Shown piece by piece: positions 1-64,000 of a stretch of DNA of 64,000 nucleotides. Source of the stretch: Tetracentron sinense (taxonomy: Eukaryota > Streptophyta > Magnoliopsida > Trochodendrales > Trochodendraceae); assembly GCA_015143295.1 (NCBI GenBank), contig CM026557.1, positions 28,677,760 through 28,741,759 on the forward strand, written 5' to 3'. The notes under the pieces were generated by a model. The model was not told where the DNA came from. It worked only from the letters and a program-made list of their open reading frames with translations, and searched no databases. Numbering within the stretch: the first letter of the stretch is position 1; each line of letters begins with the position of its first letter. The position numbers were made by a program, and so were the translations under genes.

Positions 1-976
1 TGGAACTTGGAGTATTGATACAAGATAGAATGGTGGTTGCGAATTAGCAATTTAGTATTGTTGTTCAAATTAATTGAAACCCCATGAATACAAGGACATG
101 ACAAAGATATTCGACAAATTTTAAGCTTTCACATTTCCATTTTCATATTTCTTTCTCCGTCTTATTTATTTTTCTTTTGGTTATAGTTATTAGAGTAGGA
201 CTTTTGCACGCGAAGGACAAACACTTATATTCTTGATAGAATATTTTTTGTGGTATTTTGGACCTAGGTATGCGCAATTCATTTTTTTCATTTCCTATCT
301 CCTCTGCAGTGAGCATCAGTGTATGAATGAGCCTAGTCCTCTATTAATGGGGTTATTTTGATATTGATATGGAGTATAAATTGACTTGGGGCAATATTTT
401 ATTTCCTATTTTTTTATTTTTTGCATTTTACCTTCAGAAATTTATCCCTTCTTAATTCATATTTCTTATGTAAGTTCAGTTAATGTGGTATTCTGATTAT
501 ATGGAAAAGGTTTTTACTTTTTATCACATTTCGTTTTGGTATGCAAATGTATAGCCAAAGGTAGCATGCAACTGCACTTTGGTGATTAGAATTTAATTTT
601 ATTCATCAAATTCATAACAAGTAAAGATGAAGATTAAATTGTGCAATATAATATTCAAACATTATGGCACTCTTTTTTGTGTGAAAAATCATATTGAATG
701 TCTCGAGGTAATATTTAAGAGAGAAGAGGAGGATAAATTGAAGAAACCCTTAGAACGATTGTACCCCTCCAAATTTTCAAACCCTTATTTTATCATCAAG
801 TTCTTTTAATACCCCTCTTTGCATTTTTGTTAAGTTAATTTACTATCCTTTTCTATTAGAAAAAGTATTTCACTAGTAGCGCTCACTTGAAGCTTTGACT
901 ACGTTTTTTGCATTGTGCTTTTTTTTTTTTTTAAATTTAAATATTTGGCTACAATAATTATCTAGTGTATTTGATG
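1..976. other. AT-rich non-coding stretch, no gene seen
   Basis: No coding pattern, tRNA or recognised repeat boundary was found here. The sequence is AT-rich and ends at the 8-bp duplication (969-976, ATTTGATG) that precedes hAT-B. It may be LARP1 intron or upstream flank. The small ORF at 627-809 has no recognisable similarity. Confidence 0.6.
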
Positions 977-1254
977 CATGGTTCAAAGTATTGGCATCGG
1001 TAAGGCGATTTTAGGATACGTATCGGGGATCAGTCCGATACTCGCCGATATGCCGGAAAAAATTAAGATACACAAAAAAAAACTTGGATACCTTAAATAA
1101 AACTTTTTTTTTATGCAAATATAATTAAAAACAAACTAAATGAAGTTTTCAAACTGCATTTATAATTTTTTTTTATAATTATACATATGAGAGTTAAGAA
1201 TTCTACAAGTTAAAAAGTCACTGATATATGCATCTTTTCCCTCCTCCTCCTCCT

Positions 1255-1456
1255 AAATATGAGTCATCAGAGTCCTCATCAATTCATCGAACTCATCATC
1301 ATCATCATCATTACCCTCATTCTTATTCAGTTCAGCCTCGCTCGGTCCAGCTCACTCGATCCTGCCCCACTAGTACCAGCATTGCCTTTCGGTCCAGCTT
1401 CACTCGTCATATTGCCCCTAAGGGCTTCTCTCTCCTCAGGTGTTCAATATTTTCTA
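1255..1456 (-). pseudogene. hAT transposase C-terminal tail fragment
   Basis: Read on the minus strand, this segment has a Gly/Ser-rich stretch followed by an acidic run and FDELMRT, closely like the tail encoded near 47140-47245 in hAT-A (same order: ASTG-like, RARL-like, [12 protein letters not shown]). The (ATC)n run around 1297-1311 is the acidic codon run seen from the other strand. The solo LTR interrupts it at 1457. It cannot encode a working protein. Confidence 0.6.
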
Positions 1457-2394
1457 TGTGACGCCCCGAACCCGCGCCTAGGGAATCAAGTTCCGAGACG
1501 CGTGTCCGTTCGTCAAATCATGCAAGTGGAAGACTTTATCCGCGAAAATGCGGGAAATTTAAACATTTATCAGATGCTTCCAAAAAGCAAATAATACCTG
1601 TCATCACAATAGCCATCATACAAACCATATACCTGTATTATTTACATCAAATTTGTTTTACAAAAGTAGGCGTTTCTATCACGCCGGGTACAACTCGTAC
1701 AAGCTTCCAAAATGTCCAGTTGGACTTTTCACTTACTGGTCAGCAACTCCGAGATCTACTGACTTAAAAAGTCAGTGAGCTATGAAGCCCAATAAAACCA
1801 CAATCCTTCTAAACTATTTTCCACATAATAACACGCATCAATAATGATATAATAAGCAGTTCAATTTGCATGTTACAGTAAAATAGAACAGTATATAATA
1901 AATTGTGACCCAAGGTCACTTAGGGTTACGTCACTCTAATAGAGATTCCCGACCTCACATTACTTTCCAATTATGAGGTTCAGTTATAAATGTATTATAT
2001 TACCAAATTATCGTTTCGATCATCAATTATGTTTCATTTCGAGTCCTGAGACTCTATTAATTGGCCACAACCCACAAATGTTTAGCTTAAAGTCTCTAAA
2101 TCATAACCATAATACATTGAGTCATTTAGACTCACACACGCTGTTCCGGATTTCACCTGAACATGACCAAACCTTGGGTATACCAACCCAACTCACCTGA
2201 AATCCGATGATTCCATACCGAACGATGAGTCCACCAACTCAGACAAATACACCAACCCTGAGTATACCAACTCAGACCACTTCGTATCCGAAGCTTACAC
2301 ACACAACACGGGCATTCACCCAATAAGGACATACTTTTCCATTCAATTGACTGGCCACGTCTACCGTGTATTCGCCGCCATCGCCCTGGGTATC

Positions 2395-2800
2395 AGTCAT
2401 AAAGGAACCCCGACCAACCTGCCTACCGTCATCTTCTGGCTGGTCTACGGAGGAACCCCGACATCTATACCAATGCCGACATCTCCTGACGTTCCACCAA
2501 GAAGGGACCCCGATAGACACGGTGCCGACATCTTCGTACCCACCCAGAGAGGAACCCCGGACTATACACTATCTGATGTTCAGCCATTTTAAACTCCCTA
2601 GGACTCCGACATCTCCTGACTATCAGTCACGGAGGAACCACAGGCCATGCAGGACACCGCCACTCCTGACCTACTCCAAGAGGCACCACAGACGACCTAA
2701 ACAAACAGACCAACATCTCCCGACTATCAGTCACGGAGGAACCCCGGGCCTTACTGGACACCGTCTCTCCTGACCTAGTCAAAGAGGAACTACGGACTAT
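2395..2800. repeat. Degenerate internal repeats in the solo LTR
   Basis: Units built on GGAGGAACCCCG and CCGACATCTCCTGAC recur irregularly about six times. This keeps the local reading open and explains the overlapping small ORFs on both strands. Confidence 0.6.
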
Positions 2801-3267
2801 ACTTAACCCTGGTTAGCTTTTCTAACCACAGGTTAACCCCAGTTAACCCAAGCCTCGCTTGATTAATTGAAATACTTGGGTCTCGCGACCGTGAACTAAC
2901 TCCGTTAACACACCGTCCCGTTAGGGAACGTTTTCAAGCTAATGGATGTCTCCATAGCCTTACAAGACATGCAAAACAACTTTTCGTCATCCTAGGGTGG
3001 CGATACAATTTACCCGGGACCCGATCTGGGCTCCCCGAGGGACTACATAAAATCACAACATCACATAGGGGTCTCCGACCCTTTTTCATTCACGTCAAAA
3101 GACATGCATATACTTCACATGAAATAATATAGCAAAATAAGCGGAAAAAAAGAAGAAAATAGAGGGGTTTTACCTGATTCACGCGTTTCGAGGTCTCGTA
3201 GGCAAAAACGGATGTCGCTAACGCGCTCGGAAGGATGATCAACCCCAAGGTAGAGCGCATGCAACTT

Positions 3268-3455
3268 TCTCTCTTCACTTTCTCTCTCTACCTTTTTTTT
3301 TCTCTCTCTACATGCAAAACAAGACGCCGGAGAGAAAATCAGACACTGCCAACGCGTCGGGGACGTCGAAATATGTCAAGGACCCGCTTCTCTCTTCTTT
3401 CTCTCTCCTCTTTCTCTCTCTTCCTTTCTCTCTCCTCACTTTCTCTCTCTAAAAA
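3268..3455 (+). repeat. Pyrimidine-rich (CTCTCT) tract
   Basis: TCTCTCTC and TTTCTCTC runs dominate this part of the solo LTR, about 60 bp upstream of a TATA-like TTTATATAAG. CT-rich tracts near a TATA box are common in plant promoters, so this may be the LTR's core promoter region. That role is inferred only. Confidence 0.4.
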
Positions 3456-4237
3456 AATCTGGGCAGCATACTGTCTCTTCAGAATTTTTGTGAGGGAATG
3501 AGGGTTTTAACCCTCTTTATATAAGTAATGAGATGGGATCATGTGCAAAAGCACATGACCAATAAGGTGTGGAGAGTTGACCGGTCAACTCGTTTGACCG
3601 GTTGACTGATTGACCAATTTCTGAATTTTTTTGCATTTACGGCCTCTGAAATCCTACTACATAGAGTCCGATTTTGATGAAATTTTAGGTGACCGAATTT
3701 GGGGCAGTCCGACACCTACTGTAAAAATTTCGGGGAAAAATACTGAGTTTTGACAGATGCACTTTAGTTCGGAAGAAAATTGTAAAACCCACTAATTTTC
3801 TGATTTCGGACACAAAACACGCTGTCGCTTCTTCGTTTGAGATAACTAATTGCTGAGACGACAGACATTAGTCCCCACGGCCGACCGACACGCATTAGTG
3901 TCAACCGCACGAATTTCTATTAGGATCTCCAACAGATATTGGGTCCCACTTAATTTCTGGAAATATAGAAATTTCCCGTTTTTCTCAATTTCACACATAA
4001 TGGCCCCGCGGTCCCGCGAAATGGTACCTGACGGAACCGATACGGTAGGGGTGTGTCCCGGCAGTCGACTGACACACTGTGTGCGATTTTCGCCAAAAGA
4101 TACTGAGATTTCCTCAGTGCACTTCAATCCCGAGCAAAATCCACTTTTTATTAATTTAACAAATAATTAACTAATTAACCTCCATTAAGGACCCATAAAC
4201 ACATAATTTTATTATATTAAAATTCCGGGTCGTTACA

Positions 4238-5784
4238 TTCTAACTCTTATTCAGGTTTGCCCGGATAATCACACGAGGGTACTTAGGGCAAATGTTAACG
4301 TTTATACTTTGTATACCCACCCGACAAATGTTGTTTCAATCCGGTAATTCCACCACTTGGAAACTTAAATCCACAGAATTTGCATCTCGCCCTTAACCTA
4401 CCACTATCAATAGAGTCTGCATCTGCCACCATACATCTTCGAGGTGCTCTACACTCTCCTTTGCTGCCATCTCAAACCTGTTTAAACAATGATTGTTAAT
4501 ATATAGCATTTCAGAGTAACCAATTAGAATGTTTAATTTTTTTTTCCAACAATAAATATAAATTTAATATTTTAAAGACCAATTTTTTCTTAAATTTAAA
4601 TATAACTTTTTTGCAAAATATATAGCATCATAGAGTACACTATTAAATTTTATATACTTATTTTAATGTAATACACATAAAAAATATTTGTTAATTAAAT
4701 AGATATTATAAATAAGGAATTCATAAATTAGGATTAGTACATAGATCTTGTAGATCATTCATAGAGTTAATCTATTTCATTTTTTGAATCCTATATTGAA
4801 TATTTTTTGTTGTGAAATATTGAAGATTTTTTTGAATTTTTATAAAAAGTGTTGAAAAATAGTCAATTTCTAAAAAAAAAAGGGATTTTGATATATGAAT
4901 TTCGCATGAAATTAATAGAACTACTCATTTTGGGTTGGTTACAACCTATTTTTATGAATTTAAGGAATTAAAATTGGAAAAATTAAGATATTTTGCACAC
5001 ACTAAAATTGGAAAAGTTCGAAATCAAACGCTACGATCGTCATTTTTCAACTTAAAAAATTAACAACGGAGTTGTTTTAGGCTTAGAAATTGATTAGATG
5101 AGAAATTTTGGGAAAAGAGTTTTAGAGGTGTTTTGAAACACCCAAATGAGCATCTCTCATGGTCTTATGCGTCTCGACCGATACTGTCACAGTCAAGGAG
5201 TTAAAACACTATTTCAGGGATTATATTGGTCCCAACCGGAACCGATATGTATTGGTTTAGGACGATATATTAATTTTTTGAAAATAATTAAATTAAATTA
5301 AAAAACAAAATAAGGCACTAGGAAGCCAAAACCAAGTGAAAGTGTAGAAATATAGGCAGTAGGTTAGTAGAGTAGCCAATTTATCAAATACTGTAGCCAA
5401 TAACAAATTAACAAAAATTCACGGGAAGCGACTTATAGACAAAGCAACAAACACAACTACAATTATGCAATGAAATCCATGAAGCAAATCAAGTTTTTAA
5501 TCGCAAAAATTGAAAAAGAATTTGAGTTTTGGGGTGTAGAAAAGGAAGAGAATGAAAGAAATATGAAATAGGTAAGTTCTAGACTTGTATGGTAACCCAT
5601 ATATTAAGTAAAGTGTCGAATGAGTCATACGTCCGCAACCAATACATATCAGTATGACTCGTCCGATATGTATCGATTTTGGACGAGTCCTACAACTCAT
5701 GTATAAAAAACGTAGCAGGATAAAAAACCCTTAGGACCCAGCCGCAACCAATACATATCGCCCGATGTGTATCAGTTCCGTCAC
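4238..5784 (-). pseudogene. hAT-B 5' region with remnant of the BED exon start
   Basis: On the minus strand an ATG at 4470 is preceded by AGGTTTGAG, exactly as the BED exon of hAT-A is (ATG at 25833). The first residues are similar (MAAKES versus MTPKKEK), and then the frame decays. Upstream, 4900-5160 reversed matches hAT-A 25300-25400 (shared TTTCTAAGCCTAAAACAA-like block). The 5160-5784 part carries the CCGATATGTATTGG-type subterminal repeats. It is non-functional. Confidence 0.55.
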
Positions 5785-5794
5785 TTTTTATTAC

Positions 5795-7231
5795 TTTTTT
5801 TGATAGGTAATCATCATCATATATATATAATAGGGAAAAGAGGGAAATAGAGATTCACAACGAGTGAACCAAACAAAAGAGAAGAGATTACAAGATCTAC
5901 GCAACTACATGCAAGGTACCATAGACACAAATGACAACACCCTCTAGGTTGGGAAATCTATTACCTCCCACCACCCTTTGGCTACCCTCTTGATCGAACC
6001 CAGTCCCCAAGGAGCTTACAAGTTACAAGTCCACTTGGTCACTTGCACAACCGGTAAAGAGGTCTCATAAAAAATTTGCTTATTTTGCTCTTTCTAGATG
6101 GATCAGGCGATGGCCTCTGGAAGAAGCACCCATAAGTGATCTAGACGAGGACTCATCGAACTCGATTGCTAGCAAGATAAGAAACTTTGGAAAGAATAAG
6201 AAAAAACCCACGCAACACTAAGATGAGCTAGAAAGAAACTCCAAAGTATACACATAAAAGGGTAGTGCAAGAGTAAATGATCAACCGATTCCTTTGCTAC
6301 AAGGCACATCACACATCTATTTAGAAGATTCCAACCTCTATTTTGAAGATGATCAACTGTCAAGATTTTATCTAAAAAAGCCATCCATAGAAAAATGATA
6401 CTTTGGATGGCATGCCCGAATGCCACACCACTCTATTAGGGATGCTAAATGAGGGAAATTACTCAAAGCCCACAAGAAGGATCTAATAGTAATCCGACAT
6501 TTGATGTCCCTAGACCACACTTGGGTATCCCTAGAATTAAGGTGTGGCTTTACGAACTCTAGGCAACCCATCATATTTGATAAACGAACTCACTTCCCAA
6601 TCTTGCAATGACCTCCTGAATCTAGGGACCCAAACTACTGACCACCCCTTCTTTCCAACAAGAATGCTATTGATCCTTGTGGATCTGGAGATAACAAAAA
6701 GAGTGAGTTGAAATCCTGTTTGAGAGTGTTGGGATCACACCATAAGTCAGACCAGAAATTAACCTCCTCCCCATTCCCAATTACTAATCTAGTATGACTG
6801 TCGAAGTCTACCCTAGACTTGAGAATTGCTCTCCATAGGCCCACCCCATAAGTATTGTTCGTCCTTTTGGGGTTCCATCTATTGCACTCTCCATACCGCG
6901 CCACTATGACCTCTCTCCAAAGACTGTTACTATCTTCCCCAAATCTCCACAACCATTTACTTAACAAAACTTTGTTCACGACCTTGAGTAGCCACATATT
7001 GAGACCATCGAACTCTTTTGGACGACATACTAGATTCCAACTTACTAAATGGCATTTCTTAGTGTAGACTTTCTCATTCCATAGAAAATCAGGTTGCATC
7101 CTTTCTAGTTTATTTGCCACTGACGATGGGATGGAGAAAAGGGAAAGGTAGTAAGTTGGAAGGCTACCAAGAGTGTCTTTCAGAAGAGTTAACCTCCCTG
7201 CTTTCGAGAGAAAACCTGTCTTCCAGCTTGA
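5795..7231 (-). mobile_element. LINE-B: 5'-truncated L1-type LINE with 10-bp target duplication
   Basis: A T-run (5795-5801, the poly-A tail on the minus strand) is preceded by TTTTTATTAC (5785-5794). The same 10 bases follow the 5' end (7232-7241), the signature of target-primed reverse transcription. The body encodes the C-terminal part of a plant L1 ORF2. Endonuclease and most of the reverse transcriptase are absent, so this was a truncated insertion. It lies inside hAT-B and is younger than it. Confidence 0.85.
6169..7120 (-). pseudogene. LINE-B ORF2 C-terminus (thumb region and zf-RVT domain)
   Basis: Minus-strand reading gives the conserved plant LINE string with KLERMQPDFLWNE, LVSWNLVCRPKE and a VNKVLLSKWLWRFGEDS-like segment (6635-7120). 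A zf-RVT zinc-binding block follows, with HLQNRGWNLLNRCVMCL and VDHLLLHYPF (6169-6426). Frameshifts and stops separate the pieces, for example near 6430-6630. In L1 families this region follows the reverse transcriptase. The copy is not functional. Confidence 0.85.
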
Positions 7232-7241
7232 TTTTTATTAC

Positions 7242-7438
7242 CATGGTTAAAATATTGGTCGGTACTAAAAAAAAAAACAAAGAAAATAAATGGGTATCGA
7301 ATGGTATCAGGTGTATTAGTCCGGTACTCACCGTTATGTTGCGATACCATGGATGTAGAGTATTCCCCGTACTAGTGTTTTAGAAAGATAAAATTCAGGT
7401 ACGTACTGGACCGGTACATCTCAAATCTTTTAACCATG
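7242..7438. repeat. Short CATGGTT-ended inverted-repeat segment
   Basis: It begins CATGGTTAAAATATTGG and ends TCAAATCTTTTAACCATG, so both ends carry the hAT terminal motif. Internal ACCGGTAC/GGTACT motifs resemble the hAT-A subterminal region. It may be the true 5' end of hAT-B or a small MITE of the same family abutting the LINE-B duplication. Confidence 0.45.
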
Positions 7439-7929
7439 ATATGATGAACTTTTGTTACCAACTAGAAAAAGTCTAGCTTGAGTTTTTCTAGTTGATAGGT
7501 AATGGTGCATCTTATTCATAATAAGAAAGGGTAAACTGTAAAGAAGCTATAAAGAAAGATCACCGATATTGTTGTCAATATTTATTGCATCCCAAATAGT
7601 GATAAAGTTTGTGTAATTCATTCCTTTGTAACCTTCCAAAAAAAAATAAAATTCATTCCTTTGTACCCTGCAAAGAGACTACTAAAGGGTTAGCAACCTC
7701 ACATTTAATTTGCTACCAATAAGACTCGGCCATACCATTTAAAAACTGCTCGAATTGTGTGAACCGTATAGATTCATATGATTCGTGTGCTTCGAATCAT
7801 AAAGTGGCATGATTTAGGTGGGAAACGATTTGACCATGGGATTTGAATCGAAAGCTCTACAATTTGGTTCGTATTGTACGATTAGAATCCTGAATCAGTA
7901 CAATGTTACACTACTGAATCAGTTCAGTC

Positions 7930-8232
7930 CAGTGTTTTCATAACCAGACTGGACCGGGCGGTTGAACCGGGAAAATGGGAACTGGTCAGGTCTACGGTCC
8001 CGAAAACCATCAAAGCTGGCCCCTTTTCAAAATCAGGCGTAAAACATAGAACTGGCTGGTTCAATTGGAGAACCGGTGACATAATCAGTAAAAATCGGGA
8101 AAACTGTAAGAACCGGACAGGAAAAAGAAATTTTTTTTTTTTTAAGAGAAAAGGCCACGGTTGAACCGGTCAAATTGGGAATTGGTCACCCTACCAATTC
8201 GAGGCTCAGTCCATTTTTGAAAACATTGGTCC
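7930..8232. mobile_element. Probable MITE with GGTTGAACCGG termini
   Basis: The left end CAGTGTTTTCATAACCAGAC and the reverse complement of the right end (CAATGTTTTCAAAAATGGAC) form imperfect terminal inverted repeats. Both are followed by GAACCGG-type motifs. Flanks (TTCAGTCC / GGTCCAAT) are only partly alike, so the target duplication is uncertain. There is no coding capacity. The structure fits a hAT-type MITE. Confidence 0.5.
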
Positions 8233-9155
8233 AATCTAAGAAAATGCAGTAGAGGTTGGAACTTGTTAGTTTAAGTTGCACAAATACACACGATGTCTAA
8301 GTTCGACATGGATGCGAGGTGTCAGATTCCATGACCCATAATAAATAGAATTCAAGGACTCGGGTGATGTTTCAATTTTTTGTGCATTGTTAATTGGGAT
8401 ATATTATGATGTATGCACCATCGTACCTGATGCGTTCTGATGAAATCAACAGCTCAACTCCCATCGTTATAGCATCACGAGTACTCCCATCTGCAGTACC
8501 GCATGCCACTTATTTATAAAAAAGGGCATCTAAACGTGATAGTGTCATGTACACCACTTTCAAACTTTCTATTGGATAACTAGAACTCCTACTGAGTTGC
8601 ATAGACATGGAAATGGGTGTGGAAGTTTGATTTGTATGCGAGGTGTTGGATTCGGCGAACCTTAGAAAATAAGATCATGGACATGAGGGATATTTTAATA
8701 ATATTTTTTTACAAAATTGTTACATTTCTAATTATATGAGGGATGCTACAAAGAGAACAAATTATATATAAAAATTTAAATTATTGCCACAAAATAAATC
8801 AAAAGTTTATAATTGAAGATATTATATACAAAAGTCAGATAGAACATGTATTAAGTTTTTAACAAAGAACTACAATGGTTAATCTATGTTATGATTAATT
8901 TGTCAAGTACTAATTACTAAACAAGCAATGTCACAAGAATAGTACACTGTATTGTATGTAAACACTATTGTTATGTGTCACTCCATGTAAGACATTTTTT
9001 CTCTGTCGCTAGAACATGTTAAACGAGTTATGTAACATGTAAAATATACATAATACAACATAGCACAATCATATTTTCAAAGAACAATGGTGTTGCATAC
9101 CATACATGTAGTCACATGCTTACCAGTCAAGATCATCGATAGGAACAAAAAAAGG
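8233..9155. other. Non-coding stretch, nothing recognised
   Basis: AT-rich intron or flank sequence without convincing ORFs, RNA genes or repeat borders. Confidence 0.6.
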
Positions 9156-9156
9156 C

Positions 9157-9478
9157 AAGAACTATACAAGAAGCCACTATACTACAATATGAAGGAGGAA
9201 AATCATGCTATGAAGAGTCTCTTCTAACTAAACACCAAATAAACAACCAGATATATAAAAGAGCAGTACAAGGAACTTCACTGATATATGAAAGAGCAGG
9301 AAAATCATTCTCCGAAGAGTCTCTTATAACGAAACACCAAATAAACAACCAGATATTTAAAAGAGCAGTACACAGAAATTCACTGATATATGAAAGAGCA
9401 GTACAAGAGAATTCATCGCTAGGTTAACAGAAAAGGGAAAGAACTATACAAGAAGCCACTATACTACAATCCGAAGGA
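9157..9478. repeat. Direct repeats, 102-bp unit plus flanking duplicate
   Basis: A block with AACACCAAATAAACAACCAG and CACTGATATATGAAAGAGCAG occurs twice about 102 bp apart (starting near 9214 and 9316). An outer pair, AACTATACAAGAAGCCACTA, occurs near 9160 and 9441. Copies differ at roughly one base in ten. No coding signal is seen. Confidence 0.7.
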
Positions 9479-9489
9479 GGAAAAATCAT

Positions 9490-10395
9490 GTTCACCATGT
9501 CAATTGCTAGTCTGATATGATACGAATAATGTGATCCAATGCGAGGTGTCCTCGAACGCTCTCCTGTCAGCAGTTGACACCCCAAAGCAGTCTCCAAAAC
9601 ACGGTTTGAATGTCAGACATATCTTCCACAAACAAGCTTGAGACCAGGTCGTTGATAGCGAGAGGGAAAGCCCACACCACTCCAAGTCTAGATAGAATAT
9701 GTCCCCAAATCCTATTAATCCGAGGACAGTTGAGCATATTTATAGACTCCTCCTCGACCATACATATGAAACTATCTATTTGCTAATCTCCAACCCTGAC
9801 TCCCGAGTGGTCTTGGGTTAGAATTTTATCTTGGTACATATCCAAAGGAAGAAAGCAATCTTGGATGGAAAACCTGAATTCCACACTAACCTAAGGAAAA
9901 GAGACGCTTCAAGTATACACCAAATCCTTGTAATATGATCTAGTATGTCCTTACACCACAGCCACTTATATCCTAACTCCCTGTAAAGGGGGAATACGAG
10001 ACGAGGACAAGATACAGAGTAAATCCTCCATCTTCCTATCAAATAGATTCTTCTTTGAATGATGAGTCCTTGAGACAACCCCATTGACACTCAAAACATG
10101 ACGCCACACAACATTGTTTATCAGAGGCCAACAAATGTAGGTTCCCAAGTTGGTTTTATAGACAACTGTTGGTATACCGACAATCCTCCCAAAATTTGGC
10201 CTCATCCCCTGACTCTACCATGAAGGAAGTGTGCTTATGGAACTTAGCTTTCTCACTAACTATACCCTTCCACAAACTGCACCCATGAGAAGTCTTAACC
10301 TCTTTTGGATCCCCTTGGAGATCTTACCAAATTTTGGCAATTATCCATTTCCTCCAAAGATTATCTTTTTCCTAAGATTAATGTCCTAAAATCAG
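9490..10395 (-). pseudogene. LINE-C: decayed L1-type ORF2 C-terminal region
   Basis: Minus-strand pieces match the plant LINE thumb/zf-RVT region in the expected order: LLMGAVCGRV-like near 10290, a GMRPNFGRIVG segment (10205), LRLVWNSGFPSKIAFFLW (about 9870-9920), and LGVVWAFPLAINDLVSSLF (about 9640-9700). Many stops and frameshifts break it. It is an older and unrelated copy to LINE-B. No target duplication was found. Confidence 0.7.
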
Positions 10396-10417
10396 ATTGT
10401 TATAAACGATTTTACCC

Positions 10418-10990
10418 AGTGTAGTCAAGGCGTCTAGGCGATGCCTAGGCGATTAGCCCCGGCTAGGCGAGGCGTTGCCTAGGCGTGGCCTAGGCGATAA
10501 ATTTAATATAAATATATATATAATTATATATATATCACGTATATATATAACATCAAAAAGATCAAAACTCCACACCCACATTCCACAAAAACATAAAATA
10601 AAAAGTCTATTACAAGTATTCATCACATAACCAAAGACATGTTAACATAGGGGAGTATTAAACACTTCAAAATCTGGGCAAAATACCCAAATTTGTGTCG
10701 TCCATGTATAATATTAGGCAGAGCCCCCTACAATTGCCCGGGGGGGTGGCAGGGGGGGCAGCGCCCCCTTGCGAGCGTCGAAAACGATATTTTTAGTGAA
10801 AAAAACGATTTAGAATTTTATTACTACTTCATTACATGTTTTTATATTTTTATTTATTTATTGGGAATTTTTGGATTTTTTTTAAGCAAAAAAAAAAAAA
10901 AAAAAAAATTTTTTTTATAGGATCGCCCGCCTAGAGGGGCGCCTAGGCGACGCAGGCCCAAAGTCGCCTAGGCGACGCCTTGACTACACT
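10418..10990. mobile_element. Mutator-like MITE with perfect 10-bp target duplication
   Basis: The ends are AGTGTAGTCAAGGCGTC and GACGCCTTGACTACACT, a 17-bp inverted repeat, followed inward by repeated CGCCTAGGCG motifs. The flanks are identical: GATTTTACCC at 10408-10417 and 10991-11000. A 9-11 bp duplication is typical of Mutator-like elements. The 573-bp interior has an A/T homopolymer pair and a G/C-rich block but no transposase, so it is non-autonomous. The 75-residue ORF inside is fortuitous. Confidence 0.88.
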
Positions 10991-11000
10991 GATTTTACCC

Positions 11001-11813
11001 TCAGATAAAGGGCCTTTATTTGGATGGTTAAAAAAAATTTACTTGGGCACTAACTAAATACGTGTTGCATAAACTTATCCATTTAAATGGTGTGATTGTT
11101 TAATATGGGTTTCATGCTAGTCAAATCTTAAAGATGGCTTAACAGTTAGAGATCAAATTGACGACACATACTTGTGTGTGTCACACACAAGAATATACCC
11201 TGTATGGTGTATACACTTATAGATATGTCATAGTAGGTGAGCCCATGTTTGAATTTGAGTCTGCATTAGAGTTCAAAGGTATGGACATTGACTGTTAATA
11301 AGAATAATTTCTGAGTCCGTGTTTGTATTTGTGTCCACATGTATGGACACGCGACTCTCCTACGGACTTGAAGAGTCCACTCAACATATACCACCTTTCT
11401 ATAATGAATTCCGATTTATATTATTTTGTTAAGTAACCAATAGAAGAAAAGAAGATCCAGAAGTTTCCAATAAGAATCGGACACATGTCCGAGTCTAATA
11501 CATGTCTAACACGGACCTGTCACCGGTTTAGTAGAGTCTGCACAACATAGCTATTCCTCATTGCTGCGCAACTTCATATGCATGGATATTAGTTTCAGGT
11601 CTACACAAGATACATTAATCGGTAACTTGCGCTTGCTTATGAAGAAATTTTAGGCTGCTTTCTTTAGTTCTTCATATGACAACTAAACCTGGTATGGATA
11701 ACCTAATTCCGTGAGTAGTCCTTTTTATTTTTTTTATTTTTATGAATTGTCTTATGTGTTCATTTGTTTGTTTGGCTGTTCCCTATTTACATCTCTTGGT
11801 GATCTTCTTCCAG
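11001..11813 (+). other. LARP1 intron sequence ending in a 3' splice site
   Basis: No coding pattern until TTCTTCCAG (ending 11813), a good pyrimidine-rich acceptor. The exon upstream of this intron, expected to encode the MGADSWPAL-type N-terminus of plant LARP1, was not seen anywhere in 1-11813. Confidence 0.6.
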
Positions 11814-12381
11814 GGATGGATTGGTCGACAGAAATCAGATGGGTTTGGAAGCACCAATCCTTCCCATAAGCGTCTGCCATTACATCATCAGAAAGCAGGA
11901 TCTAAATGTAATCCAAATGGTGGACCTCCTTTTCCTGTATCTTTCCCTTATCATCAACCTCCGATGCCACCTGTTTTTCACACTTTTGTACCTTCACCTC
12001 ACATTCCTGTTCATGAGTATGCTTTCCTGCCTTGTCCTGGACCCTTTCCAAGTGTAGAACCTCATCTAGTAAAATCTGGATGTGAAACCCCCTTGCCAGC
12101 TTTTGTTCGGCCAGGTCATGGTGGTGGCATTGATGCCAATAGAAGCTTCCTTCCTCCATCACCAGGAGATCCCAATACAAATGCTGCCAATTTTGCTAAT
12201 AGGCAACATAACGAACAAGAACATGGTGGCCGTTTTGATCATGCATTGCGACACCAACGCACATTTAATCCTAGAGGTAACATTAATCTGCAACAAAGTA
12301 TTGGACCAAGGGGTTTTATAAGGCTGCCACCTCAATTTCTCAATCCAGCTCCAGGGTTCATTAATGGACCGAGTTTTCCTG
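11814..12381 (+). CDS. LARP1: LARP1 exon a (Pro-rich region)
   Basis: Acceptor TTCTTCCAG, donor G|GTAATAAC. It encodes visible residues 1-189, with [20 protein letters not shown] and a GGIDANRSF-type block shared with plant LARP1 N-terminal regions. It ends one base into a Gly codon. The ORF read-through before 11814 is intronic. Confidence 0.92.
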
Positions 12382-15300
12382 GTAATAACTGGAACCTAAT
12401 ACTCTGATGCATTCAGTTTTGGGATTCTTTTTCTTTTCTTTTCGATCATTATTCTCTTCTGTCCCTCCTCTTCATTTCACAATTTTTATGTCATCTCTTG
12501 TAATGATGTTGCATTTATCACCACACATTTGCCTTTTATTATCTGCCTGCTGAAATGGTTTGTTTCTACTATACAGGTCCTGCATCTTTGTACTATATTT
12601 CTGCTGCACCTCCAGACTCTGTTAGGGGTCGTCCACCTCATTTTTTTCCACATCCTCCATATTCTGGGTTTCCCGTACCAGCACCAGAGACACTAGCTTT
12701 GAAGGCTAGTATAGTAAGACAGATCGAGTATTATCTCAGGTGAGTAGTCTTTAAAACATGCTATTTGTTTCTGTGGTTTATTTCAGTAGTTTCCCCAGTG
12801 AAAGTGGAGTATTGTCTATTTATTTTTTGTGTATGTTCTCATACACCAACACGTACTTAATCTTCACTTTTATAAACAAACACAATTTATTTGTATATCC
12901 AAGTCTCTATATATAATAGATTATGCTTATCAATCCAACTTGTAGACTTGTTTCCCTATATTACTAGGTTGCACATCGGGCTGGGCTGGACCAGGCTGCG
13001 ACGCTGTGTCAGTCCGGTCCTAGCTTGGCTTTACTAGACTGGGCCCGAACTTAGCAGAGACTCCTAGGCCCAAATCCAATACATATTAGTTCTTATGTTT
13101 GGTCTGAGCCTGAGTTGGCTAACTTGGCAAGCCCAAACTCATTTTGGACTCAGCCCTACATTCATTTCTACTTCTTTCATCTTCTGGTTAGACTTATCCA
13201 CAAACATGTAGAGGGAAAACCACGGAACTGTTATTTTGTAAAGAAAACTTGTGAGGGTCCATTTGGCTTAGATTATCCAACCCATAATCATTGGGATTAT
13301 AATTGATGAAAAAGTAACTACTGTGTAAAATGATAGGGTTTGGGTAACTTGCTTGGAAAATTGATTATATGCTAATGAATGTTACAAATCTCGTTCTCGG
13401 GTTTTTATCGGTCAAAGTTTTTCTCGGAAGATTTTCAAATATGGAGTTTTTTTCGGGTATCTCTGGGCGAAATCTCGGCAATGATTAAAAAAATAATAAT
13501 AAATACCACCAATTTATAAATTCATCAAACTAGTAATATTGGATATTTCTTATGATATTTTAAAATATCGGTTAAATCTCGGCTAAATCTCGTGATATTT
13601 ACGCAATAAAAAGAGAAAGTTATATTTCTCGGGAAATTTTAAAAATATCGCGATAAAGTTGGAGTTTAAAACTTTAGATGTTTTTCTTGGTATTTCTTGC
13701 ACTGATCCAATCAAAGCATACCCTTACATATAGATAATAGTATAACAATTAACTTTATGAATTCACATTCATTTGCCATAAACTCCATGCCATGCACAAT
13801 TAATCAAGTTACTTCAAAGATTTGAATGCAAAGTACCAAAGTTGACGTTCATGTCGTACACAACTAACACTTAAAAAATATTGCTGACATGCATTACATA
13901 TTGCATTGGTTAAGGCCTCCCTAAAAGCCCCAATCTCTTGTGGTTTAATGGTACTTGCATGCGTCTAAATGAGTCATTTTAATCCTGGCCCTGTCCATTG
14001 GTATAAACTACCAAGTCTTCATCTTCAAACTATTCGACCAAGCTATTTCTGTGAGCTTCTTGTTTGATAAAATTCTTTACAACACAAGCACCAACAACTA
14101 ATGTATCCTTGAACGTGAAATTGGTACAGGGTCTTTTCTTTAAGATGGGATAACGTGCCTTCAATACACCAAAGCAGCGTTCAATTACATTCCTTAACCA
14201 AGAATGAAGATGGTTGAAGAACTTCTTCGGGTCTGTTGGCATGCGACAACCCCAATAAGCTTGATAAAACGGTAGCGAATCCCTCAATATGGTGCAAGAA
14301 AACCCTGCATATTAGCGTACCCTGAATCAAGGACATACTATTTATCTGATATAAATAATTAGGTATTTTAGATTATAGACTGGTTACACACAAATAATAT
14401 AAAAACATTGAAGAGATTAACTTCTCCATCACGAGGAAAATTCAATGTTCTGTCATTTATAGTTCCCAACAAATTCAGGAATCATTCACTGTTCCTCCCC
14501 ACCCAGGCAGAATATATGTGAATCACATGTCAAATGAACATGCAACCATCACATTTTACATGACAGTTTCTTTCTGACCCCGAAATGGAATTTGCTGATC
14601 TACTAAGATTATGGCGTCATTGTGTGCCATTTATTGCACCAATGCTTTTTTTGTTTGTAGAAATAACACTTATTTTTGTTCATAAAAAAAGTAATTGGTT
14701 TATTTAAAATTAACCATGGCTAAATGGATAAGGAAGAAAATATTCTTACCTTAAACCATGAATAATGTTTGGAATTTGAGGCGCTCTCTAAAGTGGTGCA
14801 AGCAAAATTTGAAGAACTTATAATTTCTCGTCCAAATTTAACCATCACCCTTAAAATCAAATTAAAATGCGGGCTAATAGTTTCCCCAGAGTGCAGAAAA
14901 CGCACTTGCATCAATCTATTTCTTTCATTGTGACTGATAGTTAAAACAAGAACCGCCAAAGTTCCCCTATAGCATGGAAATAAAAATCGACTAAACCGAT
15001 ACGATACGTATAGGTATCAGTAGCTCCCTGTACGATATTTATACTGATAGGAACGAGAGATACGTATCATTTATTAGTTATGTGTGTTTTAATTCATTAG
15101 AATTGTAATTGTGTTTGGTACGTTGTCTATGAGTTGCTTCCCATAGCTTTATATCTGGTAAATTGGTTTTTATAACTAATTTGTTTTTTTTTTTAATTTA
15201 ATTTGAGTTTTTTAAGAAAAAGAAAAAAACTATATGAATCATTTGAACCCGATATGTATAGGTTTCGGTTGGAACCGATACATCCCCTGAAACCGTATTT

Positions 15301-18300
15301 TTAATTCTTAAAAAAAACGATATGTATCGTCTGAACCCGATATGTATAGGTTTCGGTTGGAACCGATACATCCCTGAAACCGTATTTTTAATCCTTGCTC
15401 TAAAGTCTATGGATATTCTCCTTGTATTCCTTAATAATTCTCTCTCCCTCATAGCAGCACATGACCTATGAAATACATGCTTATCCATTCGAAATAACTC
15501 ATAGGATCTGGTTGGATGACCTTCTTACCTTGGGGGGGCACTATGCGGCTTCCATCGACTATCTTCAGCTTGCCCCCCCCCCCCTACTTCTATCTGTATC
15601 CCATCTCCACCTAAAACTGTCAACCAGAGTTACTAGGGATAGACTCAAAGAAGTCCCCACCTGTGGCATGACTATCTGCATCATGTCCTATATCCACAAT
15701 CCCAGTAAGAAAAAAAAAAGCCAACCTGTAGCACATGTATCACCAAATTTTTTATCCAGCTGATCATACATTGGGTAGGTGGCGGTCCGGAACTGCTCTG
15801 CCTTGGGGAATTTCTGCATAAAAACATTATTTGTTAGGCTAGCATTCACCCTTGTATTTAAAGGCTAACAATTAGAAAATTATAAAATATAAAACCTACC
15901 TCTATTTATTCTCTCCAGGTTTGATCGTCGGCTACCACAACCTCTTTTACTGGGTCTCAACCAAATCCATCAACCGTAATCAGCTTATTCCACGCTTTCC
16001 ACTCTGATCTTTGAGCACTGAGATGGTTCTTCATTTGAAGGCAGGAATAGTCTCAACCTGTCCATCTTGCGAAATCTTCTATAATGGTCATTGATCCAGC
16101 TTTGTTGAATGTACTACCCGGTCTGTTAAGAGTTTGCTTGTGAGTCATGACACAAGCCAATGAATATCTTATTCGGAACATGGGTCTACTGAGCAAATTT
16201 TACCCTATTGTCTCTCTTGTGTTTTGTGCATTCCAACTATCAATCCAAGATATAATAGTCAAATCCCTACTAAATGCAGATATAACCAAGTATATGTATG
16301 AGTACAACCCCACATAAAGAAAGAGTTACAAGCAGTTGTCATGTGTGAATGCAATCCTACATCCAGAATAGTGCAGTATAGGTCATTCCTAATATATATT
16401 AAGTAGCAGTATAGACCATCATATATAGGATAGGAGTGTAAGCTGTATTAGCCTAAACTGTATGCATATGGAGAAACCTCTCTTATTTCTAATCTAATTC
16501 TACTACTAAGTACTAACCCATTTCAATATTTGTCTGTAAGCCGCTAGCGGCTGGGGGCCTTAACCTTGCCTCTCTCTCTGTGGTGAATAAGGCGCTACTA
16601 GGGAAATGGGTTTGGCGGTTCGGCAAGGAGAGGGAGAGTTGTGGCGCCAGATAGTAGTGGCTAGGCATGGACTGGTTTCTCGGTGGGTATCTAGGGCCAT
16701 TAGGGGATCCCATGGGGTGGGCCTCTGGAAGGGTATTATGGGTGTTGCCGAGTCGTTAGAACCATTCATTAGGTTCCAGTTGGGTAATGGGGCGGCTATC
16801 CAGTTCAGGCTTGACGTCTGGTGTGGCCCGTCGAGGCTTAAAGACGACTTTGTTTCCATTTTCTCCTTGGCTCTCAACAAAGGGGCGTCAGTAGCCGAGT
16901 ATGCAGAGCGGTTGGGTAGCAATTCAGTTTGGTGTCCTCGCTTGAGAAGGGTATTGAACGATTGGGAAGTCGGGGATATGCAGAGACTGTTGGCCCGGTT
17001 GAGTCCCTTCGCCCCCTGACCTCAGATTAGCGATAGTAGGACGTGTTCCCGTAGCAACAACGGTCGATTTTCAGTGAGGTCACTCTTGCAGTCATTTGAC
17101 CCTGTACTTTCGCGTTCCTTTCCTCATAAGGTTGTGTGGGCTAACCATGTTCCCACTAAGGTATCGTTCTTCCTCTGGTCTGCTGCTTTAAATAAAATAC
17201 TAACTATAGATCAATTGAAGAGGAGAGGGTGGAGCTTGGCTAACAGATGCTATTTGTGCCTGAATGCGGAAGAGACTGTGAGTCATTTGCTCCTTCACTG
17301 TCCGGTTGTCTTTGGGGTCTGGGCTTACTTCTTGGCTCGGATGGGTGTGGAGTGGGTCTTCCCCTCCTCCTTTCTAAGCTTCTTATCTGGTTGGCAGTTG
17401 ATGCCTTTGGTGGGTGCTGAGGAATCGATCTGGATGTTTTTGCCCGGTTCCATTTCTTGGGCGATTTGGAAGGAGAGGAATGGTCGTGTATTTGATAATT
17501 CCTCTTTTCTGGCCAGCGTATCCTATCACGGGTGCGGCGTTCGATTGTGGATTGGAGCTCTCCTAGTCCAACGGGTCAAGAAGTGAGGGATGCCCTTTTC
17601 CCTTGAGGACAGCTAGTAGTCTCATTTTGGTCTTATTGTTTTCCTTTTCAGTTTGCTCTCTTTTCTAGTTTACATCTCTGTAAACTGCTTATAATTATCT
17701 ATATTATATCTGGCTTACCGATCAAAAAAAATATTTGCTTTACTATGCTCCTGAATCACTCTATCTTTCTAAGTGATGGGGAATAGGAGCATATGGTTCC
17801 TTATTCTTGCTATGCTCTGAAACAATCCTCCATGATTAATCCACATGCACACACCCCTCCCAACTCCCCAGTTTGTTATCTGGGGACTTTCGTGGTATTG
17901 AACTCTACATATTTTGATTAATCAGTGGCCATGATGAATCTGTAAATGTACTTTGCACAATGAGAGATAGACAAGATACAAAATAAGGACAGTGTTTAGG
18001 GATTTTGTTTGGGTTTTCAAGGTTTTTACTTTGTATTTAGATGTTTATATTTAAGTAGATTAGGAAAACTTACATTCTATCATTTAATATAATTTTATGA
18101 AATTAGTATATTTATCTGTAACAGAGTTAATTAATTATGATACATTAAATATACATTATGAATATACGAGTTCAGGTTGGGCCGGGCTTAGCTTGAAGTC
18201 AACTTTGAGCCCAAAACTGAGCCCGGGCCTGCCCACGGGGACTCGGGCTAGCCCGACTGGATATCCGCCCTATTTATTACCTGAATGAACTTATTACCTT

Positions 18301-21300
18301 TTTTGTTGGCAGTGATGAAAATTTGCAGAAGGACCACTACTTGCTTTCCTTAATGGATGACCAAGGATGGGTTCCAATATCAAACATTGCGGAATTTAAT
18401 AGAGTAAGTTTTGGCACAATGCTGCAAACTAGTTTTTTTTCCCTGGTGTATTGCAATGCAAATATGCAAGTGTGCACCTTACTATATCTGATTGTCATAA
18501 ACGTACATTTAGTTTATTATATATGCTTCATCTAATACTCTTATAGTTATGTAGCTTGAAGTGGTATAAATTGTTAAGCCCTTGCTGTTATGTGTTGTAT
18601 AATGAGCTGCAGGTTAAGAAAATGACTACAAATATCCCTTTTATTCTTGATGCACTGCATAGCTCAAGGACTGTAGAGGTGCAGGTTAGATATCTTTACT
18701 CTTTTAGGTCTTTGGCTATTTGGTTTCTCAGTTTTCACACACGTATAATATGCCATAATGTGCAGGCAATATATATAATGCTGTATTTTTTATTGGTTAC
18801 CATGCCTTTTCCTTTACTTGGGCTGATTGGTGTTTCGATAGGGTGACAAGATAAGGAAACGAGATGGCTGGTCAGATTGGCTTCCAGCTTGCAGACAACA
18901 TACATTTTCATCAGAAGTTCAGACTCCACAGGACCTAGACCTAGATGTTGAAAAGCTTACTTTTGTTCTGAAGGATGAGTTCAAGGAAGGTAATACAAGG
19001 GGCACATCTGAAGGGGCCATGGAATTTTCATTGGTTAATGAAAGTTTAGGGGAATACTTACCCTCAAACAAAGATATTCCAATATTAGCATGCAGTAGTA
19101 TTTCAGAATACAAAACTGGGAAAATTCTGCTTAATGAAACACAAGTGTTTCCTGGAGGAACTGGTGATTCAAGCAGGGCATCTAGTTCTGCATCAAACAT
19201 CAAATTTTTGGAACTTGGCACCTGTTATAGCTGTATATCTGACAAGGATTCAACTGATGAAATCTATAATATCAAGAATATTGGCATCAATTGCTGTCTC
19301 AGCACTGAATGTTCAGAAGTAACTCCCAGACCTGCAAATCCTGCTGATCATGAAAGCGAAAGCATGGACGCTCCATCAGATTTGGCTGTGCAGAACCTGG
19401 GAAGCACGTCAAGTGATTTCGCAAGCACTTTCATGCTTGATGAAGAGCTGGAACTGGAGAAGCAAACAATCAGGAAGGACCATGTTTCTTCTTGTAGAAG
19501 GTAGATATGTGCCTTTTCACACATTCGTCAAATGAGTCTAAGCAGAAAATAATCAAAAACTAACAAGATTAAAGAAATATTTAAACAAAACCGAGTGGAT
19601 TGGCCAATCGGTGAGTCGACTCGCTGAGTTTAGACCGGATCATCCGTGTAGTATACAAAAAAAACTCCAGTTATTTGATATCTCTCTCTTTGAATGAGAT
19701 CTCAATTCCAGCTAGAGTTTCATTAGATATCTTACAAGTTACAACTATAATCCTTTTTCCTGATCCAGTTCCTACACCACCGCGAACCCAACGAACCCAG
19801 TTAGATTCAAGCATGATACACTTTGTAGTTACTGGGAGAACCCAAGTACTCTCTTTCGGAACTAGGAAACTACTCTCAGAGATCGTTTTCCCTCTTGGAG
19901 GATACGGGAGCGAAACTATCAACCTATTGATATGGAAGACCCAAAAGATTCCTCCAATGTATCATTTTTGGGTCCAATGGAATTCATAGGTTAGGAAGAA
20001 ACCCCATAAAATAAAGATAATTTATTTCAATCATATTTTGATTGTCAATATGATATATGAGGACCGCTACTACAAATGATACTACACCTTTGATCGTGAA
20101 ATATCGATTGCTTGTTTTTTTTTGGTAATGGAGGGTGTCCCAAAGCCTTCGAGCCAAGGACTAGTCCCTTCGGGTATTCGCACCAACCCACTCGGAATTT
20201 CCCTTATGGATACCAGGGTAAGTCGAGAAGTGGGAGTTGAACACACGACCACAGGGAGCAAACCCGGGGTGCTAGCGAACTGCACCAACCCTTGGTGGGT
20301 ATATCGATTGTTGAACCCTGTGAATCGTGTCAAAATAGGATAGTCAAAGTTCGGGGTCAAAGAGTTTCATAAAACGTTACTAGGGGAAGAAAATGCCGTG
20401 AAAGATCCCACATAATCAAATTTGGTTCATGAATCCAAGGAATAGTGAGAATTATTGATCCTGCTCAATTCGAAGACCTAGGACTGGAATTTATGTCGTT
20501 TCATTGATACCACTTTCATTTTTAATTGATTCCTCCAAAATAGCTTTTTGTTTCAATCTAAGTTGTATTGATTCCTCCGAAATTGCTTTTCATTTTAATC
20601 TAAATGGCATCTCATTGTAATCTAAATCACATTTCATTTCAATTGGAATTTGACCTGTGCTCTCTCTCTCTCTCTCTCTTTCACCTTTTGAAAAAAGAAA
20701 CACTCAACGGGGCTAGGGGATTTGGCAGGACCCTACCAATTTATTATTTTTTAAAAAATTGAAAGTAGCTCACCTAGAGGGAGGGGGATTTAAAATATTA
20801 CTCCTGGATGTTCATTTTTTTTTTTTTGCTAAGACTCCTGAATGTTCCTTATTCGGCATTTTGTTTGACTATTGTGCTTAATCCATTCAATCTCAAAGGA
20901 ATTATCTGCATTGTCATATGGTGTTTATTCTACTTGACTTTGCGAAACAAATTTCAGTTCTGGATTTGCAAATTATGCATGACTATGTGGGTGCACACAG
21001 TCATCCTTTGCATTATAATTGGGTGAAATCATGAAAGTGAAAGATGCACATACTTTTTGGATTTTCTGAATTGGTAACAGCTGACAATTTGTAATTGCAT
21101 TAGAGTATTTATGTTGTGTAAGACTCCACGTAAATGCTTTGATCAGTAGAAAAATTCTAGATGGAGTCTGTATTGAGACTATCATCATCCAGTTTATTGA
21201 TCATAGACTACATAGCATGATCCCAGTGTAAGGTGTAAAACCGACATGAAAAAGCATATGATAGTATGGAGACAAGTTTTCTCGTATCAACGTGTAAGGG

Positions 21301-24300
21301 TTTTGGAGCGAAATGAAGGTGGTTTCATTCATGCATCTAGTGGGCTATGTCTAGGCTGTCAATGGGCTGGCCGGGTTCTGTCCAAGCCCAGCCCTCACTT
21401 GTAAAGGTCTGGCCCAAAACCACCATCGGCTGCCAACGTGACGTCAACCCTCCTTTATCCGGGCTTGGGATCAACCGAGTTCAAAATTGACTACTTGGTT
21501 TTTGAACTATGGTTTTTATTATCAAATAAATATTTATCAGTCGTGTTCTATCTTGATTTGCATCTGAATAACTTGTTCGATAGCGCGAGTGTGATTGGTA
21601 ATTTGTTTACAAGGATAAGGGAGGGATTGATTGTAGATGAGCATCTTATTGTTGTAGAAAAATGGAAGACTTTTTTTTCCTTAAAAGCACTTGAATATAA
21701 AATACACACCAAAATCCAAAAGATGTTTATGAAATTAGCGTGTCCCTGACCCTTATAACTTAGTCCCTAACAAGCAAAACATTTAGTAAGCTGAGCCATT
21801 ATACTAGACTATAAGAGAGCTAGTCTTGTAGCCAAAAACCACCCCCATTGAACTATAGGCGGACAATCAGTTGAATGAAGTTTCTGTTTCACGTTAATTT
21901 TAGATATTGGGCTTATCCATATCTTGTGATATGTGAATGTGGTACCCGATTTGTACCTTAACCTTATGCTTATTTTTTTTCTCAAGGTCATGTTAGCTTT
22001 TCAATTCTGCTAGATCTGATTTCATGTTTTATGATGAAGATGTGGGAGAGAGTCACAAATCATGGAAGAAGCAGTTGCTTCGCACTTCTTCAGGTTCCCT
22101 AACTTTTTTTTCATTTGAGAGTAGGAATATTGTTAACCTTTTTATAATTGGATTCTAGGTAGTCTTGTCCATGACGAATGATGTTATGTGGTCAACAGCT
22201 AGCTCTCAGGGGGACATAGATAGTGAGAGTTGGGCTCTCTGATCCATTTCATTTCTATTCTTGTGTTTTTTTTTCAATGTCATTAATGGGCAAGGTGCAT
22301 AAAATGTTGTTATTATCATTATTATTATTTTAAGAATCAGTTTTCTATTAGATTTTCGGAAATCCCACTGTCGAGATGAGTCTCGCCCCCCTGTTTTTAT
22401 CTTATCTTTTAGTCTTCATCCTGGTATTGAGAGACTTTTACGATCGTTGATATTATAAATTCTTTGTCAATAACTAACCAGTGTTGGACTATGGATACAT
22501 TTTTCTTGCTTCTTGAAGTTATAGTTATTTGTTTAATCTGTAGCATTTTTAAGATAGTATAGTTATTTTTGGTATTATGTGGTTGTGCAACATATGGTGT
22601 ACTTTTTTGCTGATTGTTTGGCATACTTGTGCATCTATGTATTTCACTATTTTTGCTCACATTTTTTTGCTGATTGCTTGGCATACACTTATGCATGTAT
22701 GTATTTCACTATTTGTACTCACATGGTTTTGCTGTCTATCTTTGTGCATCTCTGAATGACGTTGCCCAAAGGATTGACGATGACGATGACGATGATGATC
22801 AGGATGTCAATGACCAAGATGTTCAGAAACTTGTAATTGTCACACAGGTAAGGCTTTCGGTGTTCTAAAGCGGTTTCCACATTCTTTACTGATTTTATTT
22901 TCCTTGCTCTTATTAGACTTGTTCACTCACCATCACGAATTAGTAAGATATTTATGAAACACCAAGAATATGCATTTCAACATAATGTAAAACTTCACAA
23001 TGGTTGCTTTTGATCTGATTTCTTTTTTATTTCTATATTGCCCATCATAGAGAAGTAAATATACCATTGAGCTATTGTCATGAGTAATGCTTATTGGAGA
23101 GTAATCAAATTGCACTCTTCATTAGAAACTTGAATCTATACTAGTAAAGAACCCATATAACCATTAAATCATGCATGATATAATGAACACACCCATATTA
23201 CAATTAAATCATGCATGCTATAAAGAACACTCTGACCATTAGTAGTCATGGAGACAATATTGGTAAATGTAGGTGGTCTTTCAAAGATACCCAACATTTG
23301 TGTCAGGTATATATTTCTGTAAGGCTCAATTCAATTTGACACGGATACGAGACGGAATACCATAATATGCTGCACCCGGGGAGCACCCACTTGTATGCTG
23401 TATTGTAGCATAGCTTATGCCAGATGGAAGAGAAAAAGGGGGAATGATGCAATTAAATCTCATAACTTATGGCCACATACTTGTTTTTGTCAATAAGGTG
23501 TTCAAATGCCTAATACCAATTGAGATCTTATATGATTAGCTTTCTAAGTTCTAAGTTCTAACAAGGCCAAGTTTACACAATTTGGACTCGAACTGAGTTC
23601 AGTTCTGGCTGAAATTCAAATGTGCAAATTCATGGTAGGTTCTTGGTTCTCAATTTCAAAATTTTCACAACAATTCTCTTGGGTCTATTTCTTTTGGCTT
23701 TTATTATCAGTAGTGCGAGAAATATCGCAGCTTGAAATGATATATATTACAAGAAATATTCAAAATGACAGATTTTTTGCCATTCGAGGGAAAAATAGGA
23801 GAAGAATTAGAGATAATATGGATATTTCAGTGAAACTTCAGGAAAGGCCAAAATAGGCATTAATTCATGCTTAGGATTCAAAGAAATTGCATACAAAATA
23901 AATAACATACATAAGGAATGCAATTGGAATGGGGCAAATATCCGTGTTGAAAGTGAGATATTAACAGAAAATTTATTTATTGTTTACACATTTAATCATC
24001 ATAAAACTAGAAATATAAATTCCTATAATAACAAACAACTACATAGGGAATCCACTCTATACCAAGAGCTATAATCAGATCCACATGATGTTGAGTTGAG
24101 GTATGAACTCATTATTTTTGTCCCAACCAGGAGGGTGATATTACTAGATCTCCACATGACTAAAATGTTGCGTCTGAACTCATGAGATGATGATACTATT
24201 TTGTGTAACATAACAATCACGCTTGTCTTCATTAAGCTACACTAGCAATAATCATGGATCTTGTGTTAATTAATCGTCATTTCCACTATCACACGAGGCT

Positions 24301-27300
24301 GTGCACCTCCATAGTCATATCCATATGGGTCATACTATTAAGCTTAAATAACTAAAAATATACTTGGACTATATTTTTCTTGTTGAAAATTAGAACTCTT
24401 CCGGTCAACCGATTGACCAGCCTAAAATACACAACATAATGAAATTTGAAGTTGATTGGCCTATTATTAAGCTTAAAAACTAAAACTGGTAAAAATATAC
24501 ACCTTGGTTGCCACTTTTTTGTGGATGAATTCGCCCCTTGCGTTATATTTGAAGATTCTCACCACATTTGTTTTTTATTTTTGATGAAAAAACAAGGAAG
24601 AAAAAAACAATCCTAAAATATATCACATGTTGGTTGAAATTTCCCAATATCGACTGACATATTGCAAGTTTTATATTTGAAAAACTCAATCCCTTGTTGA
24701 GATGATGCGATATTTGTGATAATTGAGCAATATATTAACAATATTCTATAAAAAGATGAACACTAGGGATTGATATATCCATCATTTGGTTGTGTCGGAT
24801 GATGATGTGGTGTAGGAATAGTTGCTGATGCATCTGGCTAGGAAAAAAATCTATACTAATCATCTTTGAAACTTATAATGGATGTAGTAATGATGTTATC
24901 TTCTTGCTGAATTTTCACTACAATGAGAATTACCATTTTTATAGGTTTAAAGCTGGTACTGTTGCCGCGCTTTATTAGTACCACCCATGATCTGAAATAT
25001 CAGTATTTATCAGGTGTATCAGTCTGATATGTACCAGTATTTCAGTAACCCGTTACAATGATACACAATATTAGTTAAATTCTATAGGTATCGTATTGTA
25101 TTGGTGTGTACTGTGAGTATCGAACCGACATTGTACGGTACATACCGATATAGTATGATAGCCATTTTCTTAACTGCTTTTCGAAATTTTTTTTGGCTGA
25201 TAATGTACTGTATATGACCGATAATGTACTGATACTGTACAATATCGGTCGTGACGTCCTTAAAAGAAACGAACGTCCTAACCTGATTTTTGCATGTTTC
25301 AAAACCACTTTTTTCACAACATTTACTAAACAATTTCTAGGCTTAAAACAATGGCTCCATTGTCGATTTTAAGTTAAAAAATGAAGATTTGAATAGAAAG
25401 AGTTTCCCCAAAATTTTGAAGGTATGCACAATTTCACTGTTTTTAAATTCATGAAAAAAAGTTGTAATCAATCTAAAATGAGTAGATCTATTGATTTGAT
25501 GCAAAATCCATAGATCAAAACCCATTATTTTTTTTAGCAATCGACGATTTTACAATACTATTTTTTTTCAAAAATCTAAAATGCAAAAACTTCAATATTT
25601 CAAAAAATACATTTATTCTAGGGTTCAAAAATGAAATGGGTTAATTCTATATATGATCTACAAGATCAATGAACTAACCCTAATTTTGAATTTTTTAATT
25701 ACAAAAATAAAATTTTTAATTAATTAATATTTTTTCATGTGTAGTGCATTGAAACAAGTATACATAGCTTAAATTTCCAACTTTGAAATGTTATATAGTA
25801 ATGATCATTGTTTCTTTCTATATAGGTTTGAGATGACGCCAAAGAAAGAGAAAGGTAAACTTCGTGTCAGAGATATAGGGTGACAATATGGGAAGCCGGT
25901 AGATGGGTCGAGGTACCTAATAAAATGTAATTTATGTGAATATCTTTCTCAATGTGGTGGGATCACTCTACTGAAAGAACATTTGGCGGTATAAGGGTAA
26001 ATATCTACCGTTGCCCTAAGTGCCCTCGATAGATTAACCTAGCAATGATGACACATTTGAAGGAGAAGAAGGTTGAGAAGTAATTAGCGAAGGCGGGAAG
26101 GTAGGCCTTAAGACTAAGGTATCGGTATAAACTTCGGTCGCTAAGGAAGTTGACACGTTTCAAAGAAGTTTAAGGAATCTAAAGAAGTTACGTAAAAATT
26201 AAAGAAATCTAGGAAATTGTAAAGAAACATTGGAAATCTAAGACAAAACTTTAAAGATTCAATACTTAAGCATAAATACAGATCTAGAATTCATTATATT
26301 ACTAGATGCAAGCATGTAGAGTATCAAATGTGAGAATTATGTTAAGTGACATGTGTTGTCTACTTGTCTGAGCTGTAATTTTTTCTTGATATTTCTTATA
26401 TTGTTAAAATTTTTTAACTATATTTTATTCTCTTTGTCAGGTGAAGGGGATATGTAGCCATTTTATTCTCTTTATTTTTCAATGATTATTCATGTTAATT
26501 ATTTTAGAAACCTGAAAAATTTATGAATGCACATTAAAGTTGATAAATAATTGAAATTTAGCAATTTAGTTTCTAAACCTATTTCTATATGCAATTGACG
26601 AGCTCAATGTATATTATTTAGAATTATTAACTATTTATAATAGTAATAAAATATTGTTAAAATTCATAACTAAATAAAATATCCATGAATTTCACATATA
26701 ATACTTAAAATAAAAGGGCCTTGTATTAAAATTTTATCGATTTTTTAAAAAGCATTTTGTATAATATAAATCAATATTAAATTTTAGCACATTAATATTT
26801 TGTCATATAATATATTTTTTTTTATATAACACATCATTTTTAGAATTTTTTGTACTAAAAATATTATGTTAACTTATGAATTAACTAACCGATTAGTCAA
26901 AGTGTTAGTATTTCAAAAAAAGCCCTTATGGCCATAATCTTATTACATATAAAACATGCATAGTTAAATAATATTTAATTTATGAAAAATACTATTAGCA
27001 AATTATTTAATATTTTAATATTACTAAAAAGCCCTTATGGGCATAATTATATTACATAGATAACAAGTGAAAGGGAAAAGACATAAGGATATTATTATTT
27101 TTTGATCGGTAATCAAGCAATAGTATAAATAGAGGAAACAAAGAGATCAAATACATGAGGGCAAAAGAAGAAGGAAGAGTTTACAAGCACATAAACTCAA
27201 ACGCATCAAAACAAACATGACAAGCATGCCTTCTAGGCCCTCCTACTTCTGAAGATCAAAAATCAATACAATATCGCCCTGATTTACTCCCCATCAGTTC

Positions 27301-30300
27301 GGAGCTCCGCCCATTCTAATACAACTGACTAGATGCGCTCACAAATGTGAGAGTGGGACAATAAAATATTCTCAAAGACTCTGAGGTTCCTCTCTTTCTA
27401 TATCATCTATGACACGACGCCAGTGAGAACCGGACCTCGCGAGCCCCCCGCTACACTTACCTGAGGCCAACTAGATAAGCAGTTGTGAAAGGAAGAGGGA
27501 AAGACCCATCCACCCTTATGCGGGAGAGGAAAAAGCCCTATAAACCAAACACAATAAGACAGTGTAAGAGCAAATGATCCACGAACTCTTCCGCTTGGAG
27601 GCATAAGTAACACCGGTTAGCCAACCTTCACCCTCTATGTTGTAAATGATCACATATGAGGATCTTATTCAATGATGCATTCCAGAGAAAGAAAGAAACC
27701 TTAAAAGGAATCCTTGGATTCCATACCATCCGATGAGGAAACAGACCCAAGAGTATTGGACCAAGAGACTATAAAAGTGATCTTACTAAGAATCGACCAT
27801 GGTCGCTTTCAGATCACCCGATTATCCCTAACATCCGGACACGACGAAAATTGGCTAAGGTGATCCAACAGGCACATTATTTCATCAATTTCCCAATCAT
27901 TCAACCAACGACGCAACTTCAGACCCCACACCACCCCCTCTCCCTGTCACTTGAAGTAATCCCTTACTAGAGCCCCTCTATCTGTAACTAATGAAAAGAT
28001 GTGCTCAAAATCATCCTGGAGCCTGTTGGCGCCACACCACACATCTTTCCAAAATCTTACCTCTAAACCATTCCCCACTAGAAACTGAAACTTAGGCACT
28101 ACCAAATTGGCTTTTGCCATGATACCCTTCCAAAACCCCATGCCATAAGGACCTCTAACCTCGATCGGGACCCAATACGAAGACTCCATATTTGGCCACA
28201 AGCACCACCCGCCACAAACTAGCCCTCTCCGCCCCAAATCTCCTAATCCATTTTCCTAGTAAGGCCTTATTGACTTGAGCCAAGGACTTGAGATTTAGCC
28301 CGCCGGCTTCCTTTGCCCGACAACATTGTTTCCAAGCCACCAGGTGATACTTGAAAATATCCACCTTCTCGTTCCAGAGAAACTCCCTCTGCATTCTCTC
28401 AAGGAACACGACAACAGACTTAGGTATGGTTAGGATGGACTCATAGAATGTCGAGAGACTATTGAGGGTGCTATGGATGAGGGTTAACTTTCCTCCCTTG
28501 GATAGAAAATGCGACTTCTACCCCGACAACCGTTTCGCAAACCGATCTAACATTGGCACCCAAACCGCCTTGGCTTTGAATCCGGACCTCAACGGCATAC
28601 CCAAGTATACGGATGGAAGGGAGCTCACTCTACATCCCAAACAGACGGCAAGCTGATCTATGTCGGGGACCTCACCTACATACTATCTCGGACTTAGTGA
28701 GGTTGACTCGCAAACTGGACACCGCTTCAAAGCACCTAAGGAGACACCTAAGATTGAGTAACTGGTGACTTGATGCTTTGCAAAAAATCAGGGTATTGTC
28801 TGCAAACTGAAGGTGGGAAATACGCAACTGATCATGGCCAATCGCAAATCCCTCAAATACCAGCCCCTCCGCTCTAGACAACATTCGGCTAAGAGCTTTC
28901 GAGACGATATCAAAGAGGAACGGTGAGAGCGGGTCGCCCTGCCATAGGCCCCTAGAGCTCGGGAAACAGCCCACCGAACCCCCGTTGAGAATAATAGAGA
29001 AAGAGACAGAGGAGATCATAGTAACCAAGTACGAGTTGGTTTGAACAGAATAGGTTTTGAGGTTTAGATCTAGGGTTTTAAGGTCTAGGGTTTTGATAAA
29101 GAGGAGGAAGAAGAATAAATTAGGGAAAGATTTGACAAAGTTAATTTTTCTCTCCCATACTTTATTATTTATACTTCACTAATGGTATACTATTCGTATA
29201 TAAGAGTTATTAATAGTATACCCAACATACAATATATAAGAGTAAACTAAAATACATAAGAATAAAGCCTATAAGGCCTTATTCAACACTTCCCCTTAAG
29301 TTGGTGCGTAGATATCACTCATACCCAACTTGCCAACAATATTTCGAAATTGAGTACTCCCAAGACCTTTAGTTAAGACATTAGCCAATTGATTTTCAGA
29401 TTTCACAAACGGAGTACAAATGTAACCTGCCTTCAATTTCTCCTTGATGAAATGACAATCTACCTCAATATGTTTGGTTCGGTCATACTGCACTGGATTA
29501 TGAGCAATACTAATATCTGCTTTATTATCACAAAATAAGCTCATAGGACCTTCAGTGGGAAGTCCAATCTCACTCATGAGTAATTGAAGTCAGAGCAGTT
29601 CACACACCCTGTGTGCCATGACTCTAAACTCTGTCTCTGCATTGGATCTAGTAACCACATTCTGTTTCTTCTCCATGTGACAAGATTACCTCCAACAAAA
29701 AACAATACCCTGAAGTGGAGCGCCTATCAGAAACTGAGCCAACCCAATCTGCATCGGTGTAGGCTTTAACCTGTAAGTTCCCATTGCAGGTACACAACAA
29801 GCCTTTCCCAGGAGACAACTTTAAGTAGTGGAAAATTCTATTTACCGCATCCAAGTGTCCAGTAGTTGGTGAATGCAAAAACTGGTTGACTACACTGACA
29901 GCATAAGCAATGCCTAGTCTGGTAAGAGATAAATATATAAGTCTACCAACAAGTCTTTGGTACCTCTCAGCATCCAACAAACGTTTCCCACTGTCTTCAC
30001 TAAGTTTATGATTCGAGTCTATGTGTGTATCAAATGGCTTACAACCCGTCATGCATGTCTCCTCAAGAAGATCAAGTACATGCTTGCACTGAAAGACAAA
30101 GATGCCCTTTTTAGACTTGACAACTTCAATCCCAAGAAAGTACTTCAGAAGGCCAAGATCTTTGATCTCAAATTGTTTTGCTAACTTGCTTTTTAGTGAC
30201 TCTATCTCATCCATATCATCACATGTTACCACAATGTCATCCACATAAGCAATTAAGATAGTCACATTATGATGAGATCGTTTGAGGAACAATGTGTAGT

Positions 30301-33300
30301 CTGCTTGACTTTTTCTGTAACCATTTTTCACCATGACATTGCGAAATCGCTCAAACCACGCTCTGGTAGACTAATTCAGTCCATACAGTGTTTTCTTCAG
30401 TTTGCACACTTTCCCTTCATCTAATGGACATTTGAAACTAGGAGGTAACATGTACACCTCTTCCTCCAAATCTCCATGAAGAAATGCATTCTTTACATCA
30501 AGTTGAAACAAAGGCCAATCCTGATTGGCTGCAAGAGATAGGACACCCAAACGGCTTCTTTCCTTTTAGTAAGGTATCCATATCCCAAGTAGTATTTTTT
30601 CAAGAGCACACATCTCTTCTTTCATAGCCCTTTTCCATTCTGCTTGGGACAGTTTATCTGCTAAACTGCGAGAGATAGAAACAGAGACAAAGCCAAGGCA
30701 AAAGAGTGATAGAGGAAGACAAAGCATGATAGGAAACAAATTTCGAAACAGGATGTAGAGTACATGATCTAGTACATTTCCTAAGAGCAATTAGAACTTC
30801 AGAATCAACAATGTCAGGACTAGAAAGAATAATGTTTCCTGGATTGGAAGAGGTCTCTTGGTGGGGCTCATGAGGATCTTTCTGCCTTCGCCTGTACACT
30901 TGCAATTCCTTAACCGAGGGTTCACACTCCTCACACTGTCCATCATCACCCTCAGACATTCGGTGATCACTGTTAGGGGGGATATAGGATAGGTAGAGAA
31001 GATATCCTTTCACTTATGCTCTCCCTTTGTAGAGATGTCTTCGGGGCAGAAAAATAGAGTAGACTCAAAAAAGGTAACATCCATAGAAACAAAGGACCGA
31101 TGAGAAGGGGGATGATAACATTTATACCCCTTCTGAGTAGGAGCATACCCAAGAAAAATACATCGAAGAGCCTTAGGATCGAGCTTCGTGCGATTAGAAC
31201 GAGCTATATGCACAAAAAAAATACAACCAAAGATCCGTGGGGCCATCGGAAACAAAGGAACAAAGGAGACAACAGGGAAACTGGAGACTGAAACTCCAAA
31301 TTACGGGAAGACATTCAATTAATTAAGAATGCAGCAATCAAGACATCAAACCAGAAAGATTTAGGCACATTCATAACAAACATAAGAGAACGAGTGACTT
31401 CTAATAAAATGTCGATTTTTTCGCTCAGGCACACCATTTTCTTGAGGAGTACCAGCACAGGAAGACTGATGAATGATGCCATGAGAATAAAAAAACTGGC
31501 TAAACTAGCAGATACATATATTCCCCCCATTGTCAGAGCAAAGTAATTTAATCAATGCATTAAACTGAGTAGCAATCAATTTGTGAAAAGAGAGGAAAAC
31601 AGTGCCAACTTCACCTTTAAATTTTAACATATAAACCCACGTAGTACAGGAGTAATCATCCACAAAGGTAACGAAGTACTTAAACCCACAAGAAGAACCC
31701 ACACATCGGAATGCACAAGAGAAAATGGTGAATTGCATTTATTACCACTATAGAATAAAAGGTATCAATCTCATCTCTAGATAGACCAGGACTATCCAAA
31801 GGTGCAGTAGTAGGTACCGAGGCAGTGAAGGTAACAGAGTGTGCACTTTAGCTCCCCCCAAATCGTCCACTGCCAGAAGGGCCCTGTGGAGGAGGGCGAT
31901 CATGTAAGTCCCAACAAGTATCCCTCATATGACGGGTACACCCACATTGATCACACTTAAGTTTATCTAGAGCATCAGTAGAAGAACCGGAGGATCCAAA
32001 CCGACCACCTCCTCGGCCACGGCCACCACTCCTACCTCCTCTCTGGAATGAGGTTAATGCAGATCTATCAAGTGTGGGAGGTTGGAACATAGCACTCCGA
32101 CGACGCTCCTCACGATATGCGTATGTGTATACCTCAGTGGGAGGTGGGACTGGATCTTTGCCAATAATTTGAACCTGTACTTGCTCATAATCCATATTCA
32201 ACCCGGCAAGTAACTCAAATACGCGGTTCTGTTCGACCAATTTCTTATACTCAGCTGCATCCTTGGGACACTTAGTCTTGAAGGTCTGATAGTTATCCAG
32301 CTCTTCCTGGAGACGACGAAGAGTGGAATAGTATGTGGGAATAGATATATCCTCCTGCTTTAGTTGTCAAATACTCTGACGTAACTCATAAACACGTGCA
32401 GTACCTCCAATCTCAGAATAGGTTTGTGTCACGACATCCCATATATTACGCGCATAAGGAAGAAATAAGTAAGCACTTTGATATCTGGCTACATAGAATG
32501 GAGAAGCCATGACATTACAATGACATTCTCAGCCTCTCACTTGGCATAGGCTAGATCTGTGGACTTGGGTGTGAGAATGGTACCATTCAAATAACCCATC
32601 TTACCCTTACCCTTAACAAACAACATAGTTGGTTGAGACCAAGCTAGGAAATTATTCCCATCCAACTTCATTGTAGTAATCAAGAGGTTTGGGGCATCAC
32701 TTGTAGGGACCCCAATATTACCTCTTCCTTACACATGGATACTAGAGGACTGACTCACCTCAGATTCATCCGCCATAATATTCAAACCAAGAAACAATCA
32801 GAAGTCACACAAATCTTCAACTTAGGGCTACACCATCCTAGAGGAACTCCCAAAGTAGGGTTTCACCACCTGTACCCACTCAATACTCAACCAAAACACA
32901 AAATAGGGTTCTGAAATATGAACAACAGCAACTTAGCACGTTGGTGGACATGCTATAGCCAACCAAAAATAGATTTCAGCACAATAGAAGATTTTTTGAA
33001 AAACAAAAAACCCCAAAACACAGTAAAGTAGGGTTTCACAACCCTATATTCAATTCCCTGAATTAATGAGAATGATACAAGCCACAAAAACAATAACCCA
33101 ACACCACATAAGGTTGCTCAGATCCCCACATCATTAGAGCAGATTTTTTTTTTTGACAAAAAAAATCTGATGAACAGTAAAAAAACGTGAATAGTATAGG
33201 GGAACAATCCTTGTTGAGTCTTCGATCCTTCTCCGATCGTAGTGAAATCTGTGGCAAACACTTAATAATTTTGATATGGATCAGTCAATACCAATTTGAA

Positions 33301-36300
33301 TCACCAAAAAATCCTCCAATCAATCACACGAAACAGAGTCCCAAATCTGTATTTTTTTTCGATTTTTTTCAAAGTTCATGAAAAATACCTTTGCAAGCTC
33401 CAAAAAATTACTACAATTCATGAAAAATCATGATCTATCAATTGGGAAGAAAATCCAGATCCATCATACTTGCTACAGTGTTTGTACGGTTGACATCAGC
33501 ATGACATCATGCTGACATCAGCACTGCTATAACACTCGACTGCTCCGCTGCCTGGTTCTTTTCCAAGCTCTGATACCAAGTTGGTTTGAACAAAATAGGT
33601 TTTAAGGTTTAGATCTAGGGTTTTAAGGTCTAGGGTTTTGAGAAAGAGGAAGAAGAAGAAATTAGGGAAAGATTAGAGAGAGTTAATTTGTCTCTCCCAT
33701 ACTTTAATATTTATATTCCACTAATGGTATACTATTAGTATTTAAAAGATGCTAATAGTATACCTAACATACAGTGTATAAGAATAAAATAAACACATAA
33801 GAACAAAGCCCATGAAGGCTTTATTCAACGCTACGGGTATAATATGGCAATGATCCATTTGGGAAGTACGGGTACTATGCGACAAAAACACGACAAAAGT
33901 ACGGGGAAATTAAAAAGTAAATAATAATTATATATAAATAAATATCATGATATTAACTAATAACAATCATTTAATACAGAATGCGTTTAACACGGTAAAA
34001 GTATGACAAAAATACCTGTATTGTACGCGTTTAATACGTAATTCGTGTATTAAACGAGTATTATACGGCGATACATGAATAACACGTAACACGACAAAAG
34101 TAAGAAGTTTTAAACGGCAACCCCCTCTAAAAGTATAATACGGGTGTTTGGTAACTATGGAGGAGATACACATCATGATCCACATCCTCCACTTTACCCC
34201 CAAAACCGATCCTCTGAAGTACATAATCCAAGAAGGTCCAATTAACGTGGTCATATGTTTTCTCAATGTCAACTTTACAGAGGATTCTAGGACACTTGGA
34301 TCTAATGTGCGCATCGAGGTATTCATTGGCTATCACGATCCCGTCTAGAATTTGTTGGCCCCCTCACAAATGCTCCCTGTTACGAGGAGATGATCGAGGC
34401 CATCACTCACTGAAGCCTGGCTGCCAAGACCTTTGATAGAATTTTGTGAATGCTGCCCACCAGGTTGATAGGACGAAAGTCCTAAAGGTCGACAACACCC
34501 TCCTTTTTGGGAATCAAAAATTCAACACCATAAAAGTGCTGTTGATCACTCTATCAAATTTTCCTGTAATGAAGAATTCCTTCATCACCTCCTAGAGGTC
34601 TTCCCCCACTATCGCCCAACATTCCCTATAGAACTCAATGGTGAACCCATCCGGCCCGGGAGCCTTATTCCCAGCTATCCCACGAATCACACCCAACACC
34701 TCCTCCTCCGAGAATGACCCTTGCATAGAGGCGCGCTGCTCGAGGGACAGGCCCCAAACAGACAGGCCCTCAAATTGGAGGCCATCCAGACTGGGACGTC
34801 AACTCTCCCTCTCATGATACAACTCCTTGTAGTAAGAGACGACACAATCCTCAATTTCCCTAGGCCCTCCCAAGTCACGTCCACCCTAAGTCTAGAGATG
34901 AAATTCCTTTTCTTGTTGAAATTTGCCATACAATGAAAGAATTATGAAAGAATTTGGTGTTTTGATCCACCTCTTTAAGCCACCTGATTCTCACCTTTTG
35001 TTTCCAACTGATCTCTTCTAGGGTGAGTGTAGACAAATATTTCATTTTCTTGCCTCTTTGACTCAGATTTCAGTATTTGTTAAGTTTTGTGAATCAGCTA
35101 ACCCCTCCAAGTTTGAGATCTTCCTAAGTAGCCCATCGAGTTTCACCCGAATGTTTCCAAACACCTCCTTATTCCAGACCTTCAATCTAGTTTTGAGGGC
35201 TTAAAAGTTGAGGCTGAATCTTATACTCGCTACCCTCACCCTCCTTCTGTCCTCCAAACCTCAGCCACAAGGTCCTAAAAACCCTCATCCTTGAGCCACA
35301 CATTTTCAAACTGAAAAGGGGAAATACCCCCTCTAAAGATCTCGGATTCTAACACTATAGGCACGTGATTGGAAATAGGCCGTAGGATAGAGGATTGAGT
35401 GAGGTTTGGAAAATGGGTCTCCCAACCAGGACTAACTAAAAATCTGTCCAGGCGACTTGCTATCGTGCTAGATACCGATTGGACCCAGGTAAACTGGGTC
35501 CTCCTAAGCGGATACTCGTTTAGTTCATGGCGATGAATAAACCTCCCGAATCTTTTCATCATAGAAGTAATCGCACTCCCCCCTTTTCTCTTTGTAGAGA
35601 ACCTGATATCCAAACACCAAGGTGTACCCATTTTACACTCACATCGTCTAATTCATTCCACATAACCATGTCATCAGACCCCCCCGAGGGTCTGTAGATC
35701 CCAGTAAAGACCCATCTCAAGTCATCTCCTACTAACCGATAAAGAATTGAGAGCGAATATGCCCCCTGTTATGACTCCAAGACCTCCACCTTGGCCTTAT
35801 CCCACATTAGTAAGATACCCCCTGATGCCCCCAGAGACGGAACATCTACCCAACCTAGGGCGACGACGCCCCAAATATCTCGGATATTAAACTCCTATGT
35901 GGCCTCAAGCTTGGTCTCTTGAAGGCACAAGATCAACGGTCTCTTTGTTGACACCAAGTGTTTGGCTACACGTCTTTTCTCCACTTGCCCCAACCCCTGA
36001 ATATTCCAGGAAATGATGGAGATTTCTACCATCGAGGAACCCGGTTACTGTTAGCCTTTAGGTTTTCAACCTAAGGTAACATCATTAATTTTGATGATAA
36101 CACAATAATAGAATGAGATTTGTGTTACTAACATGGTTTAAAATATCATCGATATTTCAGAAATATCGACGATATATATCTTTTTCGATGACTCCCGACA
36201 CATATATATCAGGTATTTTGGTTTTTACAATTTTTCGTAAATGTCGACCGATAAATCCAAAATATCGCAAGATATTTCAGAAATATCGATCGAAATTTAC

Positions 36301-39300
36301 AAATCACATAATGTTATTTTTTTTTTTACAATTTTTCGTAAATATCGATCGATATATCTGAAATATCGCACTATATTTTGGAAATATCAGTTGAAATTTA
36401 CGAATCAGAGATTGATTTTTACGATTTTTTTTTACAATTATTGATTTAATACAATGTCTTTTTATTTTAAGGATTATACTTGAATTCATGAATGTTTTAT
36501 TTAGTGATGAATTTTAATAATGTGCTATTACTAATATTATTTTTTTGAAAAGATTTATTTTATTAAAGAGAATAAAATGAATCTATATATCCCCTTCAAT
36601 TGACTAAGAGAATAAAAGTTAGTTAATTTTTTTTTGACAATATAGAGAACTATCCGGAAGAAATTATAATTCAATCAAGCAAAAAACGCATGTCACTTAA
36701 CTTGGAGATACCATTATTGATATATTAACTAATATATATGAAATTGATTGTATTTGAGTTAATTGTTATGCTTGATTGAGAAATGAATACAACTTTTTAT
36801 GTAAGTTACATCAATATTAGTGAATCATACATTGTCGTCAGCGTCAACGCATGTCTTTGGCCCCCCTTTCATTGCATATCTTATATACATTGATGTTTTT
36901 TTAATTTTTTTTTTGATTCTCAGATGTACATTAACATCTATTTCAGCATTTCCTCAAGTTTCATTAAAAAAATCCATGTTTTTCACTATTTTTTTCGATT
37001 TTTCTCTCCACGTGCAATATTGTTCCCGCGATATCGATATATCTTGCAATATATCCTCGATATATCTTTTTTCCATGGCTCGACATGACATGCAATATCG
37101 ACATTTAGAACCTTGCAAGTCGGATCATGTACAAGAAATGGAAGATCATGAAGCTTAAAGATGAAATCCAAGAAGATGATCAAGATAAAGAGGAATGAAC
37201 TCTCTAGGAAGGTTTAATGTTTTATATTTTTAGAGAGTGTCTTAGTAAAAGTCCTCAAAGTTTGGTTGATTGAATTGCTCAAAGCCTAGAATGACCATAG
37301 GAGCCTAATGACTAAATTGATTAATATTCTAAGGCCCTAGGACATTATAAAGAATGATCAAAATCATGTTAAAAGCAAGCCAAAAGGCGAAGGAAACCAT
37401 TCCCATCATTAAGGTCTTCAAAAGATGAGTTTTAAGTGAAAAACCAAAGGACTCGTCGACGAATCCATCGAGCCAACTTGAACTCGTTGACGAATGGGGT
37501 TACAGAAGCTACTATAACTTTCTAGCCTTGAACTCGTCGACGAATTCACAGAGTCCACTCCACTTAGACTCGTTGACGAATTCATGCGAGAAGAAGAATA
37601 TGCTGTAACGGCTAGTTTCATTCTCAATGTTCTTCCAACGGCCATAAAACCTCTTGGGCTATAAATAAGAGTGATTTATGAACTAAAAGAAGAACTTCAA
37701 TTCTTCTCATCATTCTATAACTCACTTTATCATTCTTTGATCAATTATTTGAGTTAAAAACCTAGAAAACCCAAAAGAGTCCGAATTAAGCTATTCGGAT
37801 CCATTTCTTTGAGAGACTCTTAGAGAGCGTGCAAGTGATCTATCAGCTCGTGTAAGGAGCAAATTTAGATTGTAAAAATACTTTTCAACAAGTGTGGAAG
37901 AAAGTCAAGAATTGGTGGATTCTTGCATTGAAGCGGTAGCTTCGAAGAAGTCAAGAGAATGTGTTCTCTTGCAAAGTCAGGTTTTATCCTTACTTGGAAA
38001 AGGATTGTGAAGGTGTGATTCTCACCCGGAAGAGAATTATAAAATGTTTGGACTTCACCCGTGAAGAAGTTTGTGCGAGTAAAATCGTGGTGAATGGTGA
38101 ATCCTCTAGCGGGTATAGCTTGAGGCGGGAACCTCGTGAACAAACTTTCTTGTGTTTGCAATCTCTATCTCTACTCTTTACTTTATTTGTTTTGCATTGT
38201 GTGTAGAATTGCTAAATTCTATTTCCTTTTAATTTGTTATAATTGAAATTTCGCTTAAGGAAATAGGAAGAAAATTTTATTTGCTATAGACCTTACTCAC
38301 CCACCCTCTAGGGTCCAAACCTTGGGCAACAATTGGTATCAGAGCCTAAGTCTCTATTTTTTAAAGATTTAATAATCTTAGAGAAAAAATAAAATGACAT
38401 ATACGTTTGCAACTATCATAGGATAAGGCCAATCAACCCTTAAACCTCCCTTGTTTGATGGACAAAACTATAATTATTTGAAAGTTAGAATGATGTATTT
38501 CATTCAAGCTTTAGATTATAAATGTTGGCAAGTAATTGTCAATGGTCCCCATATCCCCACTAAAAATATTAATGGTATTCAAATACCAAAGGATGAGGAT
38601 GAATGGACTCAAGCCGACATGAAATTTGTTCAAATCAATGCCAAAGTAATTAGTAATTTATATTGCGCATTGAGTGCACAAGAATTTAATAGAGTCTCGG
38701 CTTGTGACTCCTCAAAAGAAATTTGGGATAAGCTCCAAATTATTTATGAAGTGACAAACCAACTAAAAGAAGAAAAAATTAGCATACTTGTCCGTAAATA
38801 TGAAATGTTTAAAATGGAATAAAATGAACCCATTGCGCAAAATTTATTAATATTATTAATGAGCTAAAATCTCTTGAAAAGATTTATTCAAATGCAGAAA
38901 ATATAAGGAAAATCCTTCGATCTCTACCGAGGAACTGGGCTCCAAAAGTCACTGCCATCCAAGAAGCAAAGGACGTCATCAAGCTACCCATGGATGAGCT
39001 ACTTGGATCCCTCATGACTCACGAGGTGATAATGAAAAATCAAGAAAATGAGCCAACATCAATGAAGGGAAATGTTTTAAAGACCCCTCAAGAGAGTGAA
39101 GATGAGGAAAGTGATAAAAATGAGGAAATTGATCAATTGACAAGAAAATTCAAGAAGTTCTTGAAGCATAAGAAGAACTTAAAGAAAAGAGCTTATAAGA
39201 AGGAATTCATCAAACGGAAATCAAGCAAAGAGGAAGAACCCATTGTGTGCTAAAGGTGCAAAAAACCCGGTCATATCAAACCGGAGTGCTCCTTACTCAA

Positions 39301-42300
39301 GACAAACTAAACATACAAAAAGAGGGCAATGAAAGCTACATGAGATGAATCCGACGAAAGTGGATCGGATACGAGCTCTAATGATGGCGAAGAAGCCAAT
39401 CTATGCCTCATGGCCAATAAGGATGAGGTAAATTCTTCCCAGGATGAATCTCTTTCATTTGGAGAATTAAGAGAAGCATTTGATGATCTATATAGTGAAT
39501 GCAAAAAATTAGCTTCCAAGAATAAAAAGCTTAAAAAGGAAAATTCATCTATTTCAAATGAAATGAATTTTTGCTAAATGAGAATGATAAATGTTTAAAA
39601 GAAAATGAAGATTTGATAAAGAAAAAAGAAGAAAGTGCATCAAGGCCACTAGTTCAAACCAATAAATGCAATGAATGTGAAATTCTAAAAGCTAAAGTTG
39701 AAGACTTGTCAAAAATTGTAACTAAATTTACAAATGGTAAAAAGACATTAGATACTATGTTCGGAAATCAAAAATGTATATTTGATAAGGCCACTCTTGG
39801 CTATAACCAACTCAAGAATCAAAAGAACTTTCAAAACTTTTTCAACTCATCAACTTCAAGTACTCAAAATAAAATCATTGGAAATAAAAAGGTTAAGCTG
39901 ATATGGGTTCCCAAGGGACCAATCCATTCAAAAGATAACCTAGTTGGACCCAAGAAGGTTTGGGTACCAAAGGGTGTTACCTAAACTTGTGTAGTAGGTT
40001 TCACCTTAAAAAGGAAATATACTTAAAGATCAACTTAAATGATTTCCTTATATGATTAAAGCATGATTTGTATTGAAAATTAATTTGAATGGCTAAATGC
40101 TTGATCATATTTGATGGATGCTTGATATGCTCAAATATGTATTTGATATGATTATTGAGTGCTGAGCATAAATTGATTTATGATTATTAAGTTTACTTTG
40201 ATGATTGATACTTATTGGATGCTTATGATGCCTAATGTGTATCTATTATGATTTGTTATATATATATTATACTCAATGCTTATTGATTGATATTTATTGA
40301 AGATGAAATGTTGGATGTGTTGAATTTTGTAAGAATAGTGGCTTGTATGTATATATGTTTGATGATAATTGGATGATCTATTATACTATTTATTTGAAAT
40401 GTATTTGATGATTAATTTGGATGAATGCTCATGAAATGGATAATGGTTGAAATGATTCATTGCACATTGTTCAACTGAGCGGCGTTGTAAGCCTTTGCTA
40501 TCCGTACCGGCTATTACAGAGTAATTACCTAACAAGCTCAGGACTTAGAACAATATTTGTTCACTATTCTTTGATGATCTTTGTGAAAATGGTTGTTGGT
40601 ATCATGTGCTTTGATTGAAAATGATGTAAATTGGTATCATTTGATTATAATGAATGTGTTGGTACTTGGTATCATGTACTGAAATATCAAAGGGAGAAAT
40701 ATGATAATGGAATGTATTATCTAAATCCCTAAGATGTCTAATTAAAATTGAATATATGTGCTTATAAAAGACATATTCAAATTGGTTTCAAATTGCTTGT
40801 AATTGACTTAATCAAAATGAATTAAAAATGGTTTCATGAACTAATGAATGATTTATATAAACTATATGCAATATGAATTGAATTCAAATCTTATTTTAAT
40901 GCATATGTTTAGGAGGAACTTACCTAAAAAAGTAATTGAATTTATATACTAAGAGGAGCTTTTTTCCCATTCCATTCTATTATTATGTCATCATCAAAAA
41001 GGGGAAGATTGTTAACCTTTAAGTTTTTAACCTAAGGTAACATCATTAATTTTGATGATAACACAATAATAGAATGAGATTTATGTTACTAATGCTTTTA
41101 TTGAGTTTAAATGTAATTTAATTTAAAAAGAGCATTGGCAAGCCATTTAAGGAAAAAACATTAAAATGACACTATCTACAAAGAAGGATCATGCTCAAGT
41201 CAAAGCAAGTCAAGATAGATCAAGATGAAGTTATTGAAGATCATACCCAAAGTTCAAGTCGGATCATGAATAAGAAATGGAAGATCATGAAGCTTAAAGA
41301 TGAAATCCAAGAAGATGGTCAAGATCAAGAGGAATGAAGACTCTCTAGGAAGGTTTAATGTTTTATATTTTTAGAGAGTGTTTTGGAACTTAATGTAAAA
41401 GTCTTCAAAGTTTGGTTGATTGAATTGCTCAAAGCCTAGAATGACCATAGGAGTCTAAGGACTATATTGATTAATATTCTAAGGCCCTAGGACATTATAA
41501 AGAATGATCAAAATCATGTTAAAGGCAAACCAAAAGACCAAGGAAACCATTCCTATCATTAAGGTCTTCAAAAGATGAGTTTTAAGTGAAAAACCAAAGG
41601 ACTCGTCGACGAATCCATCGAGCCAACTTGAACTCAAATGGGGTTACAGAAGCTACTGTAATTTTCTGGCCTTGAACTCGTCGACGAATTCACAGAGTCC
41701 ACTCAGACTCGTCGATGAATTCATGCGGAAAGAAGAATATGCTAAGAAGAATATGCTGTAACGGCTAGTTTCATTCTCAATGTTCTTCCAACGGCTATAA
41801 AACCTCTTGGGCTATAAATAAGATTGATTTATGAACTAAAAGAAGAACTTCAATTCTTCCAATCATTCTATTGTTAGTCTTTAGGTTTTCAACCTAAGGT
41901 AACATTATTAATTTTGATGATAACACAATAATGCAATGAGAATTGTGTTACTAATGTTTCCTTTAAGTGTTTATTAAAAACAGTGTTCAAGAGCATTAAC
42001 AAAGCCATTCAAGCAAAAAGCATGAAAATGACACCATCTTCAAAGAAGATTCATCATCAAGTCAAAGCAAGTCAAGTTGGATTATATTGAAGATATTGAA
42101 GATCATACCCAAAGTCTAAGTCGGATCATGAAGACAGAGTCAAATCCAAGAAGATGATCAAGTTGAAGAATGGACTCTCCTAGAAGGTTTAATTATTTTA
42201 TATTTTTAGTGAGAGAGTTTAGCACTTATGTAAAGTCCTCAAAGTTTTGGTTGTTTGAATTGCTCAAAAGCCTAGAATGACCATAGGAGCCTAAGACAAA

Positions 42301-45300
42301 ATTGATTAATATTCTAAGGCCCTAAGACATCATTTGGAATGACCAAAAATATGATAAAGATAAGGCAAAAGACCAAAGAATTCATTCCCATCATTAAGGT
42401 CTATTTAAGATGAGATTTCAGAATAAAACAGGAAATTTTGTCGACGAAATTGAACTAAGAAATTTAATCTCATCGTCGAAATTGGCCGCAGTGCTACTAT
42501 TTTTTAATTTTGTCACAGTCTCGTCGACGAATTCAAACAGTATTTACAATCTCGTCGACGAATTCATGCGGGAACCAGAATACTTTGTAACAGCTAGTTT
42601 TCAACGACTAGTTTCGTTTTGGATGTTCCCCCGACGGTCATAAAACCTCTTGGGCTATAAAATGAGATGATTTACGAACAAAATGAGAACTCCAATACTT
42701 CCAATCATTCAATCAAAGACTTCAAAGCTTAGATTTCAAAATTAATTGAGTAAACTCTTGAATCTCAAAAAGAGTCCGAATTTGAGCTATTCAACTCCAT
42801 TATTTGAGAAACTCTTAGAGAGCTTGAAAGTGATCTATCAACTTGTTTTAGAAGCAAAATCAAATTATAAACATCACTCTTTGAAGTGTATGAGAAAATC
42901 AAGAATCGGTGGATTCTTGTCCTTAAAGCGGGGAGCTTTGTAAAGGTTTGGTCTCTACCCAGAAAATAGACTGAAGTCAAGAGAGGGGATTCTCTTGTAT
43001 TGTAATGGCTGGATCTTCACCTGTAAGAAGATTAGTGAAAGAGTAAATCGTGGGAAATCCTCTAGCGGGTATAGCTTGATGCGGGAACGTAGGCGGGTTT
43101 GCCGAACCTCGTGAACAAACTCCTTATGTTTGCATTCTCTAATTCTACTCTTTATTTATTGTCTTGAATGCTTGTGTAGAATTGCTAAATTACTTTTTCT
43201 TTTAATTTGTTAAAATTGAAATTCCGTTTAAGGAAATAGGAATTAATTTTATTTTGCTATAGACCCTATTCACCCCCTCTCTAGGGTTGAATCCTTGGGC
43301 AACATCTATAACTCACTTTATCAGCCTTTTTACACGTCACCCCTTAAAAAATGAATAGTTCGGGAACAATTCGGGCATTATTCGAGAACTTTGTTACTAT
43401 GCTCGTTGGTGATCAAAATCGCATATTGATGTCCATTTCCTCATTGGAAAGTGGTGGCCTTTCTCCACTAGATTGCATTAGAGAATAGTTTTCCACAACA
43501 GATAAGCACTTAACACTCACTTTATCCACCATATCCCTATTGTTTAGCTGGATAGGGTGGATACAATGAGAAGAGGGTTTAGGCGTACCTTCTAAGGGTA
43601 GAGGTGTAGGATCAGGCTGCTCACAAACTGTCCTCCCCCTAAATGGAGGTAGTGTTGATGTTGGGGTAGATTCCGTCACCGCCGTAGAGGGAGACCGAGT
43701 CTTTGATCCCCGTCCCGGCGTTACTTCCTCAAAACAGGTTGACCTCGGGGCCATGGGGAGGACTTACGACTACGACCATGCTTGGGGCGCTCGAACTTCA
43801 GTTCTCAACTAATGTAGTGAGCGCTAGAGAGTGACTTCGATCGTGCCAATCACACAACCTTCCACTAAATCTGTTGATTTTCTTCAAGGATCCACTGTCT
43901 TGTTGATTCACAGGAACACCAAGAACAATAGGGAAAAGAGAAAACTCTTTGCAATTTTATTCAAAACAAACTGTCTTTGTCCTGTGGCTTACAAATCTAT
44001 AAATACGATGCTAAATTAAGCAAAATACGGAAATTACTAAAAATGGTAAAAAGTGAACTAACCACAAAATCTACTATAATACTGAATACTAGAAGCATGC
44101 CAGAAGCGACGGTGTGCGATTCTGACTTCTAAAACAAAAGTTTCCCAAAATAGCAAGATTGCTGTTTTCGAGGCCTAAACGAGTGAATCTGGCCAAAAAG
44201 TGAAAAATCCATGGCAAAGCGATGGGTATTGAAGATCTCGACATTTCCAGTTAGCCATATAAATTTTGCGCAATTCCGACTCCGAGGCTCATGATTTCTA
44301 CTAGAGCTTTTTGCCTTTCGTTCCATGATTTCTACTAGAGCTTTTATGCCTTTCGTTTGGATTGTTGACGATCCAACAATTCCATGAAATTCTCTGCCAC
44401 TTGCTCTGCATCATCAATTTTGCTTGGCTTAACAAATTGCTGGGGTTTGAACACACTATCTCTATATGATCCCATTCGATAGCCACCAACCTCGACGGCG
44501 AGGGCTGTGGCTCTACCTTCCTGCTCATCGACCCCGAAAGAGCTTGATCGGCTAGACTACAGTTTTCTTTTTGGATGCTTATTTGCAAGTTTGTAATGAA
44601 AGAGGCGAAGACAGTCTGTAACATATGTTACAGACTTCTCTGTTGACTTTGGTGAACTTCCACTAGAGTTCAGTATTTTTCTATTTTTTTCTGTTTCGGC
44701 CAAAGCTTCCCAAAATCCAGTATTTTTAATATACATGTGGGTTTCACTTCGGACACCACTGAAACCGACACATTTCAGCCGAAGTTGACCAAAATGTGTT
44801 GATTTTTGACACCTTGCTTAAGACTACTATGATGGGCGGTTCTAGAGGGCATGGTGGTGATAGTGATGATGATGAGATGTAACTTACTTAAAAAGAAGTC
44901 GGTGGAGAGTGGAGACAACCATGAGGTGTTCTAGACAGGAAGCATGAGAGAGGGAGGAGATGCAGAGATTTTATGCTAGCAGACATCTTTCGTGGTTCAC
45001 ACCATGAGGGGTTTCGAGCAAGGAGAGGAGAGGTTGGATACAGAGGACATAGAACATACATGAAGCATTTGATTGTTATGTTCTAGACGTGCTAAGGTTG
45101 AAGTCGAAGAAGGGTAGTGGTCTGAGCATTGAGATAGATGACCCTTACATGTATAGGGCGAATGAGGCATCTCAGAAGAAGTTGAAAGATATGTGGTCTA
45201 GAGGGAATGTAGTGAATGCAGTAAAGAGAGCGATTGTAAAGTTTTTCATTTTTAATCACATCCCAACTAACGCTCAACGTATCCGTACTATCAGATCATC

Positions 45301-48300
45301 ATTGATGAGACCTAGAGAGCAAGGCCAGGCATAAATGACCCACTCCTTACGAGATCACAGGTCCATTGCTTGATGAGGAGATTGCCGAGATTCACACTAT
45401 TGATTCTTTTAAAAAGATCTGAGATATATACGAGTGACTATTATGTGCGACGATTGGATCAGGCTGACGAGGTTGTCACTGATTAACTTTCTTGTTTAAT
45501 GTGACGGTAAAACAATATTTCACTCGATGCCTCCACTTTTATTGAGGATTGTGTATACCTCCATTAATTAATTGATGATGTGATAGAGGAGATTGGAGAG
45601 TGCATGTTGCAGGTTGTCACAGACAATCAGTCTTCGTGTAGAAAAGCCAGAGAACTGTTAATGATGAAGAGGAGCACCTGTATTGGACACCGTGTGCGGC
45701 TCATTGCATCGATATGATGTTAAAAGATTTTAAAGAGTAACATTTGGTATAGACCGTGGTTGAGCAAGCCTGAAATGTGATAAGTTATATATACAAGTAC
45801 AATTGGGTCGTGAATCTTATTGGAGAGCACACTACTAGAGAGCTACTATGGCCAGTGATCACTAATTCGCCTCTAACTTTATAGCTATTCATTTTTGCAT
45901 AGAAGACAGGGCTGAAGATGATGTTTACATTTGACAGGTGGCACGGGTACTCATATTGCCGCACTCTTGAAGCGATTAGGGTAGTTGACATTATCTGCAA
46001 CAACCAATTTTGGGACCAGCATGTCATGTAGTGGAGATACTCGAGCCCCGTTGTAAAGGTCCTGGAGATGTTTGGTGGGAGACAAGAGAGCCACTATGGG
46101 CTATGTGTGCGAGGGGATGAGACAGGCAAAGTTGGCTATCTGGGCTGCTGTCCCAAAGTCTCATAAGGGCTATTGTACAATTATAGACAAGAGGTGGGAT
46201 AAACACCTCTTACATGACATCCACGCAGCAGGTGACATTTCATTTATGATTTATTTGTTGTCATTTGTGATATTGAATACTAGTATTTGAACATTTGATT
46301 TATTTTAAAAAAAAATTGGCTAAAAGAATATATTATCTTAATCCCGTCTATTATTATTTGAATAACCTTGGCATTGATGAGTCATTATTGGGATTCTTGA
46401 AGAAAGTTGTACAAAAATTAGAGAAAGATCCATCTAAAGCTATTGTGGCACTCATGGAGGTAAAGACATAAATTTATATACTTGTGTTATTGGAGACTTT
46501 ATATACTTATACACTGGACACTTTACTTCTTTATATGTACTACAAAGTCTTTCGGGATGCCATGTATGGGTTGAATGATAAACAGATGGGAGTAGGAAGG
46601 AAAAAGACTGACCTAGGTAATTCAGTTTGTAATGAATACAATACTATATGATATACGGAGTAATAGGTTCTAATAGGATTTTTTTGTGTCATTCAGCTGA
46701 ATCATAAATGATGCTATATAGTATGAATGCCCCCTAATCTAAGAAAAATTGATATACAGATTCTATCCCAATAGCATCATCTAGCAGTTGCAAACGAAAT
46801 TGGAGCACCTTCTCCTTGATTCATTCAAAGCCTCGCAATCAGTTAAATTATGAGAAGTTGGAGTGATTGGTATATGCGCATTATAATATGAGATTATAAC
46901 TGAAGCAACTCACTAAGGATGCTTAGAGGGGTGATGCATCATACAATCTCATATACCTTAGCCACATATTTGATGAGGATGATCCATTGGATGAGTGGTT
47001 GGGTGATCCAGGAGAGCTAGTGTTGGATGAACTAGGAGATCCTTCTAGGCCTAATACATTTTTGGCGAGATGTGTGGATGAGTGTATGGTGGGATTAGTT
47101 GGAGCTGGGCCTAGCAAAGCAATACATAGTCAAACTGGGCATAACGGCGCCACTGGTATTAATTGGGCAGGACTAAGTGAGCTTAGGTCGAGTGAGGCTA
47201 GGACTAGTGGGGTCATGATGATGACGACGAGTTCGATGAATTGATGAGGACTTCAAGGATTCATATCAAGGAGGTTGAGAAAGTGGTTACAAATATTAGC
47301 GACAATGATGATGGCGATGATGACAACGATGATGGAGGGGATGTTAGGGGGACGTCAGATGGGCTGTCACATACACAATCAGAGGAGAGTCATGAGCAGG
47401 GGAGGCACGATATTGTATTTACAGAAGAACAATATTTCGACCGTGCCACCCAGGACACTAATATGTTGCGTGTATGCCCTATTGTGGTTATGGCTTATGA
47501 GAGCCAGACATACGAGCAACGGAGTCGTGGTATTGTGCGACAGGCTGGACGAGGCATTGATGACCTGATTTATAGGATGGATAGAGTGAGCATTGACCAG
47601 CATCATCATCCAAATATGAGAGTGCGTCTTTGCCCTCTTATTGTTATGGTTATGGTGCTCAGTCCTACTTATCAGGAGCTTATAGTCACGAAGCTCAGTC
47701 CTAGGCATTGAGTGATAGTTATGGAAACTCGAGTTTGTAGCTGACGTACGTACATATGTATTAGGCACGTTCTGTGCTTTCATGAGTTGGCTACAATATT
47801 GTCAATGTTTGGCTCGCTTATAATCCATCACTCTATTTAGTTTTTGAGCCCACAGAATATGAGTCGGTAGAAAGCTCAAGGTGGTATTGAGCTTACATCA
47901 TGTATGTAATTTACTTTATGGTTGTAATTCAATACTTTATTATTTATTTAATTGAAAGTAAGATTTTAACTATTCTTGGCTAAGTGACTATTGTTTGTAA
48001 TGTGGTATTGAGCTTGTATCGTGCATGTTACTGATCAAAAAAATAAAGCTTGTATCATGCATGTAATATACTTTATCACTCTATTCAGTTCTTGAGCCCA
48101 CAGAATATGAGTCGGTAGAAAGCTCAAGGTGGTATTGAGCTTACATCATGTATGTAATTTACTTTATGGTTGTAATTCAATACTTTATTATTTATTTCAT
48201 TGAATGTAAGATTTTAACTATTCTTGGCTAAGTGACTATTGTTTGTGTTTTTGTACCTGTTTATTAGCTTGGTCCCTTTTTGTAACTTCTTAACTCTCAT

Positions 48301-51300
48301 ATATATGGTTATAAATGTAGTTAGGGGCTTTCATGTAAATTTTTAGCTTATATTCGCATTAAAATAAGTTTAGTGTAAAGTATCCAAGTTTTTCCCTGCG
48401 AATTTAAGCATATCTTAATTTTTCCTAGCATATTGGCGCATATCCAACCGATACGCCGATACATATCCTAAAATCGACTTACCGATATGCATATCAATAT
48501 TGATATTTTTAACCATGGTACCACCCAAGAGGTTCTTTTAACTTTTGGCTATCCCAATTTTACATCTTATGGCTAGAACTTTATGTATCATATATCTCCT
48601 AAAGTTTTCGCGCAACATATCTGTCTATTTGCTGCTCCATATGCTGTCGAAAAGCTTTAACTAAGTGTCTGAGGCTTGATGTCAACTAATTTAAGCTTGT
48701 ATATGTGTGGAGGCATCAAAAGTTTCCTTCGCCATTGTAGCTTCATCAAAGATTTCAAATGTTCTGCTTTGATGCCAAGTTGAAGCAGGACAGATTCCTG
48801 GAATTGAGATGGCCAAGTGGTACAAAAGAAATTGACTATGAAAAGATAGGAGAAAGGGAGATTCACATCACAATTAGTAGTTAACTATAAAAAAAGAAAC
48901 TTGACAACTAAGAGCTCTAGTGAAAACACCACTCGTCTGAAGTACAAAAATAACAAAAAAATCCCCACTTAAAGATTCATATATAATGAGCTAATACCAT
49001 AGGGCTCCAAGAGAACAAGACTAATATATAAGGTAACCTAACTTCATAAAGAAAGAATTTCTATTGATGAAGCTAACTTAACTTCATAAGGTAACTTAAG
49101 CGCCAACAAAATACTTCCTATTACAATTAAGACTAATATTTAACTTTTGAACTTTCTGAACTTCTCTAGTCTTGTTAAAACTCCTTCACTTAGTTTCAAG
49201 AACTCCCTACCCTTTCCGGAACATGAGGAAAAATAACAAGGGGAACACATAAAAAACAATGGCATCCTTTATAACACCTTCCTTGGCCAATGTGTATAAT
49301 CTTATATGTCGCTCTAGGGCTCTAAGAGAACAAGATGTTCCTTTAGGTATCAAATTGCGAATTTCTTTGATCGCAGTAGAATACTAAGGTTTGATACCTC
49401 AGGTTTGTCGAAGAGAAGAATAGAAGAGAAAGAATAAGAGAGGAACAAGATTGGAATACGATTTGGAATTAATGTTTGGTTTGAAGAATAATCCCCTACC
49501 AAGTGAGGATTTCAAATATCTCAATACTCTTTCTACAGGCTCAATACATTCACGACATAGGCAATATCCAGATGAGTTAAGGATAAATAAATTAGTATGC
49601 CAACAAGTCTCTAAAACACCCCAATGTTGTCGCGCAACTCTCCACTATCATGGTCAAGCTTAACATTAGCTCCTATTGGTGTGACTACTGGTTTTGAATT
49701 GAGCTTCCTAATATCTTCTAATAAATCAAGGATATATTTCCTTGGAGATATGAAAATGCATTGTTTGAGTGGACAACTTCAATCCCAAAGAAATTCCTAA
49801 GAAGCCCTAGATCATTCATCTCAAATTCCTTAGCCAATAGGTCCTTGAGCTCTTGTATCTCTCTTGAATTATTTCCTATTACAACAATATTCTCTACATA
49901 TACTAGTAATGCAGTAGTTGTACTTTACAGATGCTTTGCAGATAGTGTGTGATTTGAATGACATTGCTTATTCTCGAACTTCTTAACAACTCCATTAAAC
50001 CTTTCAAGTTTCAAACCAGGCTCTAGGGCACTATTTAAAAATATAAATTGCCTTATTCAGACGGCAAACTTTACCTTTCTAATCCTAAACATAAACTTCG
50101 GAGAAAAGCCGCATACACTTTTTTCTTGGAGATTTTCATTAAAGGAACGCGTTCTTCATATCCAGTTGAAATAGTAGCCAAGAGTGATTTGCTGCTAGCT
50201 TGCTACTTAAAGAACAATCCTGACTGTATTCATCTTTGCCACGAGAGAAATGTTTCTTGATAGTCATCCCAAATGTCTGCTTGAATTTCTTAACCTTGCT
50301 TTATATGTGTCAACGGTATCATCTGCCTTATATTTCACTGTATACACTCACTTGCACCCAACTAGATTCTTGTCCCCGGGAGCATCAACAAGTCCCATGT
50401 ATGATTTTTAGTGAGTGCCTTTATTTTCTCCCACATAGATTCCTTCCACTTAGGGTGCTGCAATGCATTTGTTACATTAGATGGAATAGATACTGAAGAC
50501 AAAGATGAGACGTATACACGAATTGATGGAGAACTAGAATCATATGAAACGAAGATGAGAATTACAAGCATGTTTCCCCTTGCTTTAAGGCAATGGGAAC
50601 ATCAAGATTAGGAGTAATGGGTAAAGCTAAAGAATTACTTGGACTAAAAGCAACCTAATAAGTATGGTATGGGTCCACAGATGCTTAGAGGGTTGTTCTG
50701 TTGATGGAGGCTTCACTTTGGATCGTCTAAAATATGTTTTCAGTTCATTTTCCTCCTCTCCAGTATCATCAAGAGAGGACACCAACACTAAAGAAGTACT
50801 ATTGCAGTTAGCCAGAACTGGAAGGGGTATTCATTAACATTCTCACCCTGAAGAGAAACTCGAAAAAGAAAACGTCTTTGGAGATAAATCTCTTATATGT
50901 TAAGGGGTCAAATACTTTGTACTCTTTCTATATAGAGTAGGACCCCAGGAATAAACATTTGGTGAACTTTATAACTTGGAATGATTTGGACCTAAGATAT
51001 GAAAAGGCAGGTACAACCAAAGGCAGGAAGCAGTAGACTAAAGAGAGGACTATCAGGTTACAATAATTGATGAGGGGACTAGAAGCCCAAAACACGAGAG
51101 GGCATCCGGTTGATTAAATATGGTGTAGTAAGCACAACATCTGACCATTTTTTTTTATCCACTTTCATCTTAGAAGCACTGCGAGCAAACTTGAGCAAAT
51201 GCCTGTTTTTCTATTCCGCTACTTTATTTTGTTGGGGCATGTAAACATAGCTATTTTGATGAATAATGTCATAATCATCGAAGTAAGTTCTAAGTGTGCT

Positions 51301-54300
51301 TTCAAAGTATTCTCTAACAAGATCAGAATTACATATTTTAAATTTTTTGTCAAATTGAGTTTGGACCATTTAGTGGAAGGTGTGAATGATGTTGGGCACC
51401 TCGTCTAGAGTTTTCAACAAGTATAACTAAGTACAATGAGAATAATTGTCGATAAATGAAATAAAGTATTGATGTCCAAACAAAAACTAAATGGGAGAAG
51501 ATCCCTATATATTAGAATACACAATTTCAAACCGGAAAAGAACTTTTATTGTTGGGAGAAAAAGAAATACAACTATGTTTAGTTAGTTCACAAGTTTCAT
51601 TGATGCAGGACCCTGCAACTAACCTAGGGTAATAAGATTGAGATATCAAAAATTGATTCCAGTTAGTAATAAAATCATAAAGTACCTAAGATTCCACAAT
51701 TACAATAAAGAAAGTCAAAGGTCAAACAAAAATCCCGCAATAATGAACTTTCAAATTTGATCAGGTGATAGTAATGGAAGTGAGAACTTCCACTAGCTTA
51801 GGGACTTAGACAAAAGAAATTAATTAGGCTCAACAATGGTTATGAGTTAAACATGCATGTGAGGTGTGGTTTCAAATAGTATTAACACAAAACCAGAAGC
51901 AAGAATTAATGGATTTATGAAATTAGGGTTAGGGTTTAGGAATAAGGCTGTTTTTAAGGTTTGAAATGGTATTATGGTATTGGTCTTTTAGCGTTTACAA
52001 GTGAATTAGGTTTTGGGTAAGAGAGGAATATGATTAGGTATAGGTCAGGTAGTGATTAAAATTGCTGTGACAGGTTAGGGACAGAGGAATAGTGCTGGGA
52101 CAGTGTTGGAATGTGGCTGTGGAAGTTGGGTTACAAGGCTAGGGCTTGAGAAAGGTATGACAGTCACAAGGGAGGGCTGGAACAATTTGGCAGGGATGGG
52201 GATGGGGATGGGGATGGGGCTGGGATAGGTTGGCAGAGATAGGAAAGGACTAGGACACTGTATAGCAGGGTTGGGGAAAGCTGGTATGGGGGCTGGGGTG
52301 ATGTGGCAGCAAGGTGAATGGCAAGGGGGTGGTGCGGTGGTGAGGACAAAGGTAGGGGAATGCTGTGGGAAGGCTGGACAGCAGTGGGGATGGGTATTGG
52401 GGCTGTTGGGGTGTTGTGGCCGCAAGATAACATCTAAAGGGGCTGTAGGAGGGGTGACAGCAATGGGGGAGGGTCGGGGAATGCTGTAGCAGCAAGGGAA
52501 TCGTTGTAACAGTAAATAGGGGAATGTGCATATAGGGTTTTGTGGATTAGGGTTTTGCAAGGAAACAAGAAAACAGAAAATAAAAAAGATAAACAAAGAG
52601 AAGAAGAAAGAAGAGGATAACCTAGTTTCATACCAATGCTGATCTTATTTCACACCATGGCTTCAGTGCTTCACACTACCCCTTCACAGGAGATTCCAAA
52701 AACAAAAAACTTTCATATTTCATTCATAAAAATTCTGTGAATTCTCTCTACTCCTAAAGGGAGCATTTATAGGGATAAAAAAAGAAAGCCTAATCCTAGT
52801 AATTATAAAAGTGCCATTACTACAGGTATTAAATAATTACCAAAATACCATTACTAAAAAGTAAAAACAATCTCAAATACTAATAAACTAAACCAAGAGT
52901 AAATAAACTAAAATAACTAATAAGGGAGCCGGCCATCTATGATGGGCCATGCGATACCTATGGACGTGGCCCTCGAATCCTCTCGCTCTCGATTTGATGG
53001 TGGATCTCCCTCCACATCGCGATCCAATGGTGGATCTCCATAAAAACACGACCTAAGCTTGTGACGTTCGCATCATTCACCTTGCAAACATTGTGAACTA
53101 GTAGACCCAAACAGACGAGGAAACACAACTTTTAAAGACTGAAATACAAATGACCTAACTGTTGATGCCAGAGAAAAAAATTTGTCTTTAATAATTGAAT
53201 GACAATACTGAAATGCACTGGAGATAGGAGTAGGAGCAGGAGCCTAATCCAATAGATAAAGTCAATCCAATTTACGTCAACTACCAATCTGCCGTTGTTA
53301 CCAGATCCTGAAACACACAATAGTTAGATGGAAAAAAAAGTTATACTACAATCCAATTTCTTAGTTATGCTGCAAATAAAAGAAGATTAGCAAAGAAATC
53401 AAGAACATGTAACATAGAAGACAATGAGAGATTAGAAATTACAATAGTGTTTCCTTAACCTAATATTGATGAAATAAATCCATCCGGTAATTTAACTCTC
53501 GAAGGACTAGAACAAGAAGATAGAGGGTGTATCAGACATGTGATATGAGGCTCCTGAATCAATGATTCAGGGAATCTCAGGTGATGTTAAGGAAGTAACA
53601 TGATGGGCAAGACGTATGAGTACCTTTCAGAGAAAAAGAAGTGGAAAATTCAATAAATATCAGCGGAAGCTAATGAAAGCACTCAAATTCCTCTCCAGAT
53701 ACTGGCACGGTGTCCTTAGAGGACTGTTGAGAACGAGAAATTACAATAGAGGATTCCCCAGGAGAAGCTATATTTGTGGAAGAGGCACTATGCGCTACAA
53801 TCAAACATGGTTGAGTGTACTTTGCTGGCCTACCAAGTAGGTCCTGTATGTCTCCTTGGTGTGATGAGTTCTTCCACATTGGTCACACTTCAATTTGTCA
53901 TTCTCCTCCCCTTTGGATTGTGAGAACCTGCTCTATCCCCTCTTTGTAGTAAGGCAGATGCAGATGCTAAGGCAGAGTGCTTAGAAATATTAAAAGATGA
54001 GTGCATATCCAAACAACTACTCTCTTCTCCTTGGACCACTGCATACACTTGATTCAAAGAGGGTAGCTCATTCTTACTTGAGATCTGGACCTGTGCTAAC
54101 TCAAATTCCTGGTAGCCAAGAATTCAAAGATTCGGTTCTGCTCAATAATCTCCGATAACTCCCCATCAGAAGTGCATAATAGCCTGGAACATCTGATAGT
54201 GATCATGCTCTTTCCACATGCCATGTAGGCTAGCAAAGTATTCAACTAAGGATCTCTCTTCTTGACGAAGGTAGGAGATTTCTTTGCTTTTACTGGTAGA

Positions 54301-57300
54301 TTCAGGCAATATTACGCATTTGGGAGTGAGTCTGAGCTGTAGAATCCCAAATCTCTCTAGCTGTTTGCTGAAAAAGGAAACCAAATGACACCTGTGGCTG
54401 CATAGAAGGAGCCAACTCATTACAGATTTTCTGATTCCCATGTCGTGAGTTGGATCAGTTCAGTTGGCTCTTCCATCCTTCTGGTAATATTGGCCCAATT
54501 TTTCGCGATTGCCAATAAACATCTGGCAGATTGGGACCAGCATGCCCCCTTGCCCACTTGATTTTCTATTTTGATAAGAATATGAAGGAATTAAGCCACT
54601 TCTGTCATTTTTAGAGCGTTGTTTCTTTCTTCCCATCTTTTTCTTACTTCCCACTATTTTATGATTGTTTTGGTTCGGATGCTGGAACTGGTCAGTTTCT
54701 TTGAATTAAAGCCTTGCATGTGTGATGTGCATAGTTGCTCATATGAATGGATACAAGGAACAATCTCCTGATTATCTAGGTTCTTTTAACTGCTCCTTTT
54801 GTCTATGATGGCAGTATGCATTGTTGGATGGTATGTCAAATTTATCTGCATCACAGCTTTAAATAAAACGGTATTCTTTTTTTCCGGTTTTAGTTCATGC
54901 CCTCCTACTCGATCTACAAATCCAGATGATCCGATAAATGTATATTTGTACCCTTAATTTATCATTCTAAATCTAGGATCATTAGTTATTTGTATTAAAT
55001 AGCCATTATTATGCCGGCTATAAGTTTTCTCTATTTAATGCCTCATTGTCTTTGATCTGACTGCTGTGCAGAATACTAGGATAGGCAAAGGTGTTAGAGC
55101 TGGCGCAAAAGAATCAAAACCAATTTCCAATGAGCTTGCTTCTGCAATAAATGACGGCCTTTACTTTTATGAGCAGGTTGATGGACTCGTTCATATATTG
55201 ACTGATTTTAAGATTATTCTTGTAGCAGTTATTAAATTTCTCTTTCCCAGTCTCTCAATTACAATCAATTACTCCAGGTTACTTAAAGGGGTCTTAATTT
55301 GTTCAATATTGGCAGGAGTTGAGAGCTATGAGATCTAATAATAGAAGGAATAACCCAGGGCTAGACATTGGAGATGGTGAAGCTAGATCTTCCAACACTG
55401 TTCCTGGATTACCAAATTCAAAGATCAGTGTGAATTCTGCTGGAAGCAATGGCTACGAGGTGCCTGGCAATGCTAATTCCCAGAGGAAGCAAAATAAAGG
55501 TGTTAACAAACAATGGTCATCCCATAAGCAGCGCTTGTTTCCCAGCAATTTCAGAAACCATGGATATGGTCATAACCGTCATGGCATCATCGTATCAGAA
55601 AGTCCTCCAAGCAATTCAGTTGGGTTTTTCTTTGGGTCAACGCCTCCGGAAAGTCATAGGTGAGTTAAGAGTAGTATTTCTTATGCTCATCCATGTGGAT
55701 TTATTAAGTTGCTTGACTAGTTGATTTAGATACTTCATTTCTGCAAAGTTTATAATTTTGCAAAAAATTAATTTTACAGTCCTATGTCTTCAAAACTGAG
55801 TGCTTCACCTCATGGGATCCTTTCTGGGAGTAGTCCACTGGTGGGTTCTATGCCAAAACCTTTTCCGCCATTTCAGCATCCAAGTCATCAGCTTCTAGAA
55901 GAAAGTGGTTTCAGGCAGCAGAAGTAAGGGGATGTTTATGCATTTGGTGTGTGTTTGAGCGTGCGTGCGTTCGTTCTTGAGTGTGTGCTCCCTATATCAT
56001 GATTGTTAGCTCATATGGTTGCGCCTCCATTTAGGTACCTGAAGTTCCACAAGCGTTGCATAAGTGACCGAAAGAGACTGGGAATCGGATGCAGCGAGGT
56101 GGGTCTATATTTCTTAAGTTTTTCTTAAAGTTCTGTACTCCTCTTAGGTAATAACTTTGTAATACTTCAGAAAATCTTACAAAATTCAGGGTTTCCTTAA
56201 TTCTGAGTGTTGATTTAGCAGATTTATATGGAGTGCACACACTGCCACCTGCATCTACACGGAGATACCATGATCTCTTTAAGAAGGCATGGAAGACTCC
56301 TGATTGTTTATAGGGAGAGAAATTATGCACATCAAAGGGCAGTGCTGAACAAGAACAGTCACAGCTATATATATTTTTTATCATTGTGTTTTCTGTTTTT
56401 ACTTTATTGGCTACTTTTGTTGGTCATGCATCAATAACGACTTTAAGGCAGGGCCGGACCTTCTGTCTTTCGACTTGTTTCTTCTTGACTTCTTTTTCGA
56501 GTTTGTCACATAACTTACACTATCATATCTTGTTTTACTGGTGTACAGTGTTGGTTTATGGTAGTAAAATATATGCTCCTTACTATACATGCAGGAAATG
56601 AATACCCTCTACCGGTTTTGGTCATTTTTCCTCCGAAGCATGTTCTTTCCTTCAATGTACAATGAATTCCGGAAATTAGCACTGGAAGATGCAGTTGCTA
56701 AGTATAATTATGGAGTAGAATGCCTTTTCAGGTTCTTTAGGTACTCCACTCAAGTCATTCACTTTCAAGAATTTCAAAAATTAGTTGATCCACGTATCTA
56801 ATTTCATTTACTTTGTTGCTCCTGAATATTTTTTATTTTTTCGTAGATGGGTTTTTTCTTCTTGGAAAAAATGAAGGAAATAGATATTTTCCCTTCTATT
56901 TTTCTTCTGATGATATACTATGTGATCCTTTTTTTTTTTCGTTTCCAGTTACGGGCTAGAGAAGCAATTCAGAGAAGATCTGTATGATGACTTTGAACAG
57001 CTCACTCTCGAATTCTACAATAAAGGCAATCTTTATGGCCTTGAAAAATACTGGTAACTATTTTTTATGTTCTTCATTTTGGATACAATAAAGGATATTT
57101 GTTTCTTACCTTTTCTGATGCAGAATCTTCTTTAATTTCCGTGTTATAGATTCTGGTATGAACATGTTTCTTGTAATCACTGTTCTCTCTGATGTGCTGA
57201 ATTTCTGCACAAAAACAAAAATGTTGCATCTAACCTGCTGGTGCAATGACCTGTGTTTTATACCGGGCTATACAAACTGTTGATACTACATATTTATTAA

Positions 57301-58329
57301 CAACATTGCTGCTATTTTACACTAACTTTTACGACCACAATTATTGTAGTCCTTTACCTTGTTACTCTTACCACCGACATTATGTTGTTGCCACCACTCG
57401 TCCAACTAGTTTACTTTGTTGCAAGTGGGGCTCACTGTAGTCCAAGCATTTAGGCCTAGTGATAGGGGTGCCCTAGGCGAAGCATTGCCTAGGAGTTGGC
57501 AATGCCTAGGCGACCAAAAATATATATTATTTATCAAAACTATGAGAATTTAAGATATTCGTAAAATTTTGAAAATAAATAATAAACATTAGAAATAAAA
57601 GCTGGCACAAGACCAGTTGTCACAAAAGTGAAGAGCATAACTTGGAGAAATGGGGAAAGAGTTAGATGCAGAAACCCTATACAAAAAAATTTCTGTTTAA
57701 AATGTTATATATATGAAAATATTATGTTATCGTAAATAACATCTTAGACTTTGTCGGTCATTGTCACTATTGCTCTTTAGTGCCCATGATACAAGGCCTA
57801 GGTACTGTTATGTGACGTCTTAACTATTTCTACTACTCTTTCTGGGCTTCAAGTTGTTTTGTATGTGATTGTTGAAGTTACTAGTACACCCACCCTTGCT
57901 GTCACTGCTGCCTCCTTTACTAGGACATATGGGAGAATTACTATTAAAAAGTACCTTAATTTTGTTCTACTCGTTAATTAATAGTACTACTATCCTGACA
58001 GCTGATATAAGATTCTAAAGCACTAGCACGATCACCAGCGCTACTAAGCGGTCCTACAATAAGATGTTACTCAATGCTGCTGCTACCTGTAGATACACTG
58101 TTTTTAGCCCAGCAAGCATTGTTGCTGGTGATGCTGTTACTGCTGCTGTAATCTCTATTGTTGTTGTTATACTGATAGTTGCATATACTGCAGGGCCTTC
58201 CACCATTACCGGGAAGTACGTGACCAGAAAGCCCCTCTAAAGAAGCATCCAGAATTGGGTAGGTTGCTGAAGAAAGAATACCATAGCTTAGATGACTTCC
58301 GTACGAAAGAGAAGGCGATGAGACGGTAG
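11814..58329 (+). CDS. LARP1: La-related protein 1 (LARP1), 13 visible exons, N-terminus missing
   Basis: LARP1 is a cytoplasmic RNA-binding protein. Its C-terminal DM15 region binds the m7G cap and 5' TOP motif, and its La module binds RNA. In plants it acts in mRNA translation and, in Arabidopsis LARP1A, in heat-induced co-translational decay with XRN4. The exons are 11814-12381, 12577-12739, 18313-18403, 18613-18684, 18842-19500, 22772-22847, 55072-55176, 55316-55659, 55780-55923, 56035-56098, 56595-56740, 56949-57053 and 58194-58329. All junctions are GT-AG and the phase is kept throughout, giving 890 residues. Visible order: Pro-rich region (1-225), La module (about 229-311), acidic Asp run (about 520), Arg/Asn-rich linker (580-735), DM15 repeats (about 739-870). 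No stop or frameshift is present despite the TE-filled introns, so the gene looks functional. The start codon is not in view. Confidence 0.93.
12577..12739 (+). CDS. LARP1: LARP1 exon b (start of La module)
   Basis: Residues 190-243. [17 protein letters not shown] is followed by [15 protein letters not shown], the first helices of the La motif. The donor is CTCAG|GTGAG, splitting a Ser codon. Confidence 0.93.
14030..15488 (-). pseudogene. PIF/Harbinger DDE transposase remnant
   Basis: The N-terminal part on the minus strand (15488 down) reads [19 protein letters not shown], like the DK..FHKLC..LRE start of plant Harbinger transposases. The C-terminal part (14287-14030) reads [20 protein letters not shown], then [20 protein letters not shown], the typical LRNVIER-FGVLK motif after the DDE core. 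Stops, frameshifts and an inserted MITE make it inactive. Confidence 0.78.
14973..15397. mobile_element. hAT-family MITE inside the PIF transposase
   Basis: It starts CATGGAAATAAAAATCG and ends CGTATTTTTAATCCTTG, an imperfect inverted repeat of the CATGGTTAAAAATAT type seen in hAT-A. Flanks CCCTATAG (14965-14972) and CTCTAAAG (15398-15405) agree at 6 of 8 positions, like an aged 8-bp hAT duplication. Inside, a unit with GAACCCGATATGTATAGG is tandemly duplicated (15246-15312 and 15331-15394). Confidence 0.6.
15918..16075 (-). pseudogene. PIF/Harbinger ORF1 (Myb/SANT-like) fragment
   Basis: Minus-strand reading shows [19 protein letters not shown], then [17 protein letters not shown], matching the Myb/SANT-like DNA-binding ORF1 that accompanies Harbinger transposases (the KKEWKAWKKL..GLGWDP pattern). 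In-frame stops interrupt it. Its position next to the transposase supports the assignment. Confidence 0.7.
16533..17729 (+). mobile_element. LINE-D: 5'-truncated L1-type LINE with 8-bp target duplication
   Basis: Flanked by AATATTTG (16525-16532 and 17730-17737), with a short A-run (17724-17730) at the 3' end just after CTTACCGATC, a 3' terminus shared with LINE-A (TTGATCGGTAA reversed). Only the ORF2 C-terminal region remains, so the copy was 5'-truncated on insertion. It is co-oriented with LARP1 and lies in its intron. Confidence 0.85.
16539..17586 (+). pseudogene. LINE-D ORF2 C-terminus with zf-RVT domain
   Basis: It reads [31 protein letters not shown], then after a frameshift near 16630 [11 protein letters not shown] and [11 protein letters not shown]. 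The zf-RVT block is [33 protein letters not shown] and HLLLHCPVV (17074-17586). At least two frame breaks are present. This is one of the better-preserved LINE tails in the window. Confidence 0.85.
18313..18403 (+). CDS. LARP1: LARP1 exon c (La motif core)
   Basis: Residues 244-274. [20 protein letters not shown] followed by [11 protein letters not shown] is the signature of the La motif RNA-binding pocket. Acceptor TTGGCAG, donor AGA|GTAAGT. Confidence 0.94.
18613..18684 (+). CDS. LARP1: LARP1 exon d (La motif end)
   Basis: Residues 275-298, [18 protein letters not shown] then RTVEVQ. A small phase-0 exon flanked by GCTGCAG and GTGCAG|GTTAGA. Confidence 0.93.
18842..19500 (+). CDS. LARP1: LARP1 exon e (linker)
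   Basis: Residues 299-517. It opens with [16 protein letters not shown], the conserved end of the La module, then continues as a low-complexity Ser/Glu/Asp-rich linker ending [19 protein letters not shown]. Donor GAAG|GTAGAT. The upstream acceptor is TTTCGATAG. Confidence 0.92.
19638..20520 (-). pseudogene. ycf2: Nuclear plastid DNA insertion: ycf2 N-terminal fragment
   Basis: On the minus strand an ATG at 20504 begins MKRHKFQS and VFELS, then SHYSLDS and TKFDYVGSF, later [52 protein letters not shown] and [20 protein letters not shown]. These follow in order the first about 230 residues of plastid Ycf2 (a large AAA-type protein of the plastid import/FtsH complex). Stops and frameshifts, plus a SINE, show it is dead nuclear DNA. 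Similarity ends near 19638 at a DDP motif. It is a NUPT, not an expressed gene. Confidence 0.85.
20111..20300 (-). mobile_element. tRNA-derived SINE inserted in the ycf2 NUPT
   Basis: Flanked by perfect ATATCGATTG repeats (20101-20110 and 20301-20310). A T-run at 20114-20123 is the minus-strand poly-A tail. On the minus strand the head reads GGTGCAGTTCGCTAGCAC (box A-like), and about 45 bp later GTGTTCAACTCCC (box B-like), as in a tRNA-derived Pol III promoter. The duplicated site is ycf2 sequence, proving insertion after the plastid DNA arrived. Confidence 0.85.
21355..21480. repeat. Dispersed repeat with TTTATCCGGGCTTGGG core
   Basis: TAGGCTGTCAATGGGCTGGC at the left resembles the hAT-C terminus (TAGGGCTGTCAAA). 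It is followed by GACGTCAACC and TTTATCCGGGCTTGGG. The latter 16-mer recurs in hAT-C at about 60246-60261, in both cases after a TGTCAAC/TGAC-type stretch. It is probably a fragment of a common short element. The family is not identified. Confidence 0.45.
22772..22847 (+). CDS. LARP1: LARP1 exon f (acidic Asp run)
   Basis: Residues 518-543. [20 protein letters not shown] then VIVTQ. The GAY codon run encodes eight Asp in a row. It follows an AG split codon from exon e. The donor CACACAG|GTAAGG opens the 32-kb intron. Confidence 0.92.
22848..24977. other. Unannotated 5' part of the giant intron
   Basis: AT-rich sequence. A near-duplicate ACCATTAAATCATGCATG / CAATTAAATCATGCATG pair is seen at 23160-23220. 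No gene or TE border was recognised. Confidence 0.6.
25833..25994 (+). pseudogene. hAT-A BED zinc-finger exon
   Basis: [16 protein letters not shown], a stop where hAT BED domains have Trp, then [20 protein letters not shown] and [12 protein letters not shown]. This gives C-x2-C plus a downstream His, the BED DNA-binding fold typical of plant hAT transposases (WxYG.PVDG...KC.YC...GGI.RLK.HLAG). A splice acceptor-like TATAG precedes it. Confidence 0.8.
25995..27093. other. hAT-A internal non-coding sequence
   Basis: AT-rich, with a duplicated AAAAGCCCTTATGGxCATAAT block (26919 and 27027 regions). A TTTATTCTCTTTGTCAGGTG block (about 26420) recurs in reverse in the small hAT derivative at 36132-37115, supporting common ancestry. 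Confidence 0.5.
27094..29036 (-). mobile_element. LINE-A, 3' part (reverse transcriptase C-term to poly-A)
   Basis: A T-run at 27098-27103 followed by GATCGGTAAT marks the minus-strand 3' end. Upstream on the minus strand come zf-RVT remains (27613-27407), the thumb region with [19 protein letters not shown] and [17 protein letters not shown] (28409-27947), and reverse transcriptase residues [32 protein letters not shown] and [11 protein letters not shown] (29028-28672). FADN replaces the usual F/YADD catalytic motif. A copia element interrupts it at 29037. Confidence 0.85.
29037..29288 (-). repeat. Copia-1 3' LTR
   Basis: 252 bp, TGGTTTGAACA...TTATTCAACA on the + strand, nearly identical to 33582-33830 (shared GGTTTAGATCTAGGGTTTTA and CTCCCATACTTTA). 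The two copies differ by scattered substitutions and small indels, indicating some age. Confidence 0.9.
29289..29300 (-). other. Copia-1 polypurine tract
   Basis: Minus-strand CTTAAGGGGAAG directly abuts the 3' LTR, the plus-strand primer site of LTR retroelements. Confidence 0.8.
29301..30800 (-). pseudogene. Copia-1 reverse transcriptase and RNase H
   Basis: RT fragments on the minus strand include [16 protein letters not shown] (30790-30566), then [25 protein letters not shown] with the YVDD catalytic motif, and [20 protein letters not shown] (30334-29648). RNase H follows with [20 protein letters not shown] and, in another frame, [16 protein letters not shown] and [15 protein letters not shown] (29577-29296). 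Stops and frameshifts separate the pieces. Confidence 0.92.
31010..31740 (-). pseudogene. Copia-1 integrase core and C-terminal region
   Basis: Minus-strand [29 protein letters not shown] and [13 protein letters not shown] are the copia integrase rve-domain motifs. [20 protein letters not shown] lies in the GKGY-type C-terminal region. The N-terminal HHCC part is missing. Confidence 0.88.
31848..32776 (-). pseudogene. Copia-1 gag with zinc knuckle
   Basis: Start ATG at 32776 (minus), MADESEV; then [12 protein letters not shown]-type UBN2 gag residues, and [20 protein letters not shown]. An Arg/Gly-rich stretch precedes a [14 protein letters not shown] zinc knuckle. Several stops and frameshifts lie between 32230 and 32700. 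Confidence 0.85.
33567..33578 (-). other. Copia-1 primer-binding site (initiator Met-tRNA)
   Basis: Minus strand TGGTATCAGAGC, three bases inside the 5' LTR. Confidence 0.85.
33582..33830 (-). repeat. Copia-1 5' LTR
   Basis: Paired with 29037-29288. The outer end reads TTCAACG where the other copy has TTCAACA, a point change of the terminal CA. Confidence 0.88.
33831..34126. other. Unclassified AT-rich insert between copia-1 and LINE-A
   Basis: Rich in AACACGACAAAAGTA and TTTAATACG variants, with TACGGGTATAATA at one end and TATAATACGGGTG at the other. It may be a separate small insertion or filler at a breakpoint. It does not code. Confidence 0.4.
34127..36048 (-). mobile_element. LINE-A, 5' part (endonuclease and start of reverse transcriptase)
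   Basis: ORF2 starts at ATG 36032 (minus) with [15 protein letters not shown], an APE-type endonuclease start. It is followed by [11 protein letters not shown]-like, [14 protein letters not shown]-like, [20 protein letters not shown] and [11 protein letters not shown] residues (35631-35275). The RT start is seen at 34336-34127: [20 protein letters not shown]. Stops and frameshifts are present. Copia-2 is inserted 16 bp before the ATG. Copia-1 interrupts the RT. Confidence 0.87.
36132..37115. mobile_element. Small hAT-family derivative within the copia-2 5' LTR
   Basis: Starts CATGGTTTAAAATATC and ends GATATT/GACATTTAGAACCTTG, an inverted-repeat pair of the hAT-A type. It contains repeated AATATCGATCGATAT-like motifs. 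Blocks matching hAT-A internal sequence in reverse (CCCCTTCAATTGAC...GAGAATAAAA; TGTCACTTAACTTGG) support descent from that family. No 8-bp duplication is seen, and host LTR sequence is missing at the junction, so a deletion accompanied or followed insertion. Confidence 0.6.
37453..37579. promoter_or_regulatory. Array of four TCGTCGACGA palindromic sites (LTR U3)
   Basis: Sites at 37453-37462 and 37534-37543 are the perfect 10-bp palindrome. Those at 37484-37493 and 37570-37579 carry TCGTTGACGA. All but the second are followed by ATTC/ATCC. The array lies about 80-200 bp upstream of the TATA-like box and recurs in the other two LTRs, suggesting a transcription-factor binding array. That function is inferred. 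Confidence 0.55.
38334..38346 (+). other. Copia-2 primer-binding site (initiator Met-tRNA)
   Basis: TGGTATCAGAGCC starting two bases inside the 5' LTR. Confidence 0.88.
38394..39984 (+). pseudogene. Copia-2 gag polyprotein (UBN2-type, zinc knuckle)
   Basis: ATG at 38394, stop TAA at codon 11, then [20 protein letters not shown], an UBN2-type gag core with [20 protein letters not shown] and [17 protein letters not shown] stop at 38820 and a frameshift follow. Further on comes [20 protein letters not shown], a Lys/Glu-rich coiled-coil-like linker, and a C[16 protein letters not shown] zinc knuckle (39248-39289). The last part ends [10 protein letters not shown]. In intact relatives protease follows this tail. 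Here it does not. At least three stops make it non-functional. Confidence 0.85.
39985..40995 (+). other. Copia-2 non-coding interior in place of pol
   Basis: AT-rich, with repetitive TTGATTGATATTTATTGA / GATGATTGATACTTATTGG phrases. A GAGCGGCGTTGTAAGCC island lies at about 40478. No pol domain is readable in any frame, so pol was deleted or never carried. Confidence 0.65.
40996..41009 (+). other. Copia-2 polypurine tract
   Basis: AAAAAGGGGAAGAT directly before the TGTTAACC start of the 3' LTR. Confidence 0.85.
41010..43392 (+). repeat. Copia-2 3' LTR, split by a solo LTR
   Basis: Matches the 5' LTR from TGTTAACCTTTAAG to TCATTCTAT (41871), resumes with AACTCACTTTATCA (43310-43323), then diverges. 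The second palindromic site of the 5' LTR array is deleted here (GAACTCAAATGGGG). Confidence 0.8.
41872..43304 (+). repeat. Solo LTR of the copia-2 family with TSD TCTAT
   Basis: 1433 bp, TGTTAGTCTTTAGG...CTTGGGCAACA, similar along its length to the copia-2 LTRs. Perfect TCTAT duplications flank it (41867-41871 and 43305-43309). The duplicated site reads continuously in the 5' LTR (CATTCTATAACTCAC), confirming insertion of a relative into the copia-2 3' LTR followed by LTR-LTR recombination. It holds further TCGTCGACGA sites at 42521-42530 and 42552-42561 and a TTGTCGACGA at 42438-42447. Confidence 0.92.
43398..43812 (-). pseudogene. LINE-A upstream region (ORF1 end / inter-ORF)
   Basis: Minus strand [20 protein letters not shown] to [12 protein letters not shown], then a stop and SPTSIVT. 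Joined across copia-2, the reading continues [11 protein letters not shown] into the region just before the ORF2 ATG at 36032. The Ser/Pro-rich composition fits the C-terminal part of a plant LINE ORF1, but I cannot confirm a domain. Confidence 0.5.
43813..44850. other. Unclassified repeat-like sequence before hAT-A resumes
   Basis: An LTR-like composition in reverse (TATTTATAGATTTGTAAGCC, then AATCAACAAGACAGTGG) at 43850-44030. A tandemly repeated CATGATTTCTACTAGAGCTTT occurs near 44290 and 44323. A palindromic TGTAACATATGTTACA lies near 44617. Possibly the LINE-A 5' end or another LTR fragment. Not resolved. Confidence 0.4.
45089..47711 (+). pseudogene. hAT-A transposase body (DUF659 and hAT C-terminal dimerisation)
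   Basis: Recognisable pieces in order: [20 protein letters not shown] (about 45220-45280), [20 protein letters not shown] (45611-45670), [18 protein letters not shown] (45681-45735, DUF659 signature), KAIVALMEV (46435), [20 protein letters not shown] (about 46780-46840, dimerisation-domain core) and an acidic C-terminal tail with [12 protein letters not shown]. Many stops and frameshifts intervene. The N-terminal BED exon of the same gene lies 19 kb upstream, beyond the nested retroelements. Confidence 0.82.
47831..48246. repeat. 168-bp direct duplication in the hAT-A 3' region
   Basis: 47831-47998 and 48079-48246 are nearly identical (shared GTCGGTAGAAAGCTCAAGG and CTTGGCTAAGTGACTATTG), separated by 80 bp. 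Only a few substitutions distinguish them. Confidence 0.85.
48526..49440 (-). repeat. Degenerate copia PBS/LTR remains
   Basis: Plus-strand CTTTGATGCCAAGTTGAAGC (about 48758) looks like a mutated reverse PBS (CTCTGATACCAA) beside an LTR running to higher coordinates. A minus-strand MAKETFDAS at about 48735 resembles a gag start. GGGCTCCAAGAGAACAAGA (49013) and GGGCTCTAAGAGAACAAGA (49317) are a diverged pair. No intact LTR pair was found. Confidence 0.4.
49450..50600 (-). pseudogene. Copia-3 reverse transcriptase
   Basis: [20 protein letters not shown] and [18 protein letters not shown] (50571-50362) are the start of copia RT. Further down come YGLKQ-like/PRAWFE, a [17 protein letters not shown]-type catalytic-region remnant, and [20 protein letters not shown] (about 49850-49790). 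Frames change repeatedly. The active site is not intact. Confidence 0.82.
51100..51640 (-). pseudogene. Copia-3 integrase
   Basis: Minus-strand [64 protein letters not shown] and [12 protein letters not shown] follow the copia integrase order from the zinc-binding CELAKH to the NGVAERKNRH region. The key Glu is kept in VAE. A stop follows it. Confidence 0.82.
51700..53110. other. Foreign segment interrupting copia-3 (LTR-like plus G-rich run)
   Basis: In intact copia elements LWHxRLGH and CELAKH are about 40 residues apart. Here they are about 1.5 kb apart. The inserted part has a PBS-like minus-strand TTGGTATGAAAC at about 52633-52644 beside LTR-like sequence (52645-53100), and a G-rich stretch (52080-52500). 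The long Pro-rich minus-strand ORFs here come from G-rich repeats and do not look like genes. Confidence 0.5.
52193..52224 (+). repeat. (GGGGAT)n run, G-quadruplex-capable
   Basis: GGGATGGGGATGGGGATGGG continues as GATGGGGCTGGG: six G-runs of three to four bases separated by two bases, matching the standard intramolecular G-quadruplex pattern on the LARP1 sense strand. Confidence 0.8.
53132..53580 (-). pseudogene. Copia-3 protease and GAG-pre-integrase
   Basis: Minus-strand [13 protein letters not shown] at about 53571-53530 contains the aspartic protease DSGA motif. [15 protein letters not shown] (about 53190-53140) is the GAG-pre-integrase signature. Frameshifts lie between them. Confidence 0.8.
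53620..54655 (-). pseudogene. Copia-3 gag
   Basis: [36 protein letters not shown]-type residues in mixed frames, [20 protein letters not shown] (about 54240-54180), then [11 protein letters not shown] and a CDQCGxTHHTKE zinc-knuckle-like motif at about 53890-53850. The last Cys is not seen. No LTR was found upstream, so the element is truncated near 54655. Confidence 0.75.
55072..55176 (+). CDS. LARP1: LARP1 exon g
   Basis: Residues 544-578: [20 protein letters not shown], then [15 protein letters not shown], a conserved plant LARP1 motif. Acceptor CTGTGCAG at the end of the 32-kb intron, donor GAGCAG|GTTGAT. Phase 0 on both sides. Confidence 0.94.
55316..55659 (+). CDS. LARP1: LARP1 exon h (linker)
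   Basis: Residues 579-692: [15 protein letters not shown], basic Asn/Ser-rich linker, then [20 protein letters not shown] and [19 protein letters not shown], a conserved plant LARP1 block. Donor CATAG|GTGAG. Confidence 0.94.
55780..55923 (+). CDS. LARP1: LARP1 exon i (approach to DM15)
   Basis: Residues 693-740: [41 protein letters not shown]. Ends two bases into the Lys codon of [11 protein letters not shown]. Donor AA|GTAAGG. Confidence 0.93.
56035..56098 (+). CDS. LARP1: LARP1 exon j (DM15 repeat A start)
   Basis: Residues 741-762: [19 protein letters not shown] then CSE. Matches the KFRRRCLNERKRLGIG segment of animal LARP1 DM15. Acceptor CATTTAG, donor GCGAG|GTGGGT. Confidence 0.94.
56595..56740 (+). 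CDS. LARP1: LARP1 exon k (DM15 repeats A/B)
   Basis: Residues 763-810: [18 protein letters not shown], then [20 protein letters not shown] and [16 protein letters not shown] contains residues equivalent to the human cap/TOP-contacting Arg840 and Phe844 as I recall them. Donor TTTAG|GTACTC. Confidence 0.94.
56949..57053 (+). CDS. LARP1: LARP1 exon l (DM15 repeats B/C)
   Basis: Residues 811-845: [36 protein letters not shown] (Trp codon completed by the next exon). With exon k it forms FRFFSYGLEK. The Tyr of SYG corresponds to the cap-stacking Tyr883 of human LARP1. Donor TACTG|GTAACT. Confidence 0.94.
57054..58193 (+). other. Last LARP1 intron with a decayed Mutator-like MITE
   Basis: 57434-57828 begins ACTGTAGTCCAAGCATTTAG and carries CCTAGGCG motifs. 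It ends GTGACGTCTTAACTAT, all diverged versions of the MITE at 10418-10990 (AGTGTAGTCAAGGCGTC / GACGCCTTGACTACACT). No target duplication remains. A TGTTGCTG(C/T)-type triplet-rich stretch lies before the last acceptor (58070-58190). Confidence 0.6.
58194..58329 (+). CDS. LARP1: LARP1 exon m (C-terminus and stop)
   Basis: Residues 846-890: [45 protein letters not shown], stop TAG. WAFHHYR...HPEL and LDDFR end the DM15 region in plant LARP1 proteins. Acceptor ATACTGCAG. Confidence 0.94.
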
Positions 58330-58720
58330 CCATCCGACAGAGACAACAAAGAGGGGTCATTTTTAGAGAAGGCCCTAAACAGGTCTGATTCTGCAGGGGA
58401 GCTGGAGTTGGCGGCCTATTGGGGTTGAAAATGGATTGGGACGGTTACACCTCTGTGAGGGCGTGGGTTATGAGTCTTTTTGTTCTTGGTCTGCTTGGCC
58501 CTTGGGCATTTTTCGTGCAGATTTTAGAGTCCTTTGCGAGCTGAGAGGTGTTGGGCCCAATATAATTTTTTCATCACATTGTACATAAAAAAAAAAAAGC
58601 AAAATGAAAAAAATATAAAAAAAGAACATAACGATGGCTGTATCTGGGACTGTGGAAATTGACAAATAAGAGACTGGAATTCAGTCTGATCCCTCTGATC
58701 ATAGTTTGCATTATCACGCC
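58330..58720 (+). other. Probable LARP1 3' UTR and downstream flank
   Basis: Non-coding sequence after the stop. An A-run (58587-58598) preceded by CACATTGTACAT may mark the transcript end region or an old retroposed tail. No canonical AATAAA is seen before it (nearest AATATAATT at 58559). The exact cleavage site cannot be set. Confidence 0.45.
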
Positions 58721-58721
58721 T

Positions 58722-59325
58722 TATACGTAGTGGTAACAAACCAATGTGCTCATGAGCAGCTTGAGCTCGTTTTCGTTTATTACATAAACAAGCCAAGCTC
58801 AAGCCTGGTTTTCGAGCTTGTTTAGTGAACAAGCCGAGCTTGAACTAACCTACTCAGCTCGACAAAAGCTCGGCTTTTATGGTTACAATGTAAGATGGCA
58901 TGAAAAAGTAAATATGAGGGGAATGAAATGGCAATGTGGCAAAAGAATCAAGATGTTAGACTATAACTTTTGTCTAGCAAGATGAGAAACTTCTTGAAAG
59001 CTCCCAGCAAACTCTCTTCCACCCGTGTGCTTTCCTCTCCCATTTTTCTCTCTCATCTCTCTTCCTTTCTTGGTTCTTTCACTTCTCTTCTTCACTACTG
59101 GTTTTTCTCTTCATTCTCCATCACTTTTACTTTATGTTTTCGACTTCCATGAACGTGTAATAGCAGAAGCAGAGATGGAAAAATACACTGAGGAAGGCTA
59201 AAAATCAGAGCTTGAACAATAATACTTAAGCTCGAGTCGAGTTCAAGCCGAGCTTGAACATAGTTGTAAAATTACAAGCCGAGCCTGAACATCTACTTGG
59301 CTTTGCTCGGCATCACTCCTAATAC
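58722..59325. repeat. Repeat with GAGCTCGGCTTG-type subterminal motifs
   Basis: Both ends are crowded with AAGCCGAGCTTGAAC / GAGCTCG variants (58745-58875 and 59215-59315) around a plain interior with a CTCTCTTC-rich stretch. This resembles non-autonomous hAT-type repeats, but I could not fix the termini or a duplication. Confidence 0.45.
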
Positions 59326-59985
59326 TCTTTCAATGAAAATCTGAATGAGAAAGTATAGTAAAGAGAGTTTTCTTAACATTTTCAAAAATAGTATTAGGGT
59401 TCATGAGTTGAAGTCCATAATTCGGATCCTATGAGGAGTGTATACAGAGGTGCAAAGTGCAAACGTTCTTGGAAATAATTTATTTAGAATATATAGGTGT
59501 CGGCAATCACCTACGAGTGGTAATTATAGAAAGAAATGTCAATAATCTAATTACCGACAAGAGCAATAGTCCCCTCGTCGGCCGAGGAGGGGACTATTCC
59601 TCCTCCCTCTCACATAGCCGACCCTTTAAGTCGGGTTAGTTCTTTTTGATCCTTTAATTAGTTAATTTTAAAAAAAAAAAAATTTTTCTAAAAACCAAGG
59701 ATAGATGGGTGAACCCTAAGGGTGGCTGAATCTTTACCACAGTTAAATGGGGTTAGAAGGGGGACACATGGCAAGAAAATGGGAGCCGGGTGCCTCTCCT
59801 CACATCACCGAACGAGGAGGTGATTATTTTCCTTACCGACAAGTGCTACTCAGGTAAAAAAGGATCTAGTAATAATTATTCTACTGTCAGCTTCAAATAG
59901 GCTTCTAAATCCAATTTTAGTATGTTCCTCGTTGAGCTTAGCAATTTCTTCTAAAAGATTTTGCACCTTTTTCAAAAGCATATTG
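59326..59985. other. Intergenic sequence with a G/C hairpin
   Basis: AGTCCCCTCGTCGGCCGAGG AGGGGACT (about 59568-59595) forms a strong stem (AGTCCCCTC with GAGGGGACT). ATTACCGACAAG-like phrases occur near 59551 and 59831. No gene was seen. Confidence 0.5.
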
Positions 59986-60382
59986 GTGATAAATAGGGCT
60001 GTCAAAGGGTAGGGCCAGGGCACGGTCGGGGTCGGCCTTAGTCCTACCCTTCCCTATAAGAGTAGGGCCCTAGCCCTTCAGGGCCGGGATTTATTAGGCC
60101 CTAGCCCTGCCCTCAAGGGTCAGGGCAGGGCTAAAGAGCCAGAAGGGTTGGAAGAAAGAGTGGAATTTTTTTTGTGATTTGAGATGATGAAATTTTTTTT
60201 CTACACCGACTGTCAACCTGACAAGGAAATGGATACCCTCCTCTTTTATCCGGGCTTGGGGACCGGCATTGCAACAAAAAGAGCAATGACAAAGTTTTAA
60301 AAAAAAATTTCCTTGTCAGTGACAAGCAGACATAATACAATAAAACAAAGTAATACTATATAGAAAAATATTTATATTATAT

Positions 60383-62466
60383 TTAATTATCTATATCATT
60401 CATTAATATATCTAATGTATCCAATTCTACTAACTCTAAGTCCTTTTGTTTAGGTGTACGAATCTAATCTTGGCAACAAACTAAGGCTTCTACAGTGTCA
60501 GATTTTAAACAACTTCTAAATTGGTCAAGTATCCTTCCTCCAGTGCTAAAAGCAGACTCAGAAGCTACTGTTGTCACTGGAATTGCTAAAATATCACGAG
60601 CCATTATTGATAAAATTGGATATTTTTTTTAATTAACTTTCTACCAAAGTAATATATCTAAATTGTCAAGTTTATCTCTTGGCTCTTCCAAATACAAATC
60701 TAATTTTGATCTTACTTCTTAATTAGTACTTTGACTCATTTCTTCTTCAAATCTCAAGAAATCGTCATTTATTCTTTTTGAACTTGTTGTAACAATATTC
60801 TCCCCACTTGACTTCAAGATATTAGGGGTACTAAATTTAACATGATATTCCTTATACAAGTCTTTGAGATTCTTAAGGGCTTTATCCTTTCGTGTCTTCA
60901 CTATATCGATTTCCCCAAATAACTTTCTCAAAACATATTCTAAATACAATTGTTTATGTTGAGGATTAAAAAATATAGCAAGCTCGAAAATAGGATTATA
61001 ATCTTCCCAATATTTATCAAATTTTAGTTTCATTCTTGTAACTATATCACGGAGCAAAAGATCTTCACCATGTATTTTTTCCATTAATTTAATATGTATC
61101 TTAACTACTTCTTCCAAAAATAAATGTATAGTTGGATATTTAGTTCTAGAAAATATATTTTTAGCTTCATAAAAATTTTGTAAAAGCTCGCAAATAATCT
61201 TTACATGATCCCACTCATCATCTAAAGGATTAGTTTTATAGTTTGAGTCTATTACTTCTAATCGAGTAAAAACTTCCCTAAATTCTAATGCAAACTCTAG
61301 CATAAGATAGGTGGAGTTCCATCTCGTAGAAACATCGAGGGGTAACCCCTTAACAGTATTTAATCCTAATTCACTAACAATTTCCTAAAATTTATGTGTA
61401 CGTGATATTGAATTTTTAATAAATTTTACTGAATCCCGAAATATTTTGAATAATTGGGCTTATTTCTCTCAACCCATCTTGCACAAGAAAGTTGAGGATA
61501 TGTATAGAACAATGCATATGAAATAACCTACCTTCTAATAGAAGAGCTTCTTTTCTAGAAAGATGAGTTTTCATAACTCTTACAATACAATCATTTGTAC
61601 TACAATTGTCTAAAACTAAACTAAATATTTTATCATCAATTTTTCATTTTAATAAATTTGATTTAATAGTTTAAGCTAAAACTAACCCTGTATGGGGTGG
61701 ATCAACATTAATAAAGTTAATTTTTTTTTTTTTAAGATTCCAATCGGAATCGATATAATGGGCTGTAATAGCCATATACCCTAATGTTTGGTTGGATGTC
61801 CACATATCAGATGTAATACTAATTCTCGATAAATTACTTTCAAAAAATTTTAACAAATTTGATTTTTGTTGTTTATAAATTCTCATACAATTAGATTTGA
61901 TGGTGTTACGTGACACCATCTTAAATAGAGGTTGTAATATACTACTGTAATAAATAAAGCCTTCATGAGAAACTATATTAAATGGATACTCATGTTGAAT
62001 AATCATTAATGCAAGTGTTTCTCGACACTTGTCTTGGTCAAATTTATGGGCTGTAAGACTACTACCGTGAAAAGCTGACCTCAAGAGTGGTTGTTTGGGG
62101 TCAAGTGGTCTCTTTTTACAGGTGGATTCTAGGTGTCTTCTAATGTGAGTGACTCCATTATTTTTCGTATTGTCCATTTCTTCGTTACAATGTTTACATA
62201 TAGCAACGCGTACATCTTTTTTTTTTACCATCTTTTCCTTTTCTACTTACAACCTTTTGGGTGAAATGATCCCAAATTATTGAGGATTTTCTAGATTTCT
62301 TTTACACGGGTTCAACATTCTCAGTCTGTGGTTGTGAGGAAGAGGGTGATGGATGAGTTATGTTCCCCTCTCCAACTTCCACAATTCTAGGATCATCAGG
62401 ATGAACACCTAATGATGACTCAACTAAGGGAGAACTCGCATTACTACTAACACCGGGAGTCGACAT
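60383..62466 (-). pseudogene. hAT-C transposase (BED finger, RNase H-like core, dimerisation domain)
   Basis: ATG at 62466: MSTPGVSSNASSPLVESS, a premature stop after ENVEPV, then KKSRKSSIIWDHFTQK (BED start) and, after a frame change at an A-run (about 62219-62227), VRVAICKHCNEEMDNTKNNG with HIRRHLESTC. The core reads LSRISITSDMWTSNQTLGYM (about 61830-61770). Then come FSLVLDNCSTNDCIV (about 61630-61590) and a 194-residue open stretch (61303-60719). The C-terminal dimerisation motif is SESAFSTGGRILDQFRSCL (about 60570-60515), ending DILMNDIDN. It resembles RICESLEEPER-type hAT proteins. A handful of stops and frameshifts make it inactive, or some could be introns. Confidence 0.88.
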
Positions 62467-62597
62467 TTTACCTTAATAAGCAAACTAATTAATGTTCGAA
62501 ATCTAATACAAAAAAAAAAGGAAATCAACAATATACGAATTAGAATAAAAAAAATAGTATCAGAATAATCAGAATCTCCTAAATATCAAAAATGTTC

Positions 62598-62780
62598 CAG
62601 AAATATCAGAATAGTTCTAGAAAAATCAGAATCTCTTAAACAACAAATAGAAAAATTCCAGAAATATCATAATAGTTCCAGAATAATCAGAATCTCTAAA
62701 ACAACAAATAGAAAAATTCTAGAAATATCAGAATAGTTCCAAAATAATCGAAATCTCCTAAACAACAAATATAAAAGTTC
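62598..62780. repeat. 61-bp tandem repeat, three copies, in hAT-C
   Basis: CAGAAATATCAGAATAGTTC starts at 62598, 62659 and (TAGAAATATC) 62720, each unit ending in CAACAAATAGAAAAATTC or a close variant. It lies upstream of the transposase start in the element's 5' region. Confidence 0.85.
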
Positions 62781-62944
62781 CAAATAATATCAGAATAATC
62801 AGAATCAATATCAGAATTGAATCAATATCAGAATCTTCCAAACAATATCATAATCAAATCATAAGCAAGCAAATAAAAAAATTGAATCCAATCAAATTAA
62901 AATCGGATTACAAAAATGTACCAAAAATATCAGAATATAATCAG

Positions 62945-63215
62945 TTTAGGGTTTGGGTAATTACTAATTAGGGTTTAGGGTTAGGGGTTTTGGTATTTAG
63001 GGTTAGGGGTTTCGGAAAAATCAGAGATTCAGAATCCAATATAGGGTTAGGGGATTTCAAGTTAGGATACTCAGGGATTTAGAAACAATTTCAAAAATTT
63101 GAGGGTTAGGGGTTTCGAAAATATCATAATCTAAAATATAGGGTTAGGCAATTTTGAGTTAGGGTCCTTACTCCTTAGGGATTTAGACAATAAATACTAA
63201 TAATTAGGGTTAGGG
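62945..63215. repeat. Telomere-like TTTAGGG/TTAGGGG repeats in hAT-C
   Basis: About a dozen dispersed TTTAGGGTTAGGGG-type units, such as AATTAGGGTTTAGGGTTAGG at 62970. They resemble the plant telomere unit TTTAGGG but are irregular and part of the transposon's 5' subterminal region, not a chromosome end. Confidence 0.7.
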
Positions 63216-63780
63216 TAACTTGGTCGTGATCCGAAATCCTCTGAGTAGAGAGCAGGACCATAGTCCACAGGTCCACAAAATCAGTGAGAGAAGAAAGCAC
63301 CAGAGGCTCTTAGGGATTTTCGAGAGCACAACACAGGCTGCACAACCACAGGCCCACAGCAGTCAGCAGCTAATGGCTGTCCTTAGAGCTTCATGCTTCA
63401 GTCTAATGGCTATCCTTAGAGCTTCAGGCTTCAGCTAATGGTTGTCCTTAGAACTTCAAGTGAGAGCCGAGAGCAACCGTCGAGGACGAGGATGAGGACT
63501 TGAGGTCGAGACTCGAGAGAGCTTCAAGCTTCAGCTAAGAAGAATAGGAAGAAGAACTCAAGGACCTTGAGATCGAAGATCAAACAAGAAGATCTGAACT
63601 CTGAGTCTCTGAAGAAGTGAAGAAGAGAGAAAGAGAGAGAGAGATCGGTGCCGAGTAGATTAGGGTTTGAGAAAAATCAGAGTGAAAATGATCTTATATA
63701 GGGGAGGATTATATCAAAATTACGTTTATAACCTTAGGTTTAAAACGCTATTAAAGGTTATATTTGTAATTTTGTAGTTA
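63216..63780. other. hAT-C 5' non-coding leader
   Basis: Contains repeated CTTAGAGCTTCA(T/G)GCTTCAG units (63385-63460) and GAGA-rich sequence (63620-63650), then a TATA-like ATCTTATATAGG near 63690 that read in reverse could serve the minus-strand transposase. No gene on the + strand is supported. Confidence 0.5.
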
Positions 63781-64000
63781 TAAAGGGCAGGGCCGGGCTA
63801 TTAAGGGCAGGGCCGGGGTGAGCCCTGGCCCAGCCCAGCAGATGCAGGGCTTTAATATTTTGGACCCTGCCTGGCCCAAGGGCTGGGAAGGGCATGGCTT
63901 TGGGGGGCAGGGCTGGGCCGGGTACCCTTCTACATGGGCTTTTTTGACAGCCCTAGTGATAAATGGATTGCCTCCACCATGAACTTTAGACTGTAAACCT

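Follow-up and report, generated by a model that had tools for sequence, protein, structure and literature searches.

Plant hAT transposons of the BED/DUF659/hATC type have an 8-bp target site duplication, short inverted ends that start with CA, and BED, DUF659 and hATC parts in that order, and the degenerate element described here, hAT-A, is like them in the first two respects and probably in the third; it is unlike them in that its coding capacity has decayed and that it reaches 23.5 kb only through insertions. Three of the insertions, X, hAT-D and a CATAG-ended MITE, are comparable to non-autonomous hAT MITEs, being originally short and showing no transposase. X and the CATAG-ended MITE also have the 8-bp duplication of such MITEs, although X, at about 1.1 kb, is long for one. 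The locus as a whole resembles plant nested retrotransposon clusters (PMC6911290) and the maize adh1 region (as treated in PMC2672092), in that younger elements lie inside older ones, the order of insertion is readable and LTRs can be used for dating. It differs from them in two ways: DNA transposons and a LINE, not LTR elements, form its outer layers, and the pile stands in the intron of a gene.

What we describe is an ordinary nested-transposon history of plant DNA, unusually well resolved, and it leaves the general view unchanged. It is a clean example of how insertions can be put in order: most layers can be compared with genomic copies from which the layer is missing, so that similarity is not the sole support for the sequence of events. 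It also shows that a plant intron can expand by tens of kilobases with the exons of its gene still recognisable. Among the papers listed in a literature search, nothing on this locus was found, which is weak evidence.

Host gene and outer element

The window, by which we mean the whole stretch of 64,000 nucleotides of Tetracentron sinense DNA that was analysed, contains the La domain exon of LARP1 at 18221–18532 (plus strand; Pfam La, E 1.1e-12) and its HEAT (DM15) exon at 56595–56750 (plus strand; Pfam LARP1_HEAT, E 7.9e-23). The entire nest is situated between LARP1 exons, a gene that the initial annotation of this DNA had overlooked. Its outer element, hAT-A (24986–48517, plus strand), is recognised by its terminal inverted repeats, target site duplication, genomic copies and DUF659 and hATC matches, and measures 23,532 bp with the nested insertions, or about 4.8 kb once X is subtracted. 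The 8-bp duplication GTACCACC is found at 24978–24985 and 48518–48525 with 8/8 agreement, and the inverted termini begin with CATG at 24986 and 48517 (CATGATCTGAAATATC and CATGGTTAAAAATATC). These repeats are short and agree at 19/26 bases, or at 17/23 in a second comparison.

Three pairs in the window combine an exact 8-bp repeat with the same first four bases and at least 17/23 matches. When the real window was compared with 60 simulated first-order Markov windows, four of these gave a pair of hAT-A quality and none gave a CATG start. Because similar pairs occur both in the window and in 4/60 simulations, the end and duplication pair by itself is only moderately surprising, and it is the genomic copies that settle the identity of the ends. 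A query with the left end returned nine rows, hAT-A itself and eight others at seven places, four of the eight beginning at query base 1 or 2; at the right end, the alignments of two of six fetched copies come within 2 bp of 48517, and that of a third reaches 48494, its terminal CCATG being read by eye. The short copies L011, L013 and L014 carry both hAT-A ends within one element. Recognisable duplications outside the window were seen, by eye, in only two family copies, L014 (7/8) and L011 (6/8), with none clear in L013, and in two further relatives, L009 and L010, the match to the left end does not begin until base 55 or 76. No empty site (expected TTATTAGTACCACCCAAG) was seen; when a paralogous intron was sought with the right flank, this flank matched only itself (one of one match). 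The proposal of a 23.5-kb hAT with CATG inverted ends and an 8-bp duplication, made from the window alone, is thus borne out by GTACCACC at both flanks and by genomic copies, some of which share the start and the end within 2 bp.

A decayed BED exon of hAT-A (25834–26114, plus strand) runs as far as the X site; in L009 and L010, the open frames collinear with it continue across this site. The DUF659 part lies at 45568–45737 (plus strand; Pfam E 1.6e-5 and 7.6e-8, both below the curated cut-off) and the hATC dimerisation part at 46753–46917 (plus strand; Pfam E 6.5e-4, 19.9 bits against a curated cut-off of 21.4). Of the domains originally named, DUF659 and hATC were thus matched at these sub-threshold scores, but a Pfam search of the BED-like pieces from hAT-A and L009 gave no BED match, zf-BED being above cut-off only in the window relative B (E 1.7e-4); the DUF659 match of L009 is weak (E 0.0041). 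Since L009 and L010 join the BED side straight to the DUF659 side, the two parts belong to a single transposase, as had been suggested for the halves at the two ends of hAT-A. The element is now inert, since stops and the X insertion both interrupt its reading frame.

A probable non-autonomous element in the transposase exon

X (26115–44816) is bordered by CTTAAGAC at 26107–26114 and 44817–44824 (8/8). L009 and L010, which lack X, are continuous from hAT-A position 26116 to about 44823, and their open frames run across the insertion site, which is hence coding; the earlier placement of the nest in a transposase intron does not hold. We regard X as a single copy, split by a LINE, from a non-autonomous hAT-type family of high copy number, an 8-bp duplication and CA-type inverted ends being common to many of its copies. 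At the left end, 39/39 non-self rows start at query base 2–6 (40 scored of 1588 candidates), and at the right end 30/39 stop at 44816 (40 scored of 770 candidates), with identities of 88–92% and 73–78%, respectively. Three copies fetched of the 39 scored non-self rows, L041–L043, share both X ends, with 85–86% identity in the left part and 68–73% in the right, and are contiguous where the LINE splits X in the window. Because its halves match the family so unequally, X may represent either a hybrid subfamily or two separate pieces. The window copy holds about 310 additional bases (26611–26960) that are absent from L041–L043, and about 190 bp adjoining the LINE are missing or diverged; between 26117 and 27096, no convincing boundaries of a separate insertion were found.

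The LINE (27097–44540, minus strand), which had already been noticed between the hAT parts, is of the L1 type, with an AP endonuclease and a reverse transcriptase on one strand and an A-rich 3' end (RVT_1, E 1.3e-11; the Exo_endo_phos match is weak, E 0.014, below the cut-off). The T run at 27097 is its 3' end and recurs in genomic copy c4, with which the LINE is collinear, X being contiguous outside it; its 5' limit is imprecise, at about 44500–44600, and a search for a target site duplication around it found none. Relatives of the LINE and of the outer element were looked for in a sample of 20 genomic segments of 10 kb each, of which two were near the window and 18 lay at round coordinates. 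A LINE lying directly in hAT-A was set aside, its 3' end being 980 bp within X and the LINE being absent from the three X copies read; it is best read as inserted inside X.

Insertions within the LINE

A CATAG-ended hAT-type MITE (29017–34159) sits in the reverse transcriptase of the LINE, with GAGGAGAT at 29009–29016 and 34160–34167; the LINE copy L036 has the empty site and reads through it with an 8-bp overlap. This MITE was short before it received copia-1 (29034–33830, minus strand), a Ty1/copia element by its RVT_2 match (E 3.7e-21) and LTR pair (29034–29290 and 33579–33830), with the target site duplication GTACG/CTACG (4/5 by eye). The copia-1 of the initial annotation is therefore real, but its host is the MITE and not the LINE directly.

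The second copia, copia-2 (36049–43323, plus strand), has a copia-type gag and an LTR pair, and was rightly placed in the LINE, both of whose flanks are found on one copy in L036; 368 bp of the L036 LINE between these flanks have no aligned counterpart. Its 5' LTR extends from 36049 to about 38331, and its 3' LTR starts at 41010 and is truncated at about 43323; no target site duplication was found for it, the right junction having been deleted. Within the 5' LTR lies a small hAT, hAT-D (36132–37115; ends CATGGTTTAAAATATC and CAAGGTTCTAAATGTC), for which no target site duplication was seen and about 160 bp of the adjoining LTR are deleted. The 3' LTR holds solo LTR 1 (41872–43304, plus strand) with TCTAT on both sides, in agreement with the solo LTR first reported in a copia-2 LTR. 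Fused to the truncated LTR is a MITE end fragment (43323–43398; end by eye) that resembles a second CATAG-ended MITE and is 93.8% identical over 81 bp to L023. Solo LTR 2 (43810–44413, minus strand; 43/45 search rows) is located in the 5' part of the LINE, which is clear on its left side and weak on its right, and has the duplication TCAAC/TCAAT (4/5 by eye). A copy free of this layer exists, as it does for X, the LINE, the MITE and copia-2, and a primer-site-like flank was read by eye in L039. LTR divergence, computed as initially suggested, was K2P 0.043 +/- 0.008 over 676 sites for copia-2 and 0.116 +/- 0.023 over 253 sites for copia-1.

Alternative readings and order of insertion

The repeat flanking X in the window is exact over 10 bp (CTTAAGACTA, which contains the 8/8 duplication), and the best script repeat of L042 is exact over 11 bp (CATGGATTTGA), as might be expected of a Mutator-like element, for which duplications of 9–11 bp and long inverted repeats are typical. 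In L042, however, the element's own terminal CATG supplies the first four of those 11 bases, and the duplication is blurred. L043 has GTGCTAAT (8/8) immediately outside its CAGGTATT and CATGGTAT ends, L041 has TATACAAG/TATACGAG (7/8 by eye, none being listed by the script filter), and no significant long inverted repeat was found between the two ends of the X insert. A Mutator-like X is thus unlikely, and we retain a hAT-type X.

The comparable patterns in the simulated windows could also suggest that two hAT halves from different elements had their outer ends paired by chance. This is hardly credible, given that both sides of the X site are contiguous in L009 and L010 and that the three short copies carry both ends in one element. 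The scheme of the initial annotation, with the LINE directly in a transposase intron of the hAT and both copias directly in the LINE, was correct as to the existence of the LINE, the copias and the solo LTR and as to copia-2 lying in the LINE. It is nevertheless very improbable, since the insertion bordering hAT-A bears the ends of X, overlooked there, on both sides, relatives' open frames run across the insertion site, and copia-1 lies inside a MITE with an 8-bp duplication. Nor is it likely that the left part of X is simply the 3' tail of the LINE, a reading opposed by the X copies and L036. That inventory also omitted hAT-D, solo LTR 2, the MITE fragment and the truncation of the copia-2 3' LTR. 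Its depth of five transposon levels stands, with different members now that X and the MITE are added, and the internal relative order that it anticipated can be read; at least nine insertions are counted, hAT-A included.

The outer boundaries and most of the duplications are observed directly; the mechanisms of insertion and recombination are inferred from how these superfamilies are known to behave. On the nested reading, hAT-A would have entered the LARP1 intron by cut-and-paste, giving the 8-bp duplication, after which the short non-autonomous X would have entered the transposase coding exon and the LINE would have entered X. The MITE, copia-2 and another LTR element would then have entered the LINE, followed by copia-1 into the MITE and by hAT-D and an LTR element into the copia-2 LTRs. 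Two LTR elements would have been reduced to solo LTRs via LTR recombination, and small deletions would have erased some junctions. We hold this whole history to be highly probable, our confidence having been lowered slightly from near certainty because the halves of X match its family unequally.

It is conceivable, if rather doubtful, that X and hAT-D were non-autonomous parasites mobilised by transposases of the CATGG-ended hAT-A family. The mover of X would then be the enzyme of a relative or that of hAT-A itself, so that the parasite would have disabled its helper. The link would be hAT-D, which combines A-type ends with part of the X interior in inverted orientation.

Outer hAT element and its relatives

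The locus is a cluster of nested transposons, of a kind already known, in which five levels of transposons and nine or more insertions are resolved. Nested plant transposons and tools for ordering them have been published (PMC6911290; PMC2672092). The outermost element, hAT-A (24986-48517), has CATG ends (termini CATGATCTGAAATATCAG on the left and, as reverse complement, CATGGTTAAAAATATCAA on the right) and an exact 8-bp target site duplication, GTACCACC, at 24978-24985 and 48518-48525. Three pairs drawn from the 271 CATG sites of the whole window carry an exact 8-bp flank repeat; of these, the hAT-A ends match each other best by a wide margin (19/26, against 9 and 10). When any end letters are allowed, three pairs of comparable quality occur in the real window and 4/60 simulated windows hold one. 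Since comparable pairs arise in both, the pattern taken alone is suggestive and not proof.

A 315-base left-end query against the 1.16-Gb genome, which contains the window, returned nine rows: the window itself and eight others from seven places. Four of these eight start at query base 1 or 2, and the rest start internally (bases 55, 76, 244 and 251). Six genomic regions were fetched; at the right end, alignment reaches 48517 in L011, 48519 in L013, and 48494 in L014, followed there by CCATG. With these copies, the hAT observed in the initial annotation is confirmed. Flanking duplications were seen by eye in L014 (GTCCTTAC/GTCCTAAC) and L011 (CGCGATTG/CGTGGTTG), and inspection of L013 found no clear one.

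The window contains another relative, B, which occupies positions 977 to about 7438 of the minus strand and shows a 7/8 duplication. The right end of B is homologous to that of hAT-A, and its left end gave no alignment with the hAT-A left end. The BED part of B directly abuts the post-hATC part, the middle being absent. B also holds a 2.8-kb solo LTR (1457-4237, target site duplication TAGAA) and, by similarity only, an apparent 5'-truncated LINE at about 5795-7231, flanked on both sides by GTAATAAAAA, whose ORF had no Pfam match. The 197 bp at 7242-7438, with CATGGTTAAAA at each end and no matching duplication, are either part of the B left end or a damaged MITE.

Transposase and the X layer

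Pfam searches matched zf-BED in B (E 1.7e-4) and not in the hAT-A or L009 pieces; in hAT-A, DUF659 (E 7.6e-8, 32.6 bits, cut-off 34.7) and hATC (E 6.5e-4) fall under their cut-offs. Two genomic relatives align to hAT-A and then run on directly, L009 from 25040-26116 to 44823 and L010 from 25970-26116 to 44824, so the BED-side and DUF659-side parts come from a single element, and both relatives lack the DNA between them. This contiguity bears out a single transposase split across both ends, as initially annotated. Open frames (151 residues in L009) span the empty site in both relatives. The insertion site is coding, and the intron proposed to contain the insertions is accordingly not supported. 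Near the right end of hAT-A lies a 180-bp direct duplication of 96% identity (47819-47998 and 48067-48246).

The site is occupied by X (26115-44816; duplication CTTAAGAC), marked by exact repeats of CTTAAGACTA at 26107-26116 and 44817-44826 and with termini CAAGGTATTAAA and CATGGTATCAAA. The left 224 bases yielded 1588 candidate copies; with 40 scored, 39/39 non-self rows start at query base 2-6 (88-92% identity). For the right 257 bases (770 candidates, 40 scored), 30/39 non-self rows end at 44816, at 73-78% identity. Three genomic copies, L041-L043, carry both ends in a single piece of about 1.07-1.11 kb. The duplication is 8/8 in L043 and, by eye, 7/8 in L041; in L042 the best scripted result is 11 exact bases, read as four bases of the element's end together with a duplication that an indel has blurred. 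Judging from the shared ends, the one-piece copies and their duplications, we take X as a putative non-autonomous hAT-type element. Counting against this reading are the unequal identity of its halves to L041-L043 (85-86% in the left part, only 68-73% in the right) and about 310 window bases (26611-26960) missing from these copies; X may be a hybrid subfamily. Read as a non-autonomous element, X adds a layer between hAT-A and the LINE that the initial annotation had missed; the interpretation given there is supported in part. A perfect 24-bp palindrome lies within X at 44613-44636.

Nested insertions and their order

The LINE, on the minus strand, shows a reverse transcriptase match (E 1.3e-11) and a weak endonuclease match (0.014). 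On contig C4, a genomic copy runs collinear with 27092-29016, 34160-36036 and 43429-43800; it aligns weakly past solo LTR 2, scoring 63 against 40 for the reverse complement. The LINE lies inside X, because X copies align on either side of it, until about 27100 and again from 44541-44613. A search for the LINE's own target site duplication found none.

The segment 29017-34159, flanked by GAGGAGAT, is a hAT-type MITE, given its ends CATAGTAACCAAG and CATAGTTACCAAA. The genomic LINE copy L036 lacks it, and the two aligned pieces of L036 overlap by exactly 8 bases. Inside this MITE, 17 bp in from one of the ends, sits copia-1 (29034-33830), whose LTRs are bordered by GTACG/CTACG. Copia-2 starts at 36049, next to where the LINE endonuclease begins, and contains a small hAT, hAT-D (36132-37115), in its 5' LTR, of which about 160 bp beside hAT-D are absent. 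The 3' LTR of copia-2 contains solo LTR 1 (41872-43304, TCTAT on both sides) and stops at about 43323, running into the apparent end of another CATAG MITE. Between the copia-2 flanks L036 has 368 bp of LINE with no aligned counterpart in the window. Solo LTR 2 (43810-44413), inside the LINE region, explains 43/45 rows of its genome search (40 candidates scored of 1623), and in the genomic copy L039 a primer-site-like sequence was seen by eye directly past its edge.

Judged by nesting, hAT-A came first, followed by X, next by the LINE, and then by the MITE and copia-2; copia-1 arrived after the MITE, hAT-D and solo LTR 1 after copia-2, and solo LTR 2 is placed after the LINE only. That copia-1 is older than copia-2 rests on divergence and not on nesting, the LTR distances (K2P) being 0.116 +/- 0.023 and 0.043 +/- 0.008, respectively. 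With the rate used for grasses (1.3e-8 per site per year), which is not calibrated for Tetracentron sinense, copia-2 would be about 1.6 and copia-1 about 4.5 million years old.

Gene setting and neighboring elements

A La domain (18221-18532, E 1.1e-12) and a LARP1_HEAT domain (56595-56750, E 7.9e-23), both on the plus strand, flank hAT-A and put it between exons of a LARP1 gene. In a genome search, the 600 bases to the right of hAT-A matched only themselves. Elsewhere in the window, a 575-bp candidate hAT MITE (10417-10991) shows a perfect 8-bp duplication, ATTTTACC, and an 18/23 end match, CAGTGTAGTCAAGGCGTC. A different hAT on the minus strand (60722-62246) has an RNase-H fold domain (E 2.8e-18), a weak BED match and long open frames. 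A fragment of DDE_Tnp_4, a domain found in PIF/Harbinger elements, lies at 14033-14311 on the minus strand (E 1.5e-5).
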